Source of the DNA: Thermosynechococcus sp.
Lineage (GTDB): Bacteria > Cyanobacteriota > Cyanobacteriia > Thermosynechococcales > Thermosynechococcaceae
Length of the DNA: 64,000 nucleotides
Assembly: GCF_025999095.1 (NCBI RefSeq)
Contig: NZ_AP024678.1
Span: 558,001-622,000, forward strand
Direction of reading: 5' to 3'
The notes beneath the pieces are model-generated. The model was given only the letters and a program-made list of their open reading frames with translations, was not told the origin of the DNA and did no database searches. The translations under genes were made by a program, and so were the position numbers. How positions within the stretch are numbered: the first letter of the stretch is position 1; each line of letters starts with the position of its first letter. Shown here piece after piece: positions 1 to 64,000 of the stretch.

Positions 1-293
1 TCTGCGACGGCAATGGTGGGGTTCATCGGATCCGCGGAGAAATCACTACTGAGCGCTTCTGAACGGATGACCGCAGGAGAAATTGGCAACTCACTGTGGA
101 GCCAGTCCTTGGTGGCGATCGCCCGCTGCTGAAAATCTTCGGTGTAAAGCAGTAGCACCTGTTTGATAGGGTGTTGCTTGTCTTGGACTAGAAACTTAGT
201 GAGTGAGACAATTCAGCGTTCCTGATTGGTTTTCTCAGGGCAAGCATCCTGATCACCCACAAAAGCAAGCAAAATACTAGCCTTGGAGTCCAT
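1..293 (-). pseudogene. CARF-like protein fragment with in-frame stop
   Basis: An ATG at 293 opens a frame beginning MDSKASILLAFVGDQDA. After 26 codons it meets a TGA (215-213). The same frame then stays open to the window edge, with text such as KQVLLLYTEDFQQRAIATKDWL. A hydrophobic first strand ending in FVGDQD, followed by a VLLLYT strand and an ERA-like helix, resembles the N-terminal CARF (cyclic-oligonucleotide-sensing Rossmann) domain of CRISPR-linked and RtcR-like proteins. That family assignment is from memory of the fold pattern only. No ATG, and no convincing alternative start, follows the stop. Either the gene is broken by a point mutation or the stop is read through. It lies 36 bp downstream of galE on the same strand. 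The C-terminal effector domain is outside the window. Confidence 0.5.
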
Positions 294-329
294 AGGAATT
301 TTTTAAGATTTTTTGATTTGGCTAAGCAT

Positions 330-1361
330 CTATAGCCTTAGAATATGGCTGTGTCTGCAGCGATGCTGGTGCCATTGCCAAGCGTGGTGAATGATCTGCT
401 CAATGTCGGGGTACTGGGGCTGCCAGCCTAGGATGCGACGGGCGCGATCGCTATTGGCAATGAGGATCGCGGGGTCTCCTGCCCGGCGATCGCCTTCAAT
501 GACTGGAATCGAACAACCTGTGACCCTCTGAGCTGTTTCAATAATTTGCCGCACTGAAAACCCTTGGGCATTCCCCAAGTTAAAAATTTCCGAGTTGCCG
601 CCGCTCAAGAGGTACTTTAATCCCAGCACATGGGCTTCGCTTAAGTCCACGACATGGACATAGTCGCGAATGCAAGTGCCATCGGGGGTAGGATAGTCTG
701 TACCATAAATGGCGATGTGGGGGCGTCGTCCCATGGCTGCCTGCAAGACGAGTGGAATCAGATGGGTTTCTGGATGGTGATCTTCCCCTAGACGAGAGTG
801 GGGATCCGCACCCGCGGCATTAAAATAGCGGAAAATCAAGGACTTGAGGCCGTAGGCACTGCCCATATCGGCAACTATTTGCTCCACCATCCACTTAGAG
901 CGACCATAGGGATTAATGGGGGCACAGGGGCAGGTTTCGCAAATCGGTACCTCTGGAGGCAAGCCATAGACTGCGGCTGTGGAAGAAAAGATAAAATAGG
1001 GAATCTGGGCAGCCACCATCGCCTGTAAGAGGGTCAGGGCCCCATGGACGTTATTTTGATAAAAGCGATCGGGATAGCGGATAGACTCGCCCACCTCAAT
1101 GTAGGCAGCAAAATGCATCACTGCCGTCACAGGATAGGTTTGAAAAAGCCAATCTAAGAGGGGGCGATCGCCAATATCACCAACAATGAGTTCTGTTTTG
1201 AGGACCGACTCCACCAAGTCGCGGTGTCCCCGCTCCAGCGTATCTAAAATAAGCACTTGAAAGCCGGCCTGCTGGAGTGCCAAAACGGTATGACTACCGA
1301 TATAGCCCGCGCCCCCTGTCACCAGAATCAGCGGCGAATTATTATCATTGTTGGTTGTCAT
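330..1361 (-). CDS. galE: UDP-glucose 4-epimerase
   Basis: This is an extended short-chain dehydrogenase that interconverts UDP-glucose and UDP-galactose using tightly bound NAD, supplying galactose for cell-surface polysaccharides. The 343-aa length is normal for GalE. A Rossmann GGAGYIG motif lies at residues 16-22. The catalytic SST is at 126-128 and the YGRSK motif gives Tyr152 and Lys156. The C-terminal half carries the substrate-binding segments typical of GalE (for example the [10 protein letters not shown] stretch). The gene is divergent from prfC: its start is only 44 bp from the prfC start, so the two probably share a promoter region. No defects are seen. Confidence 0.95.
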
Positions 1362-1405
1362 TAAAGCCTATCTGTTACACTAGGAGGACACCTACCGATT
1401 CTGCC

Positions 1406-3031
1406 ATGACCAGTGACTTGCACCATGAAATCACCCAAGAGGTGAAACGACGTCGTAATTTTGCCATTATTTCCCACCCAGATGCCGGGAAAACGACGCT
1501 CACAGAAAAGTTACTGCTCTACGGTGGTGCCATTCACGAGGCAGGAGCCGTCAAAGCACGGCGAGCTCAGCGCCAAGCTACCTCCGACTGGATGGCCATG
1601 GAGCAACAGCGGGGCATTTCGATTACCTCCACGGTCCTGCAGTTTGAATATCAAGGTTATCAGATTAACCTCCTGGATACCCCTGGTCACCAGGACTTCA
1701 GTGAAGATACCTATCGCACCCTGGCGGCGGCTGATAATGCAGTGATGCTTGTGGATGCGGCCAAGGGTCTAGAGCCCCAAACCCGCAAGCTCTTTCAAGT
1801 GTGCCAGTTGCGGGGTTTACCGATTTTTACCTTCATCAACAAGCTGGATCGGCCGGGGCGCCAGCCTCTGGAACTCATTGACGAAATTGAACAGGAGCTG
1901 GGGCTAATTCCCTATCCGGTGAACTGGCCGTTGGGAATGGGCGATCGCTTTCGTGGTGTCTATGATCGCCTGCGGCAGAACTTTCACTTCTTTGAGCGCA
2001 CGACCCACGGTAGCCGTGCTGCGGCTGAAACGGTCATTGCCCTCGGGGATCCTGCCATTGATCCCTACATTGAGCCCTATCGGCTGGAATACAATCAACT
2101 TAAGGATGAACTGGAACTGCTCGATGGCCTGGGTGCTGAGCTAGACCTTGATCTTGTGCATCGCGGCAAAATGACCCCTGTCTTCTTTGGCAGTGCCATG
2201 ACCAACTTTGGCGTGCGCCTGTTTCTGGAGCACTTTTTAACCTATGCGCTGCCGCCTGTGGCCTACAGGAGCGATCGCGGGCCCATTGATCCAACTCAGG
2301 AGCAGTTCACGGGCTTTGTGTTTAAGCTGCAGGCCAATATGGATCCCAAACATCGCGATCGCGTGGCCTTTGTGCGGGTCTGTAGCGGCAAATTTGAGAA
2401 AGACATGACCGTGAACCATGCCCGCACCGGCAAAACTATCCGCCTCTCCCGTCCGCAAAAACTCTTTGCCCAAGGTCGCGAATCCCTGGAAACGGCCTAT
2501 GCGGGTGATGTCATTGGCCTGAATAATCCGGGAATGTTTGCCATTGGCGACACCCTTTATGTCGGCCGAAAATTGGAATACGAGGGGATTCCCTGCTTCT
2601 CGCCGGAACTTTTTGCCTATCTGCGCAACCCCAACCCCTCCAAGTTCAAATCCTTCCAAAAGGGAGTCAACGAACTGCGGGAAGAGGGCGCCGTGCAAAT
2701 CATGTACTCTACCGATGAGTCCAAGCGGGAACCGATTCTGGCGGCGGTGGGGCAACTGCAATTTGAAGTGGTGCAGTTTCGCCTGTTGCATGAATACGGC
2801 GTGGAAACTCGCCTTGACCCTCTCCCCTATACCGTTGCGCGTTGGGTACTAGATGGTTGGGCAGCCCTCGAAGCAATTGGCCGCATCTTTAATGCAGTAA
2901 CCGTCAAAGATAGCTGGGGACGGCCCGTGCTGCTCTTTAAGAATGAGTGGAATCTGCAACAGACAATGGCAGATCATCCAAAATTGCGCCTGAGCGCGAT
3001 CGCCCCCCCTACTGCTGCGGTGCCTGCCTAG
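1406..3031 (+). CDS. prfC: Peptide chain release factor 3
   Basis: This translational GTPase recycles RF1/RF2 from the ribosome after peptide release. From the chosen ATG it is 541 aa, close to the usual RF3 size. The G1 loop SHPDAGKT is at residues 23-30, the G3 motif DTPGH at 91-95 and the G4 motif NKLD at 145-148. RF3-specific features follow, such as the [17 protein letters not shown] region near the C terminus. The frame is open further upstream (to 1277), but that part lies inside the galE complement and is not RF3-like. [20 protein letters not shown] is a typical RF3 start. An AGGAGG at 1382-1387 is about 18 nt upstream of the ATG, farther than usual. Confidence 0.95.
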
Positions 3032-3038
3032 CTGCCCC

Positions 3039-3647
3039 ATGAGTAGCGTCTATACCCGTCCCCTCGCTCGCCTCATTGAGCAGTTGCAGCGCCTGCCAGG
3101 GATTGGTCCAAAGACCGCCCAACGGCTGGCTCTTCACCTCATCAAACGGCCCGAAGCGGATATCCAAGCCCTAGCTCAAGCCCTTCTTGAGGCCAAACAA
3201 CAGGTGGGGCTGTGCTCAATTTGTTTTCACCTCTCGGCAGAGCCGGTGTGCGAAATCTGTGCCTCGCCCCAGCGAGACAGTCACACAATTTGCGTGGTTG
3301 CGGATTCCCGCGATGTCATTGCCATTGAAAAAACCCGCGAGTACCACGGCAAGTACCACGTTTTGGGCGGACTCATTTCACCCCTAGAGGGTATTACCCC
3401 CGAACACCTCCACATTCAACCGCTCCTGCGGCGCGCCAGCCAACCGCAAGTGGCAGAAGTGATCCTGGCCATCAATCCCAGTATCGAAGGGGAAACCACC
3501 ACCCTCTATGTCGCGCAGTTGCTGCGCCCCTTTGTCAAAGTAACCCGCATTGCCTTTGGCCTACCCGTGGGCAGTGATCTCGACTATGCCGATGAAATAA
3601 CCCTGGCCCGAGCCCTCGCTGGCCGCCGTGAGATCGAGTGGCAGTAG
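3039..3647 (+). CDS. recR: Recombination protein RecR
   Basis: RecR forms a ring clamp with RecO and RecF and helps load RecA at gapped DNA. The 202-aa protein has the family order: a helix-hairpin-helix ([13 protein letters not shown], about 19-31), a four-cysteine zinc finger (Cys59, Cys62, Cys71, Cys74), and a Toprim domain starting near [14 protein letters not shown] at residue 86. The C-terminal Walker-B-like segment ([20 protein letters not shown]) is intact. It begins 7 bp after prfC on the same strand, so the two are probably cotranscribed. Confidence 0.95.
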
Positions 3648-4352
3648 TTAGTGTCCCCCCTGCAAGCGCCGCAATGCTGTCACAATTTGGTGGATAGCTC
3701 GCTTCAGTTGTTCCACCTCCTGGTGTAACCGCTGGTTTTCAGCTTCTAGGGTAGCAAGGCGATGTTCATCGCCACCACTGCCGGTTGCTGCCGGTTGCTG
3801 TTGCAGTTGAGCAACTGTTGCTTGGAGTTGAGCAAAGTCATTTGCACTGACAGCTTGTGCCTGCAAGGCTTGAATGGCGCCCTCAAGGGTGGCCAGTTTG
3901 TCGTAGACGGGGGTGAGATCCCCAGCTACTGGAGCAGCCACTTCCGTAGGAACTGCCGCTTTGACGGGTCTGGGCTTACGGGCCTTGCGAAAGGCTTCTT
4001 GAATTGCTGCTTCCAGTTGTTCTTTTTCAAAGGGCTTCTCGATAAACTCAAACCACTCAAAGGGTTCTTGGAGCTTCTCGGTGACCTCTTCCTTACGCCC
4101 CGACATGATCACGAGGGGAATAGCGCCTAGAAGATCATTTTTCTGCAATTCCTGGTAAACTTCCCAACCGCTGACCTTCGGCAGCAGAAAATCCAGCATG
4201 ATCAGGGTTGGATCAGACTGCTCAATGAGTTGCAGCCCTTCACGGCCATCCTTGGCCTCCAGAATCTCATAGTCACCCTCTGGCAACATTTCACGGACGC
4301 GCATCCGGATGACTTTACTGTCATCAATGACAACGACTTTACGGCTACTCAC
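3648..4352 (-). CDS. CheY-like response regulator with C-terminal coiled coil
   Basis: The first ~120 residues are a receiver domain: acidic pair Asp10-Asp11, phospho-acceptor Asp54 in LDFLLPKVSG, Ser84 in IMSG and Lys106 in EKPF. There is no DNA-binding output domain. An Ala/Pro linker is followed by a leucine-patterned coiled coil (ATLEAENQRLHQEVEQLKRA), suggesting protein-protein signalling or oligomerisation. I chose the GTG at 4352, which gives MSSRKVVVIDDSK, because the receiver domain starts there and a GGAG lies 8 nt upstream. An ATG at 4424 would add 24 residues of no clear character. It converges end to end with recR (stop codons adjacent). The cognate kinase is not in the window. 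Confidence 0.85.
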   Translation of the reverse strand: MSSRKVVVIDDSKVIRMRVREMLPEGDYEILEAKDGREGLQLIEQSDPTLIMLDFLLPKVSGWEVYQELQKNDLLGAIPLVIMSGRKEEVTEKLQEPFEWFEFIEKPFEKEQLEAAIQEAFRKARKPRPVKAAVPTEVAAPVAGDLTPVYDKLATLEGAIQALQAQAVSANDFAQLQATVAQLQQQPAATGSGGDEHRLATLEAENQRLHQEVEQLKRAIHQIVTALRRLQGGH

Positions 4353-4574
4353 GGAAACACTCCATTCCTCTACGAGATTTCTATACAAGATATGGTGAAT
4401 AGAGGGCGACAGTGGCATGATCACTACGTGATTTCAACCTTAGCATAGCCATGTCTTTTCCAGTTGGCCACCGGCGATCGCCCCCACCCGCCCCGCAAAA
4501 ATTCGCGGCAAATCGCCCCAGCAGAATGTCACAATAGAAGTCTCACCCTCATTCAAGATTTGTTCAATATCCAT

Positions 4575-6392
4575 ATGCCAGAGTCTGCTGCTGCCCCTAT
4601 TCACCTCCCCAAAACCAGTGAGTCAGAGCGGCTAAAGCGTATTCGCCACACCACGTCCCATATTTTGGCAATGGCCGTCCAGAAGCTGTTTCCCAAAGCA
4701 CAGGTAACGATTGGCCCTTGGATTGAAAACGGGTTTTACTACGACTTTGACCACCCAGAACCCTTCAGCGAAAAAGACCTGAAGCTCATTGAAAAGGAGA
4801 TGGTCAAGATCATTAAGCGCAAGTTACCAGTCATCCGCGAGGAAGTGAGCCGTGAGGAGGCGGAGCGCCGCATCCGTGAGCTGGGGGAACCCTACAAGCT
4901 AGAAATTCTCCAAGACCTCGAAGAACCAATTACGATTTACCACTTGGGGGATGAGTGGTGGGATCTCTGTGCAGGGCCCCACGTTGAAAATACCGGCGAG
5001 ATTAATCCCAAGGCGATCGCCCTCGAAAGTGTTGCCGGTGCCTACTGGCGGGGGGATGAAACCAAAGCCCAACTCCAGCGCATCTACGGCACCGCCTGGG
5101 AAACTCCAGAACAACTGGCAGAGTATAAACGCCGCAAAGAAGAAGCCCTCCGCCGCGATCACCGCAAGGTGGGTAAAGAACTAGGCCTGTTTATCTTTGC
5201 CGATCCGGTGGGGCCAGGGCTACCCCTATGGACCCCTAAGGGAACTATTTTGCGCTCAACCCTGGAAGACTTTCTCAAAAAAGAGCAACTGAAGCGGGGC
5301 TATCTACCGGTGGTCACTCCCCACATTGCCCGTGTGGATTTGTTTAAGACCTCTGGCCACTGGCAAAAGTACAAGGAGGATATGTTTCCTCTGATGGCCG
5401 AAGATGCTGAGGCTGCCGCCCACGAGCAGGGGTTTGTCCTCAAGCCAATGAACTGCCCTTTCCACATTCAAATCTATAAAAGTGAGCTGCGCTCCTATCG
5501 CGACTTACCGCTGCGGCTGGCGGAATTTGGCACTGTCTATCGCTATGAGCAATCGGGAGAATTGGGGGGCTTAACACGGGTACGCGGCTTTACGGTGGAT
5601 GACTCCCATCTCTTTGTCACCCCAGAGCAGTTGGATGCCGAGTTTTTGAATGTGGTTGACCTCATCCTTACCGTTTTTCGCTGTCTGCGCCTAAATAAAT
5701 TCAAGGCCCGCTTGAGCTTTCGCGATCCTAAATCCGACAAATACATTGGCTCCGATGAGGCGTGGTCAAAGGCGGAATCCGCAATTCAGCGCGCCGTAGA
5801 ACAGTTGGGCATGGAGCACTTTTTAGGCATTGGTGAAGCCGCCTTCTATGGGCCGAAACTGGACTTTATCTTTGAGGATGCCCTCGGTCGTGAGTGGCAG
5901 TTGGGAACGGTGCAGGTGGATTACAACCTGCCTGAGCGCTTTGATTTAGAATACGTTGCTGAGGACAATACCCGCCGCCGACCAGTGATGATTCACCGGG
6001 CTCCCTTTGGCTCCCTGGAGCGGCTTATTGGCATCCTCATTGAGGAGTATGCCGGGGATTTCCCCTTTTGGCTGGCACCGGAGCAAGTGCGCCTGTTGCC
6101 TGTGGGGGATGAGCAACGTCCCTATGCCCAACAGGTGGCGGCGCAACTGCAAGAGCGGGGGGTGCGCGTGAGCGTGGATCGCAGTGGCGATCGCTTGGCC
6201 AAACAAATCCGCAATGCTGAAACCCAGAAAATACCGGTGATGGGCATCATTGGCGCTAAAGAAGTGGCAAGTCAGACGGTGAGTATTCGCACCCGTGCTG
6301 TGGGGGATGTCGGTACCTTTGCCGTTGGTCATTTGCTCGAAAAGCTGACATCGGCAATGGATGCCATGCAGGGTGAGGTTGAGTGGGCTTGA
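4575..6392 (+). CDS. thrS: Threonyl-tRNA synthetase lacking the TGS domain
   Basis: This enzyme charges tRNA-Thr. From the chosen ATG it is 605 aa and starts almost directly in the editing (SAD) domain. The editing zinc/water ligands are HTTSH (25-29) and Cys132/His136 in CAGPH. The class II core follows, with motif 2 YRYEQSG (322-328) and zinc ligand Cys294 in PMNCPFH; His345 lies in VDDSHLF. The C-terminal anticodon-binding domain begins near PEQVRLLPV. The N-terminal TGS (N1) domain of the E. coli enzyme is absent, which I recall as common in cyanobacterial homologues. The frame extends upstream to 4464 but that part is not ThrRS-like. Confidence 0.93.
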   Translation: MPESAAAPIHLPKTSESERLKRIRHTTSHILAMAVQKLFPKAQVTIGPWIENGFYYDFDHPEPFSEKDLKLIEKEMVKIIKRKLPVIREEVSREEAERRIRELGEPYKLEILQDLEEPITIYHLGDEWWDLCAGPHVENTGEINPKAIALESVAGAYWRGDETKAQLQRIYGTAWETPEQLAEYKRRKEEALRRDHRKVGKELGLFIFADPVGPGLPLWTPKGTILRSTLEDFLKKEQLKRGYLPVVTPHIARVDLFKTSGHWQKYKEDMFPLMAEDAEAAAHEQGFVLKPMNCPFHIQIYKSELRSYRDLPLRLAEFGTVYRYEQSGELGGLTRVRGFTVDDSHLFVTPEQLDAEFLNVVDLILTVFRCLRLNKFKARLSFRDPKSDKYIGSDEAWSKAESAIQRAVEQLGMEHFLGIGEAAFYGPKLDFIFEDALGREWQLGTVQVDYNLPERFDLEYVAEDNTRRRPVMIHRAPFGSLERLIGILIEEYAGDFPFWLAPEQVRLLPVGDEQRPYAQQVAAQLQERGVRVSVDRSGDRLAKQIRNAETQKIPVMGIIGAKEVASQTVSIRTRAVGDVGTFAVGHLLEKLTSAMDAMQGEVEWA

Positions 6393-6561
6393 GCTCTAAA
6401 TCTCAGTTTTGCTCCCAAATGTGCTCCCAAAGAGGAGAGAAATGGGGCTGGGGTGCAGTAAATCCGATAAGCTTAAAAGGAGTATCGCGGCTGGGAGTTG
6501 TTACCTGTGAATTCAGCCCCCTTGCCCTGACTACTCAGCTCTTTGGCAGTTTTACTCACCC

Positions 6562-6587
6562 CTGTTCAATAAGGCTGTTCAATAAGG
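6562..6587 (+). repeat. Two tandem copies of a 13-bp unit
   Basis: CTGTTCAATAAGG occurs twice in direct contact in the 247-bp gap between thrS and the nitroreductase gene. It is probably a simple tandem duplication in promoter or leader DNA. The rest of the gap holds no convincing gene; the open frame across it has atypical composition. Confidence 0.7.
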
Positions 6588-6639
6588 CGATAGTTTTGAG
6601 ACGGTTCTATGCTTGTGCTTGGGAAAAAGGTGGTGACCC

Positions 6640-7296
6640 ATGACTGAGACACCCGTTTTAGCAACAACGATTTTGCAGCAATTACAATGGCGGTATGCCA
6701 CAAAAAAGTTTGATCCTGGCCGCAAAATTCCTGAAGATCTTTGGCAAGTGCTCCTGCAAAGCCTGGTCCTTGCCCCTTCCTCCTTTGGTCTGCAACCGTG
6801 GAAGTTTTACGTCATTGACACCCCAGAACTGCGGCAGGCGCTGCTGCCTCACACCTGGAATCAACGGCAGGTGGTGGATGCCTCTCACTTAGTGGTCTTT
6901 GCGATTAAAAGTAATCTCAATGCTGCTGATGTTGATCGCTACCTTGCGCGGCAAGCAGAAGTTCACAATACATCTGTGGAAAAATTACAAAACTACGGTA
7001 ATTTGGTCAAGGGCTTTTTGCAATCGCCCCCCTATCCTCTCAACATTGATGAATGGTCAGCCCGCCAAGTCTATATTGCCTTGGGGCAGTTCATGGTGAC
7101 GGCGGCTTTGCTTGGAATTGACACCTGTCCGATGGAGGGCTTCTTGCCCCAAGAGTACGACCGCCTGCTGGATCTCCCTACCCAAGGCTACCATGCCGTG
7201 GTTGTCTGTGCAGCGGGCTATCGTGCGGCGGATGACAACTATGCAAGGTTGCCCAAGGTGCGCTATCCCCTAGAGGCGGTTGTGGAAGTGCGTTAG
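6640..7296 (+). CDS. Nitroreductase-family NAD(P)H oxidoreductase
   Basis: This 218-aa flavoprotein belongs to the NfsB-like nitroreductase fold. It probably uses FMN and NAD(P)H to reduce nitro or quinone compounds; the true substrate is unknown. Family hallmarks are the N-terminal basic FMN-phosphate contact (RYATKKFDP), the LAPSSFGLQPW segment contacting the flavin, and the C-terminal AGYRAADD segment. Length is typical. It stands alone in a 5'-to-3' run of plus-strand genes; no operon partner hints at the substrate. Confidence 0.85.
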   Translation: MTETPVLATTILQQLQWRYATKKFDPGRKIPEDLWQVLLQSLVLAPSSFGLQPWKFYVIDTPELRQALLPHTWNQRQVVDASHLVVFAIKSNLNAADVDRYLARQAEVHNTSVEKLQNYGNLVKGFLQSPPYPLNIDEWSARQVYIALGQFMVTAALLGIDTCPMEGFLPQEYDRLLDLPTQGYHAVVVCAAGYRAADDNYARLPKVRYPLEAVVEVR

Positions 7297-7359
7297 AATT
7301 GCCCGCCTGACGCCAATGAGCATGGGTTAAGCTAGAAATAGCTCCCTACAAACGTTTGT

Positions 7360-7974
7360 ATGTCTTTGCACACCGATGATCCCATCGACCACAATTTAGC
7401 TGATTTAGACATCGTTCCCGCCAAAGAAGAAGAGCACTTTGAACCTCCTAACATTGTTATTCGCGAGATGGGGATTGATGACATTGCCCCCGTGTTTCAC
7501 CTTGGCGAGGAACTTTTTACGAGTGATTTGTATCCTTCCCTCTATCGCATCTGGGATGAATGGGAGGTGATTGGTTTCTATAACACCGATCCCGAATACT
7601 GTCTGGTGGCCGAAGCCGATTCGCAGGTGGTCGGGTTTATCTTGGGCACAATTATTAGCAAAGCGCCGTGGGTTTATGGCTACATTAACTGGCTAGGGAT
7701 CCACCCGCAGTATCAACGGCGGGGTATTGCCGATAAGCTGGTGGATAAGCTCATCGAACGCATGATTGAAGAGGGGGCACGGTTTATGCTGGTGGATACC
7801 GACCCTGCGAATACCCCCGCAGTGAAGTTTTTTACCCGTAAGGGTTTTGGCAATCCGCGGCGGCATGTCTTTTTTTCGTTAAACTTAACCAAGCACGAAA
7901 TCTATGGCCGGCTCATTGCCTACGAGCGCGATCGCTCCGAGCGACTGAGCTATCGTCGTCCCCGCCGCCGTTGA
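7360..7974 (+). CDS. GNAT-family N-acetyltransferase
   Basis: The 204-aa protein has a GNAT domain from about residue 32. The acetyl-CoA pyrophosphate-binding motif A is visible as IHPQYQRRGIADKLV, with the Q/RxxGxA signature at residues 119-124. Motif B follows (ARFMLVDTDPANTPAVKFF and a KGF turn). A ~30-residue acidic N-terminal tail and a very basic C-terminal tail (RRPRRR) flank the domain. The acceptor substrate cannot be read from the sequence. Confidence 0.85.
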   Translation: MSLHTDDPIDHNLADLDIVPAKEEEHFEPPNIVIREMGIDDIAPVFHLGEELFTSDLYPSLYRIWDEWEVIGFYNTDPEYCLVAEADSQVVGFILGTIISKAPWVYGYINWLGIHPQYQRRGIADKLVDKLIERMIEEGARFMLVDTDPANTPAVKFFTRKGFGNPRRHVFFSLNLTKHEIYGRLIAYERDRSERLSYRRPRRR

Positions 7975-8011
7975 AAAGTTAGGTAGTGATTCCCTGGAGG
8001 TGTCTGCCCCG

Positions 8012-8278
8012 GTGACTCTTTATTCTGACCCCTCAGATGAGGTTCCCGTTCCTGCCCATATTCATTACGAGCTAGTGCTGAAAATTTTGGAACAGGTTTC
8101 CTTACCCGCCCTCCCCCCCAACTCTACTGCCTATCAACAACTCCACAGTGCGGTCATTCATCTGCGCAAAGCCCTACGGCTGCAAAAGCAGTTTGAGGAG
8201 GAATGGCAACTGAGCGGCGGCAGTGTTGAATACCAGTGGTCACTGCAGCGCGATCGCCCCCAAGCTCAGGGCAAATAG
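8012..8278 (+). CDS. Small conserved cyanobacterial protein (DUF5340-like)
   Basis: This is an 88-aa protein with the pattern PVPAHIHYELVLKILEQ and a basic amphipathic helix (VIHLRKALRLQKQFEEE). I recall a cyanobacterial family of this pattern (DUF5340), but this is uncertain and no function is known. Two GTG starts are possible. The one at 8000 overlaps the GGAGG Shine-Dalgarno sequence (7996-8000), so the in-frame GTG at 8012, with 11 nt spacing, is preferred. Its last 13 bp overlap the convergent menA gene. Confidence 0.65.
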   Translation: MTLYSDPSDEVPVPAHIHYELVLKILEQVSLPALPPNSTAYQQLHSAVIHLRKALRLQKQFEEEWQLSGGSVEYQWSLQRDRPQAQGK

Positions 8279-9162
8279 CCCAGTCCCAAGAGCAGGCTAC
8301 TCCAAAAATGCAGTTGCACGGCAATAAATTTTGAGTTCTTGATTTGCTCAGGCACACTGTGAAATTGCGCCAGCCGCCGGCACAAATAAATGGCCCAGGG
8401 GAGTGAAGCCAAAGCCAGCAGTGTTGGCCACGGCAGGACTCCCCAGGCGACACTGGCCACCAACACCCCATAAAACAGACCACAGGCACCATAGACCAGT
8501 TGGGCACTGCGAGCCGTCCCTAGGCGTGCCACCGGGGAACGTTTGCCAGCGGCCAGATCATCGGCCACCTGGTGAAAGTGGGAGCAAAAGAGAATTAGCG
8601 TGGTTGTCAGACCATTGAGGATGGCCACCGGCCAGATGTGGGAACTAAACATTTGCACTTGGCTATAGTAGGCAGCCGCGATCGCCAAGGGGCCAAAGCA
8701 GATAAAACAAATCGGCTCCCCCAGGCCCAAATAGCCCAAACGAAAGGGCGGGCCTTGATAGCTATAGCCCAGGGCACAGCAGAGCAATACCAACCCTAAA
8801 ACCGTTGCATCCTGTTGCAGCCAACTAATGGCGGCAATCCCCAATAGCCCCAGGAGTAAGCACAGGTTGCTCAGCCAAAAGATCAGTTGCTTTTTGCCCG
8901 TGAGATTGACCACAGAATGGTACTTGTGGCGATCGATCCCCGTTTCGGCATCAAACACATCATTACTGAGATTCAGCCAAACCAAAATCAGCACTGCCGC
9001 TGTCAGAAACAGACTAAAAGGCCACCAGTGCACCCGTCCTGTCTCGGCGATCGCCACCGCCGTGCCCAACCAAATGGGCATCACCGCCACGCTGTACATG
9101 GGAAGTTTAATCGCCGCCCACCATAAACGCGAGCGATCCATCGATTCTGAGGAACGAGCCAT
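8266..9162 (-). CDS. menA: 2-carboxy-1,4-naphthoquinone phytyltransferase
   Basis: This UbiA-type membrane prenyltransferase attaches the phytyl chain to the naphthoquinone ring in phylloquinone (photosystem I secondary acceptor) synthesis. The 298-aa protein has about nine membrane segments. The first prenyl-diphosphate motif is NLSNDVFDAETGID, with Asn67-Asp68, Asp71 and Asp77. The second aspartate-rich motif is HQVADDLAAGKRS, near residue 200. The phytyl-transferase assignment follows the cyanobacterial MenA family. The only divergence from a generic UbiA is the menA-like spacing of the two motifs. Confidence 0.9.
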   Translation of the reverse strand: MARSSESMDRSRLWWAAIKLPMYSVAVMPIWLGTAVAIAETGRVHWWPFSLFLTAAVLILVWLNLSNDVFDAETGIDRHKYHSVVNLTGKKQLIFWLSNLCLLLGLLGIAAISWLQQDATVLGLVLLCCALGYSYQGPPFRLGYLGLGEPICFICFGPLAIAAAYYSQVQMFSSHIWPVAILNGLTTTLILFCSHFHQVADDLAAGKRSPVARLGTARSAQLVYGACGLFYGVLVASVAWGVLPWPTLLALASLPWAIYLCRRLAQFHSVPEQIKNSKFIAVQLHFWSSLLLGLGYLP

Positions 9163-9195
9163 CTCCCTTAACTTTGAGTCACCTTGGTCAGCATA

Positions 9196-9594
9196 TCATT
9201 GCTGCCCCTGCCCATAGATCGCTTGTTTTGCTGCCCAAATCGCTTGCCGCAACGCTGGATTGTTCAGCTTATAGCTATAGACGCCCAAATCCCGGGCTAA
9301 GGCCACCAGTTGTGGGCGGTTTAGCCGCTCTAGCTCGGCGCTCGTCAGGGTTTCAATAGTGGGTTGAGGGGGGCACAGTTGGCGTTCAAGGGCCGCCACT
9401 TGCTGTTCTAGGGCACTCAGGCGTTGTAAAACCGTTGGACAGGTCATCTCCGTCGGCTGAAGGGATTGTTGCAAAAGTCTCCGAATTGCCTCACTCAGGG
9501 AACCGCATCCCTGCTGCACCTGCCAGCGTTGAAGTTGGCCATAGAGTTTGGCATCTAAACGAACGGTGATCTGTTTGTGGCGCCTGCCTGAAAT
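9196..9594 (-). CDS. Ribbon-helix-helix protein without a canonical start codon
   Basis: The frame contains a clear ribbon-helix-helix fold: a basic strand (KQITVRLD), helix A (AKLYGQLQRWQ) and helix B (SLSEAIRRLLQQSL). This is typical of CopG/MetJ-type DNA-binding proteins. A C-terminal part follows with a coiled-coil-like heptad and a helical LVALARDLGVYSYKLNNPALRQAI module. The first usable GTG (9519) falls inside helix A, so it would destroy the fold. Upstream the frame is open only to a TAG at 9600-9598, and the only candidates are ATT at 9594 or ATA at 9597. Either a rare AUU start is used (as in infC) or the gene has lost its start. A strong terminator lies immediately upstream. Confidence 0.6.
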   Translation of the reverse strand: MSGRRHKQITVRLDAKLYGQLQRWQVQQGCGSLSEAIRRLLQQSLQPTEMTCPTVLQRLSALEQQVAALERQLCPPQPTIETLTSAELERLNRPQLVALARDLGVYSYKLNNPALRQAIWAAKQAIYGQGQQ

Positions 9595-9599
9595 TATCT

Positions 9600-9634
9600 A
9601 AAAAAAACCGACAAACTGACCTACAGTCTGTCGG
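9600..9634 (-). terminator. Intrinsic terminator
   Basis: Read on the minus strand, the arms CCGACAGACTG (9634-9624) and CAGTTTGTCGG (9618-9608) pair over 11 bp with one G-U wobble. They enclose a 5-nt loop, and a run of eight T residues (9607-9600) follows directly. It sits just upstream of the ribbon-helix-helix frame rather than downstream of any protein gene on this strand. Confidence 0.85.
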
Positions 9635-9710
9635 CTCGTTGTGTGTTCCCTGTTGATGACTCGGATAGTACTGAGTCACTATCTAGTATGACCTATCCCT
9701 CGATAGAATG
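9600..9710 (-). ncRNA. Candidate small RNA ending in the terminator
   Basis: Between the divergent hydrolase gene (start 9788) and the terminator there is no good minus-strand ORF. The minus-strand sequence can fold: TGACTC and GAGTCA form a stem near 9684-9663, followed by an A-rich single-stranded stretch (CAACAGGGAACACACAACG) and then the terminator hairpin. A CTATCGAGGGATAG palindrome lies just upstream, near 9710-9697. Promoter elements are weak (a TTGTGA near 9729 is one candidate -35). The alternative is a transcription-attenuated leader for the ribbon-helix-helix gene. The 5' end is a guess. Confidence 0.4.
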
Positions 9711-9787
9711 ACTGTGACGATGATCACAACTTAGCCGCCTTTGATTGCGTTTCGCCAAAGTCTCTCATTTGAATTGCTGAATCTCCT

Positions 9788-10813
9788 ATGACCTCTACCC
9801 TCGACGGCACGATTCTTTTGCCCCAGAAACCCCTCAGTGCTTCCCCGCGACGGCGTTTACTCCATGTGAATGGGATAGGTAGCGATGCTGCCAAGCAACG
9901 GCGGGATTTGAACCGCCTTGCCGAACTCACGGCCACTTATCCTTTAGAAATTCGTGGCATTCACAATCAAACCCATGGCTTCCAAGCGGATCTCTTGGAA
10001 AGTTTCCTCGGTAAGGCAGAACTCTACCATTTTTGGTCCCAGACCGCAGCTCCCGACCCCAGCAAGGATCGCCGCTATCAGTATGCCAAACTCCTTGGCC
10101 AACTGGTGAGCAAAGATCTTGCCGACGATGCCGATATTCTAGCGATCGCCCAACCCAGCCAAATCCAACAGCGCCCCCTCGATATCAATAGTACCGCTGA
10201 GCTCACGAAACTCCTTGATCTATCATTCCTACAAAAATTGAGCTGGTGGGATTTTGCCCAGTATCTCTACGGTGCTTTTCCAGCCGGGGCGCCACGTCCC
10301 ACCCTGCGGTTGGCCTATGAAATTGTCAAGGGGTTACAAGCGGGGGCTGAATTGTATCTTGTTGCCCATAGCCAAGGGTTAATTATCACTGCCGTTGCCT
10401 GTCACATTGTCCGCCAATTATTGCTGCCGCAAACGAAATGGATGGAGACCGTTCACCTCATTGGCTATGGCCCCGCCATTTTCTTTGCGGATTTACCCCC
10501 AGAGCTCCAGCCGCGAACCATCTTAATTCAACACCGTCAAGACGTGGTGGCCGAAACCCTGAGCAATCTCCGCAATGTAGATTTATGGACCAGCGTGCAA
10601 ACCCAAATGGCAAAAGCCATTCACTACGCCGATGATCTGCTGAAGGTTCTGGATCAAGATAGCCACCACTCTGCTAGTTTCTATTTGGGGTTACAGGGTA
10701 GCCCCAGCGGCCGGCGATCGGCAGAACTGATACAGATTTTATTGACCCAAAGTTGGACAGCTACCCCCAGTCTTGCGGTTCTTGGGGGCACACGGCTAAT
10801 CCTTGAACTTTAG
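9788..10813 (+). CDS. Alpha/beta-hydrolase-like protein
   Basis: This 341-aa protein carries the hydrolase nucleophile elbow LVAHSQGL, with Ser195 as candidate nucleophile (AHSQG, a variant of GxSxG). The N-terminal half includes LLHVNGIGSD, which could form the oxyanion-hole turn after strand 3, as in DUF676/lipase-like serine esterases. A candidate acid is Asp in HRQDVVAE and a candidate His is in the HHSASFYLG segment near the C terminus. No signal peptide or membrane span is seen, so it is probably cytoplasmic. The substrate is unknown. Confidence 0.7.
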   Translation: MTSTLDGTILLPQKPLSASPRRRLLHVNGIGSDAAKQRRDLNRLAELTATYPLEIRGIHNQTHGFQADLLESFLGKAELYHFWSQTAAPDPSKDRRYQYAKLLGQLVSKDLADDADILAIAQPSQIQQRPLDINSTAELTKLLDLSFLQKLSWWDFAQYLYGAFPAGAPRPTLRLAYEIVKGLQAGAELYLVAHSQGLIITAVACHIVRQLLLPQTKWMETVHLIGYGPAIFFADLPPELQPRTILIQHRQDVVAETLSNLRNVDLWTSVQTQMAKAIHYADDLLKVLDQDSHHSASFYLGLQGSPSGRRSAELIQILLTQSWTATPSLAVLGGTRLILEL

Positions 10814-10884
10814 CGGATGAGTGGCAGAAGCGGCTATCCTAGTAGAGAGAAAGAAATAGGAAGTAAGGACACAATAGAACGCAA

Positions 10885-13032
10885 ATGAAGGGTCTAGAAA
10901 AGATTATCCCCCTAGATGGACGGGATGTTAAGGTAGTATTGCAAAAATTTGCCCCCCAAGCCGCCGGCTCCATTCTCATTAGTTCGGGAGAAACGGCTGT
11001 ACTTGTAACGGCCAATCGTGCTGCCCCCCGCGAAGGTATTGATTTTTTGCCCCTGGTTGTGGATTACGAAGAGCGCCTCTATGCCGCTGGCCGGATTCCC
11101 GGGGGTTTTTTACGGCGTGAGGGGCGCCCCCCCGAAAAAGCCATTCTCATTGGGCGTCTGATTGACCGGCCGCTGCGCCCTCTGTTTCCCCAATGGTTGC
11201 GCGATGATCTCCAAGTGGTGGCAACGACGGTTTCCCTCGATGAAAATGTTCCCCCCGATGTGTTGGCGGTAACGGGAGCCTCAATTGCCGTTCTCTTGGC
11301 ACAAATTCCCTTTAATGGTCCGATGGCGGCGGTGCGCGTCGGCCTGGTGGGGGATGAGTTTGTTATCAACCCCACCTACAAAGAAATTGAGCGCGGTGGC
11401 TTGGATCTTGTCGTTGCCGGGTCCCCCGATGGTGTGGTGATGGTGGAGGCCGGTGCCAATGAACTGCCGGAAGCCGACATGATTGAGGCCATTGACTTTG
11501 CCTATGAGGTGATCCAGGACCTGATTCAAGCGCAGCGGGATCTCCTCAAGGAATTGGGCATTGACATTGTCCGCGCTGAGCCACCGGCCATTGACCCCAC
11601 CTTAGAAAACTTTATCTACGATCGCGCTGCTCAACCAGTCAAAGCCATTCTCAAACGCTTTGAAAAGGACAAAAATGTCCGGGATGCGGCCCTCGACGAG
11701 GTGCAAGGGGCGATCGCCCAAGAAATTGCTGCCCTGCCCGAAGATCACCCGGTGGCTGTGGCGGCGGCGGAAAACCCCAAAGCCCTACCCACCCTCTTTA
11801 AGGCCGTCACGAAAAAGCTCATGCGGCAGCAAATTATTGAGGAAGGGGTGCGAGTGGATGGCCGCCGTCTCGATGAAGTGCGTCCTATTTGGTGTGAGGT
11901 GGGGGTTCTCCCAGAGCGGGTTCATGGCAGTGCCCTCTTTAATCGTGGCTTGACGCAGGTGATGTCCGTGACCACCCTCGGTTCGCCTGCCGATGCCCAA
12001 GCCCTGGATGATCTGCATCCTGAGGACAGCAAACGTTATCTGCACCACTACAACTTTCCTCCCTACTCCGTCGGTGAAGTCAAACCCCTGCGATCGCCGG
12101 GGCGGCGCGAAATTGGCCATGGTGCCCTTGCTGAGCGTGCCCTTGAACCCGTCCTTCCCCCCAAGGAGGAGTTTCCCTACGTGATCCGGGTGGTATCGGA
12201 GGTGCTCTCGTCCGATGGCTCGACCTCCATGGGATCCGTTTGTGGTTCCACCCTCTCCTTGATGGATGCCGGGGTACCAATCCGCAAGCCCGTCAGTGGT
12301 GCGGCCATGGGGTTGATCAAGGAGGGCAATGAGGTGCGCATCCTGACCGACATTCAGGGGATTGAAGACTTCCTTGGCGACATGGACTTCAAAGTGGCCG
12401 GCACCGATAGCGGCATCACCGCCCTGCAAATGGATATGAAAATTACCGGCTTGCCCGTTGCCGTGATTAAGCAGGCGATCGAACAGGCGCGGCCGGCGCG
12501 GCTCCATATCCTTGAGAAAATGCTAGCGGTGCTCGATAAACCCCGTCCACAACTGCCCCCCAGTGCGCCACGGCTGCTGACGTTGCAAATTCCCCCCGAT
12601 ATGATTGGCCTGGTCATTGGTCCAGGGGGCAAAACTGTGCGCGGTATCTCTGAGCAATACAACGTCAAGGTGGACATCAGCGAAGAGGGGCTAGTCACCA
12701 TTACTGCCCCCAATGAAACCAATGCGAAGCAAGCCCGGGCTGCCATTGAGGGCCTAACGCGAAAGCTCAACGCCGGTGATGTCTATCTGGGCAGGGTGAC
12801 ACGGATTATTCCCATCGGTGCGTTTGTCGAGTTTCTGCCGGGCAAAGAGGGGATGATCCACATTTCCCAGTTGGCGGAGTATCGCGTCGGTAAAGTCGAA
12901 GATGAAGTGAAAATTGGCGATGAAATTGTCGTCAAAATCCGTGAGGTGGACAGCAAAGGCCGCATTAACCTCACCCGCCTTGGCATTCATCCCGACGAAG
13001 CGGAAGCTGCCCGCAGTAGCTCGATGCTCTAA
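10885..13032 (+). CDS. pnp: Polyribonucleotide nucleotidyltransferase
   Basis: PNPase degrades RNA 3' to 5' by phosphorolysis and can also polymerise tails. The 715-aa protein has two RNase PH domains separated by an alpha-helical linker. The catalytic second PH core contains the family's [10 protein letters not shown] stretch and a [17 protein letters not shown] segment. A KH domain ([12 protein letters not shown]) and an S1 domain ([20 protein letters not shown]) end the protein. Size and domain order match bacterial and cyanobacterial PNPase. It is followed 5 bp later by glyS on the same strand. Confidence 0.97.
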
Positions 13033-13037
13033 AACCA

Positions 13038-15230
13038 ATGATCACCATGCCTGAGTCATCACTGCATACCTTTCTCTTGGAGGTGGGGACCGAGGACCTG
13101 CCTGCCCGTTTTGTCAGTAGTGCCCTCCGCCAGTGGCACACTTTGATTCCGCAAACCCTCAAAGAGCAGGGACTTACGGGGAAGGTCCAGGTTTGGGGAA
13201 CCCCCCGCCGCCTGGCAGTCCTGATTGAAGGGCTACCGCCCCAACAGCCGGATCAAGCAATTGAGATCAAAGGGCCAGCGGCCACCGTGGCCTTTCGGGA
13301 AGGGGAACCCACCCCTGCCCTATTGGGGTTCCTGCGATCGCGCCAAGGCACCCTCGAGGAGATTGAAATTCGCGCCACAGAAAAGGGGGAGGTGGTCTAT
13401 CTCAAGCAAGTTCGCCCTGGCCAACCAACTCCTCAACTCTTGACCGCCTTGGCGCAACAGTGGATTGCTGCCCTTGAGGGTCCTCGCTTCATGCGCTGGG
13501 GAGATGGCGATCTGCGCTTTTCCCGTCCCATTCGCTGGTTGGTGCTGCTGTGGGATGAGCAGGTGTTGCCCTTGGTCTTGGAAAGTCATTCTGTGTCCAT
13601 TGCCAGCGATCGCACCACCTATGGCCATCGGGTGCTTTCTGAAGGCGCTATTGTCCTTAACCATGCCCAAGACTACGCCTCTGCCCTTGAAAAGGCAGGG
13701 GTCCTGGTGGATCCAGAAGCCCGCCAGCAACGGATTCGCGAGCAAATTGCCGCCCTTGCTGCCCAGGCAGGGGGATGGGTAGATTTAGAAGTGCCCCTTT
13801 TGGAGGAAGTCACCCACCTTGTGGAATGGCCCACAGCGGTCTTGGGGAGTTTTGAAGCCCGGTTTCTTGCTCTGCCCCTTGAGGTGATTACCACCGTATT
13901 GGTGTCCCATCAGCGGTATTTTCCCGTGTACACCGATGCGACTCGCCAGGCGTTGCTGCCGGTGTTCATCACGATTAGCAATGGCGATCCGGCGGCCACG
14001 CCCTTAATTCGTGCTGGGAATGAGCGGGTGATTCGGGCCCGCCTAGCGGATGCTGAGTTCTTCTACAGAGCGGATACGGCACAGCCCCTAGAGCACTACT
14101 GCGGAAAACTAGCCACGGTGACCTTCCAAGATGAATTGGGATCGATGGCGGACAAAGTGAAGCGGCTAACCGCTCTGGCGCGTCAAATTGCCACCGCTTT
14201 AAATTGTGCGGCTGCGGATATTGCTGCCATTGAACGCACAGCTTGCTTATGCAAAGCGGATCTAGTGACGCAGATGGTGGGGGAATTTCCTGAACTGCAG
14301 GGCTACATGGGACAAGTCTATGCCAGGGTCTCTGGGGAAGCCCCAGCGGTGGCCATGGGAATTTTTGAACATTATCTGCCTCGTTTTGCTGGCGATCGCC
14401 TGCCCCAAAGCCTCACGGGTCAGGTGGTGGGATTGGCTGATCGCTTGGATACCCTCGTCTCCCTCTTTGGCCTCGGCCTGTGTCCCACGGGTTCTTCGGA
14501 TCCTTTTGCCCTACGGCGGGCGGCCAATGGGGTAATCACCATCCTCTGGCAGGGGGAACACCACCTAAATCTCCTCGCTCTGCTACAGGAGGCTGCCCAA
14601 GCCTTTTGTCGCCAATTTGCTGCCAAGCTCAGTGCCGCTGATTTAGAACAGCAACTGCGGCAGTTTTTTAGCCAACGGCTGCGGACACTGCTTCAAGAAG
14701 ACCTAGGCATTGAGTATGACTTGGTGAATGCTGTGATTCCAGAGGATCAGCCGGAGTTGCAGACTCGTGCCCTCCAGGATGTGGTTGATGCCCGCGATCG
14801 CGCCCAATTTCTGCAAAAACTGCGCCAATCTGGTGACCTCATGGCCATTTACCCCACGGTGAACCGCGCTGCTCGCTTAGCACGCCAAGGCACCCTAAAG
14901 ACAGACTGCCTCAATATCCGCGCAGTCAAGGCCAAGCACCTGCAAGCCCCCATTGAAAAGGAATTCTACAGTGCCCTCAAGGACATCTTGCCAACGGTGC
15001 AACAGGCCCAGGGGCAGCGGGCCTATGGCGAAATTGTGCGTGCTTTAGCCTCCCTTGCCCCGATTGTCAGTCGCTTCTTCGATGGGGAAGAAAGTGTGTT
15101 GGTGATGGCAGAGGATGCGACGCTGCGTGCCAATCGTTTAGCCCTCCTTGGTCTGTTGCGCAACTGTGCGGCAATTATTGGCGATTTTGGGGCGATTGTC
15201 CAAACCGAGAGCGTTCCATCAGCCCCATAG
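13038..15230 (+). CDS. glyS: Glycyl-tRNA synthetase beta subunit
   Basis: This is the beta chain of the alpha2-beta2 bacterial glycyl-tRNA synthetase, which contributes tRNA binding. The 730-aa protein begins with the family's FLLEVGTEDLPARFV segment. It contains the conserved RFMRWGD and FSRPIRWLV blocks, the HD-type region (AERTACLCKADLVTQMVGEFPELQG) and a C-terminal DALR-like anticodon-binding segment. ATG codons at 13038 and 13047 are both possible starts. The alpha subunit gene (glyQ) is not in the window. Confidence 0.95.
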   Translation: MITMPESSLHTFLLEVGTEDLPARFVSSALRQWHTLIPQTLKEQGLTGKVQVWGTPRRLAVLIEGLPPQQPDQAIEIKGPAATVAFREGEPTPALLGFLRSRQGTLEEIEIRATEKGEVVYLKQVRPGQPTPQLLTALAQQWIAALEGPRFMRWGDGDLRFSRPIRWLVLLWDEQVLPLVLESHSVSIASDRTTYGHRVLSEGAIVLNHAQDYASALEKAGVLVDPEARQQRIREQIAALAAQAGGWVDLEVPLLEEVTHLVEWPTAVLGSFEARFLALPLEVITTVLVSHQRYFPVYTDATRQALLPVFITISNGDPAATPLIRAGNERVIRARLADAEFFYRADTAQPLEHYCGKLATVTFQDELGSMADKVKRLTALARQIATALNCAAADIAAIERTACLCKADLVTQMVGEFPELQGYMGQVYARVSGEAPAVAMGIFEHYLPRFAGDRLPQSLTGQVVGLADRLDTLVSLFGLGLCPTGSSDPFALRRAANGVITILWQGEHHLNLLALLQEAAQAFCRQFAAKLSAADLEQQLRQFFSQRLRTLLQEDLGIEYDLVNAVIPEDQPELQTRALQDVVDARDRAQFLQKLRQSGDLMAIYPTVNRAARLARQGTLKTDCLNIRAVKAKHLQAPIEKEFYSALKDILPTVQQAQGQRAYGEIVRALASLAPIVSRFFDGEESVLVMAEDATLRANRLALLGLLRNCAAIIGDFGAIVQTESVPSAP

Positions 15231-15385
15231 TTCTCAAACGTTTGGCAGGAATTTGGGCAAGCCTAAAAGTGTTGCTTAGCTCACAGCGGCAACGCATAAT
15301 TGAGAGTACCCCAATTGAGAATTGCCGTGGCCTGTTCATCTGAACAGTTACTCAGTTGGTCTTTAGCCTGTTTGCGAGAATTGCC

Positions 15386-16291
15386 ATGACTGCTGAACCG
15401 CCCGCCAAGCGCCCCCGCGCCAAGAAGACCCCAGCGACGCCGCCAACGCCTTCCCCTGATTTAGAAACCAAGCCTCGCCCGGAAATTCTCGGTGTTGCCG
15501 CAGCGGGTAGCTCACTGCCCAAGGTCAATGCTGCTCCTGAAGAACCCATTCCTAGGCAACCGGATCTTCCTTCCTGCCCCCAACCCATCCCACCCCCCAG
15601 TGAACGGATGCAATATCGGGCGATCGGAGTTGTGCGGGGTCGCTATATACCCGCTTCGGAGCAGGAGTTCAACCGAGGGGTAATGATTACCGAGGATGGT
15701 GTGGAAATTGAAACCGTCCTCTTGGGGCAGGTGATGAACCTGATTAAAAAGTATCTCGACTTGAATGAACCCCACCTCTGGGTAGTCTACCCGCGCACCC
15801 GTGATGCTGACAAAAACAAAGAAGCGGTGAAACTGCACCTGCAAATTGTCGGCGTATGGGAACCGGAGCGCCTGCAACAGGCCAATGCCACAGCAGTGGA
15901 TCCCGGCGTCAATGACGGTTACTTTTCTGTACGCGGAGAAGTGATCTTCAACTCCCAAGAAAAGAACTTTGTCGTCGTTAAAATCCAGCAGTTGCCGCGG
16001 CGGCGGGGTGAAAAACCCAAGGCCTTTAAACTCAAACTGCAGGGGACAGTCCCCATGAAGTCACCAGGATACTTTTGGGATCTTCAAGTGCAGCGGCAGG
16101 GAACACAGTTAGTGGTCCAGGAGGCAACCACAGTGGGCATTCTGCCCCCGCGCAAAATCAAGAAGCCCAAGAAGAAAGCCAAGGCCAAGGCGCGGCTAGC
16201 CCGCCCCCAGCGCCCCGCTGCATCGCCCCCAGCGCCCCGTCCGACGTCCTTTCGCTCGGTTCGGCGATCGCCCAACCCACCACTGAACTAG
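15386..16291 (+). CDS. Conserved hypothetical protein with Pro/Lys-rich ends
   Basis: I do not recognise a function. From the preferred ATG the protein is 301 aa. The first ~85 residues are proline- and lysine-rich and likely disordered. The middle (about 90-245) is a compact beta-rich domain beginning YRAIGVVRGRYIPASEQEFNRG. The last ~55 residues are very basic (KKPKKKAKAKARLARPQR), suggesting nucleic-acid or ribosome contact. An upstream ATG at 15356 would add ten hydrophobic residues of doubtful value. The 155-bp gap before it holds nothing obvious. Confidence 0.7.
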   Translation: MTAEPPAKRPRAKKTPATPPTPSPDLETKPRPEILGVAAAGSSLPKVNAAPEEPIPRQPDLPSCPQPIPPPSERMQYRAIGVVRGRYIPASEQEFNRGVMITEDGVEIETVLLGQVMNLIKKYLDLNEPHLWVVYPRTRDADKNKEAVKLHLQIVGVWEPERLQQANATAVDPGVNDGYFSVRGEVIFNSQEKNFVVVKIQQLPRRRGEKPKAFKLKLQGTVPMKSPGYFWDLQVQRQGTQLVVQEATTVGILPPRKIKKPKKKAKAKARLARPQRPAASPPAPRPTSFRSVRRSPNPPLN

Positions 16292-16402
16292 CGCCAAACC
16301 ATGGCTTGTCAAGGTGTTGTAAATTTTTGTAAATTTGTTCCACTGCCCACAACAGCTCAAACCCGGTACTTATCATTTAGCCTACCAACTGCGAGGAACA
16401 CC

Positions 16403-17566
16403 ATGACAATTCAACTAGGGGGACATCGCACCGCCCGCCGCGCCTACGGTATTGATGAAATTGCCCTTGTCCCCGGCAACCGCACCCTTGATCCTCAATT
16501 GGTGGATACCCGCTGGCGCATTGGTGCCATTGAACGGGAAATTCCGATTATTGCCAGTGCCATGGATGGGGTCGTGGATGTTACGATGGCCGTCAAACTC
16601 AGCCAAATGGGGGCACTGGGCGTCCTCAATCTTGAGGGGATTCAAACCCGCTATGAAGATCCCGCACCGATTCTCGAACGCATTGCCAGCGTCAGTGTGG
16701 ATGAATTTGTGCCCCTGATGCAGCAGTTGTATGCCCAGCCAATTCAACCCCAGCTCATTGAAAAACGCATTCAAGAAATCAAATCCCAAGGGGGGATTGC
16801 GGCCGTCAGTTTAACCCCAGCGGGGGCCAGTCGTTTCGGTGATGTGGTGGCAGCGGCAGGGGCGGATTTGCTCTTTGTGCAAGCAACCGTTGTCTCACCG
16901 GCTCACCTTGCGCCTGCGGGGACAGATCCCCTAGACTTGGCTGCCTTTTGTGAGCGGATGCCGATGCCCGTTATTTTGGGGAACTGCGTCACCTATGAGG
17001 TGGCCCTCAGTCTTATGCACTGTGGCGCGGCGGCAATTCTGGTGGGCATTGGTCCAGGGGCGGCCTGTACCTCCCGTGGGGTGCTTGGAGTGGGCGTGCC
17101 TCAAGTGACGGCGATCGCCGACTGCGCAGCGGCACGGGATGCCTATTTTGAACAGACGCAGCGCTATGTGCCTGTGATTGCCGATGGCGGCCTTGTCACC
17201 GGTGGCGACGTCTGCAAATGTATTGCCTGCGGCGCAGATGCAGTGATGATGGGGTCGCCCTTTGCCCGTGCTAAAGAAGCCCCTGGTCGCGGTTATCACT
17301 GGGGTATGGCCACGCCTAGTCCTGTCCTGCCTCGGGGGACGCGCATTCATGTGGGCACCACAGGTACCCTTGAGCAGATTCTCCGGGGACCCGCCCAGTT
17401 GGACGATGGCACCCACAACTTCCTGGGGGCCCTGCAAACCAGTATGGGGACCCTTGGGGCCAAGGATCTGCGGGAAATGCAGCAGGTGGAGATTGTCATT
17501 GCTCCTTCCCTCCTCACGGAAGGTAAGGTCTATCAAAAAGCGCAAAAACTAGGGATGGGTCGCTAG
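16403..17566 (+). CDS. GuaB3-family IMP dehydrogenase-related protein
   Basis: This 387-aa TIM-barrel protein belongs to the IMPDH/GMP reductase superfamily but lacks the CBS (Bateman) insert of classical GuaB. The catalytic loop is [12 protein letters not shown] with Cys222. The phosphate-binding region ([16 protein letters not shown]) and the mobile flap region ([12 protein letters not shown]) are present. Length and sequence fit the GuaB3 group found in cyanobacteria and actinobacteria. Whether its main reaction is IMP oxidation or another purine-nucleotide step is not settled by sequence. The ATG at 16403 follows a GAGGA at 16393-16397. Its 3' end overlaps the convergent peptidase gene by 18 bp. 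Confidence 0.9.
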
Positions 17567-18271
17567 GGGCAGATAACTATACTCAATGCGGCCCCCACCG
17601 CGAAACTGCTGCTGATAGGCAATGCTCACGGCATCCTCACTGGGGAAGAGGGTATCAATGCCAATGCCATTGCGGCCATATTCCTTGCCAGAGCTATGGA
17701 TATACTGGCCCTGCCCCAGATAGAGGCCCACATGGGTCGCCTTTTCACAGCTGCCGAAAAAGACCAGATCGCCCCGCTGAAGTTGGGGTAGGGTTTCCGC
17801 AATCGAGTTGCTCCCTAGGGGGGTGGCAAAGGCCTCCTGCTGATAAGCATCCCGCGGTAGCCAAATGCCCTGACTGGCAAAACTCGCCTGTATTAAGCCA
17901 GAGCAGTCATAGTGGGGGGCGACGGTTCCGCCCCAAAGATACTCATGGGGGACCTGCTGTGCCGCCAAGCAAAAGGCAATAACGTCTTCAAGGACAGCCT
18001 CGATGTCGGCGCGATCGCGGGCAATGGGTTGATAGGGCTGGGTGGCGGGTGTGAGATGGCGGTAATCCTCTGGATCTAACCAGCCCCAGTATTCATCTTC
18101 CGCCAGTTGTACGTAGGTCCCTTCAGACGCCAGAGCAGATACCCAGAGAAACCGTCCTGCTGCCCCTTGGGTTGCCAAGCGATCGCCCCTGGGGGCGTCG
18201 TAGAGGTTCACCGTTGCCGTGAGTTGGTGCAGTTGGTAAACGTGGGCACCCTTGGTTGCAAAAATTGGCAT
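17549..18271 (-). CDS. NlpC/P60 cysteine peptidase with N-terminal SH3-like domain
   Basis: This is probably a gamma-D-glutamyl-diamino-acid endopeptidase that cleaves peptidoglycan stem peptides. Residues ~18-75 form a bacterial SH3-type domain. The NlpC/P60 domain follows, with catalytic Cys123 in YDCSGL, His180 in THVGLYL and His192 in YIHSSG. The 240-aa layout closely resembles the structurally studied cyanobacterial recycling peptidases from Anabaena and Nostoc. No signal peptide is visible, which fits intracellular cell-wall recycling. Confidence 0.9.
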   Translation of the reverse strand: MPIFATKGAHVYQLHQLTATVNLYDAPRGDRLATQGAAGRFLWVSALASEGTYVQLAEDEYWGWLDPEDYRHLTPATQPYQPIARDRADIEAVLEDVIAFCLAAQQVPHEYLWGGTVAPHYDCSGLIQASFASQGIWLPRDAYQQEAFATPLGSNSIAETLPQLQRGDLVFFGSCEKATHVGLYLGQGQYIHSSGKEYGRNGIGIDTLFPSEDAVSIAYQQQFRGGGRIEYSYLPLATHP

Positions 18272-18312
18272 TTGGATGGACTGGATAGCTATTGATAAGA
18301 GGACGAACTACG

Positions 18313-18942
18313 CTAGCTCAACAAGGGCTGGAGGAGCGCCAGACTGCCGTCGGCAATGAACTGGACGGCGATCGCTAGAATAAAAAAGCCCAACAGTCGT
18401 GTCAAAGCTCCCCGACCGGTAATTCCCCAGGCTTGACTGAGGGGTTCTCCCAAGATCAAAAGGAGGTAAACCATTGTGCTCAGCAACAAAATTCCCAGCC
18501 ATGCCCCCAAATATTCTAGCCAGGTATGACAGCGAGTAGAGAGGCTAATGGTCATGGCGATCGCCCCCGGGCCGCTGAGGAGGGGAACAGCCATGGGGGT
18601 CAGGGAGATGTCCGCCTTATCTGCTGCTTCCGTTTGCTCCTGATGGGTCAACCGGTCCTGAGATGTCACCATCTGCCAAGCGGTATGGCTAACAATCAAG
18701 CCACCAGCAATACGTACCACCGGCAGAGAAATGCCAAAGAAGGCGAGAATCCCTTTTCCCATGAGGAAAAAGACAGTTAGCACCGCCGCCACGTTGAGGG
18801 CTACCTGTTTTGCTTGCTGACAACGGCGTTGGTGAGATTGCTTGGCAGTGAGGGCATAGAAAATGGGAATCGCTCCGATGGGATCAACAATGGGAAAAAG
18901 GGCTGCAATTGCTCCCACCAGATAAGACAGCAGTGGCTCCAT
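18313..18942 (-). CDS. MarC-family integral membrane protein
   Basis: The 209-aa protein has about six hydrophobic segments and the family's N-terminal LFPIVDPIGAIPIFYALT motif and internal TPMAVPLLSGPGAIAMTI motif, both near membrane re-entry points. MarC (UPF0056) proteins are inner-membrane proteins of unresolved function; an early link to multiple antibiotic resistance was not upheld. It lies 28 bp downstream of purQ on the same strand, so it may be cotranscribed with the pur genes, though no functional tie is known. Confidence 0.88.
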   Translation of the reverse strand: MEPLLSYLVGAIAALFPIVDPIGAIPIFYALTAKQSHQRRCQQAKQVALNVAAVLTVFFLMGKGILAFFGISLPVVRIAGGLIVSHTAWQMVTSQDRLTHQEQTEAADKADISLTPMAVPLLSGPGAIAMTISLSTRCHTWLEYLGAWLGILLLSTMVYLLLILGEPLSQAWGITGRGALTRLLGFFILAIAVQFIADGSLALLQPLLS

Positions 18943-18970
18943 GGAGATGCATTAGCTGGGCACTGTTCCT

Positions 18971-19696
18971 CTAGCAACAGACAGGGGCCCCTAGCAGTGA
19001 CTGAAACAATTGTAGGCCCTCCAGGGTATGGTCACTGGGGGAGTTGATCAAGGCAGGGTCAGCCGCCCGCTCAGGGTGGGGCATCATGCCCACAACATTG
19101 CCGGCCGCATTGCAAATACCGGCAATATTATTCAGGGAGCCATTGGGATTACTTTCGGGGGTGACATTCCCCTGGGCATCGGCATAGCGAAAGAGGACCT
19201 GGCGGTTGGCTTCCAGTTCGGCGAGGGTGGCGGGATCGGCATAGTAGCAGCCTTCACCATGGGCAATGGGCAAGCGAATCACGGTTTTATCGCCATAGGC
19301 CTGCAGCCATGGCCGCTCTTTGGCTTCTAAGCGCAAATGGACGCGATCGCAAATAAAGTGCAAGTCCCGATTGCGCACTAGGGCACCCGGCAGCAGTTTT
19401 GCCTCCGTCAGGATTTGAAAGCCATTACAAATGCCTAGAACCCACTTGCCAGCGGCGGCATGGTCTTTGACGGCAGCCATGATCGGTGAGAAGCGGGCGA
19501 TCGCTCCACAGCGCAAATAATCGCCAAAACTAAAGCCCCCCGGCAGCACAATCAAATCGTAATCCCGCAGATCGGTCTCCTCGTGCCACAGCAGTTGCGT
19601 GGGCCACTGGAGAATTTCACTGGTGACGTAGGCCACATCGCGATCGCAATTAGATCCGGGAAAAACGACAATCCCTACGTTTAGGCCATGACTCAC
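18971..19696 (-). CDS. purQ: FGAM synthase glutamine amidotransferase subunit
   Basis: PurQ hydrolyses glutamine and channels ammonia to PurL in the fourth step of purine synthesis, with PurS as the third subunit. The 241-aa class I amidotransferase has nucleophile Cys90 in GICNGFQ and the His-Pro-Glu triad end MMPHPERA. The N-terminal [14 protein letters not shown] segment is characteristic. Its start overlaps the preceding frame by 4 bp. The purS gene lies about 0.6 kb upstream on the same strand. purL is not in the window. Confidence 0.96.
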
Positions 19697-20100
19697 AGCA
19701 ATCCATCCATCACATCAGTAATTGGCTTTAACTTGGCGGGGGCATGGAGGAGCTCAATGTCCCGTAGCCAGACCACACCGCGTCCCATGAATTCCACCCC
19801 AATTTTAATCAAGCCGGGGGTCTGGGGTTCTGGTTTGAGGTGAAAAGGCACCTCGCACAGGTGCCAGTCGCGATCGCCCACGAGGGAAACCGTGCGCGAA
19901 AATGTCCAACCCAAGGGTTGACTGCGGCTGAGGAACAGTTGTGCCCCCTCCGGCAAGCTCCCGGTTTTGACTAAAGCACGGCACAGGAGCAGTTGATCTC
20001 CCCCTTGGGCAGAGGGCACTTCCAGCCACAGATGGGCTTCCGGGAGTTCAAAGAGGGGAACTGTCTGCGGCCAGTGGGACTCCAGACACCAAGCAGCCAC
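19693..20100 (-). CDS. Conserved hypothetical protein, probable 3' part of a split gene
   Basis: I do not recognise the family. The 135-aa frame from a GTG at 20100 is beta-rich (HLWLEVPSAQGGDQLLLCRA, DRDWHLCEVPFHL, LIKIGVEFMGRGVVWLRDIE). This is reminiscent of a jelly-roll carbohydrate-binding fold, which is an inference only. It overlaps a shorter frame (20048-20299) in a different phase, and a single-base change near 20103 would join the two. It ends 4 bp into purQ, so it is translationally coupled to purQ. Confidence 0.55.
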   Translation of the reverse strand: MAAWCLESHWPQTVPLFELPEAHLWLEVPSAQGGDQLLLCRALVKTGSLPEGAQLFLSRSQPLGWTFSRTVSLVGDRDWHLCEVPFHLKPEPQTPGLIKIGVEFMGRGVVWLRDIELLHAPAKLKPITDVMDGLL

Positions 20101-20299
20101 CTTCGACTCTCACGCCGGAGCCAGCGATCGGTTGATCCACCCCCGCCCGCAAGAAGGCAATGCGCTGGAAGGGAGCTGTGGCTTCCGGCACTTGCAGCAA
20201 AGGGGCAAGGGTGTGGGCCAGGGACTGTAATCCCGATTCAATGCCGGCCTTGATGCCCGCCTCGATACTGGCTAATAGATCATCCCACCAGTTGAACAT
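20048..20299 (-). CDS. Short ORF, probable 5' part of a split gene
   Basis: This is an 83-aa frame starting MFNWWDDLLASIEAGIKAG, just 5 bp after purS on the same strand. The N-terminal ~35 residues form an amphipathic helix, and the part ending VDQPIAGSGVRVE reads like the edge of a beta domain. After that the frame has low-quality sequence and stops, while the overlapping frame (starting at 20100) picks up with the beta-rich AAWCLESHWPQTVPL. It is best explained as one gene interrupted by a +1 shift around GAAGGTGGC (about 20098-20106). Two real overlapping genes are the alternative. Confidence 0.45.
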   Translation of the reverse strand: MFNWWDDLLASIEAGIKAGIESGLQSLAHTLAPLLQVPEATAPFQRIAFLRAGVDQPIAGSGVRVEGGCLVSGVPLAADSSPL

Positions 20300-20304
20300 C
20301 GTGC

Positions 20305-20574
20305 CTACGCTGCGGCAGTCGCCAGCTCCTGCAATTCAATGCGAAAGGTTTCAATCACCGGATTGGCTAACAGTTGATCGGCAATGTCGGTGAGTTGTGC
20401 CTCGGCAGTGGCGCGATCGCGGGCCTCTAGGGTCAGTTCCACCAGTTTGCCAATCCGCACCGATTGCACATTTGTATAACCCAGATGATGGATCCCCGCC
20501 TGTACGGCGACTCCTGCGGGATCTAACACCGATGGTCGCAGTGTCACAAACACCTGTGCCCGGAATTGTGCCAT
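20305..20574 (-). CDS. purS: FGAM synthase small subunit
   Basis: PurS is the small structural subunit that bridges PurL and PurQ in the FGAM synthase complex. The 89-aa protein matches the usual 80-90 aa size and shows the family patterns FVTLRPSVLDPAGVAVQ, IHHLGY and VRIGKLVELTLE near the middle, followed by the C-terminal NPVIETFRIEL. It starts 3 bp after the SPFH gene stop and leads into the split gene and purQ, forming a compact minus-strand run. Confidence 0.93.
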   Translation of the reverse strand: MAQFRAQVFVTLRPSVLDPAGVAVQAGIHHLGYTNVQSVRIGKLVELTLEARDRATAEAQLTDIADQLLANPVIETFRIELQELATAAA

Positions 20575-20577
20575 GGA

Positions 20578-21537
20578 CTATACCTCGCGGGGAGACTGCT
20601 CGATTAGGGACTTTACCCCCTCAATCGTGGCTGGGATACTGCTGGGGTCTATAAATAGTACTTTACTGCTATCACTGTGGCCAATGGTGCGTCCCATATC
20701 CAAGTAGCTCTGAGCAAGGAGAAACTGGAGCGCTTCCTTCGTCTTGGGATCTTCGTGCAGTGCTGCCGCAATAATCTTCATCGCTTCTGCAGTTCCTTGG
20801 GCACGCAAAATCTGATCTTGACGCTCGGCTTGGGCACGCAACACGACCACTTTTTGTTCTGCTTCCGCTGCCAGAATGGCGGCTTTTTGTTCTGCCTCGG
20901 CGGCTAACACTTGAGCTTCTGCTTTACCCCGAGCAGAGTTGATGGCCGCTTCCCGTTCCCCTTCGGAGGTGAGAATAGCAGCGCGTTTTTTGCGCTCCGC
21001 AGACATTTGCAGCTCCATCGACTCTTGGACTGCCTGCGAGGGGGCAATATCCCGCAGTTCCACACGGGTCACCTTCACGCCCCACGGATCTGTAGCAATA
21101 TCAAGATCCCGTAGCAGGGTCTCATTCACTTGGGTACGGGCGGTAAAAGTTTCATCCAGTTCTAGCTTCCCCATTTCTGCCCGAATCTGCGTTTGCACCA
21201 AATTCACCATCGCCATTTTCAGGTTTTCCACCCTATAGTAGGCGCGCTCCATATCAATAATCCGCCAGTAAACGACGGCATCCACGGTAATCGTTACATT
21301 GTCACGGGTGATACACTGCTGCGGCGGAATATCTAGGACCTTTTCCCGAATCGTTTCCTCAAAGGCCACGCGCTCAAAGATTGGCAATATAAAATTCAAC
21401 CCCGGTTCCAAGCGACGGTGATAGCTGCCCAACCGCTCCACCAGCGCCATATTGCCCTGATTGACAATCCGCACAGAGCTAGCGACACCCCAGGTCCCAA
21501 ACCCCAAGAAAGACAGCAAAGCAAAGAGCTCATTCAT
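20578..21537 (-). CDS. SPFH/band 7 (stomatin-prohibitin) membrane protein
   Basis: The 319-aa protein has one N-terminal membrane segment and then an SPFH domain ([20 protein letters not shown] through VTRVELRDI). A long alanine- and glutamate-rich coiled coil follows ([20 protein letters not shown]). Such proteins oligomerise on membranes as scaffolds and protease modulators; the cyanobacterial homologues (Phb1-3, slipins) have no firm function. I chose the ATG at 21537, five codons inside the longest frame, because it precedes the membrane helix directly. It is upstream of, and nearly abuts, purS. Confidence 0.9.
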
Positions 21538-21552
21538 GGTTGTGGTTCCCAA

Positions 21553-21751
21553 ACCAGTTCACTACTACTCTAGTGGCTTGCCCTTTGAGCGTCATGCCCA
21601 GCGGCAGAGAATTCATAATCTGTTACCCATTCCCCTGGGAGGGGTGTTGCTACTTATGATATTTGTGATGCAACCGCACATCTCTTTTCCGCAGATTCCG
21701 TTAGCTGCTTTAATGCACCAACGCCCTCTCTAGAGAGAAAATTGTTCTGAG
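21553..21751. other. Gap between SPFH gene and island, boundary of an insertion
   Basis: No convincing gene is present. One short plus-strand frame from an ATG at 21536 could encode 65 aa with a single hydrophobic stretch, but it has no ribosome-binding site and is likely chance. The 13-bp direct repeat described separately lies here (21714-21726). Confidence 0.5.
21714..21726 (+). repeat. Left copy of 13-bp direct repeat flanking low-GC insert
   Basis: TGCACCAACGCCC is present here and again at 24026-24038. The two copies enclose the low-GC membrane gene and the decayed transposase. Confidence 0.75.
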
Positions 21752-22882
21752 ATGCTCAGCAAAACAAAAATAGAAAAATATGCACCATATGGAGTTTGGA
21801 TATTTTTTACCTACTTTTGTCGTTATTACGCAATAGAAATTTTGAATGGCGGAAACAACTGGAAAACGGGTGATTGGCTAATCAATTACAGTGCAGGATT
21901 CGTACGAAGAGGACTAATAGGGAGCTTCTTCTTAAAAGTCTCAGATTTTGGTTTACCATTGTTATGGGTAACCTATATCACACAAGTAGCTGTCTATGCT
22001 CTAATTTTTGGTCTTGTACTAAAGCTCTATTATAGAAAGAAAAGAAGTTTGTTTTGGCTTTTAATTCTATTTTCGCCAGCATTTTTGCTCTTCCCTTTTT
22101 ACGATATACAAGGTGGATTCCGAAAGGAAATTCTTATTTTCCTAATCTTTGCTTTTTTTTGCCTGATATATGCCAATAAGAATGTCACCCCTTTTAAGCT
22201 AACCTTGATATCTGTTGCTTGGAGCGTAGCAGCACTCTCGCATGAATTAACTGTTTTCACGCTACCGTTTTTTATTTATTTGATTTATGTGAGTACAAAA
22301 GACGGACTTATCACTAGTCGTACCGCTATTGCCTACAGCTTAATCCTCACCATAGCAAGCTCAGTAATTTTGCTTCTCGCTTTTTTTTATAAAGGCAATG
22401 AGGCTTTAGAGCAGGCCATTTGTCAATCTTTAACAACTCGCAACCTTGATCCCAATATCTGTAAAGGATCTATCGATTGGCTTAGCGAAGATATCGGTCC
22501 TGCGCTAGGACGTGTACTAAGTTCTTTGAATCACCGGTCTATCTTTACCCCTTTATTCCTTTGGCTTGCACTACTTCCTCTTTCATTTACTACATGGTGG
22601 AACAAAGAACGAAAAATTCTGTTTTTGGCTAGCATAGCAACAATCTTTCCTCTTTTTCTCGTTGCAATTGATTGGGGTCGTTGGGTTCATGTCATCATAT
22701 TTATGTTTTTCTGTCTTGCTCTTGCAAGCGAAGTAGACATTAAGTATCGCTACAGACGAATTTTTATCGTTACTGGACTAATCTATCTAACAACTTGGTC
22801 CATACCACACTGTTGTGTTGGTGGATATGACACTGGTTTTTTAAGACGTGCATTAAAGTGGCTAATAGACAATCTGGGTTAA
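21752..22882 (+). CDS. Polytopic membrane protein, possibly envelope polysaccharide-related
   Basis: The 376-aa protein has about ten hydrophobic segments. A loop after the first segment reads TGDWLINYSAGFVRRGLIG. I recall this pattern from membrane proteins of surface-polysaccharide clusters, where some act as GT-C-type glycosyltransferases or polymerases; function here is not proven. The DNA is clearly more AT-rich than its neighbours and carries no HIP1 octamer, both signs of lateral gain. It starts 26 bp after the left copy of the 13-bp direct repeat. The frame is intact from ATG to TAA. The next plus-strand gene cluster (24.06 kb on) concerns lipid-linked pentose synthesis, which may or may not be related. 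Confidence 0.7.
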   Translation: MLSKTKIEKYAPYGVWIFFTYFCRYYAIEILNGGNNWKTGDWLINYSAGFVRRGLIGSFFLKVSDFGLPLLWVTYITQVAVYALIFGLVLKLYYRKKRSLFWLLILFSPAFLLFPFYDIQGGFRKEILIFLIFAFFCLIYANKNVTPFKLTLISVAWSVAALSHELTVFTLPFFIYLIYVSTKDGLITSRTAIAYSLILTIASSVILLLAFFYKGNEALEQAICQSLTTRNLDPNICKGSIDWLSEDIGPALGRVLSSLNHRSIFTPLFLWLALLPLSFTTWWNKERKILFLASIATIFPLFLVAIDWGRWVHVIIFMFFCLALASEVDIKYRYRRIFIVTGLIYLTTWSIPHCCVGGYDTGFLRRALKWLIDNLG

Positions 22883-22992
22883 AAAAACAATGGTTTATGC
22901 GGGTGTTGGTACACAATTAGCTTTATTGATTAATATACCTATGGGTTGAATCACCGGTTTCCAGCATAATCTTCCCCTCTCTCCATCCTGAT

Positions 22993-23933
22993 TCATGCAG
23001 CAGGCGCACTATGCCCAGCCCGCACGCACTGTGGCGTGTCAAGATAGGTCAAAGTCTTGATGATCGCCGCACGCACATGACTCTCCGCAACCTGCCAGTC
23101 AAAGGCCCGTGGGAAGAGATGATCCCCAGTTGCTTGAACCAGTACATCATATTCTCGGCAAGGCTGCCCAGGTGATGGCCAGATTCTTCCTTCCAACCTT
23201 CCTGTTCCTTGGCGGCAATCTCGGCGAGGATCAGGTCACGGGGAGGACTATTCCCCCAAGGCACCGCCTCCTCGCGCGGCGGTATGCTTACCTTCACCTG
23301 AGGTTCGCTGGTGGCAGCATGCACTGCCTCGGCGTCGTAAGTGCCATCGGCACTGACTTCGGAAATGTCGCCTTCGACTTTCGAGAGCAGGTCAGGAAAG
23401 ACTTCACTGTCGTGCCAGTGGGTAGTGGTGATCTCGATGCGGACGATGTTCTTTTGGTCGTTGCATCTACCGACAGATCGATTTTGCGCCAGGTGCAACG
23501 CTTGAGTGCCCCATGCTGGTGCACCTTACCATTCACTTTCACGGAAAATCTTCAAACCGATCGAGTCCACCACGACATGGATCGCACCTGTTCTCCAACG
23601 ATGTGGAATCTTCACTTCCAACGTGGCCGCCTGGCGCGACAGATGAGCGTGATTCAGCACCGGCAAGTTCAGCCCACACAGGCGCATCAGGGAGTTCACC
23701 AACCCTTCCGCAGCACGATAGGGCGGACGGGACAGAATCTTGATCATCAGACAGAATTGAATGGCCCAGTCAGAATAAAGCCTCGACCTACCTCGCCCGT
23801 TCGGAGGAAGGGGCGTCCAGTTCTTGGCAATGTCCTCCTCATCAAACTAGATCGTTTGGTTGCTATGATTGACCAGTGCATGGTCATATTTCGCCTAGTT
23901 CTTCACCTAGTAGCGATGTTTCTCCTCTGCCAT
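22993..23933 (-). pseudogene. Decayed IS5-family transposase
   Basis: Joined across three frames, the minus strand encodes an IS5-like DDE transposase: a HALVNHSN...FDEED N-terminus, SDWAIQFCLMIKIL, LEVKIPHRWRTGAIHVVVDS with the first catalytic Asp, VSADGTYDAEAVHAA with the second, and an AENMMYWFKQL-type C-terminal region with the Glu. It is inactive. Three in-frame TAG codons lie at codons 9 (23909-23907), 13 (23897-23895) and 29 (23849-23847), and frameshifts are near 23525, 23456 and 23130. By alignment with the family from memory, codons 13 and 29 replace tryptophan (TGG). Terminal inverted repeats were not identified. Confidence 0.85.
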
Positions 23934-24025
23934 GCGCTCGTTTCGCTGGGTTCTTACTACCATTTGCTTTCCCTTTGTCTGTCAAACGACCATCTATTAG
24001 TGTAGAAGTAAAATACTATTGTTAT

Positions 24026-24038
24026 TGCACCAACGCCC
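24026..24038 (+). repeat. Right copy of 13-bp direct repeat flanking low-GC insert
   Basis: TGCACCAACGCCC, identical to 21714-21726. It lies between the decayed transposase and the start of the HAD-UbiA gene. The following bases CAGCAAAAC also occur shortly after the left copy, at 21758. Confidence 0.75.
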
Positions 24039-24061
24039 AGCAAAACCTTAAATTGTAAAAA

Positions 24062-25468
24062 ATGGTTTATCTTCTTGTTAATCTCGATAACACCCTACTG
24101 ACAACGGATGTTCTTCTAGAATTAATCTGTTTGTCTTTTGGTAGGTCTCTAATTCAATTCTTCAAAATAAGAAGCTTCAATCCTGCTCAGATCAAAGGAA
24201 AATTAGCTACCTGTGCTGATTTAGACATTACCACATTACCCTATAACTCAGAAGTTATTCAGTATATTCAAGATTGGAAAGCCAAGGGGGGTAAGGTTGC
24301 CCTCATCACTGCCACTGATCAACTCGTTGCTGAAACGATTGCTGCCCATTTGGGGCTTTTTGATGAGGTTTATGGTTCTGATGGCCAGCTTAATTTGAAG
24401 GGAGAAAACAAGGCAAGGTTTATCCTAGAGCACTTTGGTGAGCAAAATGTTATCTACATGGGCAATTCTGTGGCTGATTTACCTGTGTGGGCAGTTGCGG
24501 CCAAAGCAATTACCGTCAATGCCTCTCCTCGGCTACGCCAAAAAGTCGAGCAAATCAATCCCAATGTGGAACATCTAGGGAGTGCAAAACGCAGCATTCA
24601 ACCCTACTTCAAGGAAATTCGGCCCCATCAGTGGGTAAAAAATGTGTTGGTCTTTGTGCCGATGCTTGCAGGGCATCAGTTTAATTTGCCCACTTTTTGG
24701 ATTGCGCTGGTGGCAGCAATTGCTTTTAGTCTGACGGCGTCCAGTGTCTATGTTTTAAATGATCTTTTAGATTTGCAGGCCGATCGCGCCCATCCCCGCA
24801 AGCGTCATCGTCCCTTTGCCGCTGGAGATATTCCCCTCTCCCACGGGATATGGCTGATTTTGATCCTCCTCGGCGCCGGCATGGCGATCGCCACCACCAT
24901 TAGTTGGTCATTTCTGGGCCTTCTCCTTGCCTATTATGGTCTCACGACTGCCTACTCCTTTTACCTAAAGCGGCAGATAGTTATTGACATTTGCCTCCTT
25001 GCTGGCCTTTACACGATTCGCATCTTTGCAGGTGCGGTTGCCACAGGGATTTCCCTCAGTGTGTGGCTTTTGGCGTTCTCCATCTTTTTCTTCTTTTGTC
25101 TGGCAAGTGTCAAGCGGCAAGCAGAACTGGTGGATCACTATCACCGCAAACAGCTCAAGGCCAGTGGTCGAGGCTACCACGTTGACGATTTGCCGATTAT
25201 TAGCATGATGGCCATTGGGGCGGGTTATGTCTCAATTTTGGTGCTGGCGCTCTATATCAACTCTCCCCAAGTGCAGCTTCTTTACACAAAACCGCAGGTA
25301 CTCTGGGGCATTTGCTGTGTGCTTCTATACTGGATTACCCGAACCATCATGCTGACCCACCGCGGTTTGATGCACTATGATCCAATTGTTTATGCAATTA
25401 AAGATCGACAAAGTCAAATCTGTTTCTTGATTTGTCTGGTTTGCTTTATCCTAGGTGGAGTTTTATGA
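24062..25468 (+). CDS. HAD-UbiA fusion, polyprenyl-phosphate phosphoribosyltransferase-like
   Basis: This is a 468-aa two-domain protein. Residues ~1-175 are a HAD-phosphatase fold. Residues ~185-468 are a UbiA prenyltransferase with about eight membrane helices. The UbiA motif NDLLDLQADRAHPRKRHRP (Asn233-Asp234, Asp237, Asp241) matches the decaprenyl-phosphate phosphoribosyltransferase group (mycobacterial Rv3806c), which transfers 5-phosphoribosyl from PRPP to a polyprenyl phosphate. The HAD domain would then be expected to remove the 5-phosphate. However, motif I reads NLDNT (Asn7 in place of the nucleophile Asp) and motif IV reads GNSVAD (Asn135 for Asp), so phosphatase activity is doubtful. 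It is coupled by ATGA overlap to the next gene. Confidence 0.85.
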   Translation: MVYLLVNLDNTLLTTDVLLELICLSFGRSLIQFFKIRSFNPAQIKGKLATCADLDITTLPYNSEVIQYIQDWKAKGGKVALITATDQLVAETIAAHLGLFDEVYGSDGQLNLKGENKARFILEHFGEQNVIYMGNSVADLPVWAVAAKAITVNASPRLRQKVEQINPNVEHLGSAKRSIQPYFKEIRPHQWVKNVLVFVPMLAGHQFNLPTFWIALVAAIAFSLTASSVYVLNDLLDLQADRAHPRKRHRPFAAGDIPLSHGIWLILILLGAGMAIATTISWSFLGLLLAYYGLTTAYSFYLKRQIVIDICLLAGLYTIRIFAGAVATGISLSVWLLAFSIFFFFCLASVKRQAELVDHYHRKQLKASGRGYHVDDLPIISMMAIGAGYVSILVLALYINSPQVQLLYTKPQVLWGICCVLLYWITRTIMLTHRGLMHYDPIVYAIKDRQSQICFLICLVCFILGGVL

Positions 25469-25872
25469 CTTTACAAACCCTAATTATTCGCTATACTGCT
25501 TTTGCGGTGATTGCTACCTTGATGAATTTATTTTTTCAGAGGATAATATTAATTATTGATAATAGCTTGCCTTATTTTATGGCCGCAGTGGCAGTGGGTA
25601 CGCTCGTGGGATTGGTGGTGAAATACTATCTGGATAAGCGATGGATTTTCTTTGATCATAAAAAGGGTATCCATCATTATAGCCGTCAATTTAGTCTGTA
25701 TGCTTCAATGGGAATTTTTACAACCGCCATTTTTTGGGGATTTGAAACCGTATTTTGGTTGATTTGGCAAAGCCATTTTATGCGGGAAATGGGTGCCATT
25801 ATTGGTTTAGCTATTGGCTATGGGGTCAAGTATCACTTGGATAAACGATATGTCTTCTCTAATGACTCCTAG
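25465..25872 (+). CDS. GtrA-like membrane protein
   Basis: This small (135 aa) four-helix membrane protein of the GtrA/DPMS family carries the paired VKYYLDKRWIFFD and VKYHLDKRYVFSND signatures, which close each half of the fold. GtrA-type proteins are thought to flip or help transfer polyprenyl-phosphate-linked sugars; in mycobacteria a GtrA-like protein (Rv3789) sits with the arabinan genes. The ATG at 25465 overlaps the HAD-UbiA stop as ATGA, indicating coupled translation. The longer open frame upstream is inside the previous gene. Confidence 0.85.
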   Translation: MTLQTLIIRYTAFAVIATLMNLFFQRIILIIDNSLPYFMAAVAVGTLVGLVVKYYLDKRWIFFDHKKGIHHYSRQFSLYASMGIFTTAIFWGFETVFWLIWQSHFMREMGAIIGLAIGYGVKYHLDKRYVFSNDS

Positions 25873-27208
25873 GAGTTCTCTTAAAAGGCTCTGCGGCTGG
25901 GGACGCTATCCTGTGCAGACCTGTCATGTTTATTGCCCGCGCTCAGAATCCGAGATTATCCAGCTTCTCAACAGAGGTTTGCCACTCATTGCCCGTGGAA
26001 ATGGCCGTGCCTACGGAGATAGCGCCCTCAATCGGCAAGCAACACTGCAAATGAGCCACTTCAATCGCCTATTGGGGTTTAATCCGCAAACTGGTCAATT
26101 GATTGCTGAGGCAGGGGTTCTGCTGGCAGAGATTCTAGAGATTTTTGTGCCTCGCGGTTGGTTTCCCCTGATTACCCCCGGCACGAAGTTTGTTACGGTG
26201 GGGGGTATGATTGCCGCCGATGTGCATGGAAAAAACCACCACAAAGAGGGCAGTTTTGTTCAGAGTTTAGACTGGCTGGATCTCCTAACCAGCGAGGGGC
26301 AAATGTATCGCTGCTCCCCTTCAGAAAATCGAGATTTGTTTTACTGGACGGTGGGGGGAATGGGCTTGACGGGGGTGATCCTCAGGGCAGCCTTTCGATT
26401 GCGCCCCATTGAGACGGCTTGGGTTCGCCAAACTACCTATGTCGCCAGGAATTTGGACGAGGCGGTTGATCTCTTTGAGGCTGCGCAGGATGTGACCTAC
26501 GCCGTGGCTTGGATTGATTGTCTAGCGGCTCGTTCTCAGTTGGGGCGGTCTGTGGTGATGCTAGGGGAACACGCGACACGCCAGGAGCTGCCAACCAAAT
26601 ATCGGCAGAGGCCACTGCAGACTCCGCAACGACGTCAGTTCTCGATTCCTGTGGATTTTCCCAATGGTGCCTTGAATTCATTAACTGTGCGTGCCTTGAA
26701 TCAACTGTATTTTCTCAATAGTCAACGCAAGGCTGGCCTGTCCTTTGTCGATTGGGATACTTTCTTCTATCCCCTGGATAGTCTCTTGGGATGGAATCGC
26801 ATCTATGGGCGGCGTGGTTTTGTCCAGTTCCAATGCGTCTTGCCCCTGAGCACTGCCCGCGAGGGTCTAGGGGCGTTACTGCATTGCACGTCAGTCGCAG
26901 GAGCGGGGTCCTTTCTCGGAGTTTTGAAGAAGTTGGGTGATCAACAGGGTTATTTTTCATTTCCGATGGCGGGTTATACCTTGGCTCTGGACTTTCCGAT
27001 GTGCCAACGCACCCTCAAGCTTTTGGATCAACTGGAGGAGATCACTCTACAGCATGGGGGTCGCTTTTACCTTGCCAAGGATAGCCATTTAACTCCGCTG
27101 CGCCTGCGCCAGTCCGATTGTCGGGTAGAAACGTTTGTAAAAGTCAGGGATGCCCACCAGTGGAGGGTGAACTTTGCTTCAGAACAGTCGCAGAGGTTAA
27201 ATTTATGA
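25862..27208 (+). CDS. DprE1-like FAD-dependent polyprenyl-phosphoryl-ribose oxidase
   Basis: A flavoprotein of the vanillyl-alcohol-oxidase fold, expected to oxidise the 2'-hydroxyl of polyprenyl-phosphoryl-ribose to the keto form. From this ATG it is 448 aa. The FAD-binding RGNGRAYGDS is at 45-54, followed by TPGTKFVTVGGMIAADVHG and KNHHKEGS. The catalytic lysine region VLKKLG is at 354-359 and the YLAKDS lysine is Lys406. Where mycobacterial DprE1 has Cys387 (NICVDFP), this protein has TLALDFP with Ala375. ATGs at 25850 and 25862 are both possible; both overlap the gtrA-like gene. Followed by an ATGA overlap with the reductase. Confidence 0.87.
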   Translation: MTPRSSLKRLCGWGRYPVQTCHVYCPRSESEIIQLLNRGLPLIARGNGRAYGDSALNRQATLQMSHFNRLLGFNPQTGQLIAEAGVLLAEILEIFVPRGWFPLITPGTKFVTVGGMIAADVHGKNHHKEGSFVQSLDWLDLLTSEGQMYRCSPSENRDLFYWTVGGMGLTGVILRAAFRLRPIETAWVRQTTYVARNLDEAVDLFEAAQDVTYAVAWIDCLAARSQLGRSVVMLGEHATRQELPTKYRQRPLQTPQRRQFSIPVDFPNGALNSLTVRALNQLYFLNSQRKAGLSFVDWDTFFYPLDSLLGWNRIYGRRGFVQFQCVLPLSTAREGLGALLHCTSVAGAGSFLGVLKKLGDQQGYFSFPMAGYTLALDFPMCQRTLKLLDQLEEITLQHGGRFYLAKDSHLTPLRLRQSDCRVETFVKVRDAHQWRVNFASEQSQRLNL

Positions 27209-27939
27209 CGGCTCCTGTGTTAATTCTGGGAGCGGCCTCTGATATTGGGCGGGCGATCGCCCACCGGTTTGCAGCTCAGGGCTATCCAATGCAGTTGGCT
27301 GCACGGCAGGTGAGCCGCCTAGCGCCAGATAAAGCCGATTTGGAAATACGCTATGGTGTGGCTGTCAGTATCCATGAATTCGATGTCTTGGCGCTGGAGA
27401 CCCATGCAGCCTTTATCCAGCAACTCCCGGAGCAACCGGCGATTGTGATCTGTGTTGTTGGTTTCATGCCAGACCAAAAAGCATGTGAGCAAAATTTATC
27501 CCTTGCTCTTGAAGTGATGCGCACCAATTATGAAGGCCCAGCGGTTATTTTAAGTCTCTTTGCCAATCTGTTTGAGCAGCGGGGGTTTGGTACGTTAGTG
27601 GGGATTTCCTCTGTAGCTGGGGAACGGGGGCGGGCGAGTAATTACTTCTATGGTTCTGCGAAAGCTGGCTTCACAGCATTTTTGTCGGGATTGCGGCATC
27701 GCCTTGCCAAATCGGGGGTACAGGTCCTAACGGTGTTGCCCGGCTATGTGAAGACGCGGATGACCGAAGGGATGACATTGCCCCCCCACCTTACGGCGGA
27801 GCCAAAGGAAGTGGCCGATGCAATCTTCTCAGCTATAGAAAAAAAGAAGGACGTGATCTACGTGCGACCCACTTGGCGCTGGATCATGGCGGTGATTCGT
27901 TGGATTCCTGAACCCTTATTTAAGCGACTGTCTCTGTGA
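27205..27939 (+). CDS. DprE2-like short-chain dehydrogenase
   Basis: This 244-aa SDR is expected to reduce the 2'-keto intermediate made by the DprE1-like enzyme, giving the arabino epimer, with NAD(P)H. It has the cofactor motif LGAASDIG (residues 8-15), catalytic Ser135/Ser136 in ISSVAG and the YGSAK motif with Tyr149 and Lys153. The C-terminal TWRWIMAVIRWIPEPLFKRL helix is typical of DprE2 proteins and could associate with the membrane. The ATG at 27205 overlaps the preceding stop as ATGA. A longer frame from 27118 lies in the previous gene. Confidence 0.87.
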   Translation: MTAPVLILGAASDIGRAIAHRFAAQGYPMQLAARQVSRLAPDKADLEIRYGVAVSIHEFDVLALETHAAFIQQLPEQPAIVICVVGFMPDQKACEQNLSLALEVMRTNYEGPAVILSLFANLFEQRGFGTLVGISSVAGERGRASNYFYGSAKAGFTAFLSGLRHRLAKSGVQVLTVLPGYVKTRMTEGMTLPPHLTAEPKEVADAIFSAIEKKKDVIYVRPTWRWIMAVIRWIPEPLFKRLSL

Positions 27940-27946
27940 ACTGTCC

Positions 27947-28723
27947 ATGGCTTCTTGGATCACATTGCTGACGGATTTTGGTTACCGGGATGTCTATGGG
28001 GGGGTGATGAAGGGGGTCATTTTCAGCATTTGCCCCCAAGCTCAGGTCATTGACCTATGCCATGACATTCCACCACAGGATTGCCGCACAGCCAGTTTTC
28101 AGCTGCTGCAAGCGGTGCCCTATTTTCCCCCTGAAACGGTGCATGTCGTGGTAGTGGATCCGGGGGTGGGCACAAGTCGGCGGGCGATCGCCCTCGATCT
28201 GGGGGTTGGCTATTGTGTGGGTCCAGATAATGGGGTCTTTAGCCAGGTGTGCGATCGCTATCCTCCCCGGCGCGTCGTTGAGCTAACCCAACCGCAATTT
28301 TGGCGCACCTCTAGTCCCAGTTTGACCTTCCATGGGCGGGACATTTTTGCCCCCGTGGCTGCCCATTTAGCCGCCGGAGCGGATTTTGCTCTCCTTGGCT
28401 ATGCCATTGCCCCAGACAGTTTGGCGCGCTTGCCCCATCTCACCTATGAGGTGACCCCCCAGGGCGTCCAAGGCTGGATTCAAGCCATTGATCACTTTGG
28501 TAATGTGATTACTACGCTCCCTGGGCATTTGGTGGCTAAGGGCTATCACCAAATCCGGATTCAGGGGCAGCAGATTCCCCTGGTCCACACCTATGGCGAC
28601 GCCCTACCTCACCATCTGATTGCCTTGGTAGGCAGTCATGGGTTTATTGAGCTAGCGGTGAATAGTGGCAGTGCCCAATCCCGCCTAGGTTGCCAGAATG
28701 GCGATGCCCTGTGGCTAGTTTGA
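27947..28723 (+). CDS. DUF62-type S-adenosyl-L-methionine hydrolase
   Basis: The 258-aa protein belongs to the fluorinase/SAM-hydroxide adenosyltransferase family, which splits SAM into adenosine and methionine with water as the nucleophile. Family marks are ITLLTDFGYRD at the start, HDIPPQD, VDPGVGTSRR, the VGPDNGVFS loop and FHGRDIFAPVAAHLA. The C-terminal beta-barrel domain begins near WIQAIDHFGNVITTL. Physiological purpose is unknown. It begins 7 bp after the DprE2-like gene, so it may be read from the same transcript. Its end overlaps the convergent VWA gene by 9 bp. Confidence 0.9.
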   Translation: MASWITLLTDFGYRDVYGGVMKGVIFSICPQAQVIDLCHDIPPQDCRTASFQLLQAVPYFPPETVHVVVVDPGVGTSRRAIALDLGVGYCVGPDNGVFSQVCDRYPPRRVVELTQPQFWRTSSPSLTFHGRDIFAPVAAHLAAGADFALLGYAIAPDSLARLPHLTYEVTPQGVQGWIQAIDHFGNVITTLPGHLVAKGYHQIRIQGQQIPLVHTYGDALPHHLIALVGSHGFIELAVNSGSAQSRLGCQNGDALWLV

Positions 28724-29965
28724 GGGGGCATTGCTCAGGACTGTTTTTGAGGCAATGCGCGTGCGCTTGAGGGCAGATTCACTGAGGGTAGATTGTTGCT
28801 GTAGCTCTTGGGCAGAGGCTTCAAGGACTTTTGCTGCTGCCGTATCCCCCAGTTGTAGAGCAGTTTTGGCCGCACTCTGAAGAAAGGTGGCAGCGCCAGC
28901 GGTATCCCCCGCTTGCAACTTCGTTTCCGCCAGCTTGGTTTTGCGGTATTTTTCGAGGATGAGAATGCTTTGCTGTACCTCTGGATCTACTTGGGGCACG
29001 TGCTCTGGTTCTGCTGTGAGCGTCAGGGGAATCCTCTCAGAGAAAAGGCCCCCGGACTGCTGCACTGGGTCATCATAGCGGACTTGGACAAAACCGATGA
29101 GGTGAGACCCCGGTGGCAAGGGCTGGGTCGTTAGGGTAATGAGGAGTGTCCGCCTGATGGTTGCCGAGACATCACCGACGCGAATCACATACTCGTGGGG
29201 ATGGGGGCTTGCGTAGGTGAGTTCAATCGTGTCGGGCGCAACTTGGTGCACGGGTTTGAAGTTCCCCAGTTGAGCGGCCTCACTCAAGGTGAGTAGGACA
29301 TGGGCATTGGTGTAGTCCACGCTGCTGATGTGGCTAAAGAGGGATTGAAAACAGGCGATCGCCTGCTCAGCATATTCAATAAACACCAGCCGTCCGCCAG
29401 CGGCATCGGCAATTTGTTCGAGGACATCTTGGTTCCAGTGGACGCCAAACCCTAGGGCATTCAAGGTAATGTTGTACTCCGCAGCCAGCTTGGCCAACTC
29501 AAGGCAACGCTGGTTGTCGCCGTGTTCATTTTCACCATCTGTGAGCAGAAAGATTTGGGAAATGGTACCCTGCTTGCCCGTGGCAATTTCCTTCAACCCT
29601 AGTTTCATACCTTCATCAATGGCTGTTCCCCCCCCCGGTTCGAGGGTGGCAATCTGGGCTTTAATGGCCTCCTTGTCCCAGACTGTCTGGTTGGGCACCA
29701 GAACCTTCGCTTTGTGGTCAAAGGCAATGACACTCAGGCGATCGCTCGGCATTAACCGATCGACCAAGGACTCGGCTGCCCGTTTCACCATTTCTAAGGG
29801 CTCCCAGGCCATTGATCCACTGTGATCCAAAACCAAACAGAGATTCAGGGGAGGGCGTTGCTGTTCCTGTCGCTGAGCACTGAGGGTCAGTTCCAGTTGC
29901 CGCTGCGCGCTTTGGCCGGCGCTGATAATGGGATCGCTGAGCTTGGCAATGAGTTCAACCGTCAT
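28715..29965 (-). CDS. VWA-domain protein
   Basis: The 416-aa protein has a von Willebrand factor A domain at about residues 40-215. The metal-binding MIDAS DxSxS is DHSGS (Asp47, Ser49, Ser51), with the Thr in GGGTAIDEG and the Asp in LTDGENEHG. Beta-rich and helical repeats follow (KLAETKLQAGDTAGAATFL), a TPR-like C-terminal end. No signal peptide or membrane anchor is seen. Such proteins bind partners in a metal-dependent way; the partner is unknown. Confidence 0.85.
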   Translation of the reverse strand: MTVELIAKLSDPIISAGQSAQRQLELTLSAQRQEQQRPPLNLCLVLDHSGSMAWEPLEMVKRAAESLVDRLMPSDRLSVIAFDHKAKVLVPNQTVWDKEAIKAQIATLEPGGGTAIDEGMKLGLKEIATGKQGTISQIFLLTDGENEHGDNQRCLELAKLAAEYNITLNALGFGVHWNQDVLEQIADAAGGRLVFIEYAEQAIACFQSLFSHISSVDYTNAHVLLTLSEAAQLGNFKPVHQVAPDTIELTYASPHPHEYVIRVGDVSATIRRTLLITLTTQPLPPGSHLIGFVQVRYDDPVQQSGGLFSERIPLTLTAEPEHVPQVDPEVQQSILILEKYRKTKLAETKLQAGDTAGAATFLQSAAKTALQLGDTAAAKVLEASAQELQQQSTLSESALKRTRIASKTVLSNAPSN

Positions 29966-30027
29966 CGTTGCAAAGGGGTTTTTCCTGAGCCTACTCTACC
30001 ATTTTGGCGAAAAGACCAACGATGGGC

Positions 30028-33000
30028 CTAAGTGATGATGCTCAGTTGGGAGGCCCCGGCGACTTTGGTAACCTCAATGCGGGTTTGAAAGGCTTCCTTG
30101 AGGGCAGGAACATGGGTAATGGCGAGAATGCAGTGAAATTCGGGGGCGATCGCGTTCAAGGCGGCAATCAGCCGTTCACACCCCTGGGCATCTTGGGTAC
30201 CGAATCCCTCATCAATAATCAGAAACTGGACATCACTCCCCGATCGCTGGGCCAATAGTCGTGCTAAGGCTAAGCGCAAAGCAAAATTGATGCGAAAGGC
30301 TTCACCCCCCGAATAGCTTTCGTAGGGACGAGTCCCTTGGCAATCGGCAATGAGAATATCAAGGGTTTCAATGGGCTTGGTGTCGGCTCCACTGCGACGG
30401 CGGCTGCGCTGGGTAATGAACTGCACATGGAGTTGGTGGTTGCTGAGGCGACCGAGGATATGATTGGTTTCTGCCTCTAGATGGGGCAAGACGGTTTCAA
30501 TGAGCAGGGCGGGAATGCCATTTTTGCCTAAGGCTTGGGCTAGCTCGCAGTAGAGGCGGTATTGATGGCGGAGGTGGGCAAGGGTTTGCTGTCCCTGGTC
30601 GTATTCTTGTTTCAGGCGCTGGAGTTGCTCTATTTCGGCGCTGAGTTTGCCATGCTGGGCAAGGGTGGCCTCAAGGGTCTGCTGTTGCTGGAGGAGGTGC
30701 TGTTGCTGTTGATGGAGATCGGCGGCCAGGCGGCTGGCGGTGCGAGTGGTTTCTTCAAGGGTGGCGAGTTTGTCAGTGATGCGTTGCAGTTGTGCCCGTT
30801 GTTGCTGCAGCGTTTCCTCTAGGTGCTTGAGGTCTTGGCGGAGTTGGGGTTGGCGCGATCGCCCCCGTTGCAGGGCCCCATAGGCCTCATAGTCCGCTGC
30901 GAGTGCAGCCAGTTGGGCCTGAATTTGGGCATGGCGGTCTGGATCGTAGGCTAGGGCGGCCAATTGCTGGTCAATCCTTGCCAAGGTCTGAGCAAGAGGG
31001 GAAGTGGTTGCAAGGGCGTTGAGCTGCTGTTGCAGTTCCTCCTGTTGGGCAATCAGGTTTGGCAGTTGTTGCTGAATCTGCTGGTATTGTCGTTGGGCTT
31101 GGCGGAGTTCCTGTTCCTTGGCTTCGGCCCAACGCCATTTTTCCACTTGGCCGCGGGCGATCGCCAGATTTTTCTCATCATAGTTCAGGCGTGCCAGTTC
31201 CGCCTCAATCGCTTGCAGTTCCCCAAGGCTTTCCTGATGGCCGTTCCGGAGCTGTCCCTCAATCTGCTGAATTTCCCCAGCTAGGCGATCCAGTTGCGGT
31301 TCTAAATCTTGGGTGCTCTGGAGTTGTTGCTGCAGTTGCCCCCGCTGCTCAAACAGTTGCGTCAGTTGTGAGATCTCATAGCCCACCGTTAGATATTCCC
31401 GCCGTAAAACTTGGATTTCGCGCTCGGTAACTGCCAGCTGCTCGCGGATGACCCACACCTGATTCAGCAGTTCCTCTTTTTCGGCGACATGGCGTTGCCG
31501 GACAGCCTGGTAGTGCTCGCGATCGAGGGGACGTTGACACAGGGGGCAAATGGCTCCCGGTTGATTCAGTAGTTCCAAGCGCTGCTCCAGTTGATTAATT
31601 TGCCGCTCATACTCCCGTTGGCGGGCTTGCAGTTGTTCGAGGAAGCGGCGGCGCTCCAGTCCCTTTTCCCGCACATGGTCTTGATAGATACGCTGTTTTT
31701 CAAGGGTTGCAATCTGCGCTGTAATCAGGGTCACTGCCTCTTGGAGAGCGGGTTGCCGTTCTATCTGTTGACGGAGATGCTGCCACAACTGCTGCAATTC
31801 ATCGCGCCGGCTGCGCAGGCGTTGTTCCTGCTGTTGCTGTTCCAGTTCGAGGCGCTGTTTGGCTTGCAGGAGGGGAAAGACTTTTTGTTGCAGCTCTTCT
31901 TGGGCTTGGAGGTGAGCGCGCGCTCGCTGTAACTGTTCAAAAGCAGCAACAATCTGATTTTCTTGCTTGAGGAACTTTTCCAACTGCTGGCATTGTTCCA
32001 GAAGAAATTGCTGCTGGCTCTCCAATCCATGGAGGGTGCGCAGCAGGTCTTGCCGCTGTTGGTCGAGGCTCTGCTGGTGGCGATCGCGCTGTTGGCGCAG
32101 CTGTTGATAGTTACCAAAACACTGCTGCAATTGCGCTTCGGCAATTTTCAGGCTCTCCCATTGCCTGACGGCGGCTTCCAATAGGGGGGCACGGGCTGCC
32201 AAATCCGCAATAGCCGCCTGTTCTTGGCGAAGGGTCTGGCACTGCTGCTCCAGATGGGCGATCGTTGCCGCCAGCGTATCGCGCTGCTGTTGCAAGTGTG
32301 CATAGTCCCGCTGTTGGAGTTGATGGATATGGTAGGCAGCCTGTTGCTCTTGGAGTCGTTGTTGGCACTGCTGTACCTGCTGCCGTTGCTGTTGAATCTG
32401 CTGGTTCACCGCTGCCTGTTGGGCACGCAGGTGGGGCTCTTGGGCCAGTTGATCGGCTAAAGTCTGAAGCCGTTGTTCCAGAACACTGATTTGGGCTTTG
32501 TAGTCACGGGCGCGATCGCGCGCCGCTTCCGCTAGGGTCTCGTATTGATCCAAGCCCAAAAGGGTGGCCAGCAGTTGCTTGCGCTCACTGGGGCGTTTGG
32601 CCATAAATTCATCGGCACGGCCTTGGCGCAAATAGGCGCTGTTGACGAAGGTGGCGTAGTCAAGGCGAAGAATTTGAATGATTTTTTCCTGTGTCGCTCG
32701 TAGCGATCGCCCCGTTAGCGGAGTGTAGCCCGCCGCCGTCTGAATCTGCAACTCCAAGACCGTCTGTTGCTCCCGTCGCCGCAACCGTACCACCCGATAA
32801 GTCTGCCCTTGGACGCTAAACTCAAACGTCACTTGGGCTTCCATTTCGCCGTAGTAGATCACATCATCCTCACGGCTAGCGCGGCTTTGCCCCCAGAGTG
32901 CCCAAGCGATCGCCTCAAGGAGCGAAGACTTGCCCGCCCCATTGGCACCACAAATACAGGCCAGGTGTAACCCCGCAAAGGGAAGAGTGGCTTGGCGATA

Positions 33001-33039
33001 GCTGAGGAAGTTGCGCAATACCAGTTGACGTGGAATCAT
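30028..33039 (-). CDS. sbcC: SbcC/Rad50-type DNA repair ATPase
   Basis: This 1003-aa SMC-like ATPase works with the SbcD/Mre11 nuclease to open hairpins and process double-strand ends. The Walker A GANGAGKSS is at residues 31-39. A long Gln-rich coiled coil follows, and the zinc hook CPLC (Cys498, Cys501) is in mid-protein. A second coiled coil then leads to the C-terminal signature and Walker B segments (SYSGGEAFRINFALRLALA, FLIIDEGFGTQD). I chose the ATG at 33039, which starts the usual MIPRQLVLRNFLSY. An ATG at 33060 would add seven residues. sbcD is not adjacent. Confidence 0.93.
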   Translation of the reverse strand: MIPRQLVLRNFLSYRQATLPFAGLHLACICGANGAGKSSLLEAIAWALWGQSRASREDDVIYYGEMEAQVTFEFSVQGQTYRVVRLRRREQQTVLELQIQTAAGYTPLTGRSLRATQEKIIQILRLDYATFVNSAYLRQGRADEFMAKRPSERKQLLATLLGLDQYETLAEAARDRARDYKAQISVLEQRLQTLADQLAQEPHLRAQQAAVNQQIQQQRQQVQQCQQRLQEQQAAYHIHQLQQRDYAHLQQQRDTLAATIAHLEQQCQTLRQEQAAIADLAARAPLLEAAVRQWESLKIAEAQLQQCFGNYQQLRQQRDRHQQSLDQQRQDLLRTLHGLESQQQFLLEQCQQLEKFLKQENQIVAAFEQLQRARAHLQAQEELQQKVFPLLQAKQRLELEQQQQEQRLRSRRDELQQLWQHLRQQIERQPALQEAVTLITAQIATLEKQRIYQDHVREKGLERRRFLEQLQARQREYERQINQLEQRLELLNQPGAICPLCQRPLDREHYQAVRQRHVAEKEELLNQVWVIREQLAVTEREIQVLRREYLTVGYEISQLTQLFEQRGQLQQQLQSTQDLEPQLDRLAGEIQQIEGQLRNGHQESLGELQAIEAELARLNYDEKNLAIARGQVEKWRWAEAKEQELRQAQRQYQQIQQQLPNLIAQQEELQQQLNALATTSPLAQTLARIDQQLAALAYDPDRHAQIQAQLAALAADYEAYGALQRGRSRQPQLRQDLKHLEETLQQQRAQLQRITDKLATLEETTRTASRLAADLHQQQQHLLQQQQTLEATLAQHGKLSAEIEQLQRLKQEYDQGQQTLAHLRHQYRLYCELAQALGKNGIPALLIETVLPHLEAETNHILGRLSNHQLHVQFITQRSRRRSGADTKPIETLDILIADCQGTRPYESYSGGEAFRINFALRLALARLLAQRSGSDVQFLIIDEGFGTQDAQGCERLIAALNAIAPEFHCILAITHVPALKEAFQTRIEVTKVAGASQLSIIT

Positions 33040-33121
33040 AGGGCACCACACCCTTGACACAGTTTAGGGCATTCCTATGGGGAAGAATGTGCCACCCGTG
33101 AGAGTCGGCCTAAAATTAAAA

Positions 33122-33298
33122 TCAAAGTATACTCTTGGGGTTCCCCTTACTTTCTGTCTGGTCGTTCGGGTTTTTCAGCGAATTTAGGATTGCCTTTACT
33201 TTAGCAATGTCTGGACTAAAGTCACCCTCGGGCTTTTCCACCTCCCACTGAAGCGACTGTTGTGCGTATATTCAATTCTTGCAAAAAGCGCCGTAAGT
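33122..33298 (-). pseudogene. Possible short gene remnant
   Basis: Two adjacent open frames on the minus strand read like broken protein-coding sequence: NLRRFLQELNIRTTVASVG, then in another phase VEKPEGDFSPDIAKVKAILN ending at a TGA (33124-33122). The second could stand alone as a 39-codon ORF from a GTG at 33241, but no family is recognised. Neither frame has a good start and ribosome-binding site. It lies upstream of sbcC. Confidence 0.3.
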
Positions 33299-33690
33299 TT
33301 TATTAGAGTCATGTTCTGAAGTATGGAGCATATACCACCCTTGTCTTAACTATGGGATCTATAAGCGGTGATAGAAGAAGATTCCATCGTGGCTTTTGTA
33401 GTGTTGAGCCTCTACTACAAGGGGTGTAAAAGAGGTAGAGTCCTTTCCTACAGTAGCCCTCACATTTTTTGAGCCTCTTCTGTGCCTGTGAAACGGGCTA
33501 TCAATGTAACTCATCCAAAGGAAATGTAAAACCCCGACTCAAGGGCGATCACAACTTGAATTCCGAAAAAAATTATGGTTTGCTAAAGATAGACACTCAT
33601 TGATTACGACTTCGCTGTCACGCTTTGGCAATCTTTGATCGAATCGCCAATGAATAGACAGTACTTGATCATTGAATAAGGTAGGTTAAA
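33299..33690. other. Intergenic DNA upstream of the cyAbrB gene
   Basis: No gene is seen in this stretch, which holds a direct repeat TTGAGCCTCT (near 33404 and 33469) and a CTCTAC/GTAGAG inverted repeat around 33411-33440. It probably contains the promoter and regulatory region of the AbrB-like gene. An AAGGTAGG ribosome-binding site lies at 33678-33685. Confidence 0.5.
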
Positions 33691-34092
33691 ATGGGACGCA
33701 AACCAGTAGAACCCTTGACAGGTGCTGCTTTATTAGAAAAGTACAAACAGCTGCAACATCTCAGCCACGAAGAAAAAGCAAAGGCCTGTGGCTACTATAC
33801 CGTGACCAAAACCGGCAAGGAGCGGATCAGCAAACTGAAGTTTAATAAGGCACTTCTTGAAGCCTTAGGCGTCAATCTTGACAGTAAGTCAGGCCGCGGT
33901 GGCAGCCGGGGGGGGCGCAGTGCCAGTTATCGAATTACGGTACAAGCCAATGGCAATTTGCTCATTGGGGCAGCCTATACTAAACAAATGAATCTCAAAC
34001 CGGGGGATGAGTTTGAGATTACCCTTGGCCGGAAGCACATTCATTTGAAACAAGTGAGCAGCAACGGTCAACCCACCGATGATGAAGAGTAA
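33691..34092 (+). CDS. AbrB-like transcriptional regulator (cyAbrB family)
   Basis: The 133-aa protein matches the cyanobacterial AbrB (cyAbrB/CalA) layout. The N-terminal part (PLTGAALLEKYKQL, then ACGYYTVTKTGKERI) is followed by a C-terminal AbrB-type swapped-hairpin domain (ASYRITVQANGNLLIGAAYT, LKPGDEFEITLGRKHIHLKQV). Members bind DNA with low sequence specificity and are known to affect nitrogen- and carbon-responsive genes. Whether it is the cyAbrB1 or cyAbrB2 type is unclear. It converges on oplAH (14 bp between stops), and cyanophycin genes are just beyond, which is suggestive but not proof of regulation. Confidence 0.88.
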   Translation: MGRKPVEPLTGAALLEKYKQLQHLSHEEKAKACGYYTVTKTGKERISKLKFNKALLEALGVNLDSKSGRGGSRGGRSASYRITVQANGNLLIGAAYTKQMNLKPGDEFEITLGRKHIHLKQVSSNGQPTDDEE

Positions 34093-34106
34093 CTTGATTG
34101 ATATAT

Positions 34107-37100
34107 CTAATCTGAGGGATACAGATTAGGTACCCCAAAACCGCCACCGCCGGGAGTACAAATGCGCAGGCGATCGCCCGCTGCAACAGTAATGGTGGCC
34201 GTTCCGGGCAAAGGATAGGGGGGTTCGCCGAGTTTCAGCCATTGATTTTCACCCACTGCCCCACATTCACCCCCAAACAGCCCAAAGGGGGGGATGTTCC
34301 GCGATTGGCTGAGGAGGCTGACGGTCATGGGTTCACGAAACTCAAGGACGCGAATGGCCCCATCGCCGCCCGATTGCTGGCCCTTGCCACCACTGCCCCG
34401 GCGGCGGCAAAACTCCCAGACAATTACGGGGTAGCGGCTTTCTAGCACTTCGACATCAGTGAGCCGAGAGTTGGTCATGTGGGTTTGCACAGTACTGGCT
34501 CCGGCAAAGGTGGCTCCTGCCCCAGCACCGCCACAAATGGTTTCGTAGTATTGATAGCGATCGCTCCCAAAGCTGAGGTTGTTCATCGTTCCCTGAGCCG
34601 CCGCCATAATACCGAGGGCGCCGTAGAGGGCATTGGCCAGCGTTTGCGAAGTTTCCACATTCCCAGCCGCCACCGCCGCTGGAAATGTTGGGTTTAACAG
34701 GCAGCCTTCCGGCACCCGCAGCTCAATGGGCCGCAGACAGCCGGCATTGAGGGGAATATCCTCCCGCACCAGTGTCCGCAGGACGTACAGGACTGTCGCC
34801 TTGGTAATGGCGAGGGGGGCATTGAAGTTGTCGTGGGTTTGCTTGGAGGTTCCCTCAAAATCTAGGCAAGCTATACCTTGAGTGGTATCAATCGTGATTT
34901 GCACCTGAATTTGGCTGCCGTTGTCCATGGCAACGCAAAAGCGGCCCCCTGGGAGCGATCGCAGGCATTGGCGCACACATTCAGCCGCATTGGCCTGGCT
35001 AAATTCCATATAGGCAGCGACTACCTCGCGACCATAGCGATCGCACAGCGCCATCAGTTCCTGTGCCCCCCGCTGATTGGCAGCAATTTGCGCTTGTAAA
35101 TCGGCGATATTTTGTTCCGGATAGCGGGCTGGCCAGGGCCCCTGGGTCAATAGCTGATAAATGGCGTCCTGTTGAAACTCCCCGCCATCTACCAGCAACA
35201 CATTGTCAAAAAGAATCCCCTCTTGGCGGACATCGGTACTATTGGCAGGCATTGATCCGGGACTGATGCCCCCAATGTCAGCATGGTGCCCCCGCGAAGC
35301 AACAAAGAAGGCGGGGTGTGCTTCCCCCTTGAAAAACACGGGCGTAATCACAGTAATATCCGGCAGGTGGGTACCACCGCGATAGGGATTATTCGTGGCA
35401 AAAACCTGACCCGCACGGAGGGCGTTGTTTTTCTCTGCCAGGAGTGCCTTGACACTTTCGCTCATTGACCCCAGATGCACAGGGATATGGGGAGCATTGG
35501 CCACGAGGTTGCCGGCACCGTCAAAGAGAGCACAGGAAAAATCCAACCGTTCTTTGATATTTACCGAGGCACTGGTCTGCTGGAGTGTGACCCCCATTTG
35601 CTCAGCAATGGCCCGAAACAGCTGCTGAAAAATGGCCAACTGTACGGGATCGGCAACCGTAGGAGCAATCTGCTTTGGTGTCGCTGCTAAGGCCTGGAGA
35701 GGACGCAGCCACAGCCCCCCTTGCTCATCCACTTCCGCCTGCCAGCCCGCCTCTACAACATTTGTTCCTGTGGCATCTAAGATCAAGGCCACCCCTGCAA
35801 TGACCTGATGGGCCGGCAGGCGATCGCGCTCATAGACTGGCGCCTGGTGCCATTGGCCTTTGCTGTAAACTGGTACATGGTCAAGGGGAATGAGTTCGCC
35901 AGTAGCTGCAGGTACGGTGACGGTTGCCATCCCTTGGAGGGCAACGGCCTCAACAGCAATTTGACCCACCCGCAGCGATCGCCCCCGTAAATTGAACCCA
36001 TAGCGATCCCGATGCGCTTGGGCAAAGGACGCTGCCATGGTCTCTTGATCTGACCAAGGCACCCACAGCGTTGTATCGGTGCCGACATACCCTAGGCCAA
36101 TGCGCACTTGACTTTGAATTTGCGCCGGATCCACCCCCTGGGCAACCAGTTCAGCCACCGCTTGAGCCTTTAGGCGCTCAATTTGTCCCTGGAGTTCAGC
36201 AAATCCATCGGAGATCAAGGGTTGTTCAATCGTCTGCTCCTTGAGCACCCGCAACTCCGCCTGACCGATGCCGTAGGCTGAGAGCACCCCCGCGTAGGGG
36301 TGAATATAAACTTGGGGCATTCCCAGGGCTTCAGCAATTAAACAGGCATGTTGCCCACCGGCACCGCCAAAAGCGCACAAGGTGTACTCGCGCACATCAT
36401 GCCCCTGCTCCAGGGAAATTTTCTTAATTGCCTGTGCCATTGTATTCACGGCCACCTCAATAAAACCAGCGGCCACATCGGCAACACGGCGGGCATCCCC
36501 TGTGCTCCTGTAGATTTCCTGGCGCAGTTGAGCAAATTGCTGTTCGACCGTCTTGCGATCTAAAGGCTGTTGACCATCGGCCCCAAAGACAGCAGGGAAA
36601 TAGGCGGGCTGAATTTTTCCCAAGAGGAGATTGGCATCGGTAATCGTCAGGGGGCCACCACGACGATAGGCCGCTGGTCCGGGATTGGCGCCCGCAGACT
36701 CTGGCCCCACTTGGTAGCGACCCTGATCAAACCGCAAAATGGAGCCCCCACCGGCTGCCACCGTATGCACTGCCAGGAGGGGCGATCGCAACCGCACACC
36801 TGCAATCGTGGTTTCCTGCCACCGCTCATACTCTGGCCAAGGGGCATTAGAATTGTGACGATAGTGGCAGACATCGGTGGAGGTGCCCCCCATATCTAAA
36901 CCAATCAGCCGTTCAATCCCTGCAGCTAAAGCAGTACGCACCACCCCCACCATCCCCCCCGCAGGGCCTGAAAGCAGACTATCCTTACCGCGAAAGCAGG
37001 AGGCCGCCACCACACCGCCATTGGACTGCATACAGTAAACGGCGATCTCCCCTAGCTCCGCCTGCACCCCCTGAAGATAGCGATCCAGTACCGGTGACAA

Positions 37101-37757
37101 ATAGGCATCAACAACCGTCGTATCACCGCGGCTCACCAGCTTAATGAGGCCGCTCACCTCATGGGAAACGGACACTTGGGTAAAGCCCATTTCCCTTGCC
37201 AAGGCAGCTACCTGTTGCTCATGGTCAGGGTAACGGTAGCCATGGACGAAGACAATGGCACAACTGCGGATGCCTTCGTCGTAGACCGCTGCCAGTTGCG
37301 GTTTCAGCGCCGCCAAATCAAGGGGGATGAGAATTTCCCCTTGGGCACTGATCCGCTCTTTGACTTCGATGACCTTGGTGTAAAGAGGCGGCGGTTGCTC
37401 AATTCCTAGGGCAAAGAGATCGGGGCGGTTTTGGTAGCCAATGGCTAGCGCATCCCCGAAGCCTTGGGTGATGAGTAGAACCGTTGGCTCGCCTTTGCGC
37501 TCCAAAAGAGCATTGGTGGCCACCGTTGTCCCCAGTTTCACAATTTCAACGGCTTCACTGGGAATGGGTGCATCCCCTGCCAATCCCATGAGGGTACGAA
37601 TTCCCGCTACCGCCGCATCGCGATACTGCTCTGGATTCTCTGAGAGCAGCTTGTGTACCACTATGTGGCCATCGGGACGGCGGGCGACGATATCCGTGAA
37701 CGTGCCGCCGCGATCGATCCAAAATTGCCATTTACCCTGGACCTGATGACTGCTCAT
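34107..37757 (-). CDS. 5-oxoprolinase (ATP-hydrolysing), fused HyuA-HyuB type
   Basis: This is a 1216-aa cytosolic-type protein that would cleave 5-oxoproline (pyroglutamate) to glutamate with ATP. The N-terminal half is HyuA-like (RGGTFTDIVARRPDG, DMGGTSTDVCHY, then GGAGGQHACLIAEALGM). The C-terminal half is HyuB-like (LDFSCALFDGAGNLVANAPH, NNPYRGGTHLPDITV, SRGHHADIGGISPGSMPA). The single-chain fusion is typical of 5-oxoprolinase. It starts 42 bp after cphA on the same strand, so cotranscription with the cyanophycin genes is likely. Hydantoinase activity is an alternative that sequence alone cannot exclude. Confidence 0.85.
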   Translation of the reverse strand: MSSHQVQGKWQFWIDRGGTFTDIVARRPDGHIVVHKLLSENPEQYRDAAVAGIRTLMGLAGDAPIPSEAVEIVKLGTTVATNALLERKGEPTVLLITQGFGDALAIGYQNRPDLFALGIEQPPPLYTKVIEVKERISAQGEILIPLDLAALKPQLAAVYDEGIRSCAIVFVHGYRYPDHEQQVAALAREMGFTQVSVSHEVSGLIKLVSRGDTTVVDAYLSPVLDRYLQGVQAELGEIAVYCMQSNGGVVAASCFRGKDSLLSGPAGGMVGVVRTALAAGIERLIGLDMGGTSTDVCHYRHNSNAPWPEYERWQETTIAGVRLRSPLLAVHTVAAGGGSILRFDQGRYQVGPESAGANPGPAAYRRGGPLTITDANLLLGKIQPAYFPAVFGADGQQPLDRKTVEQQFAQLRQEIYRSTGDARRVADVAAGFIEVAVNTMAQAIKKISLEQGHDVREYTLCAFGGAGGQHACLIAEALGMPQVYIHPYAGVLSAYGIGQAELRVLKEQTIEQPLISDGFAELQGQIERLKAQAVAELVAQGVDPAQIQSQVRIGLGYVGTDTTLWVPWSDQETMAASFAQAHRDRYGFNLRGRSLRVGQIAVEAVALQGMATVTVPAATGELIPLDHVPVYSKGQWHQAPVYERDRLPAHQVIAGVALILDATGTNVVEAGWQAEVDEQGGLWLRPLQALAATPKQIAPTVADPVQLAIFQQLFRAIAEQMGVTLQQTSASVNIKERLDFSCALFDGAGNLVANAPHIPVHLGSMSESVKALLAEKNNALRAGQVFATNNPYRGGTHLPDITVITPVFFKGEAHPAFFVASRGHHADIGGISPGSMPANSTDVRQEGILFDNVLLVDGGEFQQDAIYQLLTQGPWPARYPEQNIADLQAQIAANQRGAQELMALCDRYGREVVAAYMEFSQANAAECVRQCLRSLPGGRFCVAMDNGSQIQVQITIDTTQGIACLDFEGTSKQTHDNFNAPLAITKATVLYVLRTLVREDIPLNAGCLRPIELRVPEGCLLNPTFPAAVAAGNVETSQTLANALYGALGIMAAAQGTMNNLSFGSDRYQYYETICGGAGAGATFAGASTVQTHMTNSRLTDVEVLESRYPVIVWEFCRRRGSGGKGQQSGGDGAIRVLEFREPMTVSLLSQSRNIPPFGLFGGECGAVGENQWLKLGEPPYPLPGTATITVAAGDRLRICTPGGGGFGVPNLYPSD

Positions 37758-37799
37758 TGAGGGTGATACTATCAGGGTTGCCAGCGGTAGAGAAACTCC

Positions 37800-40490
37800 C
37801 TAATGAGAGATGGAGCGGTTGAGATCACCACTGGTGGGCATTCCCTCACTGTGAAAGCCATTGGTCGTTTCCTCTTGGAGTCGTTGCTGATGCTGGCGAA
37901 TCAGTTGGATCGTGCGGCTGACTTCCGCTGGAAAGATCACCACTAAGGATCCTTTGGGAGCGCGATCGAGGGCAAATTGAATCGCTGCTACCTCGTCATG
38001 GATGATATCGTATTGCCGCTGGACACTGTGGTGATGCACCCCCCGCTCAATCCAATAGGCGGCATCGCCACGGGGCCGGCCACGGGTATCATCATCTTCC
38101 TTAATGATGATCCAATCAAAGATTTTCGCCGCCAGTTCCCCCAGTTGTTCCAAGTCTTGATCGCGGCGATCCCCCGGTCCTCCAATGACACCAATGCGCT
38201 GCCCCGGCCATTTTTGGACAAATTCACCAATGGCCTCATACCCTGCTGGATTGTGGGCATAATCCACCAAGACACTAAATTGCCCCAAATCAAAGAGGTT
38301 CATCCGACCGGGGGTTTGCTCCACCGAGGTTCGGAAGGTGGTCAAGGCAGCGCGAATATGCTCAATACTGATGCCTTGGGCAAAGGTGGCTAGACTGGCA
38401 GCGAGGGCATTGGCAATCATAAAGCCCGCTCGAGCGCCCAGGGTCAGGGGCACATTTTCTGCCTGCTCAATCCGCAGCGTCCAGTCCCCTTTCAAAATTG
38501 AGAGATAGCCATTTTCATAAACAGCGGCGAGTCCCCCCTGCTGGATATGCTGCCGAATGATTGGATTGTGGGGATTCATCGAGAAATAGGCCACTTGCGC
38601 TTTGACTTGGCGTGCCATTCCCGCCACTAGGGGGTCATCGGCATTCAAAACAGCGTAGCCATTCGGCCAGGCGGATTCCACCACCACTGCCTTTAAGTCC
38701 GCCAATTGCTCAACGGTGTCAATATCGCCAAGGCCAAGGTGGTCAGCCTGCACATTGAGCACCACGCCGACATCGCAGTGGTCAAAGCCCAAGCCGGAGC
38801 GGAGAATTCCGCCGCGCGCCGTTTCGAGGACGGCAATCTCAACGGTGGGGTCTTGCAGGATTAGTTGGGCACTTTGGGGGCCTGTGGTGTCTCCTTTTTC
38901 CACCAGATAATCCCCAATATAGATGCCGTCTGTGGTGGTGTAGCCAACGGTTTGTCCCGTTTGTTTGCAGATATGGGCAATGAGACGGGTGGTGGTGGTT
39001 TTACCATTGGTGCCCGTAATGGCAAAGATCGGGATGCGGCAGGGCGTTCCCGGTGGAAAGAGCATATTCAACACTGGTTCAGCAACATTGCGGGCAATCC
39101 CTTGGCTGGGGTTTGTGTGCATGCGAAAGCCGGGAGCAGCATTGACTTCCACAATCACACCGCCAACTTTAGGCAGGGGCTGACTAATATCGGGGCTGAC
39201 AACGTCAATACCGGCAATATCAAGGCCAATGAGCCGAGCGGCCCGCTGGCAAATCCAAACATTTTCCGGGTGAATTTCATCGGTGCGATCAACGGCAATG
39301 CCACCGGTACTCAGGTTCGCCGTGGCCCGTAGATAACAAATTTCCCCCGGTTGCAAGACCGTATTCAGGGTATAGCCCTGTTTTTCCAGGAGTGTCCAAG
39401 TGTCGTGGTTGACCTCAATGCGGGTGAGGATATTATCGTGACCGTCTCCCCGCTGCGGGTCTTGGTTCGTTTTCTCAATCAGTTCTTCAATGGTGGAGCG
39501 GCCGTCGCCAATGACATGGGCGGGCACCCGTTCAGCAACAGCAACCACTTTGCCGTTGACCACCAGAACCCGGAAGTCGCGACCCGCATGATAGCGTTCC
39601 ACAATGACTGATTTGGAGATGCTGCTGGCAATTTCAAAGGCTTCTTCAGCTTCTTCTAGGCTGTTGATGTCAATCGTAATCCCGCGACCGTGATTGCCGT
39701 TAAGGGGCTTAATGACAATGGGGTAGCTACCGATCTCCTCAATGGCTGCGGGGAGGTCTTCAATATAGCGGACGACGGTTCCCTTAGGCACGGGAAGTCC
39801 TGCATCCTCAAGCAGTCGCTTTGCCCCTTCTTTGTCCCCTGCGAGTTCAACGGCCAGGATGCTACTGCGATCGCTCAACGTGGCTTGCATGCGATGACTG
39901 CGGGCACCATAGCCCAATTGAATAATCGAGCGACTGCTCAACTCAAACCAAGGGATATTGCGGGCTTCGGCTTCGCGGACAATCGCTTCCGTACTCGGGC
40001 CAAGGGAGGCTTTTGCTTTCAACTGCCGCAGATCGGCGAGATCCTGATCCAGTTCTCGCTGGGGATAGGTGCCCGTATCGATAATGCTTTGGCACAGTCG
40101 CACTGCGGCTCGGCCGGCATAGCGGCCTGCTTCTTCCACTTGGTATTCGTAGACTACTTGATAGACCCCCGGTGTTGAGGTCTCCCGCGTGCGGCCAAAG
40201 CCAACGGTCATCCCTGCCAGTTCTTGGAGTTCGAGGGCGACATGTTCAACCACATGACCAAGATAGGTGCCTTCTCGTAGGCGGGTGAGAAAGCCCCCTG
40301 CGTGGCCAAGGGAGCAAAAATGATTGTAAAGACTGGGTAAAACCCGCACCAACCCATCCACAAACCCGGGAATCTGGTTGGAGGGGGTGTTGGCCACCTC
40401 TTCTAGATCTAAACGCATGACAATCAGCTTATGACGCCGAATGCTCCAGTAATTGGGACCCCGCAGCGTTTGTACTTTGAGAATCTTCAT
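37800..40490 (-). CDS. cphA: Cyanophycin synthetase
   Basis: CphA builds the nitrogen-storage polymer multi-L-arginyl-poly-L-aspartate by two alternating ATP-dependent ligations. The 896-aa protein has an N-terminal CphA domain (GHVVEHVALELQELAG near 78-93). An ATP-grasp ligase follows (KPLNGNHGRG at 261-270 and EVNAAPGFRMH at 448-458). The C-terminal Mur-ligase-like domain has P-loop GTNGKTTT at 493-500 and the YAHNPAGYEA region. Length is normal. It follows cphB by about 93 bp on the same strand. Confidence 0.97.
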   Translation of the reverse strand: MKILKVQTLRGPNYWSIRRHKLIVMRLDLEEVANTPSNQIPGFVDGLVRVLPSLYNHFCSLGHAGGFLTRLREGTYLGHVVEHVALELQELAGMTVGFGRTRETSTPGVYQVVYEYQVEEAGRYAGRAAVRLCQSIIDTGTYPQRELDQDLADLRQLKAKASLGPSTEAIVREAEARNIPWFELSSRSIIQLGYGARSHRMQATLSDRSSILAVELAGDKEGAKRLLEDAGLPVPKGTVVRYIEDLPAAIEEIGSYPIVIKPLNGNHGRGITIDINSLEEAEEAFEIASSISKSVIVERYHAGRDFRVLVVNGKVVAVAERVPAHVIGDGRSTIEELIEKTNQDPQRGDGHDNILTRIEVNHDTWTLLEKQGYTLNTVLQPGEICYLRATANLSTGGIAVDRTDEIHPENVWICQRAARLIGLDIAGIDVVSPDISQPLPKVGGVIVEVNAAPGFRMHTNPSQGIARNVAEPVLNMLFPPGTPCRIPIFAITGTNGKTTTTRLIAHICKQTGQTVGYTTTDGIYIGDYLVEKGDTTGPQSAQLILQDPTVEIAVLETARGGILRSGLGFDHCDVGVVLNVQADHLGLGDIDTVEQLADLKAVVVESAWPNGYAVLNADDPLVAGMARQVKAQVAYFSMNPHNPIIRQHIQQGGLAAVYENGYLSILKGDWTLRIEQAENVPLTLGARAGFMIANALAASLATFAQGISIEHIRAALTTFRTSVEQTPGRMNLFDLGQFSVLVDYAHNPAGYEAIGEFVQKWPGQRIGVIGGPGDRRDQDLEQLGELAAKIFDWIIIKEDDDTRGRPRGDAAYWIERGVHHHSVQRQYDIIHDEVAAIQFALDRAPKGSLVVIFPAEVSRTIQLIRQHQQRLQEETTNGFHSEGMPTSGDLNRSISH

Positions 40491-40583
40491 AGAAGAGTGG
40501 CTTTTTTAAGGACAACTTACCATTTTTAGTTTTGAGGGGAGTGACGCAATAAACTGTATCTTAAACAACACTTTCCCGAAAAC

Positions 40584-41450
40584 TTAATTTAGGGGAGGCA
40601 AAATGCACTTATGCTGCACTTGATGGGTGCGGAGATCGTAGCAGTCACCATCACTGAGGATATGTAGGCGCAAGTTGTAGATACTCAGAGGTTCGTTGAC
40701 ATCGACATGGGCATAGTTCGTGTAGCTGACATCTCGAGGATCAATAATAGTGACAGAGCCACGACCAAGAACCCGCAGCGTACCATTGGCTTCAAACATG
40801 GCACAAGTATCTTCATCAATGCCAACGCCCAGCTTGTCGGGATGAGCAGAAATGGCGCTAATCAGGCGCGCCAAGCGATTGCGGTTGTGGAAGTGCTGAT
40901 CGACTAAAATATCGGGAAGAATACCCAAGCCTGTGGCCAAATCTACTAGGGAGCGGTTTGGGGCTTCATTGCTGCCCCCACTGGCAATCATGCACTCACC
41001 CATGACAGCGGCACCGGCACTGGTACCCGCAAGGATGGATTTGCCTTCCCAGACTTGATGGCGCAATTGGTACAGGAGGGGGGTTTCATCCAGCAGCGCC
41101 GACAAGCGCAGTTGATCGCCTCCAGACATAAAAATTCCAGTACAGCGACTCAAGCGAGTCAGCATCTCTTCCTGTTCAGCATCGGCGCGATCGCCCACCA
41201 AGAGAACGTCCACTTCCCGCACGCCAATATCGCGGAAAATATCCTGGTAGAGCCGCCCCATGGCATCGGGTTCACGGGAAGCAGAGGGAATAACACCAAT
41301 GACCGCATCTAGACCGCCCGCGCGTTGGCAAAAGGTGGTGAGAATTTGTCGCCCACGGACTTTGTCCTCCGCTCCCCCAATTGCCATCACTAAACCTTTG
41401 TGACCAGAATGTTGATGGGTCGTTTTGGAAATGGGGTCTAATTGCAACAT
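40584..41450 (-). CDS. cphB: Cyanophycinase
   Basis: CphB is a serine-type exopeptidase that degrades cyanophycin to beta-Asp-Arg dipeptides. From the ATG at 41450 it is 288 aa. The nucleophile is Ser144 in AGTSAGA, in a Class-I-glutamine-amidotransferase-like fold, with IGGAEDK near residue 24 and FMSGGDQLRL at 107-116. The longest frame runs to 41552, but the added 34 residues are not family-like. It is immediately upstream of cphA, the usual cyanobacterial arrangement. Confidence 0.95.
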   Translation of the reverse strand: MLQLDPISKTTHQHSGHKGLVMAIGGAEDKVRGRQILTTFCQRAGGLDAVIGVIPSASREPDAMGRLYQDIFRDIGVREVDVLLVGDRADAEQEEMLTRLSRCTGIFMSGGDQLRLSALLDETPLLYQLRHQVWEGKSILAGTSAGAAVMGECMIASGGSNEAPNRSLVDLATGLGILPDILVDQHFHNRNRLARLISAISAHPDKLGVGIDEDTCAMFEANGTLRVLGRGSVTIIDPRDVSYTNYAHVDVNEPLSIYNLRLHILSDGDCYDLRTHQVQHKCILPPLN

Positions 41451-41574
41451 AGGGCTACGGTGAATAAAACGTTCAAGCGGCAGACAGAATTGATGCATTT
41501 GGCAAGGGGGATGCCAATACCCGACTACTGACACGGGGATTCTATACAGCATAATGCCAGATTAGGCAAAATTT

Positions 41575-41742
41575 TTAAGTCGCGATCAAGATTTGCACAA
41601 ATGCTTGATGTTCAGGTGCTTGATGTTTAGGGGTGACCAGTCCCTGTTGTAGCACCTGCAAGAGAGTACCCCGATCATGGGCAAGTAATGCCCTAAGGGC
41701 AAGCCGACGTCTCCGGGCAATTGCCCACTGTGGATAATCCCC
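41575..41742 (-). pseudogene. Decayed coding remnant, family not recognised
   Basis: A 55-codon open frame ends at a TAA (41577-41575). It has no start codon and is preceded by a TGA (41745-41743). It reads like the C-terminus of a real protein: DYPQWAIARRRRLALRALLA, then QVLQQGLVTPKHQAPEHQAF. Upstream, other phases give protein-like stretches (for example VNTVIQQAHPGATVLHP and RLALEQDLRG) interrupted by stops. This is the pattern of a gene broken by several lesions. Confidence 0.4.
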
Positions 41743-42074
41743 TCAGATCCTGTTCAAGGGCCAACCGTTGCTATACCCAACAGAGGGCTGCCTAATCCTC
41801 CGATAGGGTGGCTGCTAAGTGCCCCCGTTCCGCCGTTGTTTGCCGAGAAGCATCCCCATTATGGATGTAAAACAGTGGCACCAGGATGAGCCTGCTGAAT
41901 AACTGTGTTGACAGTGCGATCGCTCGTTTGCCCAGGTAACCAATCCTGTGGTTTCGCTGATCGGATCACCCCACCGTAGTCCTCTTGGCCGGCGCGACTC
42001 ACAAAACCCCTATGGGCAATTCCGCCTCACCCCCTAGCCCCCATTCTCAAGCAGACTTGCAGTGGCCCAGGCAA
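41743..42074. other. Gap between cphB side and pstB
   Basis: No intact gene is present. It holds the upstream pieces of the decayed remnant and one HIP1 octamer (near 41919). It contains no recognised RNA gene. Confidence 0.5.
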
Positions 42075-42884
42075 TCAACCGAAACGACCATTGACGTAAT
42101 CGGCGGTCTTCTGCTCCACGGGCTTCGTAAAAATAGACATGGTGTCGTTGTACTCCACCAACTCGCCGAGGTACATAAAGGCAGTGAACTGGGAAATGCG
42201 AATGGCCTGCTGCATATTGTGGGTCACAATCAAAATAGTGACTTGATCCTTGAGCTCCGTAATCAGGTTTTCAATACTGACTGTTGCAATTGGATCCAAA
42301 GCAGAGGTAGGCTCATCAAAGAGAATCAGCTCCGGATTAGTGGCAAGGGCACGGGCAATACAGAGCCGCTGCTGCTGTCCTCCCGAAAGAGAGGTCCCTG
42401 GCTCTTTGAGGCGATCTTTAACTTCATCCCAGAGAGCGGCATTGCGCAGCGATCGCTCCACCACCTCATCAAGAATGGCACGGTTAGTGATGCCACGGAT
42501 GCGCAGGCCGTAGGCCACATTTTCGTAAATGGACTTAGGGAAAGGGTTTGGCTTTTGAAAGACCATGCCAATCTGCATGCGCACTTCGATGGGATCCATC
42601 TGCAAAAGATTGCGCGGGTTTTCATCCCCCAACCAGATTTCCCCTTCGTAGCGATTACCAGGATACAGATCATGCATGCGGTTGAAGCAGCGCAGCAATG
42701 TCGTCTTGCCACAACCAGAAGGGCCGATTAAAGCTGTTACTTGCTTTTCATAAACCGCCAGGCTGATATTCTTCAGTGCTTGGTTGCTCTTGTAGTAGAA
42801 GTTCAGATTTCGCACCTCAGCCAGCTTTTTTAAGGACTGTTGGGTTGGGGGAACTCCCTGTCCTGAATCTGTTGGTTTTACCAT
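42075..42884 (-). CDS. pstB: Phosphate ABC transporter ATPase
   Basis: PstB powers high-affinity phosphate import. The 269-aa ATPase shows Walker [10 protein letters not shown] (54-62), the LSGGQQQR signature, Walker [14 protein letters not shown] and the H-loop THNMQQA. The PstB-specific NRMHDLYPG and [19 protein letters not shown] segments are present. It overlaps pstA by 7 bp and is the last gene of the pst run. Confidence 0.97.
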
Positions 42885-43807
42885 TTGATGCTCTTCCTAA
42901 AACGATAACGAAGGTAAATGGCCATTGCGTTGACACCCAAGGTCAAAACAAGCAGGACAATCCCTGCTGCCGCTGCATTTACCTGAAACTCTTCTTGCGG
43001 GCGTGACACCCAGTTAAACATTTGAATTGGCAACACAGTAAAGGGTGACCAGAGCCATTGGAACGAAATATAGGGAAACTCGGCCTTTAATGGGGCTTCC
43101 GGCAAAAAAGTGATAAAGGTTAACGCACCAATGGTTACTAGTGGAGCCGTTTCTCCCAAGGCTCGCGACACCCCCACAATCACACCAGTGAGAATCCCAC
43201 CCATAGAGTAGGGTAGAATGTGGTCAGCAATGGTTTGCCAACGGCTGGCTCCCACAGCATAGGCGCCCTCACGAATACCTTGGGGAATTGCCCGAATCGC
43301 TTCCCGTGTGGCGACAATGATCACCGGTAAAATCAACAAGGCTAGGGTACAGCCAGCGGTAAGAATACTTTCACCCCACTTGAGAATATAAACAAAAAAC
43401 CCTAGAGCCAACAGGCCATAAATGATGGAAGGAACACCGGCCAAATTGGTGATGTTGATTTCAATGAAATCAAGAAGCCAATTCTTCGGCGCGTACTCCT
43501 CAAGGTAGATGCCGGCTGCCACTCCCAGTGGTACGGCAACCACAATTGTAACTAGAATAACCAGTAGGCTACCTACCCACGCTGTTAAAATACCTGCTTC
43601 AGCCGGATCTCCACTAGGAGGTGACGTGAAAAACCTCCAGTTCAGGAGCGGAGCTCCCCGTAGGAGCAAATCTCCCACTAGGAGTACCAGTGTCAGTAGG
43701 GCAATAAAGATAGAAAAAAAGCCCAAGAAAATAAAAAACTTTTCCCAGCGCGTTCGGACCTCTATAGAGGCTCGAATTGCCAGCGGATTCCGTAATATGT
43801 CAATCAT
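42878..43807 (-). CDS. pstA: Phosphate ABC transporter permease
   Basis: A 309-aa inner-membrane permease with about six hydrophobic spans. The EAA-type coupling loop is visible ([20 protein letters not shown]), as is the downstream [13 protein letters not shown]. The N-terminal segment is short and basic. It starts directly at the pstC stop codon. Confidence 0.95.
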
Positions 43808-44821
43808 TTAGTACACCTCCCGATAGCGGCGGCTGATAAAGTAACCGGCCACATTCATGAGGAATGTCACTAAAAAGAGCATGATGCCTGCTGCAAAAAT
43901 AGATTGGTACTCCAAGGAACCATGGGGCAAGTCTCCAAGACTCGCCGAGACAATATAGGCTGTTGTTGTTGCTGCCCCTTCCAGGGGATTGAAGGTAAAT
44001 TTGGGTTGCAAACCAGCAGCCACAGCAACAATCATTGTTTCCCCGACCGCCCGTGCTAAACCCAAGATGTAGGCGGCAATTAAACCTGAGGTTGCCGCAG
44101 GTAATAGTACCCGCAAAGCTGTTTGTAGGCGAGTTGCCCCCATAGCGTAAGAACCTTCCCGTAGGTGTGAAGGAATAGCTTGCAGGGCATCCTCAGACAT
44201 ACTCATAATATAGGGAATAACCATCAAACCAACCACAATGCCAGCGCCTAGCATATTGAATCCGGGTAGCTCGTAGTATTCCCATGGTTCCTTCCCGGGC
44301 GCATACCATTGCTGTACACCCAAAATGATTTTCTGGAGCAATGGCGTAACAAATAGGAGGGCAAAATAGCCATAGACCACTGTGGGTACAGCAGCCAATA
44401 GTTCCAAAATCGGCTTCAGAATTTCTCGCACCTTTGCCGGAGCAAACTCACTCAGATAAATTGCACCAATCGTGCCAAATGGGATCGCAACAAAGCTGGC
44501 AATAACACAGGTCGTAATAGTTGCCGATAGCAGTGCCCACACCCCAATGCTGACCGGCTCAATCAAAGGGGACCACTCTGTGGTTGTCAAAAATTCTGCA
44601 AGGGCACCTATTAGCGATTCCTGATGAACCTCCATCACTTTCTGGAAAAAGATAGCAGTTTCACTCAGGAGAATGTAGATGATCACAGTGGTGATCATCA
44701 CCGAAGAAAATGCCGCTATAAAAAGGAAAGACCCAATAATGCGCTCTACCCAGATACGTTTTTGTCTGGCACTTGCCGAAATGGGCAGTTCAATGCGTGG
44801 GGCTAAGGGTTGATCGACCAT
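43808..44821 (-). CDS. pstC: Phosphate ABC transporter permease
   Basis: This is the partner permease to PstA: 337 aa from the ATG at 44821. A TTG nine codons earlier gives a longer frame, but the AGGTGG Shine-Dalgarno sequence about 13 nt upstream supports the ATG. It has about six membrane spans, PstC-type FGTIGAIYLSEFAP and a coupling loop (REGSYAMGATRLQTALRVLLP), with ARAVGETMIVAVAAG near the C terminus. The stem-loop between pstS and pstC may lower its expression relative to pstS. Confidence 0.94.
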   Translation of the reverse strand: MVDQPLAPRIELPISASARQKRIWVERIIGSFLFIAAFSSVMITTVIIYILLSETAIFFQKVMEVHQESLIGALAEFLTTTEWSPLIEPVSIGVWALLSATITTCVIASFVAIPFGTIGAIYLSEFAPAKVREILKPILELLAAVPTVVYGYFALLFVTPLLQKIILGVQQWYAPGKEPWEYYELPGFNMLGAGIVVGLMVIPYIMSMSEDALQAIPSHLREGSYAMGATRLQTALRVLLPAATSGLIAAYILGLARAVGETMIVAVAAGLQPKFTFNPLEGAATTTAYIVSASLGDLPHGSLEYQSIFAAGIMLFLVTFLMNVAGYFISRRYREVY

Positions 44822-44850
44822 AGGTAAAATTCTGCCACCTAAAATCAATT

Positions 44851-44884
44851 GGGGAAAGAGGCCTCAAGTTAGGCGTCCTTCCCC
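44851..44884 (-). terminator. Intercistronic stem-loop between pstS and pstC
   Basis: On the minus strand GGGGAAGGACGCC (44884-44872) pairs with GGCCTCTTTCCCC (44863-44851) with one mismatch and one wobble, around an 8-nt loop. A moderately T-rich AATTGATTTT follows. It lies 11 bp after the pstS stop. This fits a partial terminator or mRNA-stabilising hairpin that keeps pstS expression above pstCAB, as is common for binding-protein operons. Confidence 0.6.
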
Positions 44885-44894
44885 CTATCTTAGA

Positions 44895-45905
44895 CTACTC
44901 CTTGGCCTCTAGACTCAGTAACTCATTGATGGTGAGACCAACTGCCTCCTTACCGCCAAAAATGGTGCCAATGCGATTCTTGTTAAAGTTGGCAAGAACT
45001 GTCTTATAGGCACTAGCGGGAAGAGGAACATACTTAACTTTCTTGACCATCGCAGGAGCGTTGTTCAGGTAGTAGGTGATAAATTTTTTCACCTCAGGAC
45101 GTTGTGCAGCTTTAGCGTTGACATAGATAAAGATGGGTCGGGAGAGTGGCTGATAGGTACCGTCAACCACTGTTTTTTCAGAGGGCATCACCGGACCCTT
45201 GCCGTTGTCAATGGCCACTGGCTTCAGCTTGCTTTTGTTTTCTGCGTAGTAAGCATAGCCGAAGTAGCCTAGGGCTCCCCGCTCGCGGGATACCCCTTGC
45301 ACAAGAACGTTATCATCCTCACTGGCAGTGTAATCCTTGCGGCTAGCTTTTGCTTTACCGTTGATGGCCTCAGTGAAATAGTCAAAGGTACCGGAATCTG
45401 CTCCTGCACCAAAGAGTTTCAGAGGAATATTCGGAAACCCTTTGCGCACTTGGTTCCAGTTGTTGATTGTAGAGCCTGGTTCCCAAATCTTTTTCAGTTC
45501 AGCAACAGTCAGGCTTTTCGCCCAAGTATTTCGGGGGTTCACAACTACGGTGAGGGCATCATAGGCAACGGGCAGCTCAATGTACCGGACGCCAGCTGCT
45601 TTGCAGGCTTCCATTTCCTTGGCCAAAATGGGGCGGGAGGCATTGGAGATGTCGGTTTCACCGCGACAAAACTTTTTGAAGCCGCCACCGGTACCGGAGA
45701 TGCCTACAGTAACACGAACTTTGCCGCCTTCAGCTTTTTGAAAAGCTTCGGCAACTGCTTCAGTGACAGGATAGACTGTACTGGAGCCATCGATACGAAT
45801 CGTGGCGGCTTCTTGGGACAAGGTAGGGGGTATCAGGCTAGCGGAAAGAGCCGCCACGGCAGCGAATATCCCCAGAGGGGCATAGCGTTTTGCAGATGTC
45901 AACAT
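44895..45905 (-). CDS. pstS: Phosphate-binding protein PstS
   Basis: This periplasmic phosphate receptor is 336 aa from the ATG at 45905, which is preceded by AGGA. It has a Sec signal ([20 protein letters not shown], with cleavage near LSQEA), then [14 protein letters not shown] and the phosphate-contact [20 protein letters not shown]. An ASRPI segment and a [10 protein letters not shown] segment are also typical. An upstream in-frame ATG at 45971 lacks a signal-peptide character. Three Pho-box-like repeats lie about 130 bp upstream. Confidence 0.95.
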
Positions 45906-46034
45906 GGTACTGTTTCCTAGCGGAGTAAACAACCCTTTACGTACAGTAGCTTCGGGGTGGCGGTTACCCACACGTTTCCAAGTGGTGAGCCGCTACAATG
46001 TCCCCATCGCCAGCATAGTCAAACATTTACGGGA

Positions 46035-46067
46035 TGGAGTTAAGAGAAGGTAAAAGTTTGTTTAAAA
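46035..46067 (-). promoter_or_regulatory. Pho-box-like triple direct repeat upstream of pstS
   Basis: Three 11-bp units stand in direct contact on the minus strand: TTTTAAACAAA (46067-46057), CTTTTACCTTC (46056-46046) and TCTTAACTCCA (46045-46035). Each is an 8-bp element resembling the cyanobacterial SphR/PhoB box (PyTTAAPyPyT-like) plus 3-bp spacer. A TATGCT (46017-46012) could be the -10. This predicts induction of pst under phosphate starvation. Confidence 0.65.
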
Positions 46068-46176
46068 TACCCCTACACATTGGGGATCAACCCTGTTGTT
46101 CACGCCGGTGACTTACTGTTGGGTTTAGTGTTAGACGTTAACTCTGGGCTAGGGAAACATTGAAGGATTGTCTGCA

Positions 46177-47064
46177 ATGCCATCATTCATCTCTAAAATC
46201 TATCAGTGGCAGGGCTTTTCCTGCGCCTATCGCTTCAGTTCTCAAGCAGGATGCTCCCCCATTCTCTTTATCCATCCCGTGGGGGTGGGGCTCTCTGGGC
46301 AGTTTTGGGAGCGCTGTGTCAGCTATTGGCAATCTCAAGGGGCAGGTTATTCATTTTATATCCCTGATTTGCTGGGCTGTGGCCAGAGTGATTTGCCCCA
46401 TTGCGCCTACTATCCGGAAGATTGGGCAGCGCAGTTACATTTCTTCATTACATCTGAGATCTGCCAACCAGTGATCCTCGTTGTTCAAGGGGCATTGTTT
46501 CCCGTAGCGATGGAGCTAGTACATCTTGATCCTCAAGGAGTAAGAGCACTGATCCTCAGTGGCCCACCTGCCCCTGCTTTGGTGTCTGAAAATACTGACC
46601 CTAGGTGGCAGAAGGTACGTTGGAATCTTTTTGACTCGCCATTGGGTCGCGTCTTCTATCTCTATGCGCGTCAGAAAAATTTTCTGCGTCGGTTTTCAAT
46701 CAATCAACTGTTTGCCAAGGGGGAGGATGTGGATGACGAATGGCTGGGAATGCTGGCGGCGGGTGCTGCTGATCTTGAGAGTCGCCATGCAGTGTACTCT
46801 TTCCTCTCAGGTTTTTGGCGGCGGGATTACCGTCAGAAAATGCGGGATATTCGTCAACCAGTGCTTGTCGTGATGGGGGATCAGGCTTCCAGTATCAGTC
46901 GCGAGGGTGGGGCTGAATCACCTGCAGAACGCCTAGAGTTTTACGCCAAGACATTTCTCAATGTGCAAGGGGAGGTAATTCCGGGGCGCAATGTCCTGCC
47001 CTATGAGTCAGCCCCTGCTTTTGTGGAGGTGTGTCAGGCGTTTCTGCGTGCCCAAGCCCTCTAA
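46177..47064 (+). CDS. Alpha/beta-hydrolase-fold protein lacking nucleophile serine
   Basis: This 295-aa protein has the fold's N-terminal HPVGVGLSGQFWERC oxyanion-type region and PDLLGCGQSD. At the nucleophile elbow it reads LVVQGALFPVAMEL, so the usual GxSxG serine is replaced by glutamine. I recall cyanobacterial relatives with the same VVQGALLPVA pattern, so this is probably a family trait, not a sequencing error. It could be a non-catalytic binding protein or use another residue. The ATG at 46177 has GAAGGA 9 nt upstream; a TTG at 46168 is less likely. Divergent from pstS. Confidence 0.7.
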   Translation: MPSFISKIYQWQGFSCAYRFSSQAGCSPILFIHPVGVGLSGQFWERCVSYWQSQGAGYSFYIPDLLGCGQSDLPHCAYYPEDWAAQLHFFITSEICQPVILVVQGALFPVAMELVHLDPQGVRALILSGPPAPALVSENTDPRWQKVRWNLFDSPLGRVFYLYARQKNFLRRFSINQLFAKGEDVDDEWLGMLAAGAADLESRHAVYSFLSGFWRRDYRQKMRDIRQPVLVVMGDQASSISREGGAESPAERLEFYAKTFLNVQGEVIPGRNVLPYESAPAFVEVCQAFLRAQAL

Positions 47065-47852
47065 AGCCAACCGCGCAGCCTATAGATGAGAAGACCTTGA
47101 TATTCCCGCAGGGCAATAGTGGTGATGTCCACGTTGTAGGGATTGGGGATCAGGCTGAGGAACAGGTTTTGCCAGGTGGGCGATCGCGCGATCGAGGGGT
47201 AGCGATAGTCTGTGGGTGCTGGAATGATGTTCATCCCCAAACGGCGAAAAATGGCGACGGCGCGGGGCATGTGGTAGGCGGATGTCACCAGCAGTAGCTC
47301 TCCCTGAATGGAATGCTTTTCAAGAAGGGCTTTGACGTTCACGGCATTTTCATAGGTATTTAGGGAGGTGGTGTCCAGCAGAATCTTGTCCATTGGCACG
47401 CCGCAGGTGGTGGCAATTTCCGCCATATCTGCCGCCTCGCCCCGCTGAAAGGGTTCGCCGAGCCAGTCAATGCGGCCACCGCTAAGGATGAGGTAGGGGG
47501 CATAGCCTTGGCGAAAGAGGTGGGCACCGTAGAGAATGCGATCGCCCGTTTCTGTGACTTCGATCCAAGGGCGCGGGGCACTTTGGGGAACAACAGCACC
47601 ACCGAGAACAACGATGGCTGCAGCTTTGGGCATCGGATCAGGGGGTAAATACTGCCGCTCTAGGGAAGCAATGAGAGCGGCTGCCACATAGTCATTCCCG
47701 CTCAAGAGTAAAATACCTAGGGCAATGACCAGGGCGATCGCTGCCTGTTTGGGGGCACGCCAAAAGCGCACAATGGCAAAAACTAGCGCCCAACAGGCCA
47801 AAGACAATGGATACAGCAGCGGTGGCAGCAATTTCGACAACAGTAGATCCAT
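47061..47852 (-). CDS. DUF218 (YdcF/ElyC-like) membrane protein
   Basis: This 263-aa protein has two N-terminal hydrophobic segments, then a DUF218 domain: AAIVVLGGAVVP, APYLILSGGRID, ETTSLNTYENA-like DTTSLNTYENAVNVK, LLVTSAYHMPRAV. ElyC-type members affect cell-wall precursor lipid metabolism in E. coli; the role here is unknown. The ATG at 47852 follows the PSII S4 gene by four bp, so the two are coupled. The longer frame to 47957 lies inside that gene. The 3' end meets the hydrolase gene tail to tail with a 4-bp overlap. Confidence 0.82.
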   Translation of the reverse strand: MDLLLSKLLPPLLYPLSLACWALVFAIVRFWRAPKQAAIALVIALGILLLSGNDYVAAALIASLERQYLPPDPMPKAAAIVVLGGAVVPQSAPRPWIEVTETGDRILYGAHLFRQGYAPYLILSGGRIDWLGEPFQRGEAADMAEIATTCGVPMDKILLDTTSLNTYENAVNVKALLEKHSIQGELLLVTSAYHMPRAVAIFRRLGMNIIPAPTDYRYPSIARSPTWQNLFLSLIPNPYNVDITTIALREYQGLLIYRLRGWL

Positions 47853-47856
47853 GGCT

Positions 47857-48588
47857 TTAGCGAATCCGCTCCATCTGAATGCGGTAGCGCTCCTTCTTGG
47901 TGACTTGAATGGCTTGAATCTGCAATCGCCCTTTGCCGCGAATGGCAATGAGGTCATTGACCTTAAGGAGATGCCGCGGTTGCTGCACCATTTGCCAATT
48001 GACCCGCACTAGCCCTTGGCTAATCCACTCGCTCATCTTACTGCGGGAAACCCCAAATCCGGCTGAGGCCACGGCATCCAAGCGCAATGATGCTTCGACG
48101 GTACTGAGGGATTTCCGTTGGGGGGGCGCTACGGCCAGTTCTGACCAGTCACAGAGATCAACAGTCACCGGTACTGTGCGCACTTGTTTTAACTCTTTTT
48201 GTAGGGTGGAGACTTTCTCAGGGATGAGAATGACCTGTGCTCCCCGTTCTCCCAGGAGAATGACATCCCCATAATCCCCTTCTTCGAGACCCCCATTGGC
48301 GATCGCCTGCTCAAAATCACTGTAGGTAGCCGCATCAAAGAGAAAGTTGCCGGTGATTCGCACCAAAGCCAGGGGAGGCTGTTGCTCCTCAAGACGCAGT
48401 TCAATGGGGGCGATCGCCAGCCGACAGCGCTCCGCTTGAGGATAGCCTCCCCAGGCTAGGCCATGGACATCGGCTCGTTGCTCAAGGGTGCCTAGTACCT
48501 CCACCACCCGATCTGGGGGCAAAAAGGGGGTATGCACCACCGACCAGGTTTTAATGGCTGTGTCAAGGGCGGTTCCTAGGTCAAACAT
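47857..48588 (-). CDS. Photosystem II S4-domain protein
   Basis: The 243-aa protein matches the cyanobacterial/plastid 'photosystem II S4 domain protein' family, related to YlmH. It has an N-terminal RNA-binding-like domain (DDFLGDVILLGERGAQVIL-like segment: GDYGDVILLGERGAQVIL). A C-terminal S4 RNA-binding domain follows (SLRLDAVASAGFGVSRSKMS, SQGLVRVNWQMV, then KVNDLIAIRGKGRL). It probably binds rRNA or mRNA; despite the name, a direct PSII role is unproven. It directly abuts the 48589 gene and the DUF218 gene. Confidence 0.87.
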   Translation of the reverse strand: MFDLGTALDTAIKTWSVVHTPFLPPDRVVEVLGTLEQRADVHGLAWGGYPQAERCRLAIAPIELRLEEQQPPLALVRITGNFLFDAATYSDFEQAIANGGLEEGDYGDVILLGERGAQVILIPEKVSTLQKELKQVRTVPVTVDLCDWSELAVAPPQRKSLSTVEASLRLDAVASAGFGVSRSKMSEWISQGLVRVNWQMVQQPRHLLKVNDLIAIRGKGRLQIQAIQVTKKERYRIQMERIR

Positions 48589-48987
48589 TTAGGCCTCGAG
48601 AAATTGCGGCAGTTCCAGCCATTGGGCTAAGTAGGCTTTCACCTGTTGGCAAAATTGGGGGCGATCGCCAAATTTTGCAGTGCGGATGGTTTTGCGCTGT
48701 GCATCCAATGTCCAGCCGTAGTCACTGCTGAGGCGGATTTTCCCCTGCCAGTCGGCAATCGAAAGGATTAATTGCGGTGCTGGACTATTGTCAACCCCCT
48801 TGACCCGAAAGAGATAGTTAAAGGTGTTTTGCTTGGCAGCAGCCACAGTCGAGGCCTGACCAAACCGCTCTTGCAAGCGCGATCGCACCCGCTCCACAAA
48901 TGCCGCATCGCCTAAATCTTCTAGGGTGCGCATGGCCAGTGTAAGGGCAAAATAAAACTCTTCGACAGGAATAAACTCCAGTTCCAT
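48589..48987 (-). CDS. Conserved hypothetical protein
   Basis: I do not recognise this 132-aa protein. It begins MELEFIPVEEFYFALTLAMR, contains helical ERVRSRLQERFG and a likely beta part (PQLILSIADWQGKIRLSSDY), and ends in LAQWLELPQFLEA. No signal peptide or membrane span is seen. A TTG at 49011 would add eight residues, but the ATG at 48987 fits better. It is the first gene of a minus-strand trio with the PSII S4 and DUF218 genes, so it may work with them. Confidence 0.65.
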   Translation of the reverse strand: MELEFIPVEEFYFALTLAMRTLEDLGDAAFVERVRSRLQERFGQASTVAAAKQNTFNYLFRVKGVDNSPAPQLILSIADWQGKIRLSSDYGWTLDAQRKTIRTAKFGDRPQFCQQVKAYLAQWLELPQFLEA

Positions 48988-48992
48988 GCAGC

Positions 48993-49022
48993 TTGCCAAG
49001 ACTCTCTTCAAAATAGTACACT
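48993..49022 (+). promoter_or_regulatory. Candidate promoter for rpmI-rplT
   Basis: TTGCCA (48993-48998) and TACACT (49017-49022) are separated by 18 bp and lie about 30 bp upstream of the rpmI ATG. This matches four to five positions each of the sigma-70 elements. It is inside the divergent gene's 5' end. Confidence 0.4.
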
Positions 49023-49052
49023 AGTAAGCTGTGTCTAAAATAGGGCAAAGCT

Positions 49053-49250
49053 ATGCCAAAGCTAAAAACACGTCGCGCTGCTGCTAAACGATTTCGGACG
49101 ACGGGTAGTGGTAAGTTTGTCCGCCGCAAGGCCAACAAAAATCACTTACTCGAACACAAGGGGAGCGATCGCAAGAATCGTCTTTCCCATAAAGCTCTGG
49201 TCGATCCACGGGATATTGAGCGAGTATCGCTGATGCTGCCCTACGCTTAA
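49053..49250 (+). CDS. rpmI: 50S ribosomal protein L35
   Basis: This 65-aa basic protein has the family's [19 protein letters not shown] start and the [18 protein letters not shown] end. It is followed 49 bp later by rplT, the normal pair. infC, often upstream in other bacteria, is absent here. Confidence 0.96.
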
Positions 49251-49299
49251 TTTATCAATTTTCAGTTTTTCAGTTTTTGATTAAGGGTGAAGTTGAACT

Positions 49300-49650
49300 A
49301 TGGCAAGGGTCAAGCGGGGTAACGTTGCCCGCAAACGGCGTAAAAAAATTCTCAAGCTCGCCAAGGGCTATCGGGCGGGGCACTCGAAGCTCTTCCGCAC
49401 GGCAAATCAGGTGGTCATGAAGGCACTGTGCAATGCCTATCGCGATCGCCGGCGGCGCAAACGCGACTTTCGGCGGCTCTGGATTGCCCGCATTAATGCT
49501 GCTGCGCGTCAACATGGCATGAGCTACAGTCAACTCATGGGTGCCCTGAAAAAAGCAGACATTCAACTGAATCGCAAGATGCTGGCTCAATTGGCTGTCC
49601 TGGATGCCGATGCCTTTGCCACTGTCATTCAGACTGCTCGCGCCGTTTAG
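49300..49650 (+). CDS. rplT: 50S ribosomal protein L20
   Basis: A 116-aa very basic protein with the N-terminal [18 protein letters not shown] extension and the globular part ([20 protein letters not shown], then [18 protein letters not shown]). It binds 23S rRNA early in large-subunit assembly. The TTTTTCAG-type repeats in the gap before it are not clearly an autoregulatory leader. Confidence 0.97.
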
Positions 49651-49664
49651 AACTTGCCCTAGGC

Positions 49665-50471
49665 ATGATCGCCACTTTCCAATCCCCCGGTGCCACCCTT
49701 GAGCTAGGGTTTATCACCCTTCGGTGGTACGGGTTATTGATTGCTGTCGCTGTTTTTATTGGCCTCTGGCTGAGTCAGCGCTTGGCACGCCAGCGGCAGA
49801 TTGACCCTGATCAGATTGCGGATCTATCCATTTGGCTTGTGGTTGCAGCTATTCCCGCTGCACGACTCTATTACGTCGCCTTTAACTGGGGTTTTTATCA
49901 AAAACACCTAGATCAAGTGCTTCAAATATGGAAAGGCGGCATTGCTATTCACGGCGCTATTCTCGGTGGCATGGTGGCGATGGCTATCTTTACCTATGTG
50001 CAGCGGCTTTCCTTTTGGCAAGTGGCGGATGTGGTTGCCCCTTCATTGATTTTGGGACAGGCCATTGGTCGCTGGGGGAATTTTTTTAACTCCGAAGCCT
50101 TTGGGGCCCCCACGGATTTGCCGTGGAAGCTGTATATTCCTCCGGAGCACCGCCCCCCAAAGTTGCTCAATGAAGCCTACTACCACCCCACGTTTCTCTA
50201 TGAGTCTCTTTGGAATTTAGGGGTTTTTCTTCTCCTGCTGTGGCTCTTTCGTCAACCTCGCTATCAAAAGCCGGGGACGCTTCTGATGGTCTATGCCATT
50301 ACCTACAGCTTGGGTCGCTTTTGGATTGAAGGGCTACGCATGGATAGCCTGATGCTGGGCCCCCTGCGAATTGCGCAAGTGGTTAGCTTGGTAGCGATCG
50401 CCCTGGGAGCTTGGGGACTCTTTCGGCTCTATTACCAAGGCAAGCGGTTGCCAGATTGGCAAGCCGCCTAG
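49665..50471 (+). CDS. lgt: Prolipoprotein diacylglyceryl transferase
   Basis: Lgt transfers diacylglycerol from phosphatidylglycerol to the lipobox cysteine of lipoproteins. The 268-aa membrane protein has about seven spans, [12 protein letters not shown] with conserved His96, the signature [17 protein letters not shown] with Arg136, and [12 protein letters not shown]. It starts 15 bp after rplT. Its stop overlaps the convergent cpcT gene by 4 bp. Confidence 0.95.
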
Positions 50472-51058
50472 GCAGTAACTTCATCAGCAAAGCTCTGCCA
50501 GCGCACAAAGTGAAAGGGACCGGCTACGGATCCCCAAACGTGCTCATCGGTTTCTGGATCCCGTCCGCGATCATGGCTAATGAAGCGATCGCCATCAATT
50601 TCGAACGTGCTATCGAGATAGGTTTCGCGTCCCTTACGCACGACTTTACAGGCTTTGCCCGGCTCCACTTCACCGCGAAAACTATGTCCTGTCCAGTAGG
50701 TGAGCATATTGCAGCCGCAGAGGAGTTCAAGATCATCGGCTCTCATGGCCTGAAGCCGCTGGCGATCGCGAGCTGCCCCAAAGAAGCGTTTTTCATCCTT
50801 GAGTACGTAATTTTTAATGACAATGTGGTCATTGGCGGGCACTAGTTCCAAAACCCGTGTGCGGTAGGGAACGCCTAGGAGATAGTCATAGGCCTGTTCC
50901 ACATAAAGGGCAATGCCCTCCAATAGACCCTTGGGCAGGGGGCGCATGCACACTCGAATATGGGCATAGAAAGGTGGATTTTCAAAGGCTTGGGCTTGGT
51001 TACTAAAATCTGCCGCCATCCAACGGCCAAGGGTCAACACATCGGTTGCGTGTGTCAT
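50468..51058 (-). CDS. cpcT: CpcT/CpeT-type phycobiliprotein lyase
   Basis: This chromophore lyase of the CpcT group attaches phycocyanobilin to Cys155 of the phycocyanin beta subunit. From the ATG at 51058 the protein is 196 aa, with the family beta-barrel features: [60 protein letters not shown] and [14 protein letters not shown]. An upstream ATG at 51067 adds three residues. It is a single-gene unit with a short gap to cobA-hemD. Confidence 0.9.
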
Positions 51059-51129
51059 GCTCCACAATTGCTCTACAACAGTCCTTTTCTCACACTAGCG
51101 GATTGAGGTACCTTCTTCATCCCCACGTC

Positions 51130-52650
51130 CTAAGTGAGCCGTAATAATGCCTGAAGGACTCCCTCAAGGGTATGTTCTGTTGCTTCAGTATCCACCCGTC
51201 CCAAGAGCTCACGGCAGGTTTGGGAGGTTTGGGGACCAATACTGACAATCTGAACCGTTTGGAGTAAATTGGCTGCCTTCGCACCCACCAATTGGCAAAA
51301 ATGTTTCACTGTCTTGGAGCTGGTAAAGGTGACCATATCCACTTGGCCAGCTTGCAGCGCTTCTAGAATGCGGGCATCGGCAGCTTGGGGGCAGCGGGAA
51401 TCATAGGCAGGGACCTCAACGACCTCAGCGCCGGCAGCGGCAAAGTTCTCCCTTAAGATTGGTCGTCCGCCCGTTTCCACCCGCGGAAAGAGAAAACGCA
51501 AGCCGGCAACAGGTTCTGGGAATTCTACCACTAAAGCATCGGCGACAAATTCCCTGGGGGTGAAGTCAGCCACTAAGCCGTAACTGTTAAGGGTTTGGGC
51601 AGTTTTTTCACCGACGACAGCAATCTTGAGACCCGCGAGGGCACGGCTATCCTTGCCATGATGGTGTAACCGTTGCATAAAAAACGTAACGGCATTGTGG
51701 GAAGTCAGAATCAGCCAGTCAAAGGTATCGAGTTGTGCCAGGGCCTGATCGAGGGGCTGCCAAGAACTAGGGGGAACGATTTCCAGTGTCGGCATTTCTA
51801 AAACGGCGGCACCGGCTGCTATAAGTTGCTGAGTAAACTCACTCGCTTGAGCTGCCGCACGAGTGACGAGAATCGTTTTGCCGTAGAGGGGAGACATTGA
51901 TGATGGGGAAATCCTCAAAAATTCAGGGAAGACCAGATCTAGACTAGCCAAAGGGTAGCGTTTTTGGGCGATCGCGCCAATGACAACGACCGCAGGAGCC
52001 ATGTCTGGAAAGTGAGGCATCTTCAGATAGGTCTCTAGGGTGCCCAACCAGAATTGTTGCTGGGGTTGCCCCGCCCATTGCAGAATCGCCAATCCTTCAG
52101 TGGGCGATCGCCCCTGCCGCAGCAGTTCCTCGGCAATATATCGCAGCGAACGGGTGGCCATCAAAAAAATCAGGGTCTCCATTTGGGCGATCGCTGGCCA
52201 GGGAAGTGTCTCTGGCGCATGCCCCGACAGAATGGCTACGGACTGACTCACGTCCTTTGCGGTAACACAGATGCCAGCCAATAAAGGTGCCGCCAGCGCT
52301 GAGGACACCCCCGCAATCACCACAGCCTCTAAACCTGCCCCCAAGACAGCCTCAAGTTCCTGATGCAAACGGCCAAATAGCCCCGGATCGCCACTTTTGA
52401 GACGAACAACCCGCGGGTACTGCTGGCCGTAGGCCACTAAAAGGCGGTTGATTTCCCATTGGGGAACGGCCTCAGCTCCTGCGCGTTTGCCCACCGCCAC
52501 CCGCAAGCAATCAGCGGGGGTGAGTTCAAGAAGGCTAGGGGAGAGCAGGGCGTCGTAAAGAACCACCTGCGCCTGCCGCAGGCAGGTCCATGCTTCGAGC
52601 GTGAGAGAGCTTGGGGTACCTAACCCCGCACCCACAAAATAGACCGTCAA
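51130..52650 (-). CDS. Fused uroporphyrinogen-III C-methyltransferase / synthase
   Basis: This 506-aa protein joins two tetrapyrrole enzymes. Residues ~1-245 are a CobA/SUMT methyltransferase (YFVGAGLGTPSSLTLEA, YDALLSPSLLEL, RLKSGDPGLFGR, VIAGVSSALAAP), which makes precorrin-2 for siroheme and cobalamin. Residues ~255-506 are uroporphyrinogen-III synthase, HemD (ILVTRAAAQASEF, FDWLILTSHNAVTFF, VTFTSSKTVKHF, SIGPQTSQTCREL). The fusion places the branch-point step beside the step that makes its substrate. Its 5' end is 3 bp from the M23 peptidase stop. Confidence 0.9.
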   Translation of the reverse strand: MTVYFVGAGLGTPSSLTLEAWTCLRQAQVVLYDALLSPSLLELTPADCLRVAVGKRAGAEAVPQWEINRLLVAYGQQYPRVVRLKSGDPGLFGRLHQELEAVLGAGLEAVVIAGVSSALAAPLLAGICVTAKDVSQSVAILSGHAPETLPWPAIAQMETLIFLMATRSLRYIAEELLRQGRSPTEGLAILQWAGQPQQQFWLGTLETYLKMPHFPDMAPAVVVIGAIAQKRYPLASLDLVFPEFLRISPSSMSPLYGKTILVTRAAAQASEFTQQLIAAGAAVLEMPTLEIVPPSSWQPLDQALAQLDTFDWLILTSHNAVTFFMQRLHHHGKDSRALAGLKIAVVGEKTAQTLNSYGLVADFTPREFVADALVVEFPEPVAGLRFLFPRVETGGRPILRENFAAAGAEVVEVPAYDSRCPQAADARILEALQAGQVDMVTFTSSKTVKHFCQLVGAKAANLLQTVQIVSIGPQTSQTCRELLGRVDTEATEHTLEGVLQALLRLT

Positions 52651-52653
52651 TGA

Positions 52654-53976
52654 CTACCCTTGGCTGCGTTGCAGGAAGATCATTGGGTTAACAGCACCCT
52701 GTCCTGGGGGATGCACTTCAAAGTGGACGTGGGGACCTGTGCTGCGACCCGTACTGCCCATTTCAGCAATCTGCTGACCCTGCTCAACGTATTGGCCCAC
52801 CCGCACCAAGTTGCGATGGTTGTGGGCATAGAGCGTCAGCGTCCCATCGGTGTGGCGAATTTCCACAAGATTGCCGTAGCCACCAGAGTTCCACTGGGAG
52901 TAGGTGACCACACCGGCGGCGGCAGCATAAATGGGGGTGCCAATGGGGGCCGCAATATCAATCCCCCAGTGCATCCGTCCCCAGCGGGGGCCAAAGCCAG
53001 AAGTCAACACGCCCCGCGCCGGCCAAATAAAGTTTGTGGTTAGGCTCGGCAGGAAGCGATCGGCGTTGGGTAGAGGGGGTAAGTCAAGAGGACTGGGTAA
53101 CGGTGGATTGATAATTGAGCGTGCCACCTTGACGGGCACAGGGGGCGCAATGGGTTGTACAGCGGCAGGGGGGGGTGCCGTTACCGTTGTTGTTTGCGGG
53201 CGCCTCATAACGCTGGGCTGGGGTAGAGCCGGGCGAGTAGGGGGTTGCTGGACTGCAAGCAGCGCAGGGCTGGTGCGACGCTGCCGCTCAGAAGCACGCC
53301 CAAAGGGGACAGACCCCAGGGTTGAAGTGGAAACAGGTGCTGCTGAGGAGTTCACAAATGCCACCTGCTCGGAGAGTGGTGTGGTTTCCCCCTCGGTGAA
53401 TTGTGGTTCAACTTTGGTTGTGGTTTGTTCCAAAGAGCCACCGATCCCAAGGGAGGTATCAATGGCCAAGGAAGCAACAGCAGAGGTGGTGGCTTGCGTC
53501 ACCAGATCTGCCAAGCTATTGGTGCGAACCCGCCGATCCACCACTGTGAAGGTCGGTTCAAGTGGACGACTGAGGCGGTCAAAAGCAGCAGAGGCAGAGA
53601 GGGTCAGCACTGGTCTTTTCAGGGAGAGGGGGGCAAAACTCACCTGCGGCTGGAGAGTGCGTTGCCATGCCCCTTGGCTAACACCCACGAGGAAGTCGGT
53701 TTTGTCGGCGGATAGAAGATTTTCAAAGTCAGTAGGGGAGTCTTGGCTTTCAGTGCTGAAAAGAGAGGGCATGCTAAGGGATTCGGGGCGAACGTCCTTT
53801 GAACCTAGATCGTTCGCAAGAGTGGTCAGATCAAGGGCGTGGGTAGGCTGAATCAGAACAAAGGTACCCAGCAGGGGCAGATAGGAACAAAGGGAGCGCA
53901 GCGAACGACCAAGCATAGCAGCAGACACAAGAGGTGCATCCTGAGAGGCGGTAGGGGTAAAACTATCGTTGCTCAA
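52654..53976 (-). CDS. M23-family (LytM-type) metallopeptidase, secreted
   Basis: This is probably a peptidoglycan endopeptidase or an EnvC/NlpD-like activator. From the chosen start it is 440 aa. An N-terminal hydrophobic signal (LCSYLPLLGTFVLIQPTHA) is followed by a long low-complexity Ser/Thr/Pro linker. The C-terminal M23 domain has HWGIDIAAP (zinc His and Asp) and HVHFEVH. I chose the TTG at 53976, since GAGGAGG lies 7 nt upstream. The GTG at 54036 gives a longer frame with no ribosome-binding site. The zinc ligands are intact, so the enzyme should be active. Confidence 0.87.
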   Translation of the reverse strand: MSNDSFTPTASQDAPLVSAAMLGRSLRSLCSYLPLLGTFVLIQPTHALDLTTLANDLGSKDVRPESLSMPSLFSTESQDSPTDFENLLSADKTDFLVGVSQGAWQRTLQPQVSFAPLSLKRPVLTLSASAAFDRLSRPLEPTFTVVDRRVRTNSLADLVTQATTSAVASLAIDTSLGIGGSLEQTTTKVEPQFTEGETTPLSEQVAFVNSSAAPVSTSTLGSVPFGRASERQRRTSPALLAVQQPPTRPALPQPSVMRRPQTTTVTAPPPAAVQPIAPPVPVKVARSIINPPLPSPLDLPPLPNADRFLPSLTTNFIWPARGVLTSGFGPRWGRMHWGIDIAAPIGTPIYAAAAGVVTYSQWNSGGYGNLVEIRHTDGTLTLYAHNHRNLVRVGQYVEQGQQIAEMGSTGRSTGPHVHFEVHPPGQGAVNPMIFLQRSQG

Positions 53977-54591
53977 GGTAATCCTCCTCGCACACAAAAT
54001 TGACAGTGATTCGACAAAGCGGTGAACCGAGAACACACATCATGAGCAATCCTTCAAGGGAGCCGGATGCCACTCGCCGCATCTATGCCTAAAACTGTCC
54101 CAATCTGTTGTTGATGCAAAGGGTGTTTTGGCACCACGACGAAACTTTTAGGTGACTTTACCCAATCCCCAACCAAATGACAAGCCTTTGCCTCCGCCTT
54201 GCCTTGCCACCTCCGGCGGATGAATGATTTGCCAAAAAACAAAAATACGAATTTCCTACCTACTGGTTAATAATCAGAAAGCCCGAATTCATCACGCTTT
54301 GGGCTTGATTAATTCCCATGGGAGAAAAATTGCTATTTTCGATAAATTAATAAGTATAATTAAAGTCTGATAATTAGTGTGTATAGTTTTTTTAATAGTT
54401 TAAGTCAGTTTAGATCCCTCTTCTCCTTGGTCGTCACCCCAAAATTGTCCTATAACACTTGTGCCAAATTGAGTTAAAAGTGGCACATATCCATCTTTGC
54501 TCCTAGGGACAATCAAAGCAAGCTTGCTTGGTAGAATAAACGAGTTTGTAACGATTTTTGGCGATCGCCCTTCTGACGGAGCTTTGTCCCC
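53977..54591. other. Gap upstream of the M23 peptidase and 54592 genes
   Basis: No credible gene is present. It is AT-rich at 54240-54410 (AATTAATAAGTATAATTAAAG type sequence) and contains an AAGCCC/GGGCTT inverted repeat near 54280-54306 and one HIP1 octamer (54561). It probably holds divergent promoters. A 62-codon minus frame (54054-54242) is poor coding sequence. Confidence 0.5.
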
Positions 54592-55062
54592 ATGACTTAC
54601 CACAAGCTGTGGTTTCAACAAACAGCGAGCCACCTCAAAGTCTTGCGTCCTTTTCCTCCATTTAGTGTTGTCCAAAACTTCATTCGCGAATATCTCCCCA
54701 ACCTCATTGACTATATGGATGGCCAAGGATTAGATCTCAGGGATCCACGGCACTGGTGGGAGAGTATCCACATTGATGCCATTTTGGAATTAGAAAATAG
54801 CCAGGGGGAAACCCTGCGGGTCGCCGCTGGAATTATTGAGCAGTGGCGCAATGCCAACGCCGCCTTACGGCTGATTACAACCCCTGCAATGGCCAAGCTG
54901 CGGCGCGAGTCCCTCAATGTCAGCCAGCATTGGCTTTTTTATGTCTCTAGCCGTAAGCCTTATCCAGAGTCCCTGTGGATTGATTTGCTCTATGAGCAGG
55001 CGGATACGCCCCCCACAGAAACGGGCTGCACCATTATTGAGGTGACGGAACCGGACGCCTAG
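54592..55062 (+). CDS. Conserved hypothetical protein
   Basis: I do not recognise the family. The 156-aa protein starts MTYHKLWFQQTASHLKVLRP, has WESIHIDAILELENSQGETL and a C-terminal SLWIDLLYEQADTPP segment. It appears soluble and mixed alpha/beta. Its last 29 bp overlap the convergent ribD gene. Confidence 0.65.
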   Translation: MTYHKLWFQQTASHLKVLRPFPPFSVVQNFIREYLPNLIDYMDGQGLDLRDPRHWWESIHIDAILELENSQGETLRVAAGIIEQWRNANAALRLITTPAMAKLRRESLNVSQHWLFYVSSRKPYPESLWIDLLYEQADTPPTETGCTIIEVTEPDA

Positions 55063-56173
55063 ACGGTAGGTAGCCGACTACGAGAATGTCTTCGCCCACG
55101 GCTTGCCAAGTCACGTCCTCTAGGCACAAGGCCTCATGCATCTTGGTTAAGCCTAAATCGGCCACTGGGGCGGGGGCATCGAAGCCACCGATAATTTTTG
55201 GCGCAATAAATGCCCACACCTTCTGTACCATGCCTTCGGCGATCGCTGCCGCTGCCAGGGAACCGCCACACTCCCAAAGCACGGTCATGATGCCCCGTTG
55301 ATAAAGCAGTGCCATAACGGCGGTCGGTGTTAGCGGCTCTCGGTGCACTACCTCCACACCCTGTGCCTGCAGTTGCGGAATTAGGGGATGCTGGGGCGAA
55401 GCGGAAGTAACCACCAAGGTTGCAGCGGTGGTGGTTTCCCACAAAGAGGCATCCCGCGGCAGATCAAGGGTACGGCTCATCACCACCCGTAGGGGATTGT
55501 GCTCATGGCGGGAGGTCAAGAGGGGATTATCCAGCCGCACGGTATTGCCCCCCACAATGACAGCATCGCATTCAGAGCGCAGTTGATGCACCATGGCGCG
55601 TGCGGCTTCGCCACTCACCCAGAGACTATGGCCCGCCCTAGAGGCAATTTTGCCATCGAGGGTCATGGCGTACTTAAAAATGCCAAAGGGACGCTGGTAG
55701 CGCACCCGATGGACAAACGCTTCGTTCAGGCGTTGACAGTCTGCTTCCCGCACGCCAACAGTGACTTCTATGCCCGCTGCGCGCAGCCGCTCTACCCCTG
55801 CTCCGGCCACTTGGGGATTCGGATCAATCATGCCCACCACCACCTTGGGAATACCAGCAGCAACAATTGCCTCGGTACAGGGGGGTGTGCGGCCATAGTG
55901 GTTGCAGGGTTCAAGGTTAACGTAGAGGGTGGCCTTGCTGAGGAGGGGGCGATCGCTCTCCCTGACACTGCGCAGGGCAAAGACCTCGGCATGGGGTTCC
56001 CCCGCCTTGGGATGAAATCCCTCCCCAATGACACGTCCCTCCGCCACAATCACACAGCCCACGAGGGGATTCGGGGCCGTACGGCCTTTGGCCTGAGCCG
56101 CTAACTCAAGGCAGCGCCCCATGTACTGGGCATCAATCGTGGCTATTTCCTCCACAACGGGGGCTGAGCGCAT
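55034..56173 (-). CDS. ribD: Bifunctional riboflavin deaminase/reductase
   Basis: RibD catalyses two steps of riboflavin synthesis. The N-terminal deaminase has zinc ligands His61, Cys90 and Cys99 with Glu63 as the proton shuttle (HAEVFAL and PCNHYGRTPPC). The C-terminal reductase domain starts near residue 155 (FGIFKYAMTLDGKIASRAGH). The 379-aa size is normal. Start at 56173 gives a few extra N-terminal residues; the ATG for MGRCLELAAQ at residue 18 is possible. The 56183 gene is 9 bp upstream. Confidence 0.95.
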   Translation of the reverse strand: MRSAPVVEEIATIDAQYMGRCLELAAQAKGRTAPNPLVGCVIVAEGRVIGEGFHPKAGEPHAEVFALRSVRESDRPLLSKATLYVNLEPCNHYGRTPPCTEAIVAAGIPKVVVGMIDPNPQVAGAGVERLRAAGIEVTVGVREADCQRLNEAFVHRVRYQRPFGIFKYAMTLDGKIASRAGHSLWVSGEAARAMVHQLRSECDAVIVGGNTVRLDNPLLTSRHEHNPLRVVMSRTLDLPRDASLWETTTAATLVVTSASPQHPLIPQLQAQGVEVVHREPLTPTAVMALLYQRGIMTVLWECGGSLAAAAIAEGMVQKVWAFIAPKIIGGFDAPAPVADLGLTKMHEALCLEDVTWQAVGEDILVVGYLPSRRPVPSPQ

Positions 56174-56182
56174 GAGTCAGAA

Positions 56183-56497
56183 TCAACGCTCGTGTTCGGT
56201 TTCCGAGGAATGCTTCGGCAATTGCTCCGCCTCCGGACATTCATCCGCGATGGCTAACTCCGCATAGCCCCGGGGGACTGCTGCCAGTCGCCGTGAAATG
56301 GAGCCAATGCTTTCGATATTGACGATTTCCTCCCAAGCACACACTTCGTCGTCTTCCTCCGTTTCGTAGCGGATGGTAACCACATTCCCTTCGATGTCCA
56401 CAATGCGTGCCCGGTCAATCAGGCGTTGTTGGTCCCGCAAGTAAATCCAGACTTCTTGGCCGTCGGTATAGAGTTGATAAAGCTTGCGGTGTAACAT
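56183..56497 (-). CDS. Small conserved cyanobacterial protein (DUF6679-like)
   Basis: A 104-aa acidic protein starting MLHRKLYQLYTDGQEVWIYL, with RARIVDIEGNVVTIRYETEE, then CAWEEIVNIESIGSISRRLA. The beta-strand pattern suggests a small Hfq/SH3-like barrel. I recall DUF6679 as a match but this is uncertain, and no function is known. It probably is cotranscribed with ribD (9 bp gap). Confidence 0.7.
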   Translation of the reverse strand: MLHRKLYQLYTDGQEVWIYLRDQQRLIDRARIVDIEGNVVTIRYETEEDDEVCAWEEIVNIESIGSISRRLAAVPRGYAELAIADECPEAEQLPKHSSETEHER

Positions 56498-56672
56498 AGA
56501 GCAGTCTCCTTCTCGGAATTGGGCGTAGCAACAGTTGATAACCTGTGCTGCAACCTCTTGAGTGTCATCTTACCCCCAGAATTTACAGATGAGCAGCGGT
56601 GAAGGTGAAGTGCGGGGACTGAGGTTGTCCGTAGCGTCGTGGCGATCGCGCAGCACAGGGAAAAGAGTGATT

Positions 56673-56701
56673 CTGACGGTCTGGGGCAGATCTCGTACAA
56701 T
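56673..56701 (+). promoter_or_regulatory. Candidate promoter for dnaK
   Basis: CTGACG (56673-56678) and TACAAT (56696-56701), with a 17-bp spacer, lie about 85 bp upstream of the dnaK ATG. No CIRCE heat-shock operator was seen in the gap. Confidence 0.4.
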
Positions 56702-56784
56702 CGAATAAGCGTAACAAAGGGTAAATAATCCGTTACTATAACGCTATTCATTTATTCTAACCAGTGCGGAGTCGTTCAAACGGC

Positions 56785-58809
56785 ATGGGCAAAATTGTTG
56801 GCATTGATCTGGGGACAACCAATTCCGTCATTGCTGTACTGGAAGGGGGAAAACCGGTAGTAATTGCCAATGCAGAAGGCTCCCGCACCACTCCCTCTGT
56901 GGTGGCCTTTGGCAAAGACGGCGAGCGCCTTGTGGGGCAGTTGGCGCGACGGCAGGCGGTGCTCAATCCCCAAAACACCTTCTATGCCGTGAAGCGCTTT
57001 ATTGGCCGTGAATATAGTGAACTGACGGCTGAATCCAAACGGGTACCCTATACGATCCGCCGCGATGAATCGGGAAAGGTGCGCATCAAGTGCCCCCGGC
57101 TGCAACGGGAATTTGCCCCCGAAGAAATTTCAGCCATGGTCTTGCGCAAGCTGGTGGAGGATGCCAGCCGCTACCTCGGGGAACCGGTCACCGATGCGGT
57201 GATTACTGTACCGGCCTACTTTAATGACTCGCAGCGGCAAGCCACCCGTGATGCGGGACGTATTGCGGGTCTCAATGTGCGGCGGATTATCAATGAACCC
57301 ACCGCGGCAGCCCTAGCCTATGGTCTCGATCGCCAGCAGGAGCAGACGATTCTCGTTTTTGACCTGGGCGGTGGCACCTTTGATGTCTCCATTCTCGAGG
57401 TTGGTGACGGCGTGTTTGAAGTGAAGGCCACCAGCGGCGATACCCAACTGGGGGGCAATGACTTTGATAAGTTGATTGTGGACTGGCTAGCCGAAGACTT
57501 CCTCGCTAAGGAAGGCATTGATTTACGGCGCGATCGCCAGTCGCTGCAACGGCTCACCGATGCTGCCGAAAAAGCCAAAATTGAACTTTCCGGCCTACTG
57601 GAAACCAATATCGATCTGCCCTTTGTCACCGCCACAGCAGAGGGGCCAAAACACATTGAAACCACCCTCAGTCGTCGCCAATTTGAAGACCTTAGCCAAG
57701 ACCTATTGCAACGGCTGCGCTATCCGGTCGAACAGGCCCTAATGGACGCCCATTTAACTCCCAGTCAAATTGATGCTGTGGTACTGGTGGGTGGTGCGAC
57801 GCGGATGCCCATGGTGCAGGATCTGGTGCGGCAGATGATTGGCCGTGAACCCAAGCAAAATGTCAACCCCGATGAAGTGGTGGCCGTCGGTGCCGCGATT
57901 CAAGCAGGGATTCTCGCAGGGGAGGTGAAAGATATCCTGCTGTTGGATGTAACGCCCCTTTCCTTAGGTGTGGAAACCATTGGCGGCGTGACTAAGGTGC
58001 TGATTCCCCGCAATACGACAATTCCGGTGCGTCGCTCCGATATTTTCTCAACCTCAGAAAATAACCAAAGCCAAGTGGAAATCCACGTGGTTCAGGGGGA
58101 GCGGGAACTGGCAGCCCACAATAAGTCCCTGGGACGCTTTAAGTTAACGGGAATTCCGCCAGCCCCTCGGGGGGTGCCCCAAATTCAAGTGTCCTTTGAC
58201 TTGGATGCCAATGGCCTGCTGCAAGTGGTGGCCTTGGATCGCTTTAGCGGTCGTGAGCAAAGTGTGGTCATTCAGGGGGCATCAACCCTAAGTGAAGAGG
58301 AAATTCAGCAGATGCTCTTGGATGCCGAGTCCAATGCAGCGGGCGATCGCCAGCGGCGGGCACGCATTGAGAAGCGCAACCGCGCCCAGGATTTGATTAA
58401 CCGAGCCGAACGCCAGTTGCGGGAAGCGGCTCAGGAATTTGGCTATCAATTTGCCGCTGAGCAGCGCCGTGGTATTGAGGCCCTAGTGCGGCAATTGCAG
58501 GAGGCCATTCGCAATGAAGACGATCGCCAGATTGACCTCACCTATGCTGCCCTTGAAGAGCGGCTCTACGACTTTGTCCGTCAACTGCGCCTGAGGGAAG
58601 AGGAGGTGGAAGACGATGAAGAGATCTTTAAGCTGCCCAACCTTAGGGAAGCGGTAAATAAAGGTCTGGATGTGGTGCGGGGTCGAGAGCGGCGGCGGGA
58701 TGATTATGAGGACGAGTGGGATGAGCCACCGCGCACGCGGCGTTCCCGCAGCTACTCCCAGCGCAGTGATTCAGCCCCATGGGACGATTGGGATGACGAT
58801 GACTGGTAG
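56785..58809 (+). CDS. dnaK: Hsp70 chaperone DnaK, DnaK1-like
   Basis: The ATP-dependent chaperone is 674 aa from the ATG at 56785. Its signatures are [20 protein letters not shown] and [11 protein letters not shown]. The substrate-binding domain starts near [14 protein letters not shown]. The C-terminal lid is followed by a charged low-complexity tail ending DDWDDDDW. Cyanobacteria have several DnaKs; length and the acidic tail fit the DnaK1 class (inference). It is followed by a DnaJ gene 50 bp later, so they form a chaperone pair. Confidence 0.93.
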
Positions 58810-58859
58810 GGCTTTTTTGTATTCTTTGCGGCAACTGTGAGTGTAGATTAGGACTGTCG

Positions 58860-59840
58860 ATGCGTAATTTTCGAGATTACTACCAGCTTTTGGGCGTGGA
58901 TCGCGATGCCAGCCTTGAGGAGATTAAGCGCGCCTATCGGCGGCTGGCTCGGCAGTATCATCCCGATCTGAATCCCGGCGATCGCGCCGCTGAAGAGAAG
59001 TTCAAAAACATTAGTGAAGCTTACCAAGTCCTCAGTGATCCGGCTCGCCGTGAGCAATACGATCGCTACGGTGAATATTGGTCACAGCCTGGCTTTCGCA
59101 CTCGCCCTTCCCAACGCACCGCTATGGCTCGTCGCAATGGTACTAGTCTTAGGGAAGAACCCGACCTCAGTGAAGATAATTTTCAAGAGTTTTTGGATCA
59201 ACTGTTGGGTCGGCGATCGCCCCGCACTTCTACGGTTTCTGCGGATCCCCCCCGTCGCTCGTCTACCATAGAGACAGACTACTTTCGCCCCGGCACCGTC
59301 AAAACCGTCTATACCGCTGTGAGTCGTCGCGATGCTGAAGCCACGCTAGAAATCCCCCTCGAAAAAGCCTACGCAGGAGGACGGGAGCGGATTCGCCTTG
59401 GAGATGGGCGCTCCCTAGAAGTGACGCTGCCACCGGGGATGGTTACGGGTCAGCGGATTCGGCTGCGGGGTCAAGGCACGGGTGGCGGTGATCTTTATCT
59501 GAAAATTCAAGTGACTCCCCATCCCCTCTTTCGCCTGGAGGACTATGACATTGTCTGTGAACTGCCCGTGACCCCCAGTGAGGCTGCCCTTGGCGGGCAA
59601 ATTGAAGCTCCGACCCTCGATGGTTGGGTAAAAATGGTGGTTCCAGCAGGGGTACGGACAGGGCAGCGTTTGCGACTGGCGGGCAAGGGCTACCCTCGTC
59701 CCGATGGCGATCGCGGTGACCAACTGGTGGAAATTGTCATTACACTGCCGCCCCAACTGAGCGATGCCGAACGGGATCTCTACCGGCAGCTTCAGGCCAT
59801 TGAGTCCTACAACCCCCGTGCCCATCTGGCCTACTCCTAA
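58860..59840 (+). CDS. DnaJ/CbpA-type co-chaperone without zinc finger
   Basis: This Hsp40 has 326 aa. The J-domain has the HPD motif (His34-Pro35-Asp36) and stimulates DnaK ATPase. A linker rich in Arg/Ser follows, then the C-terminal peptide-binding domains ([35 protein letters not shown]). The four CxxCxGxG zinc repeats of full DnaJ are absent, so it is a type II Hsp40. Probable partner: the DnaK just upstream. Confidence 0.92.
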
Positions 59841-59843
59841 GCG

Positions 59844-60929
59844 ATGGATGCCCTAGCTTTTGCTGATTTGGCAGCGCCGCCTCTTCTAAAGGACATTCAG
59901 AGGTACCTCACTAGCGTTGTCGCTCCCATGGCCAACCGCCTTGATCAGCAAAACTCCCTTTTATCGGAGAGCCTGCAAGCCTTAGGGAACTTGGGCATTT
60001 TTCGTTTGGGGGTACCCAAAGCAGTCGGGGGATGGGAGTGCGATCGCCGTACGCTGTGGCATTTGAGCTTACAACTGGCACAAACCTCCGGTGCCCTTGC
60101 CTTTTTGGTGGCACAACATCAATCTGCCTTGGGCATCATTCTCGAACACCCTGAAGGGAGGGTTGCCCAAGCCTACTTGGCGGACTTAATCAAGGGGCAG
60201 GTGTTGGTGGGTGTCAGCTTTTCCCATCTGCGTCACAACCTAGGGGAGCTGCAAGCTCAACCCACCAGTGAGGGCTATCTCCTGCGGGGAACGTTGCCCT
60301 GGCTCAGTGGCTTTCAGCATATGACGATGTTTATCGCTGCCGCTCCCCTACCGGATCAGCGGATTCTCTTTGCCCTCATGCCTTTTATCAATGCCCAACA
60401 GGCCGGCGGCGGCATTTTGCACCTCTCATTGCCCCTACCTCTAGCTGCTGTGCCCTCAACCCAAACGGTGCAGGCAGAGCTGGTGGATTGGTTAGTCCCG
60501 CCGGCAGAGGTGGTGGGTATCGCTGCGGCAGATTGGCTGGCTGTTCGCGATCGCCAGCAGTTGCTGCGGGGCAGTGCCGCCCCCATGGGCTGTGCCCGTG
60601 CTAGTTTGCAGATTCTAGCTGAGAGTGTCGACGCCAAAGACCTCTATCACCACTTGCGCGATCGCTGGCACCGCCTTTACGACCAGATTCAAAGGGAGCT
60701 AGAGGAGGTCAATCCCCCCTACCATGCCCAACTGCGCGCCGCCGCCATCCACCTTGCCGTCCAAGCAGCTCAAGCTGCCCTGATTACGACGGGTGGCAGT
60801 GCCTTAATGTTGAGTCACACCGTGCAGCGTCTCTATCGCGAAGCAATGCTCTACACCGTCTCTGGCTTGAATGGGCCGCTACGCCATGCCTTGATGGAGG
60901 ATTTGTGGCTTGAACAGAGTTTCCATTGA
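59844..60929 (+). CDS. Acyl-CoA dehydrogenase-like flavoprotein
   Basis: The 361-aa protein has the acyl-CoA dehydrogenase fold: an N-terminal helical domain (LGNLGIFRLGVPKAVGGWEC) and a middle domain (GVSFSHLRHNLGELQAQP, with GYLLRGTLPWLSG). The C-terminal four-helix bundle has ALITTGGSALMLSHTVQRLYREA. The catalytic base Glu of classical members is not obvious, so the reaction could be different (e.g. an oxygenase-type member). It starts 3 bp after dnaJ, so it may be on the same transcript. The substrate is unknown. Confidence 0.78.
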   Translation: MDALAFADLAAPPLLKDIQRYLTSVVAPMANRLDQQNSLLSESLQALGNLGIFRLGVPKAVGGWECDRRTLWHLSLQLAQTSGALAFLVAQHQSALGIILEHPEGRVAQAYLADLIKGQVLVGVSFSHLRHNLGELQAQPTSEGYLLRGTLPWLSGFQHMTMFIAAAPLPDQRILFALMPFINAQQAGGGILHLSLPLPLAAVPSTQTVQAELVDWLVPPAEVVGIAAADWLAVRDRQQLLRGSAAPMGCARASLQILAESVDAKDLYHHLRDRWHRLYDQIQRELEEVNPPYHAQLRAAAIHLAVQAAQAALITTGGSALMLSHTVQRLYREAMLYTVSGLNGPLRHALMEDLWLEQSFH

Positions 60930-61488
60930 GCAAGACCAGTGTCTGCCCCTTGATTGGTTTGCGCGTCCGGCCCCAGTGGTCGCTGCAGAATTACTGGGGT
61001 GTATTCTCGTGCGTCAACAGGCCAATGGTCAGCTCTACCGTGGCCGCATTGTCGAAACCGAGGCCTATATGGCCGGAGATCCCGCTTGCCATGGCTACCG
61101 TCGCCAAACTGCTCGCAATGCTCCCATGTTTGCGGCACCGGGCACCATCTATGTCTATCAAATCTATGGCATTCACCACTGCTTGAATATCGCTAGCGAT
61201 CGCCCAAATTTTGCCAGTGCTGTTCTCATTCGTGCCCTAGAGATGCTCAGCCCCCCCTTACCGCCCCCTATGGCCGCTGGTCCGGGAAAACTGTGTCGAG
61301 TCCTGGGGATCGATCGCCGGCTTTCTGGCCTGATGCTAGGGCAAGAGAGCGGTCTCTGGTTAGAAAAACCGCCCCAGCCCCTGACAGACCCGGTGGTGCA
61401 GACCACCCGCATTGGTATTTCCCAGGGGCAGGAGACGCCGTGGCGGTGGTATGTGCAGGGAAACCCTGCCGTCTCCCGCTATTCCTAG
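60910..61488 (+). CDS. 3-methyladenine DNA glycosylase (AAG/MPG type)
   Basis: This base-excision enzyme removes alkylated or deaminated purines. The 192-aa protein shows the family's AAELLGCILVRQQANG, RIVETEAYMAGDPACHGYR (with the catalytic Glu), MFAAPGTIYVYQIYGIHHCL and GPGKLCRVLGID. It starts at a TTG at 60910 and overlaps the preceding gene by 20 bp. No other start upstream improves it. Confidence 0.92.
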   Translation: MNRVSIEQDQCLPLDWFARPAPVVAAELLGCILVRQQANGQLYRGRIVETEAYMAGDPACHGYRRQTARNAPMFAAPGTIYVYQIYGIHHCLNIASDRPNFASAVLIRALEMLSPPLPPPMAAGPGKLCRVLGIDRRLSGLMLGQESGLWLEKPPQPLTDPVVQTTRIGISQGQETPWRWYVQGNPAVSRYS

Positions 61489-63170
61489 CTACCCGTTGTC
61501 GCCTCCAGCAATTCGTTTGGTTGGCGAAGAAACTGGATGGCCTTTTCGAGGGCTTGTCGGCGATCGCTCACCACATGATCAGCGGGCAACCGATCCAAAA
61601 TGCGGAAGCGTTGGAGCCGCTCTTGCACCTTATCTGCCGAACCATTCACCAGAAAAATCGCTAAACCATGCTTTTGCGCCTCTTGGATGAGTGACTCAAT
61701 GGCCAAGGCTGCCGTCACCCCCAACAGCGGCACACTGCTGACGTCCAGAATCAGCACCCTATAGTCCGCCATGATTGCCTGCCGCTGCGAAATTGCCCAA
61801 GCGGAGCCAAAACTCATCGGGCCCCCAAGGTGCAGCAGCAACAGTTGACCCTTGGCTTCGTGGAAGAGTTCTTTTTCCTCAGGGGTCAGGGGGGTTTGAT
61901 CATCGGCGTGGGTAATCGCCTTCACCTCCTCCGATTGCAGATCCGCCAAGCGCTTGATCGTCAGCATATTGGCAATAAAGACACCAACCCCCACAGCCAC
62001 AATCAAGTCCACAAAGACCGTCAGCAGCATCACGCCATACATAATGAAAGCTGCCCGCAGTGACAGCAGGTGGGCGCGTTTGAGAAAATTCCAGTCAATG
62101 ATGTCAATCCCCACCTTGATGAGAATCCCCGCCAACACGGCATTGGGAATCGGTTCCGTCAATGGGGCCGCCCACAGCACCACCATCAGCAGAATCACGG
62201 CGTGGATCATACCCGATAAGCAGGTGCGTCCCCCCGCTTGGATATTGACCACTGTACCCATCGTCGCACCGGCACCGGGCAAACCGCCGAACAAGCCCGA
62301 CACCAGGTTGCCAATGCCTTGGCCGATCAGTTCCTTATCGGAATTGTGCTGAGTACGGGTAATGCTATCGGCAATCACCGAGGTAAGGAGCGAATCAATA
62401 CAGCCGAGCATCCCCAGCATTGCCCCGTCCACAATCATCGTTTTCAGAGCAGGCAGCGTAAACGTCGGCGGCACAAACTCTGGTAGACCAGTGGGAATCG
62501 TGCCAATGCGTGCCAAACCGGCATCCGCAAAAAAGATCATTGATAGAATCGTGCCCAAAACCAAGGCGAGGAGCTGTGGCGGCACAAGCCGACGAATTTT
62601 CTGGGGTGTGAAATAAATGAGTCCGAGGGTGAATAAGCCCAAAGTAAGGGCAGCTGGGTTCAGTGTTTGAATCCACTCTGGCAAGTTTTGCACGGCCCCC
62701 AAGACCCCACCTTTACTGCTGTGCCCCAACAGTGGGCCAATTTGCAGCAGGATCATGATCAGGCCAATCCCCGACATAAAGCCAGAAATCACGGTGTAGG
62801 GCATGAGGGTGATGTATTTGCCCAACCGCAATAGACCAAAGAGGATTTGAAAACAGCCCGCTAGCATCACCACCGTAAAGGCCATGTATAACCCCTGTTC
62901 GGGATATTCACTGGTCAGTCGGGTGATCACTGCCGTAATCACGACGGTCATTGGCCCTGTGGGATTGGAAATGAGTGTTGGCGTGCCCCCAAAAAGAGCG
63001 GCAAAAAAGCCAAGACAGATGACGCAGTAGAGTCCTGCTGTGGCACCAGCCCCAGAGGTGACCCCAAAGGCCAAGGCCATTGGCAAGGCGACAATGGCAG
63101 CAGTTAGCCCACCAAAGAGATCACCGCGCCAATAGCGAAAGTCAACTCGATTAACTAAATTGGTTAGCAT
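61485..63170 (-). CDS. bicA: BicA-type SulP bicarbonate transporter
   Basis: BicA is a sodium-dependent, low-affinity, high-flux bicarbonate importer of the CO2-concentrating mechanism. From the ATG at 63170 it is 561 aa. About 12-14 membrane segments carry SulP signatures (GDLFGGLTAAIVALPMALAF, FGGTPTLISNPTGPMTVV, MPYTVISGFMSGIGLIM). A C-terminal STAS domain follows (VLILDVSSVPLLGVTAALAI). These match remembered BicA sequences of marine Synechococcus well, more than sulfate transporters. An ATG at 63206 would add twelve residues. Its stop overlaps the glycosylase gene by 4 bp. Confidence 0.88.
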   Translation of the reverse strand: MLTNLVNRVDFRYWRGDLFGGLTAAIVALPMALAFGVTSGAGATAGLYCVICLGFFAALFGGTPTLISNPTGPMTVVITAVITRLTSEYPEQGLYMAFTVVMLAGCFQILFGLLRLGKYITLMPYTVISGFMSGIGLIMILLQIGPLLGHSSKGGVLGAVQNLPEWIQTLNPAALTLGLFTLGLIYFTPQKIRRLVPPQLLALVLGTILSMIFFADAGLARIGTIPTGLPEFVPPTFTLPALKTMIVDGAMLGMLGCIDSLLTSVIADSITRTQHNSDKELIGQGIGNLVSGLFGGLPGAGATMGTVVNIQAGGRTCLSGMIHAVILLMVVLWAAPLTEPIPNAVLAGILIKVGIDIIDWNFLKRAHLLSLRAAFIMYGVMLLTVFVDLIVAVGVGVFIANMLTIKRLADLQSEEVKAITHADDQTPLTPEEKELFHEAKGQLLLLHLGGPMSFGSAWAISQRQAIMADYRVLILDVSSVPLLGVTAALAIESLIQEAQKHGLAIFLVNGSADKVQERLQRFRILDRLPADHVVSDRRQALEKAIQFLRQPNELLEATTGS

Positions 63171-63463
63171 CTCTGCCCCTTTTGACGAATTTAGAGAGGG
63201 TTTCATAGCTAGAGCATGATTGAGGCGAACCCCTAGCCCTGAGGGAGTATCCTTATACCTTGCTTATAGCTATGATAAGAGAAGATTTAATTGAAGTAAT
63301 TCTATGCCTTTCTGGGGACAACTTGGCTAGTAAAATATCAAAGAGTTTCTTATCGCCTCTATAGGAAAAAGCTGGAGAAGGGGGACAAGGCAAGGCCTGT
63401 TCACTGTAAAACTTTGTTACACTCAGGGATTGAGAGACGCAACCTATGAGGAACGACACTCCT
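63171..63463. other. Divergent gap between bicA and the 63464 gene
   Basis: No gene is present. The gap holds the palindrome annotated separately and probably the divergent promoters. A TTACACT at 63416-63422 is a possible -10 for the plus-strand gene. Confidence 0.4.
63263..63279 (-). promoter_or_regulatory. Palindrome upstream of bicA, possible LysR-type site
   Basis: CTTATAGCTATGATAAG contains a CTTAT/ATAAG inverted repeat about 95 bp upstream of the bicA start. It loosely resembles LysR-type (CmpR/CcmR) T-rich dyads that control inorganic-carbon genes. The spacing (TTA-N9-TAA) is not the classical one I recall, so this is weak. Confidence 0.3.
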
Positions 63464-63763
63464 ATGAGTCAATCGCCGCTGGAGGCCTTTTTCCTTGGTC
63501 GAGCGACTGCAACGCTCCTGCGTGATCAGGCGCAGCATCTGTTTGTCGAATTCCTGAGTCAAGTGGGGCGATTTGATGCCGAACAGCGGCAGCGGCTCCA
63601 TGAATTCATGGAAGAGGTACAGACTCGTGCCCGCCAAGAAGCCGCAATGGTGGTGCCGCGAGGCAGCCAACGGGTGGACTGGCAAGCTCTAATTGATGAT
63701 TTGCGCGCTGAAATTGCAGCCCTACGCACGGAACTGCAACGCTATCGCAATCGTGAAAGTTAA
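63464..63763 (+). CDS. Small conserved cyanobacterial protein (DUF6825-like)
   Basis: From the ATG at 63464 the protein is 99 aa. It starts MSQSPLEAFFLGRATATLL and has FVEFLSQVGRFDAEQRQRL and a C-terminal coiled coil (LIDDLRAEIAALRTELQRYR). I recall a conserved cyanobacterial/plastid family (DUF6825) with this pattern, with possible membrane association; function unknown. An ATG at 63446 adds six residues. Confidence 0.7.
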   Translation: MSQSPLEAFFLGRATATLLRDQAQHLFVEFLSQVGRFDAEQRQRLHEFMEEVQTRARQEAAMVVPRGSQRVDWQALIDDLRAEIAALRTELQRYRNRES

Positions 63764-64000
63764 CGACGGGGAACAACGATATATCCTGTTTTCAGGTAGG
63801 CATCGGTGGTTGCTGGCGCTGGTGAAAATGACTCGGTGCCGAGCACCCAGTGGCGATCGCTCCCCCAGTACCACCAATAGGCTGCTGTATAGGCACAGAG
63901 AATGGCATCCAGTTGATCTTCCAACACTTTGAGATCGCGCCCACTGGTGGGCAGGGCTGCCGGGAACTGCAACCTTAGGGACGGCTCACAGTGGCAAAGG
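63760..64000 (-). CDS. DUF429-family protein, partial
   Basis: The frame is open from the window edge to the stop at 63760 and covers the C-terminal 79 codons of a longer gene. It matches the C-terminus of DUF429 proteins: TSGRDLKVLEDQLDAILCAY, AAYWWYWGSDRHWV and the terminal YIVVPRR. DUF429 is a ribonuclease-H-like fold family of unknown role. The 5' part is outside the window. It overlaps the preceding gene's stop by 4 bp. Confidence 0.8.
   Translation of the reverse strand, partial: LCHCEPSLRLQFPAALPTSGRDLKVLEDQLDAILCAYTAAYWWYWGSDRHWVLGTESFSPAPATTDAYLKTGYIVVPRR

Follow-up and report, generated by a model that had tools for sequence, protein, structure and literature searches.

A predicted GT-C-fold glycosyltransferase gene, probably inserted upstream of a pentose-lipid operon in Thermosynechococcus, and the direct repeat beside it

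The closest described counterparts of the locus are systems that handle polyprenyl-linked pentoses and systems that exchange a terminal transferase. In Citrobacter youngae O1/O2, an established pathway combines a polyprenyl phosphoribose synthase with a flippase, epimerases that are optional, and a transferase of the GT-C type, and the source likens this pathway to mycobacterial arabinan synthesis and to periplasmic O-antigen glucosylation (PMC11127046). According to the same source, the synthase of this three-component system (GT136) carries a HAD phosphatase, the flippase belongs to the MATE type, the GT-C enzyme has an extra carbohydrate-binding domain, and DprE1/DprE2 homologues are present where arabinofuranose is added. 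The mycobacterial arabinan pathway comprises Rv3806c, Rv3807c, DprE1/DprE2, Rv3789, and the transferases AftA/B/D and Emb (PMC11127046). The gtr seroconversion clusters, GtrA-GtrB-Gtr(type), are described as a small flippase, a donor synthase, and an exchangeable last transferase (PMC7389260, PMC11127046). Moreover, polyprenyl-phosphate-arabinofuranose is the product of an operon that serves surface or signal glycans in the noeCHOP system of Azorhizobium (PMC5080398) and in pilin arabinosylation by TfpW (PMC12369383), and TfpW is named a GT-C arabinosyltransferase in a title cited by the latter source. PMC11127046 contains no mention of cyanobacteria, and a literature search that joined DprE1 and decaprenylphosphoryl arabinose with cyanobacteria found no paper.

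The window is a stretch of 64,000 nucleotides from the genome of a Thermosynechococcus sp. (G000; contig NZ_AP024678.1, positions 558,001 to 622,000), and the features of the locus are collected in Table 1. The HAD and UbiA domains lie in a single gene, which is the ancestral flank and the start of the operon. The HAD-UbiA, GtrA, DprE1, and DprE2 genes share a strand with an inserted membrane-protein gene and have overlapping ends, and a dead IS separates the inserted gene from UbiA. The parts of a three-component system are thereby found together: a synthase with its phosphatase, a flippase-family gene, and a GT-C gene, the last by predicted fold and position.

Table 1. Features of the locus in window coordinates and the evidence for each assignment.
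Feature	Position	Strand	Evidence or remark
SPFH/Band 7 gene, conserved left flank	20578..21552	-	PF01145; matches in relatives
Segment missing where G005 and G001 have an empty site	21698..24038	.	Left edge approximate; G002 has the segment at the same place
Left 13-mer copy	21714..21726	+	Coincidence or IS-end relic, not a target duplication; absent from empty sites
Inserted gene for a polytopic membrane protein of 376 aa, predicted to be a GT-C-fold glycosyltransferase	21752..22882	+	ORF, model, fold comparison
Dead IS5-family element, 1138 bp	22901..24038	-	Transposase remains on - strand
IS left terminal inverted repeat, GGGTGTTGGTACA on +	22901..22913	-	Pairs with right end
Right 13-mer copy, right terminal inverted repeat of the IS by sequence	24026..24038	+	Partner 22901-22913; similar end in G008 element
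HAD-UbiA fusion, probable polyprenyl-phosphate phosphoribosyltransferase + phosphatase	24062..25468	+	NF006088 617 bits; PF01040, PF12710
GtrA family, probable lipid-linked-pentose flippase	25465..25872	+	gtrA_1 163 bits, cut-off 50; PF04138
DprE1-like oxidase	25853..27208	+	NF053785 400 bits, below cut-off 500
DprE2-like reductase	27205..27939	+	NF053786 202 bits, below cut-off 250; PRK07102.1 365 bits, above cut-off

The likeness to Citrobacter, in which GT136 is compared by description only, covers the HAD-phosphatase synthase, the flippase, and the predicted GT-C transferase, and the window has GtrA in place of MATE. The DprE1- and DprE2-like genes are homologous to those expected for arabinofuranose but score below the equivalog cut-offs. 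The donor steps would be the same as in mycobacteria, and the mycobacterial transferases have the GT-C fold that is predicted for the inserted protein. In contrast, the latter has 376 aa and the AftA, AftB, AftD, and Emb chains have 599-1312. The small flippase, the donor synthase, and the exchangeable last transferase of the gtr clusters likewise have counterparts in the window. Here, however, the donor would be made by UbiA/HAD/DprE and not by GtrB, and the slot is chromosomal and without a phage match, unlike the gtr clusters. The noeCHOP and TfpW systems are likened by description. The pentofuranose system itself is thus already known, and that of the window would by analogy work like the known ones.

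The reading preferred here, to which a probability of about two in three is given, is that a GT-C glycosyltransferase gene was inserted just upstream of an existing pentose operon in the ancestor shared by G000 and G002 and that it occupies a swap slot as the terminal pentofuranosyltransferase. An IS5-family element, now dead in both genomes, would have landed between this gene and UbiA at a presumably later time. HAD-UbiA would make polyprenyl-phosphate-ribose, DprE1 and DprE2 would epimerise it towards arabinose, and GtrA would flip the lipid-linked pentose. Finally, the inserted enzyme would attach the pentofuranose to an acceptor at the surface, and D41 is a candidate for its catalytic residue.

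An insertion adjoining the polyprenyl-pentose operon had been proposed in a sequence-only reading of this DNA, and the empty sites of two relatives support it. The gap between the matching blocks is 71 bp in G005 and 66 bp in G001, compared to 2.4 kb in the window. Homology with the empty sites ends at about 21697 on the left and restarts at 24038/24039 on the right in a MAFFT alignment, and the BLAST match ends at 21644-21651 and restarts at 24038. G000 and G002 have the segment in common at the same location and are the only genomes found with it. Judged by these occupied and empty sites, the insertion is a real event, and parsimony points to the empty site as the older state. The 9-bp repeat CAGCAAAAC (21757-21765 and 24038-24046) is a candidate for the true junction, with about 55 bp left unexplained.

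The other genus genomes are arranged in several ways. In G008, the matching blocks are separated by about 0.37 kb of other debris, and in G007 by four other genes, with G006 similar over the 650 bp read. The operon of G004 lies about 83 kb away from the SPFH gene, and in G009 the gene upstream of UbiA is a divergent one. A UbiA match is present in 9 of the 11 genus genomes, with none in G003 and G010. It is unlikely that the gene stood in the ancestor of the genus and was deleted in parallel in G005, G001, and others. Such losses would agree with G004 and G008, where the place has held and lost GT-C-type genes, and with the decaying copy of G002, but the intergenic sequences of G005 and G001 are closely similar and scar-free, no further DNA related to the gene was found within the genus besides G000 and G002, and the GC content of the gene is 37%.

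The element on the right of the inserted gene had been described earlier as a dead IS5 transposase, and this description is borne out. Stops interrupt each of the three frames on the transposase strand, and a 149-aa fragment matches NF033579 with 90 bits (E 1.8e-25), below the whole-protein cut-off of 140 as expected of a fragment. Its ends, GGGTGTTGGTACA and the reverse complement of TGCACCAACGCCC, match at 11 of 13 positions. G002 carries the same IS at the same site with the same ends (1130 bp), and a related IS of 70% identity in G008 has TTGCACCAACCGCC at the matching end. With IS5-family elements (NF033579) the window element shares the transposase fragment and the short terminal inverted repeats; it differs in being dead and without a recognised target duplication. 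No clear duplication was seen by eye, the flanks next to the ends of the decayed element reading ATGC and AGCA.

The perfect 13-bp direct repeat TGCACCAACGCCC on which the sequence-only reading had centred is confirmed at 21714-21726 and 24026-24038, with no further exact occurrence in the 2.50-Mb genome. Such a repeat is ordinary by itself, since perfect direct repeats that measure 13 bp or more and lie within 2.5 kb number 17 in the window; pairs that match at 16/17 or better number five. The earlier estimate, a chance match of a few percent made less credible by coincidence with both edges, is weakened by these 17 repeats and by the position of the left copy, which is set back from the edge into the insert by about 16 bp. 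The reverse complement of the 13-mer recurs with 2 mismatches at 22901-22913, one of 5 such places in the 64 kb. Because this partner faces it across the 1138-bp element, G002 keeps both ends, and the G008 relative ends in TTGCACCAACCGCC, the right copy is identified by sequence comparison as the right-hand terminal inverted repeat of this dead IS5 element.

The left copy matches the IS end of the window in 16 of 17 bases. In G002 it reads TGCACTAATGACA, which differs from the 13-mer in 4 of 13 bases and agrees with the 17-bp IS end in 12 of 17, and the right copy of the same genome is the perfect 13-mer. Neither intergenic sequence at the empty sites of G005 and G001 contains a copy of the 13-mer. 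With up to 2 mismatches, the 17-bp IS end is absent from G001, and its matches in G005 are located elsewhere than the empty site. The 11 genus genomes hold 15 such matches, namely two in the window, one in G002, and 12 others whose loci show no BLAST match to this IS. Since 12 of the 15 sit outside any such IS, near matches to its end arise by chance. Judging from these comparisons, the left copy is either a chance match or what is left of a second IS end.

That the 13-mer was the site at which the segment entered, through insertion or illegitimate recombination, and that both copies are the scar is accordingly very improbable, even though the two copies are perfect, genome-unique, and close to the two ends of the segment. 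Against this, the right copy belongs to the IS as its terminal repeat, the left copy is not conserved in G002, the empty sites lack a copy, and the left edge is off by about 16 bp. The history proposed earlier therefore stands as to the insertion and falls as to the repeat as its scar or agent. An empty-site strain with one copy of the 13-mer had been expected to prove it, and the two empty sites have none; a carrier of the segment without the repeat at the junction had been named as contrary evidence, and G002 is one. The 13-mer was also considered as a target duplication, which is ruled out by the empty sites, the left copy of G002, the edge offset, and the IS-end searches.

The left copy would gain a meaning if the gene had been carried in by a pair of IS elements, of which the left one survives as the 13-mer trace. 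This relic composite transposon fits the 16/17 match near the left edge of the insert and the IS that bounds the gene on the right. It nevertheless appears unlikely: the match stops after 17 bp and is 12/17 in G002, there is no transposase trace to the left of the gene, and chance matches of this kind do occur in the genus. An IS terminal repeat together with a chance match can mimic an insertion scar.

Base composition and HIP1 had also been taken as marks of the insert. The absence of the HIP1 octamer GCGATCGC between the sites at 20413-20420 and 24884-24891 is confirmed. Among the 87 HIP1 sites of the window, however, this gap is the second largest after that at 42449-47180, and 16% of random placements produce a largest gap that is at least as long. 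The 2325-bp segment is free of HIP1 in 4% of such trials, and 8.8% of all 2325-bp windows are free of it. The flanks of the desert are site-free in the relatives compared as well, in 7/7 on the SPFH side and in 7/7 on the UbiA side, where G007 and G006 cover part of the stretch only; G003 was left out of this flank comparison. The flanking part of the desert hence predates the insertion. The use of HIP1 absence as an insert mark is rejected on the random placements and the site-free flanks. A low GC content holds for the membrane-protein gene (37%) and fails for the IS, which at 53% is like the window (53.6%); the ancestral GtrA gene has 38%.

The AT-rich membrane-protein gene noted earlier between the repeats corresponds to the 376-aa protein, for which Pfam and NCBIfam profiles gave no match. 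A profile search against solved structures gave one chance match (E 1.8). Relatives of the gene occur in 7 of 386 cyanobacterial genomes, that of the window included. Species-representative genomes scanned with a pattern yielded 236 candidates, of which 228 were confirmed; the residue and locus counts below come from 80 of these 228, which belong to cyanobacteria, SAR11, Gammaproteobacteria, Actinomycetota, Acidobacteria, and Chloroflexi. One of the 80 has a weak GT87 match (E 0.037), which was left unused. No match to the family was found in phages, and plasmids gave one record, from Ruegeria, with 29% identity.

The AlphaFold2 model of the protein has a mean pLDDT of 92 and a pTM of 0.91. 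Foldseek gave nothing below E 0.001 with this model; its rows 1-11 comprise PglB, oligosaccharyltransferase, DPY19, and a single translocon chain, below which unrelated membrane proteins appear. When the best 1000 of Foldseek were realigned with VIA-align, rows 1-43 (Z 12.1 to 6.8, where Z below 13 for helical proteins may mean a common arrangement) were by title all GT-C enzymes or GT-C-containing complexes, the AftA, AftB, AftD, and Emb arabinosyltransferases among them. Row 44 is a designed protein with Z 6.1. The chain 9n9j_I is presumed to be one. For some of these enzymes, PMC11127046 gives the GT-C status. The rows are uniform down to 43 and then drop at row 44, and for this reason the GT-C fold is accepted: the model indicates that the inserted gene most likely encodes a GT-C-fold glycosyltransferase.

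In GT-C enzymes, an acidic residue of the first extracytoplasmic loop is catalytic. Such a residue is present as D41 in the stretch after helix 1, and by analogy it is a candidate catalytic residue. Of the 80 listed relatives, 54 have D at position 41 and the other 26 have E; since D41, W42, L43, I44, N45, Y46, G49, and F50 are wholly or partly required by the scan pattern, the pattern-independent support is the D or E in all eight sequences of A2. Outside the pattern, K125, D307, and R310 are invariant in 80/80 of the listed relatives, G309 is G in 79/80, and R124 is R in 73/80.

Between G000 and G002, the inserted gene has dN 0.050, dS 0.184, and omega 0.27, compared to omega 0.30 for UbiA, 0.20 for DprE1, 0.13 for DprE2, and 0.20 for SPFH. 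The frame is open in G000 over 376 aa, and the G002 copy has frame-shifting length differences. Unless these are sequencing errors, the omega therefore points to constraint for most of the shared history and the frameshifts to a recent loss in G002.

DprE1, DprE2, and a UbiA near a relative of the inserted gene are found at 5 of the 80 listed loci. Four of the five are gammaproteobacterial (L055, L061, L062, L063) and 48-98% identical to one another, and owing to this interrelation the count amounts to about two independent cases. The remaining locus, L105 (Nitrosomonadales), is a gapless operon of DprE1, DprE2, a HAD-IB gene, the family member, and UbiA, in which each gene overlaps the next. 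The cyanobacterial cases of linkage are the lineage of the window, G284, where the family member follows DprE2-DprE1, and G168, where two tandem members are followed on one strand by a GT2-like gene, DprE1, and DprE2. Against a linkage, G021 has the family gene and DprE1 0.8 Mb apart. The family and DprE1 occur together in 4 of 386 cyanobacterial genomes against 0.3 expected (p 6e-5), and in 3 with the genus excluded (p 5e-4); this test is the sole control on the linkage and assumes that the two 386-genome samples are identical. As no DprE1 match lies nearby at 75 of the 80 listed loci and a GT2/DPM-synthase-like match does at 18 of 80, the family has no fixed tie to pentose donors. Glycos_transf_2 is the commonest Pfam family among 147 neighbour proteins, with 15 members. 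The family thus probably serves several lipid-linked sugar donors, as far as gene neighbourhoods indicate.

The inserted gene itself could then be a hitchhiker outside the pentose pathway, acting on another lipid-linked sugar or on none. The frameshift of G002 and the excess of GT2/DPM-synthase-like over DprE1 neighbours agree with this view, which nevertheless remains doubtful in the face of the repeated DprE1/DprE2 linkage in unrelated bacteria, the omega of 0.27, and the open frame of G000.

The place upstream of UbiA would serve, on this preferred reading, to swap the last enzyme, and its contents differ between genomes. Directly upstream of UbiA, G004 has a 510-aa TMEM260-like gene (PF11028, 46 bits, cut-off 24), which is found in 1 of the 11 genus genomes and whose family is assumed here to be GT-C. 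With the inserted gene, this makes two unrelated GT-C-type genes that have stood before one donor operon. G008 has scrap at this place, a 53-bp piece upstream of UbiA that is 87% identical to the end of the TMEM260-like gene of G004, and about 200 bp that match transposon-like DNA of G004 at 76-77%. In G005, G001, G007, and G009, and in the stretch of G006 that was read, the place before UbiA showed no GT-C gene; the operon hence persists in these genomes without one at the slot, which counts against the preferred reading. On balance, this place is best read as a slot at which the terminal transferase of a three-component pentofuranose system can be exchanged and which an IS interrupted later. 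No description of the transferase family or of the exchange slot was found in Pfam, NCBIfam, and the literature searched.

A misleading repeat is hereby replaced with a concrete story, that of a candidate for the terminal pentosyltransferase, for which there is no family model, and of its donor operon. Strains with the enzyme, a frameshifted copy, another enzyme, scrap, or nothing constitute a natural experiment. Tentatively, and at somewhat less than even odds, this family without a Pfam or NCBIfam model may include dedicated pentofuranosyltransferases, and these cyanobacteria may swap unrelated GT-C enzymes at one slot before a fixed donor operon and alter their surface glycan in the manner of gtr cassettes. 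If true, the slot would open a way to cyanobacterial glycans with arabinofuranose or ribofuranose that have yet to be described.

The 9-bp direct repeat CAGCAAAAC, at 21757-21765 and 24038-24046, might represent junction microhomology. Its right copy is native sequence and is present in the empty site of the genus relative G001 too. Elsewhere in the window, the longest HIP1-free gap (4731 bp) exceeds the gap around the inserted segment and its GC content drops to about 48%, and two further stretches are also low in GC.

In G005, another relative with an empty site, the donor operon is interrupted, since UbiA and GtrA are separated by about 1.3 kb in which the opposite strand carries a 390-aa ORF; by eye, this ORF looks TnpB-like. 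In the relative G004, the SPFH gene and the donor operon are about 83 kb apart (L040, L041), and similar transposase ORFs occur near both breakpoints, which suggests an IS-mediated rearrangement. The distant cyanobacterium G168 has two members of the glycosyltransferase family in tandem, adjoining GT2-like, DprE1, and DprE2 genes.

Coordinates of the features in the window and in the compared genomes
Feature	Location	Position	GC
CAGCAAAAC, left copy	window	21757-21765	
CAGCAAAAC, right copy	window	24038-24046	
Low-GC stretch	window	33001-34000	~45-48%
Longest HIP1-free gap	window	42449-47180	~48%
Low-GC stretch	window	53501-55000	~45-48%
UbiA-GtrA interval	G005, L037	2170-3489	
Tandem glycosyltransferase genes	G168, L161	10905-13857
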